A stretch of 64,000 bases of DNA from Acanthosoma haemorrhoidale (Eukaryota; Arthropoda; Insecta; Hemiptera; Acanthosomatidae), in assembly GCA_930367205.1 (NCBI GenBank), contig OV884011.1:122447866-122511865 (forward strand). Reading direction: 5' to 3'. The notes beneath the pieces were generated by a model. It did not search any database. It was not told the DNA's origin and saw nothing but the letters and a program-made list of their open reading frames with translations. Every line of letters starts with the position of its first letter. Within the stretch, counting starts at the first letter, position 1. The translations under genes were made by a program, and so were the position numbers. Positions 1 to 64,000 of the stretch are shown here, in pieces.

Positions 1-530
1 GTGGTTTGGTTCTCTTCCTCTGACCGACGACGCTGTTCGTTCCTAAACTTTAATATTCTGTAAGAGTCGCAGCCCTTGTAGTTGGCCGGATGGCCTCGTT
101 AGTAGAGAACACATAATGCGGGCTACTTGCACAATTCACTCTTGCGCAGCCCGCTGAACTTAAAACACCTGGGAGAGTGGTGACAGTACGTTTTGATATG
201 CCCATATGCCTAACAGTTATGGCACTGGACGATGCCGCGTTTGGGGTACGATTTTTCGACCTATATTCTTGTGTAATACAGGCGTGTTAAATCGTATATT
301 TTCTCCACTCCAGGTATTCACTCGAGATCTACGAATAACAATGGTAGTGGTGTGATTTAATCCAAGAGCTGAGAGTTTGTCTTCTATTTCATCAGCTGGT
401 GTGGTCGGATGCAGGTTTCTGATCACTGCTCGTAGCCAACCTTTGAGTTGATAAGTATGGAAGGCCTTAGTATCTTCTAAATACTTAATTATGGCTCGAT
501 ATGTATCGGGAGTGTCTGGAGAAATTTTTG
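1..530 (-). pseudogene. Decayed non-LTR retrotransposon ORF1 (PRE_C2HC plus zinc-knuckle region)
   Basis: Read on the minus strand, about 520 to 217 encodes HTYQLKGWLRAVIRNLHPTT followed by residues like ADEIEDKLSALG. This is the typical PRE_C2HC domain found before the CCHC knuckles in ORF1 (gag-like) proteins of X-element/Jockey-type retrotransposons. Further along, about 100 to 1 in another frame, comes GHPANYKGCDSYRILKFRNE, the usual end of the last zinc knuckle and the start of the basic tail. The two parts are in different frames with stops between them, so the copy is dead. It runs off the left edge. If the missing first GPCR exon lies to the left, this fragment sits in an intron of that gene. 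Family assignment is from remembered domain patterns. Confidence 0.75.
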
Positions 531-1132
531 TGTCCCATGACCGATTGAGTCACGTATATTTGCCCGTACCTACAATTTTACTTATTTGAGAGCATAGAAA
601 TTTAAAATTGTTTTAGTTATTAAATATAAATCTTCATACGATCAGGTTTTTAAAATAACTCAAAAAAACTTCCTCATGAACCCTATAACTTGTAGATTAC
701 TTCTGTAGAAGTTCACTCCTCAAACACCTGAAGATGCCTGTAGATTTGAGCAGGCAAAAACATTCATGATTTTTATTATCAACTTGCACCCTACGTTTAA
801 CATTCAAATAACAGAAATTATTCTAATTAGCTCGGCTTCCAGCACTTCTTTTAGGCAGGTATTATCAGGCCGTGTTAAGTTTTGAGGATGAAGTTAGTTA
901 AATTTTTAGCCTAAATTTACCCTTACACTACCTAGCTAATTGTTTTCACATAGCCATATTTTCATCATATTTAACTGAGAAGCATAATTTTGGCACATTT
1001 AGCTGTAACCCCCAGCTGATGAAACCACCAATGTTGTCGGGAATCATCAGAATCATCAGACCCTCTGGGCTGAAATGGCTCCAGGTCTGCTTACTGTTCT
1101 CATTAAGTTACGTTTAATTATGCCACAAACAG

Positions 1133-2075
1133 GTGCCGGTGAGGTTATAAATTGTTACCTGCTGTCTCTGGCAGTAGCTGATCTGCTCTGCGGCCTCCTA
1201 GTTGTGCCACTCTCGGTGTATCCTGCCTTGGTCCAGCGATGGGTCTATGGGGATCTGGTCTGTCGCCTGGTTGGCTACCTCGAGGTCACCCTATGGGCGG
1301 TCTCCGTCTACACCTTCATGTGGATATCAGTCGACAGGTACCTCGCTGTCAGGAAGCCGCTCAGGTACGTGAGGTGAAGTCCCTTGAGAGTTGCTGCATG
1401 CTAGAACATTTATAATGCACATATTTCCTAGTAGCTGCTGTATACAAAGGTTAATGTAAAGATATGCGCAGGTATGACACGGTGCAGACTAAGATCCGGT
1501 GCCAGTGCTGGATGGCGCTGACATGGGTATCAGCGGCGATGATGTGCTGCCCTCCACTGCTTGGAGTCAACCAACCGAGGTTCGACGGAGACGCTTTGGT
1601 CTGCCTCCTCGACTGGAAGGACATGGCTGCCTACTCTGCAACCCTCGCCGTTCTTGTTCTGGGCCCTTCGGTCATCACCATAGTCTACACATACACCTAC
1701 ATCTTCATAAAGATGAGGAGGGTGAGGAGTGGAGCGCCGATACACGACAAAGAGTATGCAACAGCACTCTCCGAGAACCTTGCCAACCCCACCCACATCA
1801 TGTCCTTCATCCTAGTAGTCGTGTTCTGTCTGTCCTGGGCCCCTTTCATCCTGGTAAGGATCTATGAGGGAACGACTGGTAACCGCCTTAACCTCTTTGC
1901 CCACATACACTTCTTCGTCTTCTGGCTGGGTGTCCTCAACTCTGTCTGGAAGGCCGTCATTCTCCTCATCCTCAGCCCTCAATTCCGCCTAATGCTTCGC
2001 ATCCTTGGTTTTACCTTTTGCTGCCGCCACCGCGCAAGGCTTCAAATGGAACTGATTGGAATGGAAGATGAATGA
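1133..2075 (+). CDS. Class-A orphan GPCR, GPR52-like, 5'-partial (two coding exons)
   Basis: Two exons are seen: 1133-1364 and 1472-2075. The acceptor at 1131-1132 follows ACAAACAG, the intron donor is GTACGT at 1365, and the second acceptor is GCGCAG at 1471; an arginine codon is split AG/G. The product starts just before TM2 (YLLSLAVADLLCGLLVVPLS). It continues with TM3 ending in the DRY-type motif VDRYLAV, TM4 with CPPLLG, a long TM5, TM6 with LSWAPF, and TM7. The C-terminal tail is short (CCRHRARLQMELIGMEDE). The TM3 cysteine (VCRLVGYL) and a loop-2 cysteine are present for the usual disulphide. TM7 reads LNSVWKAVILL, so the NPxxY motif is degenerate. The sequence resembles insect orphan receptors named GPR52-like; ligand and G protein cannot be told from sequence. 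TM1 and the N-terminus are missing and presumably lie further left. An in-frame ATG at 1075 lies before the acceptor and probably is not used. Confidence 0.85.
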
Positions 2076-2111
2076 ACTCTATATTTGTAAGAATCTACAC
2101 GAACTGCACAT

Positions 2112-2117
2112 AATAAA
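2112..2117 (+). terminator. Polyadenylation signal of the GPCR gene
   Basis: A canonical AATAAA lies 37 bases after the GPCR stop codon (TGA, 2073-2075). The sequence becomes very AT-rich beyond it, fitting a short 3' UTR. Confidence 0.5.
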
Positions 2118-4642
2118 CTTTTCAACTTTGAATTTCTATTGTGTGTTGAGATTCGTTTAAACGAGGGTAAATGTTTGAAAGGAAATTCTTATTGCTATAT
2201 ACATTATCTAGGTTTTATTATTCAGATTTAACGCAATCTTAAATATCATCGACTTGCTTCAATGGCCTAAACTACAGGTTAGCATCTCATTTAATACTTA
2301 ATTACTAATAATAATACGATTAGTTGCCTTATAAAGATAGTTTAGGTTAATTTATTTTAAATGCTTTTTAAATGACAATCTGAGTAAGCAGTTTTTTATT
2401 TAACTAAAAATTGCTGTATAAAAATGTAACTGTGCAGTTGGTTCACTGAAATTTTGGCTTCAGTTATGATGGATGTAGAAATAAGAAATCACAACTTTTG
2501 CTGTATTAGAATAAATCCTCTGATGAATAAATGTTTATAGATGATGTCAAAACCTAAAATAAAAATTATTTATGCTGTAGCACTCATAAAATTACTGTGT
2601 TAACAAAGATGAAGTATGTTTTGAAAGTAAATATAGGGCACGAGGAGGATATAATGGTACTTAGCCAAAGCGTCAGTGCGTAGACTACAATTAACCCATG
2701 CCACCAACTATACAATAGAATGTAACGTGTATATAATTTTTTTTTTCGTGCAATATTTATGCAGTATTGAATTAATTATAATTTTTTTCAACCAAGTGAA
2801 TAATTTACCATAAAAAAGTCAGATTTTAGGTACATCAGTCAATAAGATTCTTCAATAGATATTAAAGTATAGGTATATTATAAAGGGATAATAATACTAA
2901 AAAAAACTAGTATGTGATTACTTCAAAAAAATAAAGTTAAAACAGAATCTGTTAGTGAGTTCTGTTAGTGGTATGGAGTGAACTTTAAATGTGTTTCAGA
3001 TGTGTACTGCTCAAAAATGAATATGAATATTTTGTTTAGTTCATTGTAATATGAAGTATACAGATCCATGTAATATGAGATATTTAGATGTACCCTTTTA
3101 AGAGGAAAAATCAATGTAATTAAATTGGAATGAAAATAGATTAATACTGCAAGTATCTCCAGTCATCTTCGAGCAATTTATGTAATAAAATCTAACTTCA
3201 GAAAAGATTATTTTTCTTTTTATATTTGCACAAGTGTCATATTGGATGAAGGGTAAAAAAGGAAAATAATTTTATAATTAACTAAATAAAAACAAAACAA
3301 AAAAATACAATCTTCATTATATTTTTAAAAAAGATTTATTGGTGTATTGTTTATCTAAATATAAATTTTAAAAAAATAATCGTTGAAATTAAATATGTAA
3401 TTGCACATCATTTTTTTAAACATAAATATGCAACATATATATTGTAATGAGCAGGATTTATACTCAATAACTGCTTACATTTTTGTCACAAGTAAGTCTT
3501 CACTGCAACTGTAAAAGAAAATATTTAACCCCCTTTACACAATTAAAATATTCCAATAATAATAAAGAAAAATCCTTGGGAGTAAAGACTAATTGTTAGT
3601 GCCGTGATTAGATTTTTTATAACCTTTCTAATTTACGGAAGTTCTCAATTTAACTTTAAATATAATAACTATTTTACCCTAAAATCATGACATCTGATTT
3701 TTTTTAATAATACAATTACTTTTCTAAACAATCTTATACATTTCTTTATAAAGTATTTCTTCATTAAACATGCTAGCTAACTTCATAATACCTGAAAACT
3801 TATTTTTTAAAACTAATCTAATTTAGGATTGTAAATATTAAATCTCAAAAATTTATTTTATCTGTTAAGTCATCTTTATCTGTTTGTAGGATTGTTAAAT
3901 ATTTCATTTTTGCTAAGGAAATCTCACCTAGAACGAGGATCAACAGCAATAATCTGGAGTATGATATAAAACACCAGTTTTCATAATTAAAAAGATATGT
4001 ATGTATGAGTGCCTGCGCCTGTGTGTGTGTCTGTGTCGGTGTGAAATAACACACATGTATATACCATGTAGACTTATTAAAATTTACATATTAAAAAGTA
4101 TACACATGTGTGTGAGTGTGTGTACATTTTTTTAAATATTTACTGGTTATATTAATAGTATCTACATATTTAATCAACTGCAAATTGCGCCTTATGTAGA
4201 TAATGTGGTGTGGTTTAAGCTCAATGTATGTTATGTCCCTTTGCCAAATTGTTTAGACCCATTTTGTCCTAGAGCCTAGAGAATATAGTCTCCATGACAT
4301 TGCGACAATCAAACTGATACATGACAAAATACAGTCTAATATGCATATGTACATTTGAAGGAGTGTAAAATGTATTAAATAATTCAATTTACATAAAATT
4401 AAATTACTATCAAAACAATGTACTACATTAACAAATGCTCCAGAATTTTTAAAATCAAATAAATTTAAATAAGATGTCGCTGATGTTTCTAATGTTTAGA
4501 TAACTGTAATTAAAAATATATTAGAATATTATTGTCTATATGTCCACTTTTGTTATAAAGTTAATATACAGTATAAATACACACTGAAAACATATTCTAA
4601 AATTGTAAATTGTTATTGTTCATTAGATTTGTTATAATATGT

Positions 4643-4667
4643 ACATATATATATATATAATATATAT

Positions 4668-4712
<45 letters not shown>
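4643..4712. repeat. TA dinucleotide microsatellite
   Basis: An almost unbroken run of TA units with two slips (ATAATA), followed by a short run of ACAT units. It is intergenic between the GPCR and AP3D1. Confidence 0.9.
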
Positions 4713-4715
<3 letters not shown>

Positions 4716-5499
4716 CATACAAATATATACACATACACTTGTGGATGCATGAGTCATTTCAAAAATTAATTACTTTGGCTTTTATGGCAATAATATTTTT
4801 AAAAACTGTTTTTCCTAATTTGACAAAATAAATACTTTTATTATTTATTCTAATCTAAAAAAATCATTCTTGGGGTTCCTGAGAACATATAAAGATAAAT
4901 TGACAATCTTACAAATGTTTGACAACTGGTTAAGATTATAATTTATAATGAAAATGAAATAAAAATTTATAAAGTCTCCCACATCTAATACACAAAATCT
5001 ATCGACAGCTCATACTATCATCTTTGTATGCTTGAATAGATTTGTAAAGATGCTATGTACTTAAAAATCATTCACTTCCTGTATTTCCTGCATAAATTAT
5101 TATTATTTATGTTCACAATGTAAGATTATTGAATTCAATCATAATAGCTAAGTATTCGACGACAATTGTTGTTTAATTTATTTCTAACATAACTAAATGG
5201 TGTAAGATGTAACTGAATTTCTAAATACTACGAACGATTTTAAAATTCATAATACTTCTATTTATACATTGATTAGCATCTGTTCTTGCACCATTAGATA
5301 CTTGTTTAAGATAAAATAAAATTATAAGAAATGATATGTTACAACACTTCATGAAAAAGTAGGGAGCACCCGAAGGTTGGTGCTATCAACTGCAGTTAGT
5401 GGTTGTGAACCATCAAGTATCACTATTAGTAGCTCTAGTCATTTTGGTTTTCTTAACCAGATTCACTATGTTTTTATTCAAGTAGCTAGTGCATTTATC

Positions 5500-5625
5500 C
5501 GCAGGTGGCCAAGCCCCCCCCCCCCCATAAAAAAATTAACCCAATAAATGGAAAGCCAGTAATTGAACCTGGGTCTCCACAGCTGGAAGTCACCATGCAA
5601 ACAACTAGATTACAGGAATGGTCAC
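5500..5625 (-). repeat. tRNA-derived SINE-like element
   Basis: On the minus strand the stretch reads TAATCTAGTTGTTTGCATGG, which resembles a pol III box A region, and about 30 bases later GGTTCAATTAC, a good match to box B. A run of about 13 C residues at 5514-5526 follows downstream on that strand. The spacing and motifs suggest a decayed tRNA-derived SINE head. No clear target-site duplication was found. Confidence 0.45.
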
Positions 5626-8600
5626 CAGTTTAAGATCTAAGAAAGTGGTAAAAAACCATTAATAGTTTTGATTAGCACCCTCCATAGTTTCTAGCTGATT
5701 ATCAATATTTTCCGATAGTCATCTCATTTCCTGGCTTCATTACCTTATCTACTCTAACGTTTTTCCTCATATGCCAGTTATTAAAACTGTCAATAATATT
5801 GTGTTTGCAGTAATATTGTTTTTTAGCATAGTGGCATGATTTTTGCATTTGGTATCTAAACAAAGCAAAAAATAATAACAAAGTCAAAAGTAATTGAAAT
5901 ATCACCTGGAAATCGTTGACACCTTACCAAAAATATTCAGCATTGGCTAGAAAACCCTTAATTGTGTAATACACCATTACAGTATTTCTTCTATTTGAAT
6001 TCACAGAGTTCACCGCAAGGTTTGCAGAAATTTGAAGGAGGGGATTTTATTATTATTATTATTCTAAGATTAATAGGTTAGCCACCCCTCATACAAGTAT
6101 TATTCTAAGGACTTGACAAATAGCAGTATGAGCTGCCGAAAGCACTTCATTTTGGGAAGAGAACCTCGAATGACTTATCATTTATTGAACTATTAATACA
6201 TATTGTCTAAAATATTATTCGATCTTAATGATTTGAGTTGATTTAAATCAGGGATACCCTAGTCTTGCTAAGAAAACAAATTTGAAAGTCATCTATTATA
6301 CATGTTTATTTTATTTATACCTATCATGATTATTACAAAAAACAAAATAAAAAGTAAGTGATTTTATTGCATTGATTTAAAATTTTCTTTGATATTTGGT
6401 TCAAGTTTTGTAATAGCCAACTTCAAAATTGATTCTAAATTTACATCATTCAAACAGTTCCTATTTTTTGATTTGTTAATACTCATGACAGAAAGTTTGT
6501 TCACAAATATAAGTTGCCCAAAAAAGAATTGTACAGTTCAATGATTTATCTAGCTAATTGCTAAATAAAGATTATAGAGAGGTTTAATAAATTTACTTTT
6601 CTTGCCTTCATTAAATTTACTTTTCAGGTTTTATCATTTTGCATGTCGATGAGTTCAAGCGGTACTGATTCTGATCCATTTTCGGGGGAAAAGGAAAAAA
6701 GTTTGCTAGTTCATTTCAACATATAAAGTGTATGATTTCAATAAGAACAGAGACTGTAGAAATTCAATTCTAAAATAGGAAATCTAAGTTGCCTAATAAA
6801 ATTAAAAATCAAATTAATAACTTTTTGGGGAAAATAAATCTATTCTGTCAACTGCCTATACTTCAGTTAGGTAACATAAAATATTTTTCCTATCTAATGA
6901 CATAAAACTGGAATATATTTTTGAAATGACATAATACGCATACAAATAATGATACATTAACAATATGAATGAAGATGTAATGAATTATATCAATATTTCA
7001 ATCTCAAAATATTTATTCCATTTCACTTTTATAAATAAATTTAATGAATAACTTTGTTAAAAAAAATTAATTTTTAATAAACTGCATGTCAAAGTATATA
7101 TTTATTATTTTTTTTAATAGGAGATAGGATAAAAAAGGTATAACGTCAATAAAAAAGATAAGCATGTTTGTACATACTAAATGAATCCTATAAATCAAAA
7201 ATGTGCCTTTTTTCTTCACTTTCCAAAAGTTATTAGGAATGAAGAAACATTAGCTTTATTTTCTTTAACATAATGTTAATTTAAAACGTTTTTTTAATCA
7301 TTCAAATTAGAACTTAATAGTACATAGTATAAGAGAAAACAAATTTTTATTTAGATTTAACATATACTTACCTATTTTGATAGCGGATCAACACTTTTTG
7401 GAAAGATATGGAATAGGTCGCAAACCCACTCTTTTTGTGAAACCTATCTCTAAAAATTAAATTTTATTTAAAATACATAGTTTTACTTGTTTTCAACTTT
7501 CTATGACATAAGTGACTAATAATAAATTTTAATGCCTTTAATCATAATAGGAAATTTTTTCCATTGTACTGGGAATGCTAAACATGTTTTATTTCTTAAG
7601 GTCGAAAAATAATTTCACAGTTAGGGTACCAACTAATTGCTTCTGTACCTGCAGATATCGAAAATTTACTGAAATGTTCTCATTTCTAGGGAGCGTTTTA
7701 ATTATACAAACAAAAGCTAACACTAATAAAATTGTTAGAGTTTAAATATGATAAATATTATTTCAACTAATCATCCATTTATTCCTATATAACATAATTC
7801 TTTGCAAATATAGAAATTACACCATTTGAAAACATGAATCTTTTCAGCATCCAAATTAATTATGGAAGTTTATTTGTTACACTTTAATGTTTTACAAACT
7901 ATCCTCTGAAGAAATATTTTCAAAAAGAGTAAAAGTAGAGGGGAATATAATAATTCAGTACATTATTGTAATATATCAATAATAATAAAAGCTATTAGTA
8001 AATAATTAAAAAAAATTAGTTTTGCAACTATTTATCTTAATTATTTCTACATGACCAATATACACTGATATGTATATCAATCAATTGACTAGTAAGGAAG
8101 TATATTTTAGTTTTTGCTTGTTAATACCGGCATAAGGGATTAATTATATTAATATTATCATTTTGATTTTAGATATAAATATTTCATGCAACCTACACTG
8201 AATTATTAAAATTATAGCATAATTTATAACACTGAAAAAGATTCTTTATTATTTCACTAAATATTTTTGTAAGCAGTCATATAAAAATTTGTGCCAGCAT
8301 TTTGAGAAGTCAATTTCTAGTAAAATACCTGTGTCATATGAAATACAACATTGAAAACACTCAACAGTTTCTTATCTTATTTTCAATCATCCAGTCTTAC
8401 TTTCTCTAGGCTTACTGCTGTATAAATTAGAAGGATTTCAGATGTATTAGTCCTGCATTATATGGCAGATTTCAACAAGGCATCAAAATTTATATTTTAT
8501 GGCACAAAATTGTATAATGTAATGTTTTTCATATTTCCAAAATTTTCAGTAGGATCTATCTGTCAATCATCCCCTTCTGTCTGGCTAAGGCATTGATTAT

Positions 8601-9642
8601 CATAGCCGGTAGATAGATAAATAGTTTAGCTCGTCCTGGTTTAAGTACAAGCTCTAATTCCTAATTTATTCAAACACTCAGTGGTCTAGGCATCTATGAT
8701 TACAACTTTTTCCAAACTAAATTGTAACGTAAAATGCCATTTACTTTTATTTTAGGCCATCATTGATGCCCAAATAAATATGCATGATCATCTTCATGAT
8801 TTTATAATCCTAACAATTATTATATTATTTTAGCCGAGAGAGAGTGCTATATAAAGCATTCAAAAACATACTCTGTACATCTTGTGAATAAAAGAATGTA
8901 CAATAGTGAGAACAGAGCTCCAGGCACCCTGGAGGCTGACAGGTGACTGGGCAGGCATAACATACATATATTTGTATCATTGTTGGTATCCAACTGGTTG
9001 GTGGATGTGGGTAAACCATGTTATTCGATACATCAGCTCAATCCGCCAATGTTTACATAGCTGTGTACATGAAAAGCCCAAATATTCCAGGTCCCCAGAT
9101 ACAAATGTGCTCTGTAATTCCAGATCACTTAAGGTCACAATTATTGTTCATAGGGTTGGGTCGCGATAGAATTCTTTGATTGTCTTGCTATATAGCATTC
9201 ATAAATCTAACCAGAGATTCTCATTTCCCATATAGTGTTCATAATTAAAGTATAATAAAAGATATGCAGTTGAAGACCAGGTCAGTATCATTACTTTCTA
9301 GCATTTTGGTAACATTTGTAAAAAAAATGTCTATGTTGAGGATGATCTCATTTGATAATATGTACAAATATACAAATATGAATGTTAGGTAAAGAAAAAA
9401 TCTCCTCTATTTATGTGTAAATAAGAGGTACTTTATGAAAATTTAAAAGTTCAATAAAATTTATAATAACTCAAATAACTGGGCAATTAATTAAATAATA
9501 AATCTTCAATCAATAAATAAAACATATTCAAAGTATTAACAATGCTGAATTGCACCAAGTCCGAAATGGTTTATCTATTTTATTAAAATTAAAAGTTTCA
9601 AAAAATTGAAACATAAGTAATAAATAATTAAGAGCTATTAAA

Positions 9643-10013
9643 ACACACAATAATACACTAATCTCGTGGCTACTCACCCGATTGATACTGTGAAAAAACT
9701 TATTGTATTAACTTGTATTGCTACACCATACAAATAATAGAAAATTAATTAACAGCCTAGAATTAAGAAAATTAACATTGAATCAAATGAGATTCACTAA
9801 CATCAGGTAATATAAACAAAAAAAAAGGAATGAGCACATGTATGCTAAGAAACTCCTTCCTACCTCCTAAATAAAGCCAGTCTTAGAGTGAAGTCTGAAG
9901 AAATTACAAACCTATTTTAAAGTCTGAATTAATATAAATTATTTCAAATGCAATAAGTTTTTTCACACCATCAATTGAGTGATGAGTAGCCATGAGGTTA
10001 GTGTATTATTGTG
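9643..10013. repeat. Foldback (inverted repeat) with about 63-bp arms
   Basis: The stretch 9643-9705 is nearly the reverse complement of 9951-10013. Both contain TAATACACTAA, a diverged GGCTACTCA and the GTGAAAAAACTTATTG end. A spacer of about 245 bp lies between. Directly to the right follows a copy of a dispersed repeat with an AATAAA-containing tail (10014-10150). The layout suits a degraded Penelope-like element, which often end in inverted terminal repeats, or a foldback MITE. The element identity is inferred. Confidence 0.6.
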
Positions 10014-10019
10014 TTTTTT

Positions 10020-10150
10020 ATCATGTGACTTTTCATTTTAGCAACTGAAGATAACAGCTTAGAACTGTTGAAAACGTTATTGTTGAATAAACACTATATT
10101 GTGGAGAGATGGAAGATTTATTATTTAATTATACCCTTCCACAACTGGCA
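10020..10150 (+). repeat. Dispersed repeat tail, family P, copy 1
   Basis: Shares with 24040-24140 the phrases TTTAGCAACTGAA and a GACAGCTTAGAGCTGT-type stem, then a GTTGAATAAA-like end. Related copies lie at 12290-12480 and 19965-20130, where CCCACAACCAGCA follows. The pattern, a small hairpin then AACGTT and AATAAA, looks like 3' tails of Penelope-like elements. This is an inference from pattern only. Confidence 0.5.
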
Positions 10151-10159
10151 CTAATCATA

Positions 10160-12280
10160 TAATGCTCGCACAAATTTAATTTAATCAAATTGCTCTGTTC
10201 AGAAAGAAAGCATAATATTTTGTTAAAATATATCACTTGCTGAGAAAAAAGTACTTTGCACTTGACAAATATTTAAGCTACTCTTAGAAAATAAATCGTT
10301 CTGCTTGAGAGCCTGACCACTATAGGTGCAGATAGATAATTGAAATATTTGTATTTATTTTGGAATCGTGAGGCTTTTTAAATATTTTTAACAGCTTTCA
10401 TTATTTTTGGAAATCAAGGTGCTTCAAACATAGCCAATTTTCAATAAGTTATTGTTTGTCTGCTTCATGTTGCAAATTTTAAATGTTACAATAAACATAA
10501 TTTTACTCTCCATTAAAATTTCTTGGTACAAAATGTGATTTTTATTACGAAGAGGCTTAAATTAAAATAGTATCATTCCATGATAACATGATATTGATGT
10601 TTTCAAAAATGTTATTTTTAAATTACAAAATATATACGTATACCTTTTTCTATAATAATATTCAATGACTAATAGTTTCAAATTTAAATATACTCTGATA
10701 TTATTTCATTTTTATTATAGATATTATTGGTGTTTAGGTGGTGTTTCCAATAAGGCCTACAATGTGTGAAAGACTTATCAATATTATGTAGGCCTATGCT
10801 TTTATTTAACAATTCTGCCAGAAAATATGGCATGATAATTATGGCCATAGTTAAAATAAAATTGCCATTCTTACTCAAGCTTGTTGCCATGATGTTTAGG
10901 CTCTAGTGCGTCTTGTTCCTTATTACGTAGAAATTACTCAGCAATATTTTTAGTCATATAAGGCTGCATAACATGCGAGTTTAGGCATTATTAGCAGACT
11001 TGAAATTTAATTCATTATTAAATCAAATTCAAACTGATTACATTGAAGCCTTATGATGCCTAGACATTAGAAAACAGTTAAATTGTAGTTCTTAAGCTTT
11101 TAAATTTTTCTCTTAGTAGATAAATTAAAAACAATGTATATTACTTTGCCCTTATAACTTTGATGCTCAGAGTTTATTATTTATATTAACTAAAACTGTT
11201 ATCTGTTAAGATATTTCTGGAGTAATTTCTAATTTTTTTTGTAAATGTATAAACAAAATAGTTTGATAGTTATATAATAGTTTTTTAAACTTGAACGTTA
11301 AAAATGTACTATAAAGGTCAAAGTAAAATGTTATTAATGTTTTTAAAAATGTGTAATAGTTTAGAATTACAATATGTTTAAACATTTAAGACTGACAAAT
11401 TTTTCTTTCTCATACCCTTTTCATATATTGCTAAACATTCATCAGTAAAGAAAGAAACCAAAATAGTTTTTAAGATTGAAATTTTTTGTAACTCGTGGCT
11501 TTATTTACTGACTTTCGTCTAACATAGTTTAAGGGGAACACATTATGCAAGCATATATAAAACATAGGAAACAATAAAAAGGAATCAACTTTATGATGGT
11601 CCCATGAAATGAAATGGACTATTAACACTACATCAGGAGCTTTAAACAAAAAGCCAAGTCAAATGTCAATTATATTATGAAATATAGCAAACAAACTCTA
11701 CAATATTTCAAATAGAACACTACACGCTGGTTTAGAGAGAGGCGCTATGTAGAATAAATTTCATAAGAAACTTATGCAATAGAGCCCTAAGAACATACCA
11801 ATTGAAACATTATGAAATGAACTCTTACTCCCAAAATATGTTTTTTTTTATAAATGTTCATTGAATCCTTATAAATAAGATAATAAAAAATATTTAAGCA
11901 AAAAAGGTAATCGTTATAATAAATATTTTTAATTGTAATGGATCTAATATAAAAAAAGAACTAATTTCATCACTAAAAACACCAAATAACTAACTTATCC
12001 ATCCATATAGAAATACATTTTTAGGAAATTTGCTTTCAACATATGACACCATTTCAGAAATCCTGAATAGCCCATAGAGGTAGGATGTGGTGGCTACTCC
12101 TGAAGAGTGGCCCTCTTATGGTAAATTGAGTAAGTACATTTTCCCAAATTTTAACTTGGAGTTTAGGTAATCCATTGCTTATGATCAGTATAATGTGAAG
12201 TAAAAAGGGGCTTACTTGCTTTCTTATTATCCATCAACAACAATGTCTGGCCACAAATAGTAATTGATAAAATCCTTTCA
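10160..12280. other. AT-rich intergenic DNA, nothing recognised
   Basis: No coding or structural RNA signal is seen. The short open frames are consistent with chance in AT-rich DNA. Confidence 0.5.
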
Positions 12281-12289
12281 ACAGATCAG

Positions 12290-12480
12290 GATGTCATTAT
12301 CAAGTGCTAACGATGTTGCCAACCTGGGCAATGTCTTAATTAGCAACATCATTAACATTTCATAATGGAGGCCTGAGCTGTTGAAAGCGCTATCAATTAC
12401 TATGTGTGGGAAGAGATTATTGTTGATGAATAAATGAAATATCTAAACCCACAACCAGCATACATATCCTTGCTTTCTCA
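12290..12480 (+). repeat. Dispersed repeat tail, family P, copy 2
   Basis: Contains AGCAACATCATTAACATTTC, GAGCTGTTGAAAGCGCTATC and CCCACAACCAGCATACAT. The last phrase recurs near 20105-20120 (CCCACAACCAGCAATTA), and a variant near 24148 (CCCACAACCTGCGGTAA). It is a member of the same dispersed family as 10020-10150. Confidence 0.5.
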
Positions 12481-12489
12481 TTTCAGCAA

Positions 12490-14046
12490 CATCAGCACAA
12501 GTCTGCAACATAAGGAACCTACACTGGAACTTGACTTTGACACTACAATTTGTTTTGTAGAATAACAATTGACAATGAATAGGAAAAGAAAGAAAAATCT
12601 GCAAATGTTCACTAGATGTCACCTTCAGAAAACTAGATGGTCAGTGACATCAAACAGATCCAAGAGTTTGCAGAGAAAGTTCGTCAGTGACAAAGGCAAA
12701 AGGAAGAAAGTTTTGAGGCAAAATTATTCATTAACTTGAGATATCAAGAAATTGGGGGAGGGAAAAACCAAAAAAAAAACGACACCTTTATCATTCATAA
12801 ATGAAGTTCCCATGGCTTTATTTTAAAGAGATATTTGAGACCATAATAGATTTACACTATTATGAGCATATGATGTAACATAATATGTATTTAGCATAGA
12901 TAATATTCATGATTAATTACGCACATTTTATAAAAATATCTCTGATTTAATGCATATTTCAACAAAGGAATGTACATAAATATTAATTAGAAAGCATCAA
13001 GGAACTGTAATACAACAGAAAAATTTCTTTCATTCTTAATTAATTCAGTTTTCAACTGAAAGAATAAGAAAACCTATATTCCTTGATTTGCTCGTTTATT
13101 TTTTTTATAAGATATATTATAAATATCAACAATTTTCTATTTCATTATTGTATAAATATTTTAACTAATTGCACAAGTTCATAAAGTCTTACATTCCTTT
13201 AGCGAGAAGATAAAAGGTCAAAATGGAAATAAAAGCTTATGCTCTTTCCATCGACTTTTAAGGATAAATTCGATAAAATATCAAATAAAATAAATAATAC
13301 AGAAAATATCATAACTACTATATAATGCCAGATTTTTATAAACTGGAACTGAATTAACAAAAATTTAAAGCTTAATGTGGATTTTCATATATTTAATTCT
13401 AAATAAAATAAATTCTGAAAATTAAAATAATTTTATTAAATAATCATTTCTAATTTAATAACATATATACAAGATATTTTTAATTAATATACAATTTTAT
13501 ATAAAGCATTACAAAAAATAAAAATAACAAAATCAATTAATAAAAGGATATTAACATCTAACATTGAGATACTAGTTATTAAGAAATAATAATTCTTTTT
13601 TAGACAATTTTCTATACATATGTAAAGAGAAAATCTAAACACATTAATAGCATGTAAAAATCTCAAAAATGATGTACTAATTACAATAATGTTAAAATTT
13701 TTATATCACTGGAAGGAAACTTCCGATTTAAACAAAAAGAAAAGGAAATAAAACACCAATAAGTGAGGTGTTGATGGAGCAAGAAAGATAGGACTGTATT
13801 TTTTTTGCAAAAACAAACTACAAAATTGTATTACATAATAATATAAAAAATCAACTAAAAAAATAGTGACATCATTATTCAATTGTTCCTAAGGCTCTTT
13901 AGAATATTAGTTTAAATTAATGTTGTACTAAGATACAACACTTCTTTCATGTAATTATATATTAAGGTATATACAGGTATAAATGTGAAAGAATGGATGT
14001 ATGACTCGGCAATCTTAAAACCAAAAATAAAATGACTCAAATTAGA
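12490..14046. other. AT-rich DNA downstream of AP3D1
   Basis: Nothing recognisable apart from low-complexity A/T tracts. The AP3D1 3' UTR must extend from 14046 leftwards into this stretch. I could not pick one polyadenylation signal with confidence. Confidence 0.4.
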
Positions 14047-14262
14047 TCATGATAGAACTGTGGAGGTGGCAGCCATAATCGCAGACAAGAGCGCAGGGCT
14101 ATCAGATTTGACATCAAGGCTGAGCCTTGATGGGTCAGACTTAATCAACAGGCAGACCTGGCTTTCAAGATTTCCAACCGCCTTGGCCCATAGCGTGGCT
14201 GCTCGGTCCTCTACTGTCTCCACTACACCCAATCCGGTTCCCTTACACACCAGTTTCAGTCT
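14047..14262 (-). CDS. AP3D1: AP3D1 terminal coding exon 26
   Basis: The acceptor TTTTGCAG precedes RLKLVCKGTGLGVVETVEDR. The exon runs on to LIKSDPSRLSLDVKSDSPAL and ends MAATSTVLS with a TGA at 14047-14049. This corresponds to the end of vertebrate delta, where the last beta strands are followed by LLSNLLEEMK. The intron before it is 4.8 kb and contains a mariner, a solo LTR and a Tigger-like remnant. Confidence 0.9.
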   Translation of the reverse strand, partial: RLKLVCKGTGLGVVETVEDRAATLWAKAVGNLESQVCLLIKSDPSRLSLDVKSDSPALLSAIMAATSTVLS

Positions 14263-17200
14263 CTGCAAAACACAATAAAAACGTTATCAACATATTTTAT
14301 CATTGAAAGTAACTCTTGATAAACTTTTTTTTTTTGAGTAGATGGATGCCAGTTGTGGAGTTAAACCTTGATAAATAAAATAGATCTTTGTCTGACCAAA
14401 GCTATAATTTAAAGCAACTTGTCTTCACTTGGTAATTTTCTCCATTGGCTGAACAGGATTTGTTCATTATGGCCCATATCCCCCTTTCTGTATGAAAAAA
14501 AGAAGTGGCCTCTAAAAAAATAATCTCAGGTTCAGGGCCTCGAGGATAATAGAGATTTAGTACAATCTTGATTATCCAGGATTGAAAAATCTATTGTTTA
14601 AATACAATAAATTTATGTGTCACGTAATGTAACATTGTTAATTCAACCCATGACCCATGGATCAAAGGGAGTGAAGATCAGAAAGACTTTTCTACATTTT
14701 ATTCTTGAATAAAACTGTGTGAATCCATGAAGGTTGTCTTGTAAATGTGGACGATAAACAATGAAATGCGATTTTTGCTGTTTGTGATTGCCTTCAATAG
14801 CACTTTAACTTGTCTGGGGGAAAATTTTAGAAGTCGATGAGGAAAGCTAAATCTGCAACATGATGAACAAAACAACATTGAAACTTGTCTTGAGATAGTG
14901 GAAACAATTTCTGATTTCAATAAAGAAAACAAAGACATAATGGTTTAATGGATGGAAAGTGATAAGAATGTTAAAGGGTACAAACAGCTCACTAATGATA
15001 AAATAGTCCATGCCCACATTCATTCGCGAAGTGAGCCTAGCACTTCCTAACGCGATATTCGGGACATTGAGGTGGATTCATTTGATTCAACCATAAAAAA
15101 AATGACTACACTCAAGCACTAGAGACAGTTGACTAGCTTATCACCTATTTAGATGATCAAAATTCTGAATGTGCAAAAATTATAGCTTTAAGAAGCATAA
15201 AAACAGAGGTTAGAAAAATCAAACCAGAAAGTGAAAAACAAAAACTGATAACAGAGTGCCTACAATATATTTTAATTAAGTCGTGTATATACAATATTAT
15301 ACATGTATGTATTTATTTATTTCTATAAGTATGTACTCAAGTACTTTTGGAAAATAAAAATATAATTGTGAGTTGAAAATTGGTGTTTTTTTGTTTATTT
15401 ACATCATAGTTAGGCTATAAAAATGTGTTTTACAATTATCAGTGTTTTTTTATTATTCAGGGATAACCTCCCCACCATAACCCGTGGATAACTGCAGATT
15501 AAAAAAAAAAATTATTTTGGGACCAAGTCCTCTACAAACAAATAATAGTTAAAAAAAAAAATCAATTCTGGCTAACAAAACAAATATCACATAACAAAAA
15601 GAAATATTATTATAAAACATAATAATAAGAAAATAAAAACTATTATTAAAAAAAAAAAAGTAGTTATTAAAAAATTTATGCCGGACCACACTCCCCACAT
15701 CCCAAATCCCATGACGATTAATATCCACCCTCAAACTCAAATTTTTCCCACCATCTCCTTCCATTTCAAACATGCCAACTGTTAGTCACCTCTCTGATCT
15801 TCCCCCATTTTGACTATGATTGAATGGTGAATAGAGGCCTCTCTGAAGATCTAGAGGCTCGACTAGGCTGACAAGAGGCTGATGAACTGTTTCCTTATAT
15901 TTATACTCTGGATCCCTAGAAACTACCACTGTTTCGGAGTGCTACTCTGAGTTGATATACCCTTCATCAGTTCATAGCCTATAATACCTGTCATCCCTCC
16001 AATGTGGCACCATCATGACTCTAAAGTTACCTTTACACTATTCTCCAATTCAAATCAGCTACCAAATCTCATTATACCAGATCCCACCCATCCAACCTGA
16101 ATTCCCTTCCCATAAGTTAGCCTCCTTTGATCATTCTTTTCTTATCCATGCATAAACCAGTGAAACTTTATAACTCTCCTAGGAATATTCTATGCCACCC
16201 ATCACTCTTAATCTATGTATTATTACAGGATAATCACAAGAGACAAATAACCTTGTATTATAAATGTTGTGGCCACCTCTTAATTACGAATAATTAGAAG
16301 TTCCCCTCTTCTCGGACCAGAAAATATCTATCTATGTTTCCATATGTTTAATAAAGCTTATGACGTCAGGCTGAGAGGGGAGAGAAGCTAGTGGGGGAAA
16401 CAGCCGCAGGTGGGGACCCATCCCTACCACGGCTGGCCTGCCTATATAAACCAGGTCCTTAGAGCGGACCGGATAACGAACAGGACCGTCACTTGGAACA
16501 CTACTCTCTCTTCTCACTCTGCACTGGCGCTTGCTGCTCTACTTAAGCCGTGGTCTTCTCATTCAACTACCTCTGCATCTCTCTCTCCTAACCTCGCTAT
16601 GTTTTAGTCCGGCGTTGTCAGACCCCACACCTTCCTAGTGGGAATCTCTGCCTTCGTCTCGCTAAAACTAGCACCTACCTCCTTGGGAGAGGCCTCTCCC
16701 TCGTGGACGACGGTTGCCGTAGCCCTACAAACTTTACCTAGTAGCGTCTCCCACGGCAATCCAGTCTGCTTCTCTCCGGCTCACACTCGCCTTTGGGATC
16801 CGGGCGGTTTTCGCCTACCCTTAGACACCGAGTGTGAATTTGTGGTCATTCCAAGACCACATAAACTAGCTATAAACCTACCCTGTTCCTCTTCTCCTGA
16901 ACATAGTGCACTGTCGGGGCACACCTTTTAAGATCTTATGGAGTCAGATCAAAACGAATTAGGCTGCCCGCCGACTAGGCCAGCAGTCAGGGTGAAAGAC
17001 CACAGGTCCACCCGCTCTATCTTTTTCTTGGTGCTCGCCGGACGGCGGCAGAAGTTGTAGTGACCCTAGCCCGCGGCGGGCATCTCCTCCCCACTTTGGG
17101 GATATTTGACTAACTTTGACCCGACAATAAATTTATGACATCTAGAAAAATAGTTTGCACTTTTTTGTTAATCTTAGAAGACAAAGTGATGAAATAAAGC

Positions 17201-20200
17201 TTTTTTTTTTGTTTCATTTCATTTCCTTCTGCCCCCCCTTATCTATAATTCAGTTCACAACCTTAGCCATATATATAATCAATTTACATTAGATTAAGTT
17301 AACAACAGCTGAGCTAAAAAAATTTCAAGTGGCTACAGAATGAAAATTCAATATTATATTCCCTTAAATTTTCTAGACGAAATACAAGGTTTGATCAAAA
17401 AGTAACGAGAATTTTATAATTTTGTTATGATTCCGATAGTAATAAATTTTTTTATCATGTTGGTACACATGTCTCTGAAATACATTGAAATTTGCAGCTG
17501 TTTTTAATGTTTACTTTTTTGGTAGCAGTCACTAAGGTTTATATGTGCTTGGTGTTCTTGGCGATTTTTAGTTTCGAAAAAAAATAGATCAAAGAATTTG
17601 TATTAAATTTTGTCAAAAAAATGAAATAAAGTGCAGCAAAGTTTTTGACATGTTTACAGTGGAGTTTGGAGAACTTGCTATGAGTAAAGCAAGAGTTTAT
17701 GAGTGGTATGGACATTTCAAAGAGGGCCTTGAAGATGTTGAAGATGAGGATCGAGCTGGGCCCCATAACACTTCCATAAATGATAAAAACATCACAAAGA
17801 AGTTAAGAAAATGATTCTGGATGATCGCAGAATTACTATTAGAGAGGTTGGTGATAAAGTGAAGTTAATATATCATTTGGATCGTGCCAAGTGATTTTTT
17901 CCATAGTTTTGGGCATGAAACGTGTGGCAGCAACGTTCATTCCAAAATTGTTGAATTTCGACCAAAAAAAAAAAAAACATTGCATGGATATCGCCACAAA
18001 GAATTACTGAACAAAGTAACCAACAATCCAGAGTTTGTTAAATGTATCATAACAGGTGACAAAACATGGGTGGGTATATGAGTATGACGTGGAAACCAAG
18101 GCGCAATCTTCGCAATGGAAGCGAACTAAAGAGCCAAGACTGAAATAATTTGAAAAGTTTGATCAAAAGTTAAGTTTCTTCTCACTGTTTTCTTTGATTT
18201 CAATGGTGTAGAGCATCATGAGTTCCTGCCAGAAGGTCGTAGGGTCAATAAAGTATAGTACTTGGAAGTAATGCGTCGTTTACGAGAAGCGATCCAATGA
18301 CCGGAACTGTGGCAAAACAATTTTTGGAAATTGCATCACGATAAAGCTCCTGCACACACCTCACTGATTGTTCGAAATCGTTTAGCAAAAAACAACACCG
18401 TTGTGTTACTTCAGCCACCATATTCGCTGGACATGGCTCCCTGCGACTTCTTTTAGTTCCTGAAGTTGAAAAAAACCCTTGAAAGAACAACGTTTTAACA
18501 CCATTGATGAGCTAAAAAAAAAGATCGCTGAAGGAGCTAAGAGCTATATCAAAAAGTGAGTTTGAAAAATGCTTCGAACTTTGGAAAAAGCGCTGCACAA
18601 GTGCATTAGATCTAAGGGGGATTACTGTGAAGGGGACAAAATTGCTATCGATGAATAAATAAAAAAATTTCAAGATAAACAAAAATTCTCATTACTTTTT
18701 TATCAAACCTTGTATTCTTATTTTTATGAGTATGTTTTGTTCATGAAAAAAAAAACTTTCCAGCTATTCTAAAATAGGTGTCACCCTGTATTGAAAACAA
18801 TTTGGTAGATTCCTCAAACAAAAACATGACAAGAAGATGTTTCAAATTTTTACTTATCTTTCTATTTATAGAGTAATAAATTTTTACCTTTACCTAACTA
18901 TAATAAAAAATGTAATGGCATTAAAGGAGCAAGACTTTTTTTGAGTAATTTGAATCCTGTATTAAAATATTTGTGGGTCTCAACACCAGTTAATATTCTA
19001 TAGAAAATATTTTTGGTCATTTTAAAAAACAAATTAACGATTCACACATACCTGTTGGAATGTTTGAGGAGGTACAATAGGTGAAAGAGTTAAAGCAGCT
19101 GAGTGCTGTAACTGTGATGTTACAATCTCAGATGGCGGAGACTCACAGTTCAGAAAAACAGCCAGCGGTATGGTAAGCCAAACATCCAGCTTATCTTCTA
19201 ATTGTTCACCATTTGTACACTACAAATATAAACCAAAATGTAAGCTAACATTTATGTATAAATCAAATAGTAGCCCTATAACCTATAACAGGCCCTTGTT
19301 ATTATATTAATATTAATTCAACCCATCCGGTTTTATTATCCGGTTTAGATCCTTCCATAAAAAGTAGAGATGTAAAGATGCACACTGTTGTACATTTTTG
19401 TAAACATATTGTTTGCATTTATTAAATTAAAAAGAAAGTAAAGAGTTATAATATTTGATTTTTGTATGAGACATTAGTTTTAAACAGTTTGTAATAAATG
19501 TGTTATTATAATGTTTATTGAAACGAGGTATGTAATAATAATGTTTTGCAAGGTTAGAATGAAATTAGCCTATAGATGTCAGTGTTTTTGCAATTAAGAA
19601 AATGAATTTAGTTTTTAATAGTTTACTTTTCTAACATGCTCAGAAATATAAATCAGCGATTTCATTTATTTCCGTAATCCATTTGTTCATTGCGATGATC
19701 TTTAGGCTTTGTTAACCAACAAAAGCCCCCAAAAAACCTACAAGCTTCACATCAACAGAAAAGTAATTGAAATTTTTAATTCAAACTTTGTAGAGCAGAA
19801 TCCTGAAAACTTACTGCAGGGGAGGAGGAATAACATTCATGGTTTACTTTTTTTTATAATCAAAAATTTCAACACAAAAATTACAACCTTTCCTATAAGT
19901 TGAAGAACAAAAGAACTTAAACAACGTCTGATTTTGTCTTCCCACAAGTTAGTATTCCTATTTTACAACCACTTATCAAATGCTAATATTAGCAACATTC
20001 TGAACTTGATAATGGCAGTATTAATGCAGAAAGCGCTAGGTAAATTAGAAATAGAAGACAAAAGTAAGAAGACAAAATTGGACATTATTTACTTGATCTA
20101 AACCCACAACCAGCAATTAACCCATAATAAAATAACTATTGCTATAAAAAAAATTGTGGTCGTTCAACAAACTTTTTGCAGGTTTAGTAAAGTACATTTT

Positions 20201-23200
20201 GTATTAGTATACTTTAAATTGTAAATTATTTTAGTATAAAATAAGTTTTGCTTACTAGCTGCATGTATGACACAGTTGCACGCAACCTATTCAATGGTGT
20301 TATTTCATTTATCCTGAGAGTTAGTGCTGTTTCACCGCTGGCTCCAGGGGAGAGAAGAAGACCTAATTTTCTCCTGACTTCAACACTGCCAAGCTTCAAA
20401 AAATATAATTTTTTATTTGGTAATCATGACATCAGCAGGCACTATATAATATATGATTCAATTCTGCTATAAATACACTACTAATACATTCTTACGTAAG
20501 ATAAGATACGTACTAGATATCAAGGTGTCAAAGTATTGACAGTAATATCATATTTCAAAGTTAAAAAATATTTAATGAAGTTTATTAGTTGCAAACAAGG
20601 ATTATTAAAAGAGAGATAACTTAAACTATTAAATTTTACTGATAGGTCATCAGAAATAGTTGACTTTCCAACACTGACATGAACAACAAATTATTTAAAT
20701 CAAATCCCTTTTTATTAATTAATCAAGTTTTATTTTGTCAAAATTTGTCTGAAAGATATGTTTCCAATTTGAATATATCATAGATAAATAAATCGGCAAC
20801 TCTTTTTTCACAAGTAAAAAAAAAATTATTGTGCAGTAATTTAGAGTAATAATAAATTGAGAATTATAGAAATTAGCTAATAATTTCTCCTTCTCCAAAT
20901 GGGTTCCTTATTATTCATTAACTTGTTAATTTTTTGGCCAAGTACAGGATTAAGAAAAATTCTTGTATGATACATGAATTTATAGAATTCTTATATAGAA
21001 TATTTATAGTGTGTGTGTGTGTGTGTGTGCACGCGCGCGCGCGTGCTGGCGGGGGAGCATGCCCAGCACAATTGTGCAGTTCCAACACCCCAGAAACGAA
21101 AACTCAAACTTTTAGACAACTGTTCCAAAACACTCTAAACCAAGTTTAAAATCGATTTGTGATTGGCAAAAAGGCCCGAGAAATCCATCAGAGGCTAAGA
21201 ATCAGACTCACACTCGCCGTAAAAAGTTAGGTTATAAATTATAGACATGTCAAGTGTCAACAGTCAAATTAAAAGAAAAGAATTAAAACAACTAAAGAAT
21301 TAATTAAAGATATGTAACTCTAATTATTTAATGCGAAGTTCACTATTTCAATTAAATTTTGTTGATTAATAATTGAGTATTCACTTTAAAATTATTAATA
21401 ATTGAAAATTTAAATCAGTATGCATTAATTGCAATATTAATTACAAATAAATTAATCATTAAAAAGCGGCTGGAATACTAATTTTGGTACTTAGAAAATA
21501 AGAATTTGGCCGCATTTTAATTTGTACAACCTAAACATTTTGTTTGGTTTCTTTTTGTTACATAGTGATTGTTTGACAATTAGAGAGATTATCACCATGG
21601 ATAAGATGCAAGTAAATTATCTTAAAATGTTGCTTTCTAGGAATAAATCAACATATCTCTTTTTAATTTCAGAACTTAGAGAATTCAACGTTTTTCAGCC
21701 CGCCAATGCGACCCCCAGTGGAACCCCCCCCTAAAAAATACTTTTTAGGTTCTTCTAAAATAGAAACTCAGGAATTGGATCCAAAAAAGGATCCACACAA
21801 CCAAAATCATGATGATCAAAAAGAAATGCTTAAAAAATTAAAACGCAAAATCAGTACGATTGAAAAAATAGGATAGACTGAAATACAGTATAGAGGTTCA
21901 AAACAGAAACCGAAAGCTTCTGTTATAAAAACAAAAAAGAATTCATGTTTTTGCAGTCCAACAGCCCGGATCATAGAAAAGTAAATGGTTTTACCTATGA
22001 ACAAAATAACGTTAAAAAAATTAAAACGCAAAATCAGTACGATTGAAAAAATAGGATAGACTGAAATACAGTATAGAGGTTCAAAATAGAAACCGAAAGC
22101 TTCTGTTATAAAAACAAAAAAGAATTCATGTTTTTGCAGTCCAACAGCCCGGATCATAGAAAAGTAAATGGTTTTACCTATGAACAAAATAACGTAATGA
22201 GTAATGAAGTAAAATAACCTTTTGAAAGGGTCAACAGTCAGAGATTGGAAAGTGTTCTAAAAGAGTTCGAGATCAGGTAATGTTCGCGCATCTTCAAAAA
22301 ATAATCACAAACTAGTTGTAAACTAGTCCGTGATCCTGTGTTGGAACAAACATATTGTTCTAGCATTAAGCCACAGATAAATATTTGTCTGAGGAATTCT
22401 CTGCTGCTGACATATGTTCTAATCAAAATAATAAATAATTGGATTTAATTATAATTTTTTTATTGCCTTTACATTTAATACAGAGCTGCTTCCCTCCTCA
22501 TCAACATCTAAACAATGAATTACCTCATTAATCAGTTGAATGTCATTAGAATCCGAAACGTTGATTTCCATATTTCGTACGGTGTCCTTACTGTTGTTAG
22601 TTATAACTAAATATGCCACAGCTTGACACTCCATTCCACCGGCATGCCTTACATGATAATCCTTAAAAAAAAAAATTGTATCTTAATTTGCAGATATGCA
22701 GAAAATTTTCACAAAAATATATAAATAGAATCTTACGAGACTGATTGTGTTATTTTTAGCCAGCCTTGTGAGAGATGGTTGACTAACAGGAATATGTGAT
22801 TCTTTAGATGGAGTAGAAATTCCTAATGCTTCTTCATAGCCATCTTTTATGTTTACTAGATCACCAAGCATATCATTTTCATTAACCGTTGTCCTCTTAC
22901 CTGTAAAAATCATAAAACTCAACTAAAACTCCTTCAAAAGATTCTAGCTTTGACTATTTTTCAGGGGTTATAGGAGCTCAATTAGAGAAATTGAAAAGAC
23001 TAAGAATTCAAAAAGATGTGTCAGTTAGATGTAACTTTAGTGGAAAGCAAGAAGTATCGGGTGGGTTCGAATCCTAACCCTGTGAAAATTTTTATTTCTT
23101 TAATAATTATGAAACCAGTGAGATTATAGGCTACAACTTGTAGTTATTAACATAAAACTAAACATTTAATATGCAATACAAAAAAAATAATGGTCTGATA

Positions 23201-26200
23201 TCAGCATTTTCTTGGAGAGAAGCTGTTAAACCTGCCACCAAGGAGATCTTTACTGATTTACTGATCTAATGTGTTTAGGTATTGGTACATTATGGGGTCT
23301 AGGAATGACCAAGAATTTACACTCAGTATCTAAGGTAGGGTAGCCGAAAACCAAAGGCGAGTGTGAACCGGAAAGAGGCAGATTGAACTACTGGGAGGGG
23401 TGGGAGTTCCTCTAGGAAGGTTGTGTTGTGGTCCACAGAAGCCTTTGTTCACGTGGAAAGGGTCCCTTCCTCCCTTCCAAGGAGATGCTTGTCTAGCAGG
23501 TAGAAGCCGGGAAACTCCACTGGGGAGAGGTTGTGGAGGCTGACAGCACCGAGACTATATCTAGGCAGGTAAGGAATGGAGAGGTGCAGAGGTAAGGAAT
23601 GAATTAGGAAGAAAGAGGTAAATGAATAAGAAAGCCATGGTTTTAGTAGAGCAGACCAGCAAGCAGCCAGTGCAGCTGAAATGAACAGTTCAAAGGTGAA
23701 CCAAGACTACTTTGAGTTCTGTGGCAAGGGAGATATGAGCAACACTGCCGACATGGACCAATCAGAAACGGTCACGTGATTATCTGTAATGTGGCAGCCT
23801 TTGAACGAGCCGATCAACTGATTTTATCTAATAAAAAATATATTACAATTTTGTGATGTGGTACTAATAATTTCATAACAATAATCAGTTTTGAACACAA
23901 ATTATTTTCATTGAGCACGATAGTACTTTAATTTGTGACCTATGACATTGGTTTATTCATAGTAGAGGTTATATAGGTTTTAATTATTGTGGCTTTTAAT
24001 AATTAATTTTGTTTGTCTCACATGTTGCAGGATTGATATTTTTATCATATGACTTTTTATTTTAGCAACTGAATATGACAGCTTAGAGCTGTCAAACGTT
24101 TTTGTTCACTAAACTAAACTATATTGTTGTTTATACCAAAAGCATACCCACAACCTGCGGTAATTATAAAATATTGTCCATAAGCTCTCAAAATGTATGA
24201 CTATCATCATCCTTAACCTAAGGCACATTTTAAGGAACTGAACAATTGAAAGGGTGTAACCTCTAATGTGTTCTTGCCGATTGAGAATATGAAAATATGG
24301 TCTGACCAAATACAGCCACAAAAAATCCTCTAGCCAAATAAGTTGCTTGTAGTAATGATCTGGCATTATTTGGGCATTAAACTACCGGTAGTCTACATAA
24401 GCCATCTGGTTTATTGATTTCATGCTAAGGACACATCTATTGGCTCATTTCTAATTCTAATATCCACTTAAAGTCCTCTTGACTTTGAGATATACCTAGG
24501 TTTTAACTTTCATAAGGACTATGGAAGTTAGTATCGGTCATACTTCACTGGTTCCTTGTCAGCTGATGGTTTTGGGATACCAGGCAATTACAGTGGAAGA
24601 TTTGGGCAGAGCTAACTACCATGAAAAGCTTATATACAAGAGTGAGAAACCAAACTATTTTTGTACAAAGTGATTTATTTCATATTTTTTTACCAAAAGC
24701 CGTTAATCTCCTTCAAAGTGCTCTCCATTGGAGTCGATACATTTGTCCAATCTTTTATTCTACTGTTCGAAACAATTTTTAAATCCTTTTTTTGTGATGC
24801 CAGACAGCACCTTTGTCGTTCAACGTGCCCAAAAAGGTTTCCTTTCAAGTCCCTTTTCATTTTGGGGAATAAAAAGAAGTCCCAGGGGCTAGATAAGTGA
24901 ATATGGGGCACAGTGGTCATATCATTTTCAGTCAAAAATTGATGCACAGAGAGGGCTGTGTGAGCGGGAGCATTGTCATGATGGAAAAATCAGTCCCTTC
25001 ACTTCCACAAATCAGGCTTTTTCCTCTGCGAACTGTTATGCAATCTTTTCAAAATTTCCAGGTAAAAAACCTGGTTAACTGTCTGACCCGGGGAAACAAA
25101 CTCTGAATAGACAACTCCTCTCACATTGAAAAAACAAATGAGTATCGTCTTAATGTTTGATCTCACAATGACAAGGGACATCCAAAGCGTGGTTGACCAT
25201 TAACTGAGTCATTTTTCAACTTTAAAATGTGAAAACCTCTTAAACACTCAAGTTTTCCCCATAGCATCATTCTTGTAGTCCCCTTTTAACATTTTAAGAG
25301 TTTCTGCGCCAGTTTTCCCCAAGCAGGAAGTAAAACTTGACAGCCATGTGCTGTTCACGAAAACCAGCCATCACAAAAACAATGAGCGTGCAAAACAACT
25401 GTCACAAATAAACTAACACAAGCAGAATGGAACCTTCTCCAGTGACGGCACTTGGCATACTGACTGGTGAAAAGTTGCTTTTTACGGTCCTAACATCAAA
25501 GCCCTGTACTTCAAAAACTCAGCCACAAACATCAGTTTGGTTTTACACCCTTGTACTTGTAGGCAGATCCTTGAAAATCCTTCCTTTGTAGGAACACCCA
25601 GTGGTCTCAACTCAATAAGTTCTCTACCCTGAAGCAAACCATGGTTTTTATCCGATCCCAATATCATTCCTAGCAGAGCCATTTGGCCCTGTGATAAGTG
25701 GGGCAACCACATACTATCTGGCACTTTGCATTTTTTTGTACTAAGTTCATGTTAGAAGAGAAAAGGGCCTAATGGCTAACGCTAAAGCCTTTATCTTGAA
25801 CAAGCAAGTGCTTTTGATCTTCCCATCACAATTCCTGTTATTATTTCGGGTCAATTTAAAATCCTTCGATGCCCTGAAATTTAACACTACACTCTCTCCT
25901 TACAAATCCAGGAAATACCAGGTATTTATAACAAGTAAATATTTAAAATATCAAGATACATAAGGATGGGAATGAGATGTAATATCTTACTTTTTTTACT
26001 ATGCTTTGATGACTTATGACTTTTATCAACAGTCTTATTTTCCTTAATACTAATCTTCTTTTTTTTCTTTTTTCGATCATCATTTTGAGAAGATAATGGC
26101 ATCTCATTGTAGTCACTATGTAAATGATCATTGTTTTCCTTTAAAAAACAAATATTAATTAGAAATTTTTAAAAAATGTGGGTGAAAAGCTAAAGTAACA

Positions 26201-29200
26201 AAAAACGAATGTACTTTGAAAGATATGATGTCATTTGTTTTGTTTTTTTCTTTGTCTTTATCTTTTTTATTCTTTTTATGTTTAGTTTTAGATGGAAGTT
26301 TACTTTCAGGCACTGTAATTCTTCTTTCCTCTTCTTTAATTGGTCTGTAAATAAAAATAAAAATTAAAATGTACGATGATAATTGATTTTATTAAAAAAC
26401 AATACAATAAGACCAAAATTAATTCCAGTAAAATATACGATTCAGGAGAATATGGTTAAAAAATTATGCCATTATAAATATTTAGGTGATGTAAATATTT
26501 CAAAAGTCAATTGTAGAAAACATCATAGAATAAAGCATATTTTAAACATATAAATATTGTAATAATTGAAACAAATTAGTTGAAATGAATTAGTTCATTA
26601 ATTTTTTACTATGATACTCATATATATATCATGTAATTTTAAATGCTATTTGGTTGGTGTAATTCTGGATGAATAATATTTCAATAAAACACTACTCAGT
26701 CTCTCCACAATGTTATGTATTAAAAAGGACCTTTACTTCAATAAAAGTTCCACAAAATAAGGTATAATACTTAACTTTATCATATAAACCATCAAATCTT
26801 ATTAGTGCCTGCCAGGCTCAAAACTTAAATGAAAAATTAAAATATAATCATTTTGAAAACAGATTCACAAAAATGGTTTAGAACCAGGGATAGTCTTGTG
26901 TCTTACTATAAGAAAATTGGAATTAGGCTTCAAAAATATGACTACATTCTACTATACTTGGAATAAACATGAAACTATAAATAAGAAAATGAAATCCCTG
27001 ACACTCCAAAATATAGTTAAGAGTAAAAATAATGAAAACGAATGTGTTTGTTTTCCTAGAATAGTAAACTCGACTGATGTACACTTTGATAATAAAGAAA
27101 ATAAACTGTTAAATAAAGGAACAGCAGGGAGGAAGGCTGGGGCTTCAGTTGTTTATAGTTACTTCAGAGAGAAGTTGTTTAGAGATGCTAGAAAGGAGAG
27201 GTTGTCATTTTTGGAGTTGTTTTAAAAAGAGAGGTGTTGATGATAATTTGTTCCAGTTTGCAGATAGAAAATATAGTTGACATGAGGTCCCTTACTTTGT
27301 ATTTACTCATGCCTGTTATTTGTATTTATTACCTCGTATTAGCGCATGCCATTATAGAACCTCATATATCATAAGTGCAGAGTCTACAGGCAGTCATTGG
27401 GACAACATTATATTAAATATTATATTTGTAGCATCAGGATCACAAAACTCAATAATTGGTTGGAGTAAAGGCAAGCATTCGGCAGAAAATTTGCAAACAA
27501 ACTGTAGATGCATTAATTTTTTTTTCTATTTATTTCATTGAAATGTTTGGTTGCCGAGGACTCCTAGAGATTTAATAAATTACAAGTTGAATTTACTTTT
27601 TTTTTTGTTAATAAATTAAAGATATATTGCAATATGTATATATTTTAGTATTCTTATTAATAGCTAATAAAAACAAAAATAAATTAAACTTTTTAACTTA
27701 TTTATTATATTTCAAGAAGGACCCTGACAACCAAATATTTAACATAATATAAATTAAAAAAAAAATAAGACATACTGTTTTTGAGTTTTTTAGAATTTTT
27801 CCGTCTCAACTTGTTTAGCTCCAGCTCAAGTAGTGTTTTGTTGATATCGATGCTCTAACTATAATGCTCATTCAATGGCCTCCTGTAGATTCTGCCAATC
27901 TGACAAGTAATGCTTTTTCGTGAGGGAAAATACGAGGATATTAGAAAATAAGAAAAAATGAAATAAGAGGAAATATGATGTATGAAGGCCCTCATTTCAA
28001 ATATGTTTGGTCATCCGCAAGCTGCACAAAATCGTCATCAACACCTGTCTTCTCAAGCATTTCTAAACTGACAACTTCTCCTTTAAAGCCACTCAAAACA
28101 ACCGAATCCTGGTGTCCTACCAACCACCTGATCTACACTGGCCAAACCCCTTTTTTTCCACACTTGTTTAAATTTGAACTTATTTTCCTTCTTCCAAATT
28201 ACTTCTTAAAAAATAACATTATAATATATCCATGAATTAGACCATGCATAGCAACACTATAGATAGAATTCATTCCATTTCCTGTCTATTGCAAGATTGG
28301 GATAAATAAATACCCAGGCAATGCCTGGAAAGGAACGTTTGTGCGAGATAAACTTGGGAACTACTGAATCCATTTTGAGAATTGATATGCTCCATAAAAT
28401 GTCCGTTAACATGTAGGCTACGTTCACTTTAATTCTGTTAGGGGTTGGATGAACTTAAAATTAAAAATGGGCAAAATGATAGTCTTAATGTGTTTTAACA
28501 AACTGCAGCGTTTTAACAAAGCCACATTTAAAAAGCTAGTTTCAAAATAAATTGTGAGGAGACAACAGTGTGTTAATTCTTCAGAGTAATTTTCTAAATA
28601 ATAAATCTATCTAAATACTACTTTGTAATGCCTCATATATAAATATAAAACACCTTCACAATAATTTTGGCATTCAAATGTAAATACTACTACTTTGTAC
28701 TGTCTAAGATATAAATTAATAAAAAACACTCACTCATCCAGATTAATATCGAGAGCAGCATGTGGGTCATTGGCAGCTCTTATATCAGTGTTTTCATCAC
28801 CCGAATCAACAGCACCATCTGGCATTTCACCCCGCCCTATATAGACTGAAACTTCTCTCTCACCTCCACTGGATTCATCACTTTTCCCACCGTCTTTTTT
28901 ACCTTTCTTTTTTTTCTTTTTTGATCTTTCTTTTGTTGAACTCTTCTTCAGATATTTTTCAGATGATGCAAGGCCTATCAGACATTCAGTCAAGCTTATT
29001 GTCATAACACAATACAAAATTGTAACTAAATATGATGCTACAAATTATCCTGTTTAAATACATCTGTGAAAATAAGTTACCTAACAATATACTATAATTT
29101 TCAACTTACCAGGAATAATAAGTGGGACTGAAAGATCGATAGGAGTCACATCAATATTTTTAATAACATTCGTGTTTGAACTCTTAAGATAATTGGGATT

Positions 29201-32200
29201 CATATCTTGTTCTTGCTTCCTTGCTTCTCTCATCTGTAGAAAAACTACTTATAATGTTGGATCAAAGTTAAAAAATAGATTAACAAACAGAACGCTGTGT
29301 GTCAAGTTACTCATTACTTATGGTGTATGCTATTAAATTAAAAAACTTCATACCTTCGACATTTCTTCAGGAGTGGGCTCAATGGAAGCTTTTCTATCAT
29401 TTGAATTAGACACAGAAAATATTTCAGATAACTGACTAGGAATTTCATCCATTTCCTCATCAGAAGATGAAGATGGAGGATCATTTATCCATGCTTCCAG
29501 ATCAAGCCTAGGGAAAACAAAACTTTCACTTCTAATTAAACAGTTAAAGAGCTAAACAAATTTAAATTTTGGCACATTGTTAGAAAAGAAAAAAGCTCAG
29601 TTTGATTAAAAATTGTTTTGATCACAAAAACTTACAAAAAGAATACTCAAATACGCAAGAATAGTATATACTAAAGGTACTTTATGTGCGAAATGTCTTA
29701 TAATTTGCATTTCAATACCCAAAGACGTGTCAAATATTTTTTGGACTATCACTAAAAGTTTTAATGAAATCCATGGCTGTCAGTGAAGGAACTCTCATTT
29801 TAACTATGAATCTATTTCAGTTATGTGTTAGTTGGTGACAGTATTACTTGAATAGGTAGATAGTAGATGGTGCTGAGGTACAATCATGGTTATGATTAAG
29901 ACTTTTCTTAACGAATCAAGCTTTGTAAGTAAGTATGTGTGTGTTTAACTATAGTCATCAGAAAAAACTTTTCATCACAGTAATAGATTAATAATGAAAT
30001 AACAGAAAGTATTGTAAAATATTTAACTAAAGGGCTGCTTATGTTTTCCTGTACTGCAGGGTCATAAAAATTACATTGTCCAGGCTTTGGTATTTTAACA
30101 TGGAATTTATTATAAAAAGTAATGCTTTCTTTCTACAATCAGTATTCAATAAGATACAATCAAACCTCTATATATTGAACATGAAGGTTACTTGAAACAA
30201 AGTTGATGTATGGCAAGATTGCAATTTTTATCCTTGTCATACTAAAAACAATCACAGTTATTTTTTAGGGTTAAAGAAAAAAAACTGAATGTACAAATAA
30301 ATTTATTTGAAAAATTGTACAAATTAGATATGTGATTGCAGATTTTTTACATACAATAAAACACCACTGAACCGGCCTGGTCCCTGGCTGGGACTGAGAC
30401 CCTGGTCAGTTATCCATTTGGCTGGTTGACCCAAGGTTCCGGTGAAAAATTGATTTTTGTTTTAAAAAAACCTTCATATTTCATCAGGTGTCATGAATAA
30501 ACAAGTAAATAAGAAGTTATGGCAACTCATTTTATAGTAGATTTGTACTATCGAATGAACACAAAAAATTTAACATTACAAAATTACACAAACTTTGAAA
30601 AATTAATGTACACATCATTGTTTAAAAAAATCAGTTATTTAATGAAAAATACATTTTTTCTGTTTTTTACCTTTCAAAGATTTTTTGAAAGCCAAGTTTC
30701 TCCATTTTCTTAAGTTTATCGGACCCAATGTTTTTGAAACTTGTTGCTGCTTAACATATTGCAATACAATTGCTGCAGCTTTTTTTGTTTCGTTGTGTCC
30801 TATTTCTGACGCCTCCAAATCTACTTTTTCACCATCATCTCTGCATTCATCGTCATCTTTACTGGTGATGATACCTATTATTTTCTCCCCCATAGAAAAT
30901 TTGTTTTCGAGTCCACTTTTTGCTATCCATTCTTCAATGTCTTTAAACTGCATTTGGTTCCCACCAGTTAACAACTGCAGATTTAATTTCGATTTCTTTG
31001 TTCTCTGAATCATTGATACTCTCGACCAGATTTTCTATTTGATTTCACAGAGGTAGAAGAAAGCATTTTCTCAAAAGCACTGGCCAACATAAAAATTACT
31101 TCCTTGATGTTTATCTTCTTCACTTTTTCAAGAAACTTACGTCGGTACCGTCTTTTTAAACTCTCACTTCTTTGTCCATAGGCTGCACCAAGTTGGTTAC
31201 ATTTGACAGTTTATATTGGTTGAAACAAACGGCGTTCTGATTGACAGGCATTCAGTTTCAGTCGAGCCTCGGGACTGATACTTGCAGTTGTATTTATGTT
31301 TGAAATTATTGTCTTTTTCTTATTTACCTTCTGCACCTCTCCGTCCTAACCTTTCTAGTTTTAGTCCAGCTCCACACCTAAGAAATGCTTAAAATCGATT
31401 CACTTATTTTTTCTTGTTCTTCAGGGCTTTCTTCTACAAACCAGTTTTCTATCGTAGTGGCTAAGACATCATTCTCCCATACTTTGGCTAATGCATTTAT
31501 ACAAAACGAAGATTTACAAGTTTTCCTATAGGTTCATCATTTTCAAATGCAAAGATCAAGCGCTTCAGGATTTGTTTTCAGTAATGTATTTTCAAATTTT
31601 TAATTACGCCTTGGTCCAAGCTTTGTAATTTAGCAGTTGTATTTGGTGAAGCTTTAATTTCTCCTTACTTTTCATGTTAGCAAAAATGACTACTGTATGA
31701 TTCGTTCCTTACTATTTTTTCTTCCAAAACATTTATTGTTTTTGAAAGTCTAAGTTTTAATGTGCAAACACTTTAAAAAAAACTATAAATAAATAAAACA
31801 TCGTTTTGAGAATAATATTATTATTAATAGGATAATATTATTAAGCGTTTAAATTCAATATGCCATATGTTGACCAAAAACAAAAATCATAGTGTTGCAT
31901 AGTTAGGTAAGTTCTAGCCTGCTTAAAATGAAAGAGGTCATATTCTATTTAGCTCTTGCCAAAAAGTACAGAATCCACATTTCTTTCCAAAAAGGACTAT
32001 ATTGATATTATATTGTTAAAAATTCAAGGGAAAAGTGCAATAAACTTAATTAAAATAATTATTATAACAAATACTAGATTTGTATGCAAAAATAATCAGG
32101 TAAATTGATCCAATAACAAATTAAGGACTGTGAATTTTAGAAATAGCTGGAGATACATCAAGTTCTTCAATTCGCTGAACACTAGACAAATTCAATGTTC

Positions 32201-35200
32201 AATACCATGTCTCTTCTACCCTTTCCTCATCAATGACAATAAGCGGAGGTTGAGGGAATCAAGACAAGGTTTCCACACTATCCCTAGGCTGAGTCCCATC
32301 ACTGTCTTAACATCAGCTAATCTAGACACAGTCACCATAATCTTGAAATGCAGCTCGAGTGGAGTACAAGGAGTATGCTAGTAGTGTATTGTATGTTTTA
32401 TTCATAAATAAAAGTTTGGGGTCCAAAAATTTGAAAAAACAAACAGTAATAATAAAAATAAATACCCTTCAGGAATCTGCACTTTACGTTGAGCTTTTGG
32501 AGCAACAGGGTTCATATCTCCAGCAAAAAGAATAGTGACAGATGGAATAATAGCTGTATCTCCGTCATTCAGCCTCTCTTCAATTAACTTGACAAGCTCC
32601 AAAGCAGAACACGCTCTTTCTTGAACCTCAAGATCTCCAGATCCAACAAACTGTGGAAGCTTCTCCATTACCAGCCTGCAGGTCTATATTAAATTAAAAT
32701 TTGGGATTTTTCATTCAGGAATATTACAATAAATCACTTATAATTATGATAATTTATTTATTGTAATGATATTTTATATACTAAATTTAAATATCCCCCC
32801 CATTTTAAATATAAACACAGCAATAAAAGCATTTTTTTTTTGTTTTTGAAGTACAGAGAATATAACACATAAGTCATCGGGACTTATTCAGAGCACATGC
32901 ACATCCCAAATCACTTGAAAATAAGGCAGGAGGTACCTTATAGAGAGAGCAGAAAGGTGCTTGAATTTTCCCTTTTATTATTTAAATTCATAAAATTAAG
33001 TATTCCTGTAACATCTATACATATTTTTTACTGCCAAATTATAAGCAAATCCAAAACTCTAGTGGTAGAAGCTATAAAGTTATTTTTCTTTGGAAAACAA
33101 TTGTATAGAAATAACAACACTATATTATTGTTTGGACAAAAACTATAATATTATTAAATAAAATTACTTAGATCTATACCTTAATTGCTTCCTCAAGCTC
33201 TGAATTTTCTATAATTTTTGTGAATACTTTAAGTATATTGTGCACATATATAGCTTGTATATGAGGTGGGAGGCAATTAATTCGTCCATTTAACAAAGCT
33301 TCTAAAGTTGACTTTGTATTGGGTAATTCCCTGCAAAATAGGTTAAAGCTATTAACTTTCAATAACATGTATTAATAAATTAGTTGATACATTTCAATAG
33401 TTATAATAATTCTAACTTCATTAAATAATAATTTAAATGTATTAAACAAAATACATTAAAAATTATTTAATATATTAAATTAAATAAGGTTAGGTTCCTG
33501 GAAAACTTCACCTTTTTCTTCAGTTATAAAACATCTATGGTATAAGACATTTTGGGGAGAGGAATTTATATCACTAAGTTAATTAGCAGAAAATTTAATT
33601 CTTAAGGTGTAAAATTAGCTTTATCATACAGATGATAATAAGATTTCTTCAAAAAGGCATTAATATAAATAAAATTGTATAACAAATACAAACTATGATC
33701 TGGTCTGGGGAACTAATGAGTTCAATCTGTCAACGAGCCACAAATGATCAAAACTCGTAAATACCCATGAAACTGAAAACTATTTAAAACCGAAATCATC
33801 TTTCATCAACTACCAAAAATAAGTAAAGCTTCATTTCCAAATCTACAAAACAGATTACACATTTTCCATTGTCAATAAGTGAAACCGAGACCCCTGAAGC
33901 ACAGGAGATGGTTTAACTGTATCTTAGGCTTATATGACTTTTAACTAAAACTATAAAAGTCTCTAAAAACATTACTATTTGATCCGACAATCTATTATTA
34001 ACATTTTCTTTTTAAGTAACCAAAATTTGATTAGATTGATTATAACTAAATTAAATTTATTCATATTATTTAAGTATAACTCTGTACCTCGGAGGGATAC
34101 AACACTATGTCCATTTTCATAACTTTACAGGAGAGGAGTTTTAAACTTTTTTTCAACAAAAAGTGTTATTGGCACAGCTATTTATTGAGTATTGTTGAAA
34201 CAATATTTTACCAGAACATTCTATTTATTGTTATTTACATCATGCAGTTGTTATAAAATGAAAAAAAACCTTTAACTCTGTAATAAAGTCAATATGGAAA
34301 AAAATGGACATAGTGTTGTATCCCTCCGAGGTACAGAACTAAATTAAATTTATTCATATTATTTAAGTATAACTAATTTTAATTTATTAAAAATATTTAA
34401 TTATAATTTTTTTAAATACCTTAACTATAACTTTTTACAATGTATACATATATATACAAAGTAAAACATGTATTAAATTATTGTACAACAACCAGAGTAG
34501 TTTTTGTACTATCATAACAATGTTGCTCATAAAAAATACTTTATTTTTTTTTCAAAAATATTTCATCTCGCGTTGATACAACAAAAAGTATTAAAATCCA
34601 CTAGAATGTACAAATTAAATAAGTGTTTTTTATTATTTTCTAGCAAAACTTTATCAGTTGCAAAATCTTTGCACATTAACTTCTTTAATTTGTCCTTAGC
34701 TGTGGGGGGGAAATCAGAACTTTGTATCTTAAATAGCTTCTGAACTGGAATTTGAAAAATTCAGCAAAACAGCTATTATTTTTTTCACGTTTAATTTTTT
34801 TTTTTTGTATAATTCTCATCATTGTGTTTTAATCAAACGCTATTCAGAATATGAGCTGTTCTAGAGAAAACTTCTAAAATTTCAGATCAATCGAATAATT
34901 TTGTTCAATGGACAAAAAATGATCACCCTGAATGAAAGTAGAGCAAAGAAAGTAGAAAATAGCTCAAACTCGTCAAATGGAAAAAAAAAAAAAAGAATGT
35001 GAACAATTTCAAAGAATTATCTGGAGCACATCAAATGCAATACATTATACAGATTATTTCATTATATCACTACTAATGTGAAAGATATATTTATTTGAAA
35101 ACTAACTAACCCAGCGAATTCACCACATATCCATGCAGCAGCGTATAGTACATCAGCCATCTTGGCAGGTGGCTGAGCAAGCAAATGACTGTTCTCTAGG

Positions 35201-38200
35201 AGAAGAGACATCTGGCTAACAGTGAACGCACGAACGGCCTGAACTCTCACAGCAACATCTACCATCTGTGCCGCAACAAGTTTGCCGTGCTGAGTTCCCT
35301 CCATCCGCGTCAGTTCCACTAAAACACTAACATACCTAAAACAAAATACATAATTAAAAAAATAATACTTACAAAATTAGAAGTAAAATGAAACATCCAC
35401 ACACAATTACAATTATGAATAATTACCATTCAAAATTTGTGATGTATTGATAGTTATTTTGTGAACAAATGTCAATGATTTTGGAAAGAAGTTCGTCCCT
35501 ATATGTTGTCCCTTCAGCCTTATCCATATGAATCATCAATTTCTTAACGATTTCCATAAGTGTTTTTTTAGAAACCTAAAATATTTCATTAAGTAAGGGC
35601 TAACTTAAGACACAGTGTCATATGTCATGTTGTGAAAAAAAAAAAAAGGCATAAGAAAATATTTGAATTACCAACCATCCCATAAAGAAGATCAAGAGCC
35701 CTGAGCCTTATAGATTCATCTTTATCATCGAGGCATTGCATCACGAGATCTTTGTGAGACTGAACTGATTTTGGGTGAGTCTTAAGAATTTTTGACATTG
35801 CCAACAAACCAAGATATTTTACTGTAAAAATATAAAATTCTTAATAAACACCAATTTATACTAAATTATGCTACACAAAGTTTATATATTATATCAAGAT
35901 ATTTAATGAAATAATTTTTCTATTACTATAATATAATTTCATATAGGTTTACATGGAATCACATATTTCAAATCAGAGTGTACAGATTTTTAATTTGATA
36001 CCCTCCTCAAAATAAGAGAAAAATATTTGTTTTTTAATTACAACTAATTAATTTATTTATTTATTTATTAATGATTCTTACTCATACGTTATAGAAATGG
36101 TTATATTTTTCATATCTTATGTTTTTACATCAAATGGGGCCTTCATATAAAATTTCAGGGGACTCGAGGAAGACTTAAGCAAAGGACTATCAAAAAAACA
36201 ATACAGACAGATAGACAGTCACATAGGTGAAAACATAATAGTTTCTGATTTCAAGAAAATCAACGAAACTCTAAAAAATAAGATTTTAGATCATAATTGA
36301 TGTAATAAAGTTTAGTTGGTAAAAAAAATACTTTGATACAATGGTGAGGTAACTGATCCTCAGAGGAAGGGATGAACTGAAGAAGTAAATATCAAGGCTA
36401 ATCATAGGATTAGACTTGACCACACACTTACTGTTATGACACAAATTAATATTGCTCAGTCTACTTTATAATATGGACATGGTAATTATCTTTTGGACTC
36501 AAAAGATTCATTTCTAATATAGATTAATTCTTATTTGATTCTATTATTTTAGATAAAAAAAAGTTATCAGAAGCATGTCAAAAATGATAATGAATTAATT
36601 TATAGTACTGAAAATATTCAGGAGCTTAAAAAAATGTAATTAATAATATTAAAACTAAAATCTCACTGACAGTTTTGATCTGAGTCTTCAATTAATATCC
36701 TCAACTTCTGGACACAGAGCTAAAACAAACAGTATCAAAATTTAGATAGCCGAAATGGTTAACACTAATGATATACCATCATTTACACCATTTAAAAAAA
36801 CACACCTGTATTGAGGCACTATGGTTCGGCATCCCAGATGAGATTGAGATTAGAACTATGAAAAAATCAAAAATCTTTTTACATTACAGATACTTAACGG
36901 GTATAACAAATACACAAACTAAATAATGATATACCAACCAGCGATGACTGTATTGATGCATTCATACAGCAAAGACATTGCTGAAGTGCTATAAAAATCA
37001 ATAACAACTTTAAATTTAAAAAAAATCATATATTAAATTTAAAAGCTTAAAAGGAAAAATTAAGCTATGGTTATTTTCTAATCTTTACTAGAGCATTTAA
37101 ATTCAGGCTAAAAGCTTTTAAAGTACAAAAGCGTGTTATTGTTTATTCATTTGTTGGACAGCTTACTATAGCCAGTGTTCAGAGAAAATTTATTTAAAAA
37201 TTCAAATGCTTGAGCGTGCAGTGAATTGTAAAACTAATATTTTATATGGTGCATCTGAGCAGAAGCAATAATCGCATTCTACAGCCAAAATGGCAAACAA
37301 ATTACTACTCAGAAGCTTGGTGGTGCTCTCCATCGGCCTTTCCGTTTTTGCTGATCAAGTTTAGCCTTATATCTATTATACTAAGAACGATGACAGCAAT
37401 GCGTGTTAAAAAAGATAAATTACAAAGTGAATAATGTTTGAGTGCTTGTTTTTTAGTACTATTTTTGTTAATCAAAGAGCACCCTTTAAAATAAATTAAA
37501 CTTAACAGTTAACACCTAAATTATTAATGGTTAACAATATTAATGTTACAATGTTATCATTTGGGATGTTATTCTGATAAAACTATAATGGGTCTAATGG
37601 AATGTTCTACCCATTATATGAATTCGATCAGCATCAGTAAGCCTATTTTCTTTCTTTCCTAAAGCTATCAATAATTGGACCAAAAGAGTTTTTTCAAATC
37701 ATATAGGATATGCTATCCTCAATCTAATGAAAATTTTTTTTTAGTTCCAATTTTCTTCAAAGCTAATACAATAAATATGTACAAATAAAAAATTTCCATC
37801 AGATTACAAAATAACAATACGGAAAAAAAAGTTATATAACCAAAGCAACTGGTTTCTGTAAAACTGGTTTCCTTATTGGATCAAGTCCAAACATAGGTCA
37901 GGGGTGGCATTTTCAAAAGTTTTTAAGTTGAAATTTTGGATTGGAATCAAAAACAAAAAATGGAAAGATGTGCCGAGTCATATAAAGAAAAACTTAATCA
38001 ATTCAACAAAGCTGAAAAATATATTATATTTAATTAGTAATACTGACTTCAGAATATTTTTTTTGGTATTCAAATCAATCGGTAATACAGTAAATTTATC
38101 TTCGATATAAAAGAGATTTTATGCATATTATGTTTAAATATGATTGACATATTTAAGGTCATATTTTTTATTGACACAAAAAAAACCATTTAAATGCTAA

Positions 38201-41200
38201 AAATTTTAGGACAGAGCCATCTGTTAGACCCATTATAAACGATATGAGGAAACTTATAGGGGCTGATTACCTGTGTATGAGGTTGGTGAGGGGCTCAATG
38301 AGTTTCTTACCAAGACGAGGCTCGAGGGGAGTCAACGCACCAAACTGAAAATACAAATCCTCTCAGCCAATAGCTAAATAAAATCATTCACACGTCTACT
38401 CTAACCCACTCTTCACAGCTATCACACACTACGCTCTAACTATGATCAACACCTACAATATAATATTATAAGGATGTCCATTGTTAACACAGTAAGAAAG
38501 CTGAATGGTTTCTAATGGTATCACAAATTACTTCTGAACCAACTTCTAATGGTATTACAAAATTACTTCCTAACTATAATTACAATTACCAAAGATTAAC
38601 TAGCACCATAATATACCAACATTTTACAACAGTCACATGTAAACATTGAAAGTGAGTTTCTTTCACTTAGTTAGATTTTCTTCTTAGCTCTTCAGACCAC
38701 ATTTACCAAGTTGATGGAGCTTAGATTATTGGACATATACATTTTATTCTTTAAAAAAATAATGTTACTACTGATTTTTGATCACATCAAAATAATTCAT
38801 AAAAAACCAAACCGTATCAAATGATAACAAACCGACAACAAATATCCCTCGATCAGAATTAATGAGCAAATTATTTCAAATACAAGCTGTTATACATCCT
38901 TGAAGTTTCCTACTATGCATCTGTCAGTAGCCTTGAAAAAATTTATTGTTCCCTTCTTGGGTATCTTCTTATTGCCACTATTGCATATTTATTTGTTTCA
39001 AACCTATGTACTAAGAGCTTGTGTACAATCCCTAGCATGTATTAATGGTTATCATCTATACAAATTTCAAAGAAATATTGGCATCAATCACTAGAATAAA
39101 CTTGACGTTAATAAAACGCTTTTCTGCCTTAGTGTAGACTATTAATTTTAGCTCTGATATAGATGTTAACTGGGAATATATGGCAGTAAGTGCACACAAA
39201 CTATTATTATATGGCTCCGAAATTATGAAATGTGCAATAGTATTGTAAAGCACTCACTAAATACCATCTTTTGGGACTGGGAGGCATGTGGAGCTCCACA
39301 ACTCCCTGAACCGAGCACTCTCTGTTGGAAAGTGCTATAACCACACAAGTGGGTACTACTTAACCCTGTCACCAAGCACACTCTAGCCTCAAAGATGTAT
39401 GATAGATAAGCTAATGTTGTGCCAGACTTATTAAATACCTATAAACAGTTAAATACAATGTATAAACCTATGGTGAACACATTAGTGAGCAAATACAACG
39501 CTAAATATTTATGTCCCTCATTTGAATAAATTAGATTTGTAAGTAGATGCAAAAGGAATGGTCCAAACTCTGCTACCTCTCGCAAACATTCTCTGCTATG
39601 AGCCTATAACTTTGTGACAATGCCTTGAATAAATTAAGGCGCCATCCGCCTTTCTAGGCATTCCACACCCTATATCCTTCCCATACATCCTTCAAATAGG
39701 GGTCCCCCCTTAGTGAAAGGCACTTTCCAGCCAAAAATAATTTTCCTTATTTTTCCCACATTCCTATTTTTATAAGTTTGAGAGCTTAGGGGGAAAAAAA
39801 AAAAAAAAAAAAAAAGAATAAATTAAGGGTGAGCCTCATCACCTAGTGTTGTATAAGAACGATGAACTTTTAGCGACAATAAAAATTTTATTATATTTAT
39901 GCACTCCGCCAAATGCATGTAAATGCAGAAAGAGGAGAAATATGTAATCCAATTATTTTATTATTTTTTGTACATTGTATTATTTTGTTTGAGGTTTTGA
40001 AATAAAAAAAAAAGAATAAATTAAAACCCAAAGGTAAACCCCATCACCTAGTCCCTTTTCACTTTACATAATTTTAACTACATATACATTAGTTAGTTTT
40101 TAAGACAATAACTGCTTAAAATGTATCCAATGCAGTATAAGGAGAAATCCACATTGTAAATTTAATTTTTAAATATAATTGCCCAAGGGGTTAAGGAAAA
40201 ACAAACAAACAGAATTTGTATAAAATGTAGTCAAGCTACAGGAAATTTAATGAATCATTTGTAAACACATTCATTTGTAGAATCTATTTATTGCAACATA
40301 AATTAATTTAGGAACAAGGGGATATGAAAAGAAAAAAAATTAAAGAAAGAAAATTCTTTAATTTATTCAATTAATTATGCTTCCAGGGCCTCCCCTCTCC
40401 TCAATTCCTTCACCCAACCTTCAAATAGATAGGTCCCTCCTAGTAAAGGATCCCTTTCACTCCAATAATTTCCAATATTTTTTACCCCATTCTTATATTT
40501 GAAATTGTAAGCTTTGAAAGAAAAAAATGATTGATTTTCTCAACCTGAACAAGCAAACTTTTGTAGTTTTTTCCTAGACACAAGGACTTTTATAATAATA
40601 ACTATTGCTTAATTATTATTTTAGAAGCAATAAAGCATTTTTATTTTATTTGTGCCCATTTTAGAGCAGTTCTGCCAATTGATTGTGAGCATTCCTTTCC
40701 ATTCCAAAGCCTTTCCATCTTCAAACTATGGGCAATATCAAGAGCAATGTTGTTTACATTGAAATAAAAATAATTATACAAAGTACTATAATTATTAGTA
40801 AATATACAAATGAATTACTAAAATATGTATTGCCACATTTATAAATTTTAATCACTACTGTAAACCTAAACCTGTTTGACTTTCATGTTTTGAGCATAAG
40901 CAGTAAAGCGTACTTTTTGGTAAACAGATATATTCCGACCCCGGGAAGGAGTTGGATGACCTTAATAAAAAACAGGTTGTTTTGAAGGGTATAATAAGCC
41001 AGATATGAAACAGGCGGTGTTAACCAAATAGTGTTAACCAATAATGAAATATGAATTTATTTATTGTAATAACCATCAATTTCATTAATCAAGAATTTAT
41101 TAATTACATAAATTTGCATTTATTATTCAATATTTAGTTTATAGTTAATTTTATCATTGTTATTAGCATTGCATGCATATTTTTTTTAGTTGTATTTATA

Positions 41201-44200
41201 TTAATTGTTTAGTTTTCTTTGATTTATAATCCTCCTATTACAAACTATCACTGTAATGTGTCAACTGCATGTACTGTAAACAACGAATAAACCCATATTG
41301 AGGGTTACAATAATAGATTACTTTTCACTTCATTACAAGAAAAATATTGACCTCATGCAGCTGAGGCAATGAGGACTACAAATAGAAAAGAATATCTTGT
41401 ACCAGTAAATCAATAAGACCTCTGAAATACAGAATATATTATTAAATAGGTTTGTGTAATACTTATATAAACTGATAATTATACTACAATATAATAAACA
41501 AATATAAATATAATAAAAAAAAAATATATATTTGCAGGTAATGAACAAAGTTAGAGCAGTGTAAAGAATGTAGCAGTGAGGTTAAGTTATAATGTTACCT
41601 TGAAATGAGCTCAATGAGGGGATGAGTGAGCTTTTGCCCAATCCTTGGTTCGAACATCGTGAGGGCACCGAACTGTAACATAACCCCACCCCAAGGAGGA
41701 CACGCCACACACAAACTATTCGTTAGCAACATGTTATCATTTCAACTTTAAGAAGTGTGCTGTGATCGTTTTGATTATATTTTGAAATAAATCATAATAA
41801 AAAATAATTGATGAATAAACATAAAACAGATACAAAAATAGTTTTACAGTTATCTAATCTCATGTTTAACAGGTTTCTCATAATACAAATTTTTTTATTG
41901 GAATAACTATTATTTATTCTCTCTCTGGAAAGGAGAGAAAGTCTAAGGAATTTTGGTATTCAAATGTTAAAAAACTAAGAAATTTTTGTATCAAAAATTG
42001 GAAAGGTGTTAACATTATTAGATGATCGCCTTGTTTTTTTTTGTGTTTTTTTTCCCCCTCAAGACAACTAAAGAGTAAAGTTGTATGTAAATTTGTCTAA
42101 ACATTGTTTTTCTCATAATATCAGGCTTTTTTTTATTTATACTAACAATATTGACTAAATAGTATATAAATCAAATACAGAACATATAAAGTGAAGATAC
42201 AATACCCATCATCAGGCCTTGTGAGTTTCTTAGGTACTTATTCAAGGTGGTTAAAACTTGAACAGGTTATGCTATTTGACAATTCTTTATTTCATTCATG
42301 AGACTGTCATGGTTACCGAAAAAGTTTTCAAAAAAATTATAAATTAACGAAATGTTGACAAAAAAAAAACTATTGAAATCTGCCAGAAACATAATACATA
42401 CACAAATTCTATTGCAGGCTCTCAAAATTTTATTTTTTTTAATATCTTTTTTTTTCTAGAAAATATCATAAATTTAGATCTTTAATAACTTCGGAACCAA
42501 CTTGGGAAATCTCAGAAACTCTTCTTATCCATAAACGATAATCAGCATAATCAGATTCGGAATAATGAAATATACATACTCAAAAAATTTCAAATCGATA
42601 ATTGTCTTTATCACTGCCATCAAACAACTTACTGTTATCAAATGCATTTTTGCTTATTTAATGGTTACCAATGGTTAATAAATCCTAAATTAGTCTTTGA
42701 TTGCATTCAGAAGTACAGCAAACAAAAAGTTAGTATACATAGTTTTAAGGAATACTAGAACCCATTATTTGTCTGTCTGTTATGCCACGAGCCAACCATT
42801 CATATATCTGTCTGGTGGTTACAATATTAATACTTTTCAAAATTGTTATTTCCAATTTTTCTTTACACACTACAATAATCAAATACATATATTTGTCTCA
42901 TTTATTCATAAAATTTGTAAATTGTTTTCCATCTGAAGGCTTAACAACACATTTAAATAAACAGCAAGAAAAACTGTTTTTATTGTGACATTATTTTAAA
43001 TATTCAATCATCAACCACTCTAGAAATATATGGAATAAATATGATACAATACAGCACACTTCTGATAAGAACCTCTACTTTCATGAAATAATACAATAAA
43101 ATTCCATTGGAGCAAAATAGTGGCACAAAAAATTCAGAAGATTATAGGCTTTAAATCATGTGTGAAGACCAGCAATTGTAGTTAGACTAGATTCTTAGAT
43201 ATCTGCTCATGACCACATAGATAGAGCAAACAGATAAAAAACAAAAAGTCTGATTAGTAAAGAAAATGTCAGCAACAATTCTAGACTTGAGTTAAATTCC
43301 TGGTCATCAGGAAAGGAAATCTGAGATCTTGAACCCACTCGCAATTAAAATAAATAAGTCAATTTAAGCATAGCAACCTGTAGTACATTGCTGCCAACTC
43401 TGAAAAGCACAATTTATGATGTATATCTGTGAGGAGTAAATGAAACCCAACTATTTCTCCCTTAAATCATGAATTATTTACAATTTCATTACATTTTCTA
43501 TCAAAATAAAATGAAATCCCTTAACTTTTAAGAATTATATGAAATATTTATCAGAGATGTTAAATAACGGTGTCTTGCATACTTATGTCTATGTTCATGA
43601 GGAGACTTTGATGGTCTGTGACTTAAGATCAAGTAAATGATCATAACACAAAAAACAAACTTCCATAAAGTTTGCTAACATAGGTATAATTCAATAATAA
43701 AACTAATAATAAGATATTAACTTGGATTAAAGTTTTACAGCAAAGGTAAAATAAAATAAACTACAGGTGAAGTTTGTTACTTATTTCTTCTTGAAATAAT
43801 ACTAAGTAGACCATTTTTTTTTAATAAATGTTTACTATAACGGGAAATAGGCAGATTTACTAAAAAATTAGCCTCAGCTCAATATTGGTCGTCAAGGTTA
43901 GTTATAACATATAAATCCCTCTCTGTTGTTTCACAAACAAGATATTTAACCAAATATTTAAAAACACCAATATCTGCCCTTAAAGCAACACCACTTAGCA
44001 TATATTCATTTTGATATAGTTTATTATAATTATTTAAGTAGCCCTGTAAATTACGACTATCTTATAAATACTGTTCATGACTTAAGGGTTTTATGCTGAA
44101 ATAAATCCCTCTTATAAAAACAAATGATGAAACATGATTGTGGTTTGTACTAATTTATTATCTAGGAATCATTTACTCAGGAAGAAGCTTTCTTCCAAGT

Positions 44201-45873
44201 TAACCATACCCATCGTTCCATATTATAAAATTGGAACAGTTCAAGCAAGATAACCACGATTAATATTCATTTATAAACATATATTAATGTAAAGCCAGAG
44301 ACTGACTTGCAAAAGAACAGATTATAGAGAGCTGACTTATGTCAGACTGAAAGATGTCAGAGCACACAGACTGAACAACTTATCAGTAATGACATTAGCA
44401 GTTCACTGCTCTGCACTGACTTGCAGCACATTTTCATGTTCTATTATAAGTCATTCACAGACTTAAAGCTAACATAGAACCTAAAGTAGCATCTATTACA
44501 TAACTTTAGTATTATGTAAATTCAAATTCCAAGCATACCTCATAGTATGAGTTTACACATATTAACCAAACATCAGTTCTTCTCTTGAATAGTGATCCAC
44601 AATTAATAAATCATCCCTAATAAATCTAGTTTAAATATTCAAGCAACTTCAATATGAAACATTACTCACAAGTTTTATAATTTTAATCAGCATCCAATTA
44701 TTTGTTGATGTAGTCATAAGTTTGAAGAATACAGGAGCTAAGCTTAAGTAATTCTTTGGGTTTTTCCTTGCAAGTTCACATACTACGTTTACAGCTGCTG
44801 ACTGAACACCTAAACAAAACTTTAAATTTAAAACCATACTGTAGAACATTAATTTAATTTTAATGTTATAAAACAAATTCACTACTCTACCAGAATCAGG
44901 ATCTTCTAATTTATCTTTAAGACGAGGGAATGCTGGTCTCAATGCTTCTGGATACCTCAAGAAAACTTTATACATCATCAATACTGCTTTCTTTCGCAAA
45001 TAAGGTTTGGTAGAAGTTAACTATTTAAAAAAATGAAACAAAATTGTATTCAGTTAAAATTGATTTACCAATTTAAAAAAATAAATAAAAAATATTACCA
45101 ATGTCATTATATCATTTGATAAATCCCTAGCTAAATCAGTACTAATGAAACATGAAAGAGCAGACAGTGCAAGCCCAGCGTCATACTGATTTTGACTGTT
45201 TAAATCCTTACGCACCATATTTGTGGTCAACATCAACAACTGAAAATTACAAATTTTGAGATAAGTATGACATATGTACCTTAATACCACAGTATAACTG
45301 TTTATAGTAATGTATTATACCTCAGTGTCAGCATGAAAGCTTTGACTCGAAGCTAAATAGCCAATGCGTTTATATGTAAACTTCGAAGAACTCATTACCT
45401 CGATGACATTAAATCCAGCCCAGCTCATGTCATATCCAAGCATTTGCAACTATACAAAAAAGTTTTTAAACCAAATGGAAAACTCATTCAATTTATGTAA
45501 TTACAATAGAGCAAGAAAAATTACATATGTTAACTTGGCGACGGCAGTAGCTTTGACCGCAAGATTGTCCTGTCTTAGTTCCTGCTTTATTTCATCAATA
45601 CATTGTGCTATGTACTTGGCCTGTGTATCAAATGTAAACAATACATTCTAAATACATATTTGTAGTTAAAAATCAATTATCAAAATAATGTTGATGAAAC
45701 CAACTAATGTATAAATTTAACTTGAAACTGACTTTTAAAAACATATAAAGCAAATTGTAAAGAAAACCATAGCTTACTTCATTATCTTTATTATTTCTTA
45801 TTCCACGGACCAAATCAGTTAAATTTTTATCAAACATACGTTCTAGATTACCCTTAACCTTCTTTAAAGCCAT
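14047..45873 (-). CDS. AP3D1: AP-3 complex subunit delta (26 coding positions, one with alternative exons)
   Basis: Large subunit of the AP-3 adaptor, which sorts cargo from endosomes to lysosomes and lysosome-related organelles (garnet in flies). Exons, 5' to 3': 45778-45873, 45525-45620, 45321-45449, 45099-45239, 44891-45020, 44670-44809, then 41599-41672 or 38271-38344, 36939-36988, 36806-36855, 36671-36719, 35676-35821, 35427-35575, 35111-35335, 33180-33330, 32466-32683, 29354-29507, 29110-29233, 28734-28974, about 27776-27852, 26215-26344, 25991-26138, 22737-22900, 22524-22661, 20256-20393, 19052-19219, 14047-14262. The start MALKKVKGNLERMFDKNLTD matches the family N-terminus; an A at -3 and G at +4 support this ATG. 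Order: adaptin alpha-solenoid trunk, acidic then lysine-rich hinge, C-terminal ear-like region ending MAATSTVLS. Total about 1180 residues, close to vertebrate delta. All junctions keep phase except exon 19/20. Confidence 0.95.
14510..15510 (+). mobile_element. Decayed pogo/Tigger-like DNA transposon remnant
   Basis: The plus strand near 14955-15050 reads WMESDKNVKGYKQLTNDKIV, which resembles the transposase tail of Tigger-type elements (a tryptophan, acidic residues, then FQxMxDEEIV). The right edge has CCCGTGGATAACTGCAGAT near 15480, similar in style to Tigger termini. Frames are broken and no full domain is seen. Element boundaries are approximate. Confidence 0.4.
16265..17126 (+). mobile_element. 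Solo LTR (family L1), 862 bp with 5-bp target duplication
   Basis: The LTR begins TGTTGTGGCC and ends CCCGACA. It is flanked on both sides by ATAAA (16260-16264 and 17127-17131), a typical 5-bp duplication. It is more GC-rich than its surroundings and carries no reading frame of its own. Its 3' part (CCTCCCCACTTTGGGG) recurs at 58740-58755, where a tRNA-Trp-type primer binding site follows the LTR end. That places the family with tRNA-Trp-primed, CsRn1-like elements of the gypsy superfamily. It lies in AP3D1 intron 25. Confidence 0.85.
17385..18712 (+). mobile_element. Inactive mariner transposon, complete ends
   Basis: A 1328-bp element bounded by TA on each side (17383-17384 and 18713-18714). 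The terminal inverted repeats begin CAAGGTTTGATCAAAAAGTA; the right copy has one mismatch in that stretch. Between them are broken pieces of a mariner transposase on the plus strand: FGELAMSKARVYEWYGHFKE (helix-turn-helix), then a CIITGDKTWV segment with the first catalytic aspartate, then LHHDKAPAHTS and PPYSLDMAPCDFF with the other two. Stops and frameshifts separate them, so the copy cannot make transposase, but its ends look usable by a related enzyme. It sits in AP3D1 intron 25. Confidence 0.9.
19052..22900 (-). CDS. AP3D1: AP3D1 exons 22-25, C-terminal region
   Basis: Exon 22 (22737-22900) encodes KRTTVNENDMLGDLVNIKDG and on to LAKNNTISL. Exon 23 (22524-22661) encodes DYHVRHAGGMECQAVAYLVI and on to NDIQLINE, with donor GTAATT. 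An open reading continues past that donor to a stop, so intron retention would truncate the protein. Exon 24 (20256-20393) encodes LGSVEVRRKLGLLLSPGASG and on to RATVSYMQL. Exon 25 (19052-19219) encodes CTNGEQLEDKLDVWLTIPLA and on to VPPQTFQQ. The pattern follows the vertebrate C-terminal domain. All four exons have complete codons at their 3' edges. Confidence 0.88.
19965..20130 (+). repeat. Dispersed repeat tail, family P, copy 3
   Basis: Contains TTAGCAACATTC, GCAGAAAGCGCTAGG and CCCACAACCAGCAATTA, shared in order with 12290-12480. It lies in AP3D1 intron 24. Confidence 0.45.
21010..21046. repeat. Alternating purine-pyrimidine tract (GT)n then (GC)n
   Basis: Nine or more GT units run straight into GCACGCGCGCGCGCGTGC. 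The whole 37 bases alternate purine and pyrimidine, the class most prone to form Z-DNA. It lies in AP3D1 intron 23. Confidence 0.9.
21830..22195. repeat. 183-bp tandem duplication
   Basis: The segment starting AAACGCAAAATCAGTACG at 21841 repeats at 22024 with almost no differences. The period is 183 bp and there are two units. Each contains GAATTCATGTTTTTGCAGTC. The near-identity implies a recent duplication inside AP3D1 intron 23. Upstream DNA (21598-21735) has a short open frame of unknown origin. Confidence 0.85.
23020..23110 (+). repeat. tRNA-derived SINE-like head
   Basis: A perfect box B (GGTTCGAATCC, 23064-23074) lies about 30 bases after a box A-like TTAGATGTAACTTTAGTGG. It is followed by a T/A-rich tail. 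No anticodon-stem structure good enough for a working tRNA was found, so I treat it as a SINE in AP3D1 intron 21. Confidence 0.5.
23310..23660 (-). mobile_element. Diverged LTR fragment, family L1
   Basis: Shares GGAATGACCA, CACTCAGTATCTAAGG, AAAGGCGAGTGTGAACC and AGAGGTGCAGAGGTA-type phrases with the minus-strand LTR at 58850-59672. Both ends are lost and the copy is strongly diverged. Confidence 0.6.
24040..24160 (+). repeat. Dispersed repeat tail, family P, copy 4
   Basis: Closest to copy 1: CATATGACTTTTTATTTTAG then CAACTGAATATGACAGCTTA and GAGCTGTCAAACGTTTTTGT. The GACAGCTTAGAGCTGTC core can fold as a small hairpin. Confidence 0.5.
24650..25400 (-). mobile_element. Second decayed mariner-like transposase (different lineage)
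   Basis: Read on the minus strand, MAGFREQHMAVKFYFLLGEN (about 25360) is a typical mariner N-terminus. Further on come GQTVNQVFYLEILKRLHNSS and, near the end, SSPWDFFLFPKMKRDLKGNL, the usual region just past the last catalytic residue. Several stops break the frame. A short inverted match (GTACAAAGTG near 24663 and CACTTTGCATTTTTTTGTAC near 25723) may mark the ends, but no TA duplication could be fixed. It is distinct in sequence from the 17385-18712 mariner. Confidence 0.75.
25991..27852 (-). CDS. AP3D1: AP3D1 exons 19-21, lysine-rich hinge
   Basis: Exon 20 (26215-26344) encodes PIKEEERRITVPESKLPSKT then a KHKKNKKDKDKEK-rich run. Exon 21 (25991-26138) encodes ENNDHLHSDYNEMPLSSQND then DRKKKKKK and SKHSKK. 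Both have good splice sites. Exon 19 (about 27776-27852) is less certain. The reading IDINKTLLELELNKLRRKNS then KKLKN fits the lysine-rich character, but its acceptor (GTTAGAG) is weak. Its best donor (A then GTATGT) leaves one base too few to enter exon 20 in frame. A hidden exon or a one-base sequence error is possible. Confidence 0.75.
26940..27140 (+). pseudogene. Possible Penelope-like element ORF fragment
   Basis: An open frame of 109 codons contains PRIVNSTDVHFDNKENKLLN followed by KG. This resembles the phrase (VNLTDxxFxxxExxLLxKGLKYN) seen near the start of Penelope-like element ORFs in arthropods. No reverse transcriptase motif follows. It lies in the intron between exons 19 and 20 of AP3D1. 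Confidence 0.35.
28734..29233 (-). CDS. AP3D1: AP3D1 exons 17-18, hinge
   Basis: Exon 17 (29110-29233) encodes MREARKQEQDMNPNYLKSSN and on to PIDLSVPLIIP. Exon 18 (28734-28974) completes a glycine and encodes LASSEKYLKKSSTKERSKKK, then an acidic stretch and NDPHAALDINLD. This parallels the vertebrate hinge (VPLKVPG ... PYRALDIDLD). The donor is GTGAGT, leaving GA. Confidence 0.92.
29354..33330 (-). CDS. AP3D1: AP3D1 exons 14-16, end of trunk and start of hinge
   Basis: Exon 14 (33180-33330) encodes ELPNTKSTLEALLNGRINCL and on to IKVFTKII-type residues ending in AIK. Exon 15 (32466-32683) encodes TCRLVMEKLPQFVGSGDLEV and on to FAGDMNPVAPKAQRKVQIPE. Exon 16 (29354-29507) encodes LDLEAWINDPPSSSSDEEMD and a serine/acidic stretch, ending EEMSK. 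The 2.96-kb intron between exons 15 and 16 carries a decayed Tigger-like transposase and an LTR fragment. Confidence 0.93.
30360..31700 (-). mobile_element. Decayed pogo/Tigger-like transposase, interrupted by LTR debris
   Basis: Minus-strand reading near 31660-31580 gives NTTAKLQSLDQGVIKNLKIH, the conserved PNTTxxLQPLDxGVI block with the last catalytic aspartate of Tigger/jerky-type DDE transposases. Downstream near 30900-30760 is a segment ending KKAAAIVLQYVKQQ, like the Tigger C-terminal helix. Frames are broken, and part of an LTR (31310-31385) seems to lie between the two blocks. It is within AP3D1 intron 15. Confidence 0.6.
31310..31385 (+). mobile_element. Short LTR fragment, family L1
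   Basis: CTGCACCTCTCCGTCCTAAC and the following TTTTAGTCC and CCACACCT match the order of phrases at 16573-16635 of the solo LTR. Both ends are truncated. Confidence 0.5.
34044..34374. mobile_element. 255-bp MITE with perfect 36-bp inverted repeats and 38-bp flanking direct repeats
   Basis: The element is 34082-34336. Its first 36 bases (starting CTGTACCTCGGAGGGATACA) are an exact reverse complement of its last 36. It encodes nothing. Immediately outside, 34044-34081 and 34337-34374 are identical 38-bp direct repeats (starting AACTAAATTAAATTTATTCA). The inverted repeats mark it as a non-autonomous DNA transposon. A 38-bp target duplication would be far longer than the usual 2-10 bp. It lies in AP3D1 intron 13. 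Confidence 0.9.
35111..35821 (-). CDS. AP3D1: AP3D1 exons 11-13, central trunk
   Basis: Exon 11 (35676-35821) encodes KYLGLLAMSKILKTHPKSVQ and continues to LDLLYGM. Exon 12 (35427-35575) encodes VSKKTLMEIVKKLMIHMDKA and on to YITNFE, with a tryptophan codon split TG/G. Exon 13 (35111-35335) encodes YVSVLVELTRMEGTQHGKLV and on to LYAAAWICGEFAG. All are near-identical in pattern to vertebrate delta. Phases agree throughout. Confidence 0.95.
36671..36988 (-). CDS. AP3D1: AP3D1 exons 8-10, three small exons
   Basis: Three exons of 50, 50 and 49 nt sit within 318 bases. Exon 8 encodes TSAMSLLYECINTVIA. Exon 9 encodes, after a split valine, LISISSGMPNHSASIQ. Exon 10 encodes LCVQKLRILIEDSDQN. Acceptors are TTATAG, CATAG and TTTTAG; donors are GTTGGT, GTGTGT and GTCAGT. 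The phases join exactly (G/TT valine, then an even junction, then T/TA leucine into exon 11). Exon 9 is short enough to be missed by automatic gene finders. The protein segment continues the alpha-solenoid. Confidence 0.92.
38271..38344 (-). CDS. AP3D1: AP3D1 alternative exon 7B (canonical version)
   Basis: A 74-nt exon with acceptor TTTTCAG and donor GTAATC, encoding FGALTPLEPRLGKKLIEPLT then NLIH and leaving AG. This matches the vertebrate delta trunk almost residue for residue, so it is the ancestral form. It lies 1.3 kb upstream of exon 8 and 3.25 kb downstream of exon 7A. Phase 0 entry and phase 2 exit are the same as in 7A, so either one can be used alone. Skipping both would join exon 6 to exon 8 out of frame and reach a TGA after eight codons. 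Confidence 0.93.
39640..39815 (+). mobile_element. Retroposed 3'-end fragment A with long A tail
   Basis: The segment ends in about 23 A residues (39794-39815) and is flanked by GAATAAATTAAGG on both sides (39627-39639 and 39816-39828). A diverged relative lies at about 40378-40520 (CCTTCAAATAG, CCCTCCTAGT, TTTTACCCCATTC). The parent element is unknown. Confidence 0.75.
39829..40013 (+). mobile_element. Jockey-like element 3' end (family J), copy 1
   Basis: Starts GTGAGCCTCATCACCTAGTG and contains AATGCATGTAAATGCAG with AAGAGGAGAAATATGTAA. It ends in an A run. It is flanked by the same GAATAAATTAA at 39816 and 40014. The sequence matches the 3' UTR after the reverse transcriptase remnant at 61550, so it is a 5'-truncated copy of that family. 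It sits in the intron between alternative exons 7A and 7B. Confidence 0.8.
40025..40200 (+). mobile_element. Jockey-like element 3' end (family J), copy 2
   Basis: Starts next to the third GAATAAATTAA and reads AAAGGTAAACCCCATCACCT and, later, AATGCAGTATAAGGAGAAAT with a shortened palindrome. It is more diverged than copy 1. The 3' limit is uncertain. Confidence 0.65.
41599..41672 (-). CDS. AP3D1: AP3D1 alternative exon 7A
   Basis: A 74-nt exon with acceptor TGTTACAG and donor GTAACA. It encodes FGALTMFEPRIGQKLTHPLI then ELIS and leaves AG, completed by the C that opens exon 8 (serine). It shares 15 of 24 residues with exon 7B and occupies the same place in the protein. It is the copy nearer to exon 6 and the more divergent from the vertebrate sequence (FGALTPLEPRLGKKL). 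Joining it to exon 7B would shift the frame and produce a TGA five codons in. It is therefore a mutually exclusive partner, not an extra exon. There is no stop or splice-site defect to suggest a pseudo-exon. Confidence 0.85.
44670..45873 (-). CDS. AP3D1: AP3D1 exons 1-6, N-terminal trunk
   Basis: Six exons carry the start of the trunk. Exon 1 encodes MALKKVKGNLERMFDKNLTD and on to NNKDNE. Exon 2 is AKYIAQCIDEIKQELRQDNL plus LAVKATAV-type residues. Exon 3 includes LQMLGYDMSWAGFNVIEVMS. Exon 4 has LTTNMVRKDLNSQNQYDAGL. Exon 5 has RKKAVLMMYKVFLRYPEALR. Exon 6 ends NNWMLIKIIKL. All donors and acceptors are canonical. Exon 5 ends with the first base of a glycine codon completed by exon 6; the other junctions fall between codons. 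Introns here are short (78 to 281 bases) compared with the 1-5 kb introns downstream. Identity to the vertebrate delta trunk is very high by eye. Confidence 0.95.
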
Positions 45874-47424
45874 CTTGAAGTTATATAATCAAAACTTCAA
45901 CTAAATTAGGACCATACTACTCAAATCTCTCCATTGAAATTACCACTTTCAACTCAGCAACATTCGCATGTTCAGTTCAGTGGACTATGTCACTTGGCAT
46001 CGATAACAACATTATAACAAATCGATTTGCTTTTGCTCTGAACGTTTGTGTTATAAATTACCCGAGAGTATAGTCTCTTGATGGACCAAAATCAGAGCTA
46101 GCCTATACCAGCAATAGTTCGGATTGGGAGGTTTTGTAACGCTTTGTATTTCATCTAAGCAACTACATAGTATGTAACTGCGTGGATGAATTTACTGGGA
46201 TATCGGCTTGGGCAATATCACAAAGTAATAATTAAAATCGCTTCGATATGCAATGTATGTCTGCAATAGGTCCTAGAGTGAGCTGGTAGAAGATAATGAC
46301 TGTTAAATATATTTCTGGGAACAGATGTAGGCAGACATTTATACGAGTAGTTTATTGTAAAGTTGTAAATTAATAAATTTTATGAGCATATAACGTCTCT
46401 CTTTCATCAGATCAAGCATATATTCCAAAAAGAATCATCTACTCAGCAATATATTCACGGCTAACTATGAACATCCAGTTTAAATAACAGGTAGTTATTA
46501 GTTGAACAAAAAAAAATCCAGAGACCTCTGATTACCGTTCAGATATTCTTTACTCCGTGCAGGGATAGGAGGAATGTCTGAACAGTAATCCGTCGGTCCA
46601 GTGATTAAACGCCGGCTTTACTATTTCTTTCTCTTTAACCAATAATTTTGCAACAGTGGGATTACCTATCACACCTTATAATTATTAATAAATAACATTG
46701 TATTAGTGGTAAAAGAGGCAAAATACTGCCATAGCCAGATTTGATCCTACCAAGTGGTATTTTCCTGAATTAGCATGGTCTAACTCTAAGCAGTTAAAAT
46801 TTAATGTGTATTTTAAACTTACAAGGTTTATTTTGGGAAAAGAAATAAATGTGTCCGCAATAACCAGGTCACTTTTTAATTCTACAAATCGTACTCATGA
46901 AACATCTATCAATATCAGGCTACACTGCTAGTAACAAGACCACCTACGCAAAATTTGACAGCTGTCTCGAAATCACACGTATTTTTTCAATTTAAAAAAT
47001 GTATTTTCCGGATTTTACACAAAATTTAATTATTTAATATATGTTTAATTAAACAAATAACAATTAATAATCTTAGTGAAATAATCTCGATTAAAAAATT
47101 TGAAGAAAATCTCACATTTTTCTTTCATCGAAGTATCAGGTATCCACTCCGCCCTACCTGTTCGTCACGAAGATCTGATGGATCGGATCTGTCACTCTGA
47201 TTACGGGTTTTTTTGTTTTTTTCCAAATCCCCTTAAAAGAAATGACGAAACTTTTATTTACTATAGATTCTTAGGCAAATCTATTTACATATTACAATTT
47301 ATATGTCCTGTATCATCGGTACAGTCTATACAAGGTCTGAATCGGGATAGAAGTTATATAATCAATACAAGTACAATGATACACAATGTACTTGGCTTCA
47401 TTGACAAAACTCTACAAGGTGATG
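45874..47424. promoter_or_regulatory. Upstream region of AP3D1 with SINE-like debris
   Basis: The AP3D1 promoter must lie just right of 45873. A GCATCGATAAC near 45997, similar to an insect DRE core, is suggestive only. Between 46540 and 46700 a repeat ends in ACAGTGGGATTACC, also present at 57084-57098. No coding exon was recognised; the open frame at 47100-47468 shows no known motif. Confidence 0.35.
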
Positions 47425-47880
47425 GGGCTCACCTTTTTGATCACAACAAAAGAAAACTTAAAAACTAACTTACATAATAATTCTTAACCTAATTTTCCCC
47501 CGACAGTTTGTTTCCATCGATTCGGGAGGGGTGGTGGGGTCATAGTGTTGAACACTGGATTTGTGAGGTGCTGCAACGAGTCAAACAACTTGATGTGTCT
47601 CCGGCGGATGAACTCATCCACCGACGACACATCCAGCAACGGGTGCAGGTCGGCGTTCTTTAACCTCTCGAGAGAAGTATGTCTGACAACTTTTGTATGA
47701 TCCCATTCTGGAAACGTTGGAGACTTGGGCTGCAGCATCAGTCAAGTGGGTAAATAGCGGGGCACCGTACAGCAGAGCTGGCCGGAGGATACATTTATAG
47801 ATCATCAATTTGAGACGCAGCAGTAGATTGGGTGAAGTTAGCAAGTGCGAAAGCCGGTAAGAACTCTGTCGTACTGTGCT
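47425..47880 (-). pseudogene. Jockey-like RT C-terminal fragment (family J)
   Basis: Minus-strand frames read LLRLKLMIYKCILRPALLYG then, in another frame, HTKVVRHTSLERLKNADLHP and SSVDEFIRRRHIKLFDSLQH, then LTNPVFNTMTPPPLPNRW. The same order is seen at 61190-61519. After the stop, GGTGAGCCCCATCACC opens the family's 3' UTR. Two frames show it is dead. Confidence 0.8.
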
Positions 47881-47955
47881 TAGTTTAACTAAAACGAGTA
47901 GAGAAATAGAGATACCTATCCATTTTTATACCCAGATAGTAGAATGAGAAGACTT

Positions 47956-48063
47956 TTTTTTTTTTCTAAACCCCTTGAATTTAATACAATGTGAAAAATA
48001 TGAACAAAAGAATTGACAAATTTTCTTCTCTTTCTGCTATGCGCAGATGCATTTGAAGGAGGT
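47956..48063 (-). mobile_element. Jockey-like element 3' end (family J), copy 3
   Basis: On the minus strand it runs from AATGCATCTGCGCATAGCAG through an A tail. It is flanked by GAAGACTT on both sides (47948-47955 and 48064-48071). It is a heavily 5'-truncated insertion of about 108 bp. Confidence 0.8.
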
Positions 48064-48071
48064 GAAGACTT

Positions 48072-49994
48072 CTGATTACGGTGGAGCTATTTATTTTATT
48101 TAAACACGAATAGGGGTTCAGAATGCCCAACGTATGTGTCTATAATTGCCAAATTAGGCCTGAGTTTTTCGAGGGAAAGCATGGAAATTGAATAAAAATT
48201 ATAAAGGCTTAAGGCTTATTTTATACAATATAAATTTTATATTTGCGTAAAAATCTGTTTTCAAAATATTATTCCCTTTATTAGTGATTTAATTATCCCA
48301 GAGGTAAATTTAGGTCAGAAAATGCTGCCATCTGTTGGTTGAGATATATATTATTTATCTTAATAATTCACCTTATATTCTTCCTTCACCTATCAATTTC
48401 AAAAGGTTGGTTCTGCAATGCGCGTCAATTGAAGTTTTTTTTACAATACAGGATATTGGGAGGGTCAGTATATATCTCCTTGCCCCCCTCCCTTGCGTAC
48501 GCTACGTGCTGATTGTAAAAAAACGTTTTCAACAAAAGTCTTCTAAAATGATTACTTGGTGTGTTGTGCTTTAGCAAATGTTGCGCTTATAGTTCTCCAA
48601 CTACCCAATGCACAGTGGGTCAAAGTCCCGATTTAGGTAGACAAAATTTCATTCATTTTATTCTACGATTTCATTGGTCTGGTTATGATGAATAATATTT
48701 TATTGTTTTGTTGAATAATTACGCATTTTTTTAAATATAATTTAGAAGCTTGGGGAATATTTATATCAAAATACTTTATACGGAATAGAAAATGTATTTA
48801 AAAAAATTCGGTATAGTTATAACAAGAAAATTATGTACACAATTTAACGCAGCATAAATCATACAATAAAATTTACTCATTCTACTTATACTTTAGATTA
48901 TATAAATAAACAACATAAAATTAAATTAGCTAATAATGATCACCACATGACTCATCATTGATCTCACAATCGGGCGAATCAGGTACTTAGTAATCTTCAT
49001 CGCCACGCGGATGAACATCACTTACTACTTATTTGGGTATTGAAGGCGGCACAATTAAATTCAGAATTTCCACCAGTAATTTACGGTTCTCTTTCTAAAG
49101 ACATCTCTGAGTGAGTTTATTACAAGATTGGACGTTATCAAAAGCACATTCGGCAAATCTATACTCGTGGAAGTTCAAAAGAGAGCATTCACGAGCTGAA
49201 AAACATATTAAGGATCAATGCATAGGGCAGTCGCTATACAAAATTTAAAAAATAGCTTGGATACATGTGGATAAAAAAAATTGTATGCATTGAAAAATTA
49301 AAAACGAAAAAAATATTACAATTTTTACATAGAGACAAACTGTCTCTCAATGGAATCAAATTTAAAATTAAATAAAAAAAATACTTCCGCTCTAAAGTAA
49401 AATCCGTCACACCAAAGGAATATCCTTCCCTTCAACCGCTTATGACTCATTGCTCTGGAATGTTTGTGATAGGATTATAAATTAATCAATGTTTGAATTG
49501 ACCATTGTCCACCTAACTTGTACGAGTCAATTTACTGTGCAACGATGGGGCCACTGCGCGCATGCATGAAGCAAGGCTGAATATCTTGGAGAGGCGCCTA
49601 TGTTCTCCTTCCTATCCAAGGCATTGGTGTATATAGGTTTTCCTGATTTGTTTTATCGTCAGCAGCAGAGCCTCTTCCATACACGTAATACAATGTCGTA
49701 CAACAACCAGAACTCCTTCCAGAACAGCGAATGCCCTTCTAAATGGCAACAGAGTAACCTTTTTTTTTCTTTTTTTTTATGCCCTTCCTGAGGCTGAGCC
49801 TCAAACGGGCTTAGCAACAGAGTAACCGGCCAGGTTCACATATTGGCTCAAGAGTCAAGAATTATAGATGACTGGGAGAGTAGATATGACCCTGTATCGA
49901 CAGTCCTGGTGCCCAGTAACCTGATTCAGTTCTTAAAGGATACTCATCTTCTTCAGCGAACCGTGGTTAAACCTACGTTTCTCCAGTCTATCTA

Positions 49995-50041
<47 letters not shown>

Positions 50042-50798
50042 TGTGATGGGGCTAACCTAAACCTGGTAGTTCCATTTATGGTAATACATAAAATTATAAA
50101 ACCAGATCAGAAATACCTGCGAGAGGTATACGCAGTTTGGACCATCTCTCATCTCTATCGTGCCCCACAATTAAAAATGTACTGTGCATACACGATGACG
50201 TATATTTTACATTTTACTTCTTTGTTTATAATGACTTTAGAAGTTTGAGCCAAACCGTGCATTATTTTGCCATTTTCGAAGATAGGTGGAAGTAGTGGTA
50301 GTACCATCATGCATGTAACTGTGGAGTTACCAACAGATTTCCGTAGGGTACACTTTTGAGTGATTATAGAGTAAACCAACGGAAAGCGTTCCTCTACACC
50401 CCCCCCCCCAAGTTGGTAAGTCAACAGCTTACTATTATAGTATAATACTTATATAACAATACTATCAATCTGTGATACCACTGCACTGAATCTTAAACTT
50501 TTTCTTAATGTTCGTCCGTTTTGAGGGGTGTAGGGTTTGGATGGTATGGGTCTCCGACGTCATGTGATCGAAGGAGTAGTGTTATGGCAGAGACACTCAT
50601 GTAATTGTAGAGTTACCAACACAAGGCTTCAGCGATTATACGAGCATTTGTGTAGCATTGGTTGACGGAAGGTGCTCCTTCACATTTTCATTCTCAAGAT
50701 GATTATTCTGAACTGCACCTGTAAGTCATCTAATCGGAACTTCTACAACTGTATCGATAGTTTGTTCAGTTAATATAGGTATTAGAGCATAGAACTTA
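48072..50798. other. Intergenic, mostly unassigned
   Basis: No exon or element was identified with confidence. A TA tract occupies about 49998-50035 and a C run lies near 50399-50410. The open frame at 49843-50046 has no recognised motif. A short ATG CCC AAC followed by GTATGT at 48123-48137 could be a tiny first coding exon for the WD40 gene, but I have no support for that. Confidence 0.4.
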
Positions 50799-51020
50799 CT
50801 ATCTGAAGGTGAGCCCTATCACCTAGTCCTGTTCACATTGTATTGCAATTTTAACCTCAAATAGAAAATTTTGTTTTTTTGTAAATATTACCTACTTCAA
50901 ATGCATTTGCGCATGCAGCACGAGGAGAACATTGTAAATATTTTTCATTGAATTTTGATCATAAGCTGTAAAAATGTTGTTAAATAAAGGGTTTTTTGGG
51001 GAGAAAAAAGAAGAAAAAAA
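50799..51020 (+). mobile_element. Jockey-like element 3' end (family J), copy 4
   Basis: Begins just after AGAACTTA (50791-50798) and ends before the same octamer (51021-51028). It contains GGTGAGCCCTATCACCTAGT, AATGCATTTGCGCATGCAGC, GAGGAGAACATTGTAAA and AATAAA before an A-rich tail. Confidence 0.8.
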
Positions 51021-51385
51021 AGAACTTAGTAGTGTTTTTCTTCGTGTGCAAACCATCGGGGTCGATGTGTAAAGTTTTGATGCGACGGCTCGCTATACTC
51101 ATGATAATTGGTAACAAAATTCCTTTTGTTATTTAAATTCAAATGCATAATTATGTGATCTTTTATGAATGGTGATTAATGACCTGTTTGAATATATGAA
51201 CGGCTGATGATACAATGATTACGGAAACAAACTTTTGTAAGGATCTACTGTACTTCTATCAACTAGTGGATAGGTCAAGGCGTCTCTTTATGTAAATAGA
51301 GCCTCTATGGAAGGAATCGCTGAGCAAACCCCGCCAAATTCGAGGGTTTCTTATGTTTATGTTTCATTATAAAGTTTTTTTTTAG

Positions 51386-54300
51386 AGAAATAGAATGCTT
51401 CCTTCTACAAAAGGTTTAAATTATGAGCCTCTGAAGTTCTTAAGATGTCATTCTAAAAATAATGATAGTGCCGATTTACAGACACAGGTAGTAATTTTAG
51501 TTTTAAAATCTTGTAACCTTTGTGATGTATTTTACAAGTAACTATTTAGTTTAAATTTGCTCTCTCTAAGAACGTAGTTGCAAATTCAGTATATATAGTG
51601 TATACTATTTCATCAGGAAAGCTCCCCATTCTATGCTTGTGCTTGTTTTTATTTTTCGTTTCAACTTTGCCAAGAACTTTTTATTTAAAAACACAATATA
51701 AAATTTTCTAAACTGTTGATAGTGACATTATGCTCCACCAAAACAGCTCATAGTTTAGATTTACTTGTTAGTATTAGTTCCTTTCCTTCTTTTAGTGAAA
51801 AACGCCTGTGTAGAAATTGTGACTGATTTCCTGTCATGCACATTTGCCGGATGACCTTCCCTTCTTTGTCCTTTAGTGTTTCACTCCAGCTTGTTATATA
51901 TTTTTGAAGCTTTCTCCTACTGTCCAATCATCTCTATTTATAAATCAACCTTCTCACTGTGGTCTCTATAGGCTCTTGCCTGAATTCTTCATCTCTTATT
52001 GTTATAGGATACTATATCCTCAGGAACTTCCATGAGTCATAGCTTCCATGTCTCTTATCCATACCCAAGGAAGGCAATAACATTGCTATTGTTATTTATA
52101 GAGAGAGGTCTATTCCTAAAATATCAATTTTGTTCTGTCTATCTATCTAATTTAACTAATTCATAATTAATAGGTTAACTTTTCCAGGTTTGGGATTGTG
52201 CCTTTAAGCCATCTGATGATTGTTTATCTCCAGAATCATTTGTTGTTGCCACTTGTGGAGGAAACAGTGTTTGTTTCATTGATTGTGAAACAGGCAAGGT
52301 ATTATCAAAATATTATACAAGAGACCCTAGGTTGGTATAGTTTTTTGTAATCATAATTACTTACATTTGTTTAATGTTTAGAATCCAAACTTCACTGTAT
52401 GCTTTCTATTTCAGTGTATCGCTTTTTTCATTAGCTTGGACAAAACTACCGATTGGTAATAAAAAGAAACAATTATTGGTCGCTGGAGGTTCAAAAGCAA
52501 CACTTTACCTTATTGATTATTCTATAAACACCTGCATTTTAGACTACCCATTAAAATGCAAACGAAACACTGCTATCCATACTTTATATTTCCACCCCAC
52601 AGATCGTGGAATATTGTTTTGTAAGTCTATTGGTTATTCAGTATTTTAGTAAAGCAACTCATTTGGCAAGAAAGATGTATAGATATTTGTGTATCGACTG
52701 GTTGTGGTTGTCATGTCGAGGTATATCATTTTAGTGTCATTTCTATTGCATTATCTATTTGATACATAATGTACTCCACCCTTTTGTATATTCATCATTG
52801 GATCTGTGCCTCTTATTTGTAATTTCCATAACAGAAGCTAATTATTCCTAAATCTTCAAATATTTGAAAGAATTTGCTCTCCTGCAGATGCATTTTCTGC
52901 TGAAGTTTATTTGTAGGTGTCTGTGAACTGTTTATTTCAATGATATGATGATCAAATTCGTTATATATAATTGGGAGCAGAACAAAACACCTTAATAGAG
53001 GATTTAAATCACCTATAACCAGCAAATACACAAGGTTCAATAATCTGTTAAGCCTCTTTAGTAGCACTTGTATACCAATCCGTTTTAATTCATGTTTTAT
53101 GTACAAGAAAAATAATGATTAAACCTCTGAACCAAAGATAAAGATATATCTGGCTGGAGGAAGTGGGACTCGGTAAATTGGTTAGAAGAGTACTTTGTGT
53201 GGTTCCAGTCTGTGGTTTTATTTTTTGTTGCATTACTTTTTTCTTCTGCCAAAAAATATTCAAATATCTACACAATAGGTTGATACATCACAATTAAATA
53301 ATAATTAAGAATAAACCAACTAATAATTATAATGTTAAATGTTAAGAGCACTAATGAAAAAAGTAATTAAAGTCAGCCAACATTAAAAAAAAATATAAAA
53401 TTATCAATAATCATTAAAAATTTCTGAAATCTTAATTATCTGAAATAATTTTCGATAGAGGTATACACATCACATCATCATAAGTAATTTAATTAAGACA
53501 GGATATCACAAAATAAATATAAGTATTTTTCTAGCTTCATGAGTTTTTAAAATTTATAGAATATAAATAACTATTAGTTAATTTCAAGCATTTTGTTTAA
53601 TGATGCTTTGGGTGGTAGTTATACAAGTGCAATGCTCATTTTTTCAGGTGGGACTAGTAATGGTGAAGTAAGAATATGTGAATTAAAGAAAAATTTAAAT
53701 GGATCAAAAGAAATCGAACTTGTGATGAATAATTGTACTGTGGTTAAGAGTGAAGTTTTTGACTTTGCATTTTGTCCAAGTACAAACCTACTTTTATCAT
53801 CTTGTAATGATGGCATCATTACGTTTTATTTTCCCTCGACAGTGTCTTTAAGGTCTTCAGCTGAGTGAGTGTGATCACTTTGACTAATCATACAATATTA
53901 CTTTTAGATCATGTATATAAATTTTAATTTTGTTTATATTGGGTTTAACCCCTTCAAGTAATAAAAATAAATTTAATTACATTGGTTTGCTGAAGGGCTT
54001 TTGTCATCAGTTTGGGGAGGATGTGAGGAGCATCTTTTGCAATTAACAATTCAAGACAACTTCATTATAATCCTTGAATAATATTGATCAGACAGACAGA
54101 TGCACTGTTGAAAACAGTTTTCACATACAAGGATTTCTGAGTAGATTATTTATTGGGATATCGGCTTTTGTTGAATAATGAAAGCTATTAGAGTTTCATG
54201 TGTGTATATATTGTTATATACATATAACAGCACTATAAAAAGAAACTATAAGTATTATCCAACTATCATTGGTAAAACGTTCACTTATATAAAACAAGTT

Positions 54301-57300
54301 TGTGATTTTTCATAAAATTATACTTATAGACGCTACAATGTGAAAAAATCTCTATGTTAGGTTAAGTCACTTGTATCATTTTGCCACCTGAGTACAGATA
54401 TATGGATCATCCAATAATAAATTTGATTTCACAACTTTATGTTGGTTGTGTAGATTTCAGGGCGGGTTCACCCAAGATTATTTATTCTTGCTCCTGTAGG
54501 GGAAACAAAAATGTTGTTTATGATCAGGTTTTAGTTAAATTAAAATTCTTGTGAGTTTGTAAAAGATTTATTTTAATAATTATCATACTGCACTTTGAAG
54601 TGCCTGTAAATAAAATTATTTCAATTTTACACTATAGGCATAATTAATTATTTTACCTATCTAATAAAAGTTGGAATTAATAGCTGTCTGGGCTATAAAA
54701 TAAAATTAGCACGAAACAAACTCAGGAACTGATGCACACATTTTGAAAATTGATGTGTTCTTTTAGACTGTCTGTTAACATGAAGGCACATCTTTACACA
54801 TGGCATTTTAGAATTTGGCTGCAGTACTTGAACTTGAATATGGGTGCAATGAAAATGGTCTTGTTGTGTTAATTTCCTCATGGGTGAAGCCTTAGAGGAG
54901 AATGCTAGTAGGAAATAAATTTGATAAAGATATAACATATTTCTTTTATCCACCTATCCTGATATCCCAACAAATAAGCCACTCATATCTAAATTTTTAA
55001 ACTATGAATTCCCTGTTTAAAGGTTTCTGGTTTTGAAGATACCAATAAAACCCTAAAAAGTGCATTTAGTATTATTAAAATTAAATTTTGTTTGTTATTT
55101 TATGGATATTTGACTTATTCTTAATTCTTGTAAGTGGTCTGTGGGATTCAAAATTTTGGAATTACCATAAGATATTAATGGTTGGAGTCTGCTGCGCTAG
55201 GCCAGACCGATCTCTATATTGGTTGGTGATTAGTTCTTGAATTTTTTTGCTCATTGATGTCATGGAACAAATGTACTGTACACTTGTACTTGTCCATATG
55301 CCCTATACTCACATCTCATCCCCGGCTACCCAGAGTGGCATTGCTGGATTCATGACCTCTCCTCCAATTCTTAACATTTTGTTTATAAGTGAGCTCTGTG
55401 GTGACTACTAAAGTGATAAGTAAAGGTTTTGGCCAATGAGCCTACCCTACCCCCCCCCCCCCAAAAAAAAAGTTTTAACAAAACTGTATAAACTGAAGTT
55501 TTAATCACTTCTTAGAACTTAGAATACTACTATATTGCTTGCAAATGATTATTTCAATAAAAAAAAAAACTTGTACTTAACTTTTTCTTTGTTTTCATAA
55601 TCAATTCTTTGGTAGCATGATAACATCATTATTTTATTTATATTGATTATTCTAAAGCCACTATTAAATATAGATTATTGACAGGGCACATTTAATTAGC
55701 TGCAAGGTTGGTTTTGGTGACTTCCTTTTTATATTTTTTGTTTGTTCAGAAAAGTTCTGGATTTATTAAAAATACTGCATGGATTCATTCAAAAGCGTAC
55801 CTATCCCCCAATTATTGTTCTCAGGCCTCACCCTATAAATTTATTATCTTGATTATTGGTTTTCCTTTAATTTTAAAGCAATTATTAATTTCTTTACCTA
55901 TTCAGGAAAGAGAGTATAAGTACACACCTTACTAGTGCTGGAAGAAATACTTCTAATTTAGTTGACTCTGTTGAAGTATTAAAGAATGGACTGATTGCTT
56001 GCAAATATGCACTTCATTCATGCATTTATATTTGTGACTTGAAACCATTGAGAGATGCTATTAATGAAAATAATGCCATTAATTTTTTTGAACTTGAGCC
56101 ATTGTATTCCTTGAAGTGGAGTTCAACGGACAATTATTTTATGTACATGGATGCAAATATTGGTAAGTTTGATCATTTTTTTAATTTTATTTCTTATTTC
56201 ACACCTGTAAAAAAAGTACATAATTATTGAATTTGTTATCGACATATTAATTAATAATTATTATGATGATCATGAAGAAGGAAGACCATCTAGTGGTAGC
56301 AGTGTACTCTCATGTTATAAAAGCATTAATATTGTACTAAGCAAACATCTTCCAGCTTCTTTTCATTCTTCTTGTTATTAAGTTTATGTTTGGTGCATAC
56401 ATATCAGAGATATGTGGGTTATTATGATAACATTAAGTGTTATGTAATATTCTGTGTGTACAATTTTAATACATGTGATTCTTCCTTTATTCAGAATATT
56501 TTCTCATATGACCAATATATAATAAGGCATAAATAAATCAGTTTTACCACTTAGAGTTAAACAAATAACAATTACTAATTATGTTTTTTACATAATTTAT
56601 GTACATTCAAAATGGCAAATAACAAGGTAACACGGGTAACTATGTAAATAAGTTTTGCTAACTCTGGTCTCACCCTTATGGGCTTAAGGCTTTCTGGCCA
56701 GGGGCCATTTATCCCTAGGTAGTACTAGCATAAAGAAGTTGCAAATCCACACTATAAAACTCAATTTAAAGTTATGATGGTAACTTAACAGTGATCCTCA
56801 GTGTGATTAACCAGCCACAGAAGCAACTTTCATATTCCTTATCTGATTCATGAAGAAAAAGATGTAATGAGTAACGTTAATAATTACTAGCTGTGATAAG
56901 TTATCATACAGTTTTAATATTTATTAACCAAAAAAAAAAATTAGTTACAGCACCAAAATGGCTATCCCAGGTTTTCCAGGGATAGGTTGAGGAAGCACAC
57001 ACATGACCAGAGAAAAGGAGGTCTTAGATTTGTACCACAGCCCTTTCACTGTCTTTTCTCTTTGGTTAATAATTATAAAAACAGTGGGATTACTTACAAT
57101 AATTAGCAATTATTAATATCAAGTTAGGATTTTGGAATAGGAAGTTAAGAATTTTTTAATACCTCATTAACATAATACTGTAAAACACTATATCATAGTC
57201 TCATCAAAGGATTTGCTCTGGCCGATGATTTTCTAAGGCTGGACATGAGCATAGCCAAACAGATTTGACATTAGCAGTGCTCATATCTGATATAGCATAG

Positions 57301-57771
57301 CTCAGATGGAAAAGCACCTAAATTGAAGATAGAAAGTTCTCTGATTCACATACCAGCCCTATCACTAAATTTTATCTTTGGCTAATAATTAATAAAGCCT
57401 AAAGACCCTAAGGCTCTTAGGGTTAATAAGTTAATTTTTATTGTTATTGATAAGTTAATAACAAAAAAAAATCAATTTTTGTTTTAGATTGCTCATTACT
57501 CTGTTGTGGAGATGACAAAGGATCACTGTGGCTCTACAGTTTAAAAGAAATTGTTAAGAAAACGGATGCATTATCCCAAACGAATATTGAACCATCTGTG
57601 ATTATACCTTGGCCTCACCTTACCGACCATTATAATGACAAAAAGAGGAAATTGAATTTAGATGTTTATGATATTGTTATTGACAAAGTTGTTGTAAATT
57701 CAAGTGGTGAATACATGGTTGCTGTTACCAATAATAATTTAGTTTGCATATGGAAAAACAATAATTTTTAA
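51386..57771 (+). CDS. LRWD1: WD40 protein, LRWD1/ORCA-like, six exons, 5' end unresolved
   Basis: Exons 51386-51487, 52188-52330, 52415-52620, 53648-53864, 55906-56162 and 57488-57771 join in frame (1209 nt, 402 codons plus stop). The product reads YEPLKFLRCHSKNNDSADLQ, then VWDCAFKPSDD, FVVATCGGNSVCFIDCETGK, SLFSLAWTKLPIG, LYFHPTDRGILF, FDFAFCPSTNLLLSSCNDG and, at the end, VAVTNNNLVCIWKNNNF. The ATCGGNSV/IDCxTGKVL and SLAWT phrases are those of LRWD1 (ORCA), which binds the origin recognition complex and heterochromatin marks. EED-like WD proteins are related but fit less well. The first exon opens with AGA after a strong T-rich acceptor, so an upstream exon is likely; the leucine-rich repeats seen in vertebrate LRWD1 were not found. 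ATG 51395 is the earliest in-frame start visible. Every junction keeps phase. Confidence 0.85.
57010..57130 (+). repeat. SINE-like repeat tail, family S
   Basis: Contains TTTCTCTTTGGTTAATAATT and AAACAGTGGGATTACTTACA. The same end is found at about 46630-46690 (TCTTTAACCAATAATTTTGC then AACAGTGGGATTACC). It is inside the last intron of the WD40 gene. Confidence 0.5.
57292..57405 (+). repeat. tRNA-derived SINE, family S
   Basis: TAGCTCAGATGG (57298-57309) is a consensus pol III box A. TGATTCACATACC (57342-57354) sits at the right distance for box B with mismatches. The following CAGCCCTATCACTAAATTTT and TCTTTGGCTAATAATTAATA parallel the repeat at 57010. The body lacks a proper tRNA fold, so it is a SINE head rather than a tRNA gene. 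Confidence 0.6.
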
Positions 57772-57809
57772 TAAGAATTTAATTTATATAATATTAAAGT
57801 ATTAGCTGT

Positions 57810-57815
57810 AATAAA
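57810..57815 (+). terminator. Polyadenylation signal of the LRWD1-like gene
   Basis: AATAAA lies 38 bases after the TAA stop at 57769-57771. Confidence 0.55.
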
Positions 57816-58339
57816 TACAGTGATTGTTTTACAAAATAATGGTTAATTATTATTTACAACTGAACTGCTATGCTTTTAGATAATATGTGTTTATTTTGTC
57901 TGATATATGTACATAAATTGTAAATATGTATCTTCTTTTCTTTTCCAAAACTATTTATCATTTAATGAATTGTATTTATGTCTATGTAAACTGCTCAAAC
58001 TAATTTCTCGAATACTAAAATATGTTAAATAGTTGACTGAAATACTTTTTTTATGTTTATCTGTTATTGTGCCTATTAAAGAATTAATGCATTCCTTAGC
58101 AAGATAAAAGTTTGTTCATTAGATAAAAAACAAAATAAACATTGTTACTCCTGTCCTTTGAAATTGATTGTATTTACATTTATTTTTTTCACCTAAATTG
58201 TTTTTCTTTATTGATGAGCATCATGCCCTAAAAGATGAGGGAGAAAATTGTTTGGTCCAATTACATAGGACATTTTTAGCTTGAGATTGGTAATTATTTC
58301 AATACTGCACTAAATGTCATTTGTTATATCATGAGTTTG

Positions 58340-58670
58340 AAACTGTATGTTTCAATTACCCCATGGGGGTAATTACAAAAAAAATTGAAAAAAAAACAGA
58401 AACTCTAATCTCACTTGAAAAACCAACTGCACGTATACAAACAATTATTAAAACCAATTTGGCCTTACAGACTAGAACTTCTAACAACAAATGAACCCAA
58501 ACATTTCAATTCAAAGACCACAGTACCATAGTCAATGCTCTTTTCTACATTAGAAACTCATTCTTTCCCCATTTGAGTCTCTCCAGGAGTACTCAGCCCT
58601 GCTAGTCACATGTGTGCAAAAGTCTAACCACTGGGTGGTGGGAGATCTCAATGCAAGACACAATCTCTAT
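58340..58670 (+). pseudogene. Fragments of a second Jockey-like element
   Basis: The plus strand near 58420-58480 reads KNQLHVYKQLLKPIWPYRLE, similar to the post-RT segment of Jockey elements (LYKxxLKPIWTYGIQLW). At about 58618-58660, NHWVVGDLNARHNLY resembles the endonuclease GDxNAxH block. The order is the reverse of an intact element, so these are separate or rearranged pieces. Confidence 0.4.
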
Positions 58671-58675
58671 CTCTT

Positions 58676-58800
58676 CCTGGGCGCTCCCCTCACAGCGGCT
58701 AAGAGGTTGTAGTGAACCTAGCCCACGGCGGGCATCTCCTCCCCACTTTGGGGGTACTCAGTTAAACTGAGCCCAACAACTGGTAACCCCGACGTGATCT
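58676..58800 (+). mobile_element. LTR 3' end with tRNA-Trp-type primer binding site
   Basis: GCCCACGGCGGGCATCTCCT and CCACTTTGGGGGTACTC match the end of the solo LTR at 17070-17105. The LTR end (GCCCAACA) is followed after two bases by TGGTAACCCCGACGTGATCT (58781-58800). That is complementary to the 3' end of tRNA-Trp with one mismatch. Only the junction of LTR and internal region survives in this orientation. Confidence 0.75.
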
Positions 58801-58849
58801 GAAGAGTGTAACAGACTCTATACCAGCACACAAAAAATAAATTAAGCGC

Positions 58850-59672
58850 CATGGTTTAAGTATAGAAGCAGGCCCAGTGCAGTGAAGAGTAGCTCTTTTC
58901 CCTGAGTATGGTCTTTCACCATGGCTGCCAACCCAGTTGGCAGGCAGCCTAATTCGTTTTGATCTGACTCCATAAGATCTTTAGAAGTTGTGTGCCCCGA
59001 CAAAGCACTATGTTCAGGAGAAGGGGTACAGGTTAGGTTTATGTGGTCTTGGAATGACCACGAATTCACAATCAGTATCTAAGGGTAGGTGAAAACCGTC
59101 CGGATCCCAAAGGCGAGTGTGAACCAGAGAGAGGCAGACTAGATGGCCATAAGAGACACAGCTACGTAAATTTGCAGGGCCACGGCAACCCTCGTCCGCG
59201 AGGGAGAGGTCTCTCCCAAGGAGGTGCTAGTTTTAGCGAGATGAAGGCAGAGATTCTCACTAGGAAGGTGTGGGGTCTGACAACGCCGGACTAAAACATA
59301 GCGAGGTTAGGAGAGAGAGATGCAGAGGTAGTTGAATGAGAGGACCACGGCTTAAGTAGAGCAGCAAGCGCCAGTGCAGAGTGAGAAGAGAGAGTAGCGT
59401 TCCAAGTGACGGTCCGGTTCGTTATGTTAATTTTGTCCTGTGCCGTTTGTTATATAGCCGGTCCGCCCTGGAGGGGTTAGGCCCCCACCAGGCGGCCCAG
59501 GGAAGTGGGGAAGGCCCCCCACCTGCGGCTGTTTACTCCACTTGCTCCTCCCCCTACTCTCACTAACGTTATAATCTTTATTAACAACAAAATGTGGAAA
59601 CATAGATAGGTATAACATGATTCGAGACGAGGGGAACTTTTAATTATTCCTAATTAAGAGGTGGCCACAACA
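58850..59672 (-). mobile_element. LTR copy, family L1, inverted relative to its neighbour
   Basis: Read on the minus strand it starts at 59672 with TGTTGTGGCCACCTCTTAAT, exactly like the solo LTR at 16265. It follows it through AACATAGCGAGG-, GGCGAGTGTG- and CATAGTGC-type phrases to about 58950. The last part has been replaced by unrelated sequence. A GC-rich insertion (59455-59545) is not in the other copy. It directly abuts the Jockey-like fragment that begins at 59673. Confidence 0.75.
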
Positions 59673-61757
59673 CGGTGCCAATTCTCCGCACAAAAGAATT
59701 AGATCTTCAACTAACTTTCATAACTGATATGATCGTAGACGCCGCAGACACTGCGATCCCGAAGTTTAGCCCCATGCCACCTTCCCTGCGACCACCTCCA
59801 GACCATATTCTTAAAATTATAGCCTTGCGCAACAATTGGAAGAATAGATGGTACAGGACGAGAGATCAGCAAGCCAAGGTCGTTGTGAATTCTCTCACAA
59901 CGCAAATCCGGGGCTTGATGAAACTTTGGAAAACAGCGCAGTGGCATGAGAGGCTTCGTAGCACTCACGGAGATCACAGAAAGTTTTGGAAACTGTCGAA
60001 GAATACAAAAAGCAAGGCAGCCACCTGTCCGTCTTCACGAAGGCGACCATGTTCTTACTTCTGAGCAACAGGCAACAGAACTGGCCAACCACTACCCTAG
60101 GGATATTACTGCTAGGACGGGCTACTACCACATGCCTCCTCCGGTAGGTGCTGAGTAGAACCACATGTTTGTATCATCGAAGCAGCTTAAGGCGATTCTT
60201 CGCCGGTGTCAGGGAAACCGAGAACCAGGGCACGGCGGGATACAAACAGTGCTGCTCAAACAAATGCCGAGGAAAGGGATAGTAACTCGCAAACTTATAC
60301 AACTCTTGTATAAGATTGTGGTACTTTCCTGACGCATGGAAACAAGCCATCTTGTTTCCATTACTCAAGCCAGCAAAGAGCGGAGATCACCCAGCCCACT
60401 ACCGCCCGATCAGCTTGTTACCGCAGATGGGGAAAATTTTCGTGAAAATTCTATTGAATTATCTCAAAAATTACTGCGCGGAAAATGACATTATTCCACC
60501 AGAACAGACTGGATTTTAATCCAGTATGGGCGCTGAGCGTCCCCTTCTAAAGGTACAGTCAGAAGCTAGTCATAACTTGATCATATCGGCGATGATGATG
60601 ACTGCACTCAAGCATTCGACTCGGTGTTTCACGGGACACTGTGTCAAATACTCTGTGACCGGGAATGCCCGTAGCAAATCTATTCAATTCTGACTAGCTT
60701 CCTGAACAACAGATCGATGCGGGTGCGGGTGGGTGATAGCTTCTCCGAAGCTGTGCCACTGACCAGTGGAGTGCCCCAGGGAGCCGTTTTATCCCCTGTA
60801 CTATTCAACGTGTACACGTCTGAAATTGTTGGAGCCCGATATAAAAAACAACAGTTACTGCTTTCGCTGATGACATAGTGGTGTACAGTAGCAGCATGAG
60901 CGCCAAGGTAGCTCTTAGACAGGCTGAAGTAACCTGTGACCAGATCAGTGAGAGATTGGAAGACTCAATATCTCTGTACATGCGGGTAAGACTGACTGCG
61001 TATTTTTCTCTTTCCAAAAGGGAAAAAGTCTGCTGCCTTCTACATACACAAGAGGAACGCAGCAAAACTCACTAGTATATCTGGGGATTAAAATGGACAG
61101 ATACCTCCATTTTAGTAACGACATTTACGAAGTCATACTGGCTTACGCATTTATCGATTTCCCCCAATCTATCACTGCACCTAAAGCTCATGATATATAA
61201 GAGTGTACTCAGACCTGCTCTGCTGTATGGTGCACCACTTTTTCGTCATCTGACGCATACGACAGCTCGGCGACTCCAACAATTCCAAAACGGTATACTG
61301 ATGAAAGTGGTCAGACATACTTCATTCAAACAGCGGAGCAACAGTGAGCATTACGAGATCTTTGAGCTACCTACGGTGGATGAATTCATTCAACGTAGAC
61401 ATATAAAATTTTTCGACTCCCTACAATACTTGACAAACCCCGTGTTTGACACGATAACCCCCGCTCCTTTCCCCCATCGATGGCATGACGCAGTCGAGGC
61501 AGGAACGCTTTTGTCTTAGGTTTTAGTTTTTAGTTTACCACATTGTAAACCGAAGGTAAGTCCCATCACCTAGTCTGGTACTCGTATATATGTTATTTGA
61601 CCTTTTAACTTCAAAAATATATTGTGTTGTAATTCTACCCGCCTTCGAATGCATCTGCACATGCAGTAAGAGGAGAAATCTGTAAATCTTGTACATTGAA
61701 TTTTGTTCATCTATTTGTAAATATGTTAATAAATAAAAGGGTTATGAAAAAAAAAAA
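59673..61757 (+). pseudogene. Decayed Jockey-like reverse transcriptase (family J master copy)
   Basis: In order on the plus strand: an endonuclease-RT linker (ILRTKELDLQLTFITDMIVD), DAWKQAILFPLLKPAKSGDH then HYRPISLLPQMGKIFVKILL (RT start), PLTSGVPQGAVLSPVLFNVY, and FADDIVVYSSSMS, where FADD is the RT active site (about 60862-60900). Next come SVLRPALLYGAPLFRHLTHT and DEFIQRRHIKFFDSLQYLTN. A 3' UTR (CCCATCACCTAGTCTGG, AATGCATCTGCACATGCAGT, AATAAA) ends in an A run at 61747-61757. Multiple frameshifts and stops break the frame, so it is inactive. It lacks the ORF1 and endonuclease parts, being cut at an LTR edge. It defines the 3' UTR used to recognise six other truncated copies. Confidence 0.88.
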
Positions 61758-62202
61758 ATTGCAAAGACTTATGTGAGCCCTGTGCATATTTGTTTTATAA
61801 ATAATTTTCAAGGATAAAAGAGACAGTGCATTTTAAGATGTTTGCCACTTAGGCAGCTGAATGACTTATTTTTTAAGAAACCTAATTCGAACTTTCACAG
61901 GAATTTCGTTTTTAAGGAGAAAATTTTTAGTTAAATTTGTATTATTAATAAGCATACTACTTTTTACAAAAAATAAATAAAAGGTCATTGTTAAGCTGAT
62001 TACAATAGTGCTTCATTGAATAAATTATCGAAATATTTAAATTTATGATGTTCAACATGGAGAAAATCCTAAGCGTTTTGGAAATTTTACTCAACATCCC
62101 CCTCCCTTCTCTTGGTAATTGACTAATAAACATTAAATTAATTTTAGCTCATTATCAGACCATTTAAATGGTAATTTACTCATTTTATAGGATGTTACTG
62201 AT

Positions 62203-63359
62203 TGTTGGGGGTGCCACTAGGGGAGTGCCTAATCACTCTAGCCCTGGTGACAAGTGCGGATTGTTGTAGTTATGGACCAGGTTCCATGTCGGCGTTAATA
62301 TCTGACTCCATTTTATTGATAGGATGTGTCCCGACAATACACTGTGTTCAGGAGAGAGGTTCAGAGGTTTCATAAAGAATAAGACCAGTTTTCAGAGTTC
62401 GGCAGCGTAATAGTACAAGTCGTCAGAGGGTCTGCTAGAGGCAGTGAGACAGGGTGCCGGCGCAGAGGTGTGGCAGAGAAAGTATAGACCAGTGGAAGAC
62501 TGAGTGGACTTACTCCCAGGGCCCCGGGGGTATCGCGACCGAGTGATAGCGGCTGTCTAGATGAGTAGACTGGGAAAGAGTGTGTTACTGGTTTTTTTTA
62601 TTTCAAAACCTCAACAAAACAATACAATTTACAAATAAGAAAAATAACAAAATATTTGGATTACATATTTCTCCTCTTTACATTTACATGCATTTGGCGG
62701 AGTGCCTAGATATAATAAATTTTTATTGTCGTTAATAGTTCATTGTTCTTATACAACACTAGGTGATGAGGCTCACCTTCTATTTGTCACCGACACCAAC
62801 ACTAAACACCAGGAACAAAACAAACTAAACAAAACAAAACAAACTAAATCTCTACCTAGAACCTAGGACTAGAGTGTTCCAGCCGCGACAGCGTCCTGCC
62901 ATCGTTGGGGGGACGGAGCGGGGGTTATAGTGTTAAACACCGGGTTTGTTAGATATTGTAATGAGTCGAAAATTTGTGTTACTGGGCGAAACCCTTTGAT
63001 TTAAATACTGTACCCCCTTCCTAGTGGAAGGTGGAGACGGCTGAACGGGGTATGTTTTATGATGCCCAGGTGGCCAATACCCCTTAAGTTTATGACTGTT
63101 GGCCTAAAAGGGTGTGTTTTAGGGCTGCTAGGGACTCACCTACCTCTGACCGCTTAGAGGCGACCTTAGGTCTGCCGGGTTCGGTTTTATGACCCTCTCA
63201 GGTTTTATTGCTGGACCTTCGACCCTCTGTTACTTGTTTTATGACTGCCGATATCTCCATGATTTATTACCAGAAAAGCATGTTTTACATCTAATTACAA
63301 TACATTAGTTGCACCAGAGTATAGGGTAATTTACATATATATGGTTGGCGCTCGCTACA
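62203..63359 (-). mobile_element. Solo LTR (family L2) with 5-bp target duplication, itself interrupted
   Basis: On the minus strand the LTR starts TGTAGCGAGCGCCAACC (63359) and ends GGCACCCCCAACA (62203). CTGAT flanks both sides (62198-62202 and 63360-63364). It shares CTGACTCCAT and the ACTGTGTTCAGGA-type phrase with family L1 but has different ends. A retroelement fragment at 62592-62974 lies inside it; without that piece it is about 760 bp. Confidence 0.8.
62592..62974 (-). mobile_element. Inner Jockey-like 3' fragment (family J)
   Basis: TGTGTTACTGG flanks it (62581-62591 and 62975-62985). On the minus strand it reads FDSLQYLTNPVFNTITPAPS then RWQDAVAAGTL and a stop. The 3' UTR follows with GGTGAGCCTCATCACCTAGT, AATGCATGTAAATG and GAGGAGAAATATGTAATCC, and ends in an A-rich tail at 62592. 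It is the copy closest to the one at 39829-40013. Confidence 0.85.
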
Positions 63360-63510
63360 CTGATCATATTATATCTATGTCCTCCTTTGAATGCATCTGT
63401 GTATGCAGGAGGAGAAATATGTAAACCAAAAATTATTTGTTTATTTATTTTTTGTTCATTGTATACTATTAATAAAGAGAGGTAAAATAAAAAAAAAATT
63501 ATAGGATGTT

Positions 63511-64000
63511 TCTCTTTTTGCTGTAAGTTGATAATCACATTTTCAGTTACATCCTTGAATTTATTAAATTAGTCAGATTGTGTCATCAAAACAATATTCT
63601 TTTCATTACTTTGAGATAGACTAATAAGCACTAACTAACTTTCAGAAGGTGGATAACTAAATCAATCATTGAGTTGTTGCTGAAGTGCATTTAAAGATAA
63701 GATATATATAATCTATCAATTGCTTTAGTAAAATTTTTAATGAGTTTCAAAGATGGTAGTTCAAGGGACTTGTGTCTAAACCATAGGACCGGGGGTTATC
63801 ATTACTTACACCTCATGTAACTACAATTGAAGCTAAGATGGTTAATTCACTTCTTCGATGGAGGAAAGGCCTCATAACCTTAAGAAAGCTGTTAATTAGA
63901 CTCCTGAGAAGGATGTGCTTCTTCCTAATGATTATAATTGGTAGAAACATGTATAAAACCTTGCCACTTCAAAGTATGTTTTAGCTAGTCTTTTTATTTT
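63511..64000. other. Unassigned AT-rich end of window
   Basis: No gene, RNA or repeat is recognised. Confidence 0.4.

Follow-up and report, generated by a model that had tools for sequence, protein, structure and literature searches.

Does the AP-3 delta gene of Acanthosoma haemorrhoidale let its transcripts choose between two versions of one exon? The question arises from a 64,000-nt stretch of genomic DNA (the window), in which a gene on the minus strand has two copies of exon 7, here called 7A and 7B, after exon 6 and before exon 8. Searches of the window for tRNAs and for Rfam families at gathering score found nothing. The gene was modelled from hand-built exons, and its 3' end, corresponding to the remainder of the ear domain, is incomplete. 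Among PDB entries the best match of its product was an AP-3 delta-1 chain (E 3e-135, versus 1e-22 for AP-1 gamma), the query being 259 residues of joined pieces with some exons omitted. By similarity, the gene is AP-3 delta and not another adaptin. AP-3 delta belongs to the core of the cell's machinery for sorting to lysosomes. The features that concern us here are the following.

22524..45873, minus strand: model of the AP-3 delta gene, with its ATG at 45873, 21 constant exons and the pair 7A/7B
44670..44809, minus strand: exon 6, constant, with the donor common to the 7A and 7B choices
41599..41672, minus strand: exon 7A, FGALTMFEPRIGQKLTHPLIELIS, the apparent derived alternative copy; AG/GT borders, 74 nt, phase 0/2
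38271..38344, minus strand: exon 7B, FGALTPLEPRLGKKLIEPLTNLIH, the ancestral-type copy; equals residues 245-268 of AP-3 delta-1 chain 9c58_D
36939..36988, minus strand: exon 8, constant, with the acceptor common to both choices; holds the stop met when 7A and 7B are skipped

Both copies are 74 nt long, enter in phase 0, leave in phase 2 and have GT-AG borders, so that adjacent homologous exons of equal length and phase with canonical splice sites, as expected of a mutually exclusive pair, are present. They are identical at 45 of 74 nucleotides without a single indel, and at 15 of 24 residues (16 of 25 when the junction serine is included). The model remains open across 981 codons with either 7A alone or 7B alone. 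When both are included, the frame meets a TGA in 7B, at its fifth codon if the split one is included, and when both are left out a stop follows after eight codons of exon 8. The first-pass annotation had proposed these coordinates, lengths, phases, borders and peptides, the residue identity, and the rule that only one-of-two splicing avoids an early TGA; recomputation, alignment and reading of the frames reproduced all of them. Messages with early stops are subject to nonsense-mediated decay, and messages of AP-3 delta with both exons or with neither would therefore be expected to be lost in this way.

Only one of the two copies appears to have changed. 7B is identical to the 9c58 AP-3 delta-1 chain across the segment; therefore, 7A is taken as the derived copy and the nine residue changes are most simply placed on it. 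The change of charge is smaller than had been claimed. Lysines and arginines number three in 7B and two in 7A, with two acidic residues in each, so instead of two positive charges one lysine is lost (K257Q only, K258 being kept), and position 257 is an alanine in 7p3x, a more distant delta chain. Among the positions common to 9c58 and 7p3x, 7A alters one of nine, versus eight of 16 others, a difference that is not significant (one-sided p 0.06). Since the BLOSUM62 score is negative for only four of the nine changes, their functional effect could be small.

Could 7A then be a dead or dying copy that is never used, with 7B alone being spliced in? The residue changes sit on 7A, as this would predict, and its acceptor lacks a pyrimidine tract; on the other hand, both of its splice sites are retained and its 74 nt carry no indel. 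The differences between 7A and 7B fall at nine of 25 first, four of 25 second and 16 of 24 third codon positions. A comparison of dN/dS between the copies had been suggested, and the pairwise codon model rejects omega = 1 (2dlnL 14.1), with the free fit running to its boundary (omega to 0, no finite time). When 7B was set as constrained in a branch model, all six settings put omega for 7A below 1 (2dlnL 4.4, 4.5, 10.7, 10.7, 8.3 and 7.4), and clearly finite values (0.26 and 0.23) were obtained only under the gene's own codon frequencies. These tests use 24 codons with saturated silent sites. When a dead copy was simulated, an open frame, at least 15 of 24 residues and at least 29 base changes occurred together in at most one of 50,000 runs in each of four settings. 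The outcome depends on how many changes fell on 7A: with about 17 of the 29, a dead copy often looks alike (62% of runs still open, 38% keeping at least 15 of 24 residues), while with about 25, 49% are open and 2.7% keep that many residues, which is also the most that is seen with more changes. Constraint on 7A is moderately supported by these comparisons, not proven, and a dead copy is unlikely.

A different role for 7A would be mainly that of a poison exon, whose inclusion alongside 7B would end the frame early and reduce the level of AP-3 delta, the protein sequence of 7A being secondary. The TGA in 7B means that regulated double inclusion would indeed reduce the protein. Such an exon needs no adaptin segment, yet 7A keeps eight of the nine positions common to 9c58 and 7p3x as well as its exact length and phase, and we regard this role as very unlikely.

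The window was also searched for further copies. Among the open segments of 74 nt bordered by AG and GT on both strands (n = 100), 7B with 24 of 24 and 7A with 15 of 24 residues stand alone, the next reaching four of 24. With tblastn, exon 7 gave the two known places at E 7e-13 and 1e-6, and the next E-value was 0.026 (among the matches listed, with the longer 7A query). When each of the 22 modelled exons, with 7B as exon 7, was compared with the window at E <= 0.01, exon 7 was the only one with a second place, which is 7A. A third copy of exon 7 was considered, and none was convincing among the tblastn matches listed or at E <= 0.01 in the window. Scans of virus and prokaryote collections for relatives variously returned 0 matches, 23 pattern matches, none of them confirmed, and one unconfirmed match. 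That 7A reached this intron through an error of assembly, or through a second AP-3 delta locus joined wrongly, is contradicted by the restriction of the second place to exon 7, within the window at E <= 0.01, and by a window free of N; it is extremely improbable.

We consider it quite likely, from the sequence, that 7A and 7B are a mutually exclusive pair that arose by an ancient tandem duplication, with 7B ancestral, 7A constrained and one of them used per transcript. This reading of the first-pass annotation is well supported in its anatomy and moderately by the signs of selection on 7A, while its charge argument was overstated. Exon 7 would have been duplicated in tandem long ago; 7B would have kept the ancestral sequence, and 7A, under constraint, would have become a divergent version of that trunk segment. 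Each transcript would then carry one of the two between exons 6 and 8, both presumably being in use.

How could the choice be made? The acceptors were compared with those of the other exons.

41673..41692, minus strand: 7A acceptor, G-rich, six of 17 pyrimidines and nine G; the lowest of 22 acceptors in the gene model
38345..38364, minus strand: 7B acceptor, eight of 17 pyrimidines; the second lowest of 22

The two pyrimidine-poorest of the 22 acceptors are thus those of 7A and 7B, for which the chance is 1/231. This weakness depends on the measure, since the weight matrix of the gene itself places the sites of 7A and 7B inside the range of the other exons. With pyrimidine tracts as poor as these at either acceptor, regulators probably govern the choice. 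7B would likely be the default and 7A, with its G-rich tract, the regulated form, with the choice perhaps differing between tissues. Two familiar means of exclusion do not apply. The donors GTAACA and GTAATC and the acceptors TACAG and TTCAG, judged by eye without a U12 profile, do not form an incompatible U2/U12 pair. Steric hindrance has been tied to a distance below 50 bp from donor to branch point, according to the available part of PMC5740500; plain steric crowding is ruled out because the spacer between 7A and 7B is 3,254 nt of linear sequence.

The intron between the two exons holds a predicted long-range RNA stem.

41522..41596, minus strand: arm 1 of the candidate stem, its start 2 nt inside the 5' splice site of 7A
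38389..38468, minus strand: arm 2 of the candidate stem, ending 44 nt ahead of the last intron base before 7B

The arms form a predicted duplex of -56.0 kcal/mol. Among predicted long-range duplexes of the region, the strongest at 60-nt scale pairs the 7A downstream flank with the 7B upstream flank (-46.6; next -43.3). This strength was reached in one of four block-shuffled regions (-38.1, -38.6, -38.1 and -47.2), and 225 of 31,878 window pairs (0.7%) lie near both exons, so the placement of the best duplex is rarer than its strength. When six flank pairs were compared with 100 shuffles each, only this pair beat its own; the energies of the other five were reached by 90, 72, 72, 7 and 8 of 100 shuffles. 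With 100-nt windows, 0 of 1000 shuffles reached the energy of the stem, and with wider windows four and five of 1000; the first figure is optimistic because those windows were chosen after the repeat had been seen. On a fixed grid, none of 2,775 pairs reached -53.6, a thin margin given other pairs at -52.9, -52.3 and -51.3, two of which touch 7A or 7B. Since other pairs come this close at the 100-nt scale, the stem is a lead only. In addition, the 7B flank alone folds at -39.7, which leaves the long-range pairing a net gain of -24.3. A dock-selector arrangement was considered; just one of the six flank pairs beat its shuffles, and no single dock common to two selectors was found among them. 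Compared over ±300 nt, 7A and 7B lose their in-register similarity at most about 6 nt from the exon borders. A separate 25-nt complement, between 38213-38237, directly after 7B, and 37584-37608, was set aside as possibly due to chance.

If it forms, the candidate stem may hinder the joining of 7A to 7B. One model is that folding mimics steric hindrance: the stem would hide 3 kb of intron, and the free RNA left from the 7A donor to the 7B branch point would be too short. We consider this model unlikely. If true, 7A would be barred from joining 7B despite 3.25 kb of separation, and the lineage would have two forms of delta, a subunit that the ubiquitous and neuronal complexes share. Should it prove real, the stem would offer a test of whether exclusion across a long intron can come about by folding.

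A second ARF1 site at residues 157-187 and delta-mu3 lattice residues 313-316 have been described (Kaufman et al. 2026, PMC13178560). The segment 245-269 falls between the two in sequence; because of this position, a 7A/7B swap could be tested in the cell assays of that study. The first-pass annotation had proposed that the two forms could differ in partner or cargo binding, but the segment contains none of the delta residues mutated there for ARF1 or lattice contacts.

As to precedent, no description of alternative exons of AP-3 delta was found in the literature, judged by titles and the openings of abstracts. The terms 'garnet' and 'AP-3' occur 0 times in the main texts of the Kassiopeia paper PMC3923563 and of PMC3303723, as does 'AP3' in that of PMC5740500. 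The kind of event, mutually exclusive exons, is known; for this gene and position, no description turned up in the literature searched. In the available parts of PMC6071210 and PMC5740500, exon pairs from tandem duplication are adjacent and homologous, of like length and of the same phase, as 7A and 7B are. Their length is not a multiple of three in 377 (60%) human clusters (PMC5740500, available part), which also holds for the 74 nt found here. A point of difference is the 3,254-nt spacer between 7A and 7B, too long for simple steric crowding.

Docking-site/selector systems (Dscam, 14-3-3zeta, Mhc and MRP1; PMC6071210, in part) share with our candidate a predicted long-range pairing of the flanks of alternative exons. 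In the passage available from that source, outer introns pair with internal introns, unlike the 7A/7B geometry, in which the predicted pairing lies inside the single intron between the exons.

For FGFR2, the IAS2-ISAR stem lies within the intron that separates the mutually exclusive exons IIIb and IIIc, and double-inclusion messages undergo decay. 7A and 7B resemble this system in both respects, the stem and the decay being predicted here. FGFR2 belongs to a different gene family, and the AP-3 delta stem is a prediction from sequence.

Finally, if splicing does yield a variant delta trunk, this would be another route to two AP-3 coats. The ubiquitous and neuron-specific complexes differ in beta3, mu3 and sigma3 forms from different genes and have delta in common, according to the available part of PMC10235903. 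Like these forms, the 7A/7B pair would diversify the AP-3 complex; unlike them, it would do so in delta itself and by splicing.

The AP-3 delta gene was modelled by hand from the sequence as 21 constant exons plus one of two alternative copies of exon 7, designated 7A and 7B, which lie between exons 6 and 8. Translation of this model gave 981 open codons; at its 3' end the model leaves the ear domain incomplete. The gene and the two exons are located as follows.

45873 to ~22524, minus strand: AP-3 delta gene, exon model built by hand
41672-41599, minus strand: exon 7A, 74 nt, phase 0 in and phase 2 out, AG/GT borders
38344-38271, minus strand: exon 7B, 74 nt, phase 0 in and phase 2 out, AG/GT borders

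The PDB entries 9c58 and 7p3x contain delta chains that we take to be the human and the budding-yeast protein, respectively. A 259-residue query of joined pieces matched the AP-3 delta-1 chain of 9c58 (9c58_D) with an E-value of 3e-135 and the more distant chain of 7p3x with 3e-53, AP-1 gamma being a far weaker match (1e-22). Directly downstream of the last modelled exon is a tandem duplication at 21832-22195 (183-bp unit, 2.0 copies, 99% alike). On the plus strand, 57454-57768 matched the LRWD1 WD domain (E 4e-11), with further open stretches from 52341, possibly an LRWD1-like gene adjoining AP-3 delta; two of these further stretches, 53578-53865 and 55889-56227, had no Pfam match. Two open stretches at 1009-1931, plus strand, matched the 7tm_1 rhodopsin-family receptor model (E 4e-22 and 5e-14) and probably belong to a GPCR gene interrupted by an intron. 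A Mos1-type helix-turn-helix at 17572-17811, plus strand, scored 22.4 bits, below the curated cut-off of 24.1, and is possibly a decayed mariner element. By eye, ~47.5-47.9 and 59.6-61.5 kb resemble non-LTR retrotransposon fragments; 60286-60516, the sole stretch of these tested, had no Pfam match.

The first-pass annotation had proposed that 7A and 7B are mutually exclusive, and its coordinates, exon length, phase and canonical splice sites all held, as did the 15/24 shared residues; at the base level, 45/74 are identical. Translation likewise bore out its frame argument: inclusion of both exons leads to a stop at a TGA within 7B, and inclusion of neither to a stop after 8 codons of exon 8. 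The introns across this region measure 2,997, 3,254 and 1,282 nt. Chance resemblance of 7A to 7B is excluded, because among 100 open AG-74nt-GT segments on both window strands the third-best match to 7B shares only 4/24 residues. When the 22 modelled exons were searched, only exon 7 found a second place in the window at E ≤ 0.01, and comparison of the surroundings showed that the in-register similarity stops about 6 nt or less from where the exons end.

Linear steric hindrance between the exons was rejected, the spacer (the 3,254-nt intron) being far too long, and so was U2/U12 incompatibility, since the sites of both exons look U2-type by eye. The reading frame is therefore the certain safeguard, and protein is made from the one-of-two choice only; messages with both exons or neither would presumably decay. 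Within 17 positions, the acceptors of 7A and 7B contain 6 and 8 pyrimidines, respectively, compared with 9 to 13 in the model's 20 remaining acceptors; the chance that these two rank lowest is 1 in 231. The weakness lies in the tract and not in the whole score, because 7A and 7B stayed inside the range of the other exons when scored with a weight matrix built from the remaining splice sites of this gene. The 7A tract is G-rich. 7B is probably the default exon and 7A the regulated one.

A long-range RNA stem could pair the flank downstream of 7A with the flank upstream of 7B. This combination scored -91.3 against a shuffle mean of -72.7, and was the sole one of six exon-flank pairs to beat all 100 shuffles. 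The region contains inverted-repeat arms at 38433-38467 and 41523-41557 (35 nt, 74%, third of 104 pairs), and when 60-nt windows of the stretch from exon 6 to exon 8 were paired with one another (31,878 pairs), the stem arms formed the strongest duplex (-46.6, next -43.3), only 225 of these pairs lying near both exons. The best duplex is predicted as follows.

41596 to 38389: from two bases inside the 7A donor to 44 bases ahead of the last intron base before 7B

In windows chosen after the inverted repeat had been seen, the stem with 100-nt arms scored -53.6 (z -4.2), a value reached by 0/1000 shuffles, and with 150- and 240-nt arms it was reached by 4/1000 and 5/1000. A fixed grid of 100-nt windows (2,775 pairs) held no pair that came to -53.6, other pairs attaining -52.9, -52.3 and -51.3. 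At the 60-nt scale, a block-shuffled region attained -47.2, beyond the observed -46.6, in 1/4 trials. The 7B flank folds on itself at -39.7, which reduces the net gain of the long-range pairing to -24.3. The prediction rests on a single genome and hence carries no covariation. The arms form no evident repeat family within the window, because their other matches there have E-values of 0.19 or more. If formed, the stem would shorten the free RNA that separates the 7A donor from the 7B branch region to very little; to the reading that folding enforces exclusivity in this way we assign a low probability. Close to the alternative exons there is one more candidate pairing, possibly due to chance, of 38213-38237, directly after 7B, with 37584-37608 in the next part of the intron (25-nt complement, 80%, 14-nt perfect core by eye).

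A comparison of dN/dS between the copies, as the first-pass annotation had suggested, bears on whether 7A is under selection. Differences fall at 9/25 first, 4/25 second and 16/24 third codon positions, and silent sites are saturated. Omega = 1 was rejected in a pairwise codon model (2dlnL 14.1, the free fit going to the boundary), though constraint acting only on 7B could produce this result. When 7B was set as constrained, the two branches were given equal time and kappa was fixed at 2, omega on the 7A branch was <1 in six settings (2dlnL 4.4 to 10.7); estimates clear of zero (0.26, 0.23) at moderate times came only from the two settings that used codon frequencies taken from the gene itself. 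In simulations of an unconstrained copy (four settings, 50,000 runs, no indels, all change on one branch), an open frame with at least 15/24 residues and at least 29 changes arose in ≤1/50,000 runs per setting. The argument weakens the fewer of the 29 changes 7A itself took: with ~17, ~25 and ~31 changes, such copies stayed open in 62%, 49% and 41% and retained at least 15 residues in 38%, 2.7% and 0.2%, respectively. The codon-position pattern, codon models, simulation and confinement of similarity to the exons argue with moderate force that 7A is an old duplicate retained by selection.

Over residues 245-269 (9c58_D numbering, junction serine counted) 7B matches 9c58_D without difference. 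On this comparison 7B is the old form, and the nine differences (P250M, L251F, L255I, K257Q, I260T, E261H, T264I, N265E and H268S) therefore most simply arose on 7A. Eight of them hit the 16 positions where 7p3x also departs from 9c58, and only the conservative L255I hits one of the nine positions common to both, a split that is not significant (one-sided p 0.06). The proposed removal of two positive charges in 7A was wrong: Lys/Arg fall from 3 to 2, with acidic residues constant at 2.

In the portion of Kaufman et al. 2026 (PMC13178560) used here, whose delta numbering agrees with 9c58_D at E313, D314 and D316, the residues mutated for ARF1 contact are 77, 110 and 111, and 157, 159, 163 and 187, and those for lattice contact 313, 314 and 316, and 342, 371, 378, 379 and 386. 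In sequence, the swapped segment follows the second ARF1 site and precedes the mu3 lattice site. We do not claim an effect on cargo or partners, because all mutated residues in that portion fall outside 245-269; altered trunk packing or sigma3 contact would be a hypothetical effect just as likely.

The prokaryote and virus collections scanned yielded no relative, as expected. Judged by titles and abstract openings, with the main Drosophila survey and supplements outside this coverage, the literature searched yielded no account of alternative AP-3 delta exons. As far as searched, the AP-3 delta pair is thus a new instance of an already known exon type and not a new type.
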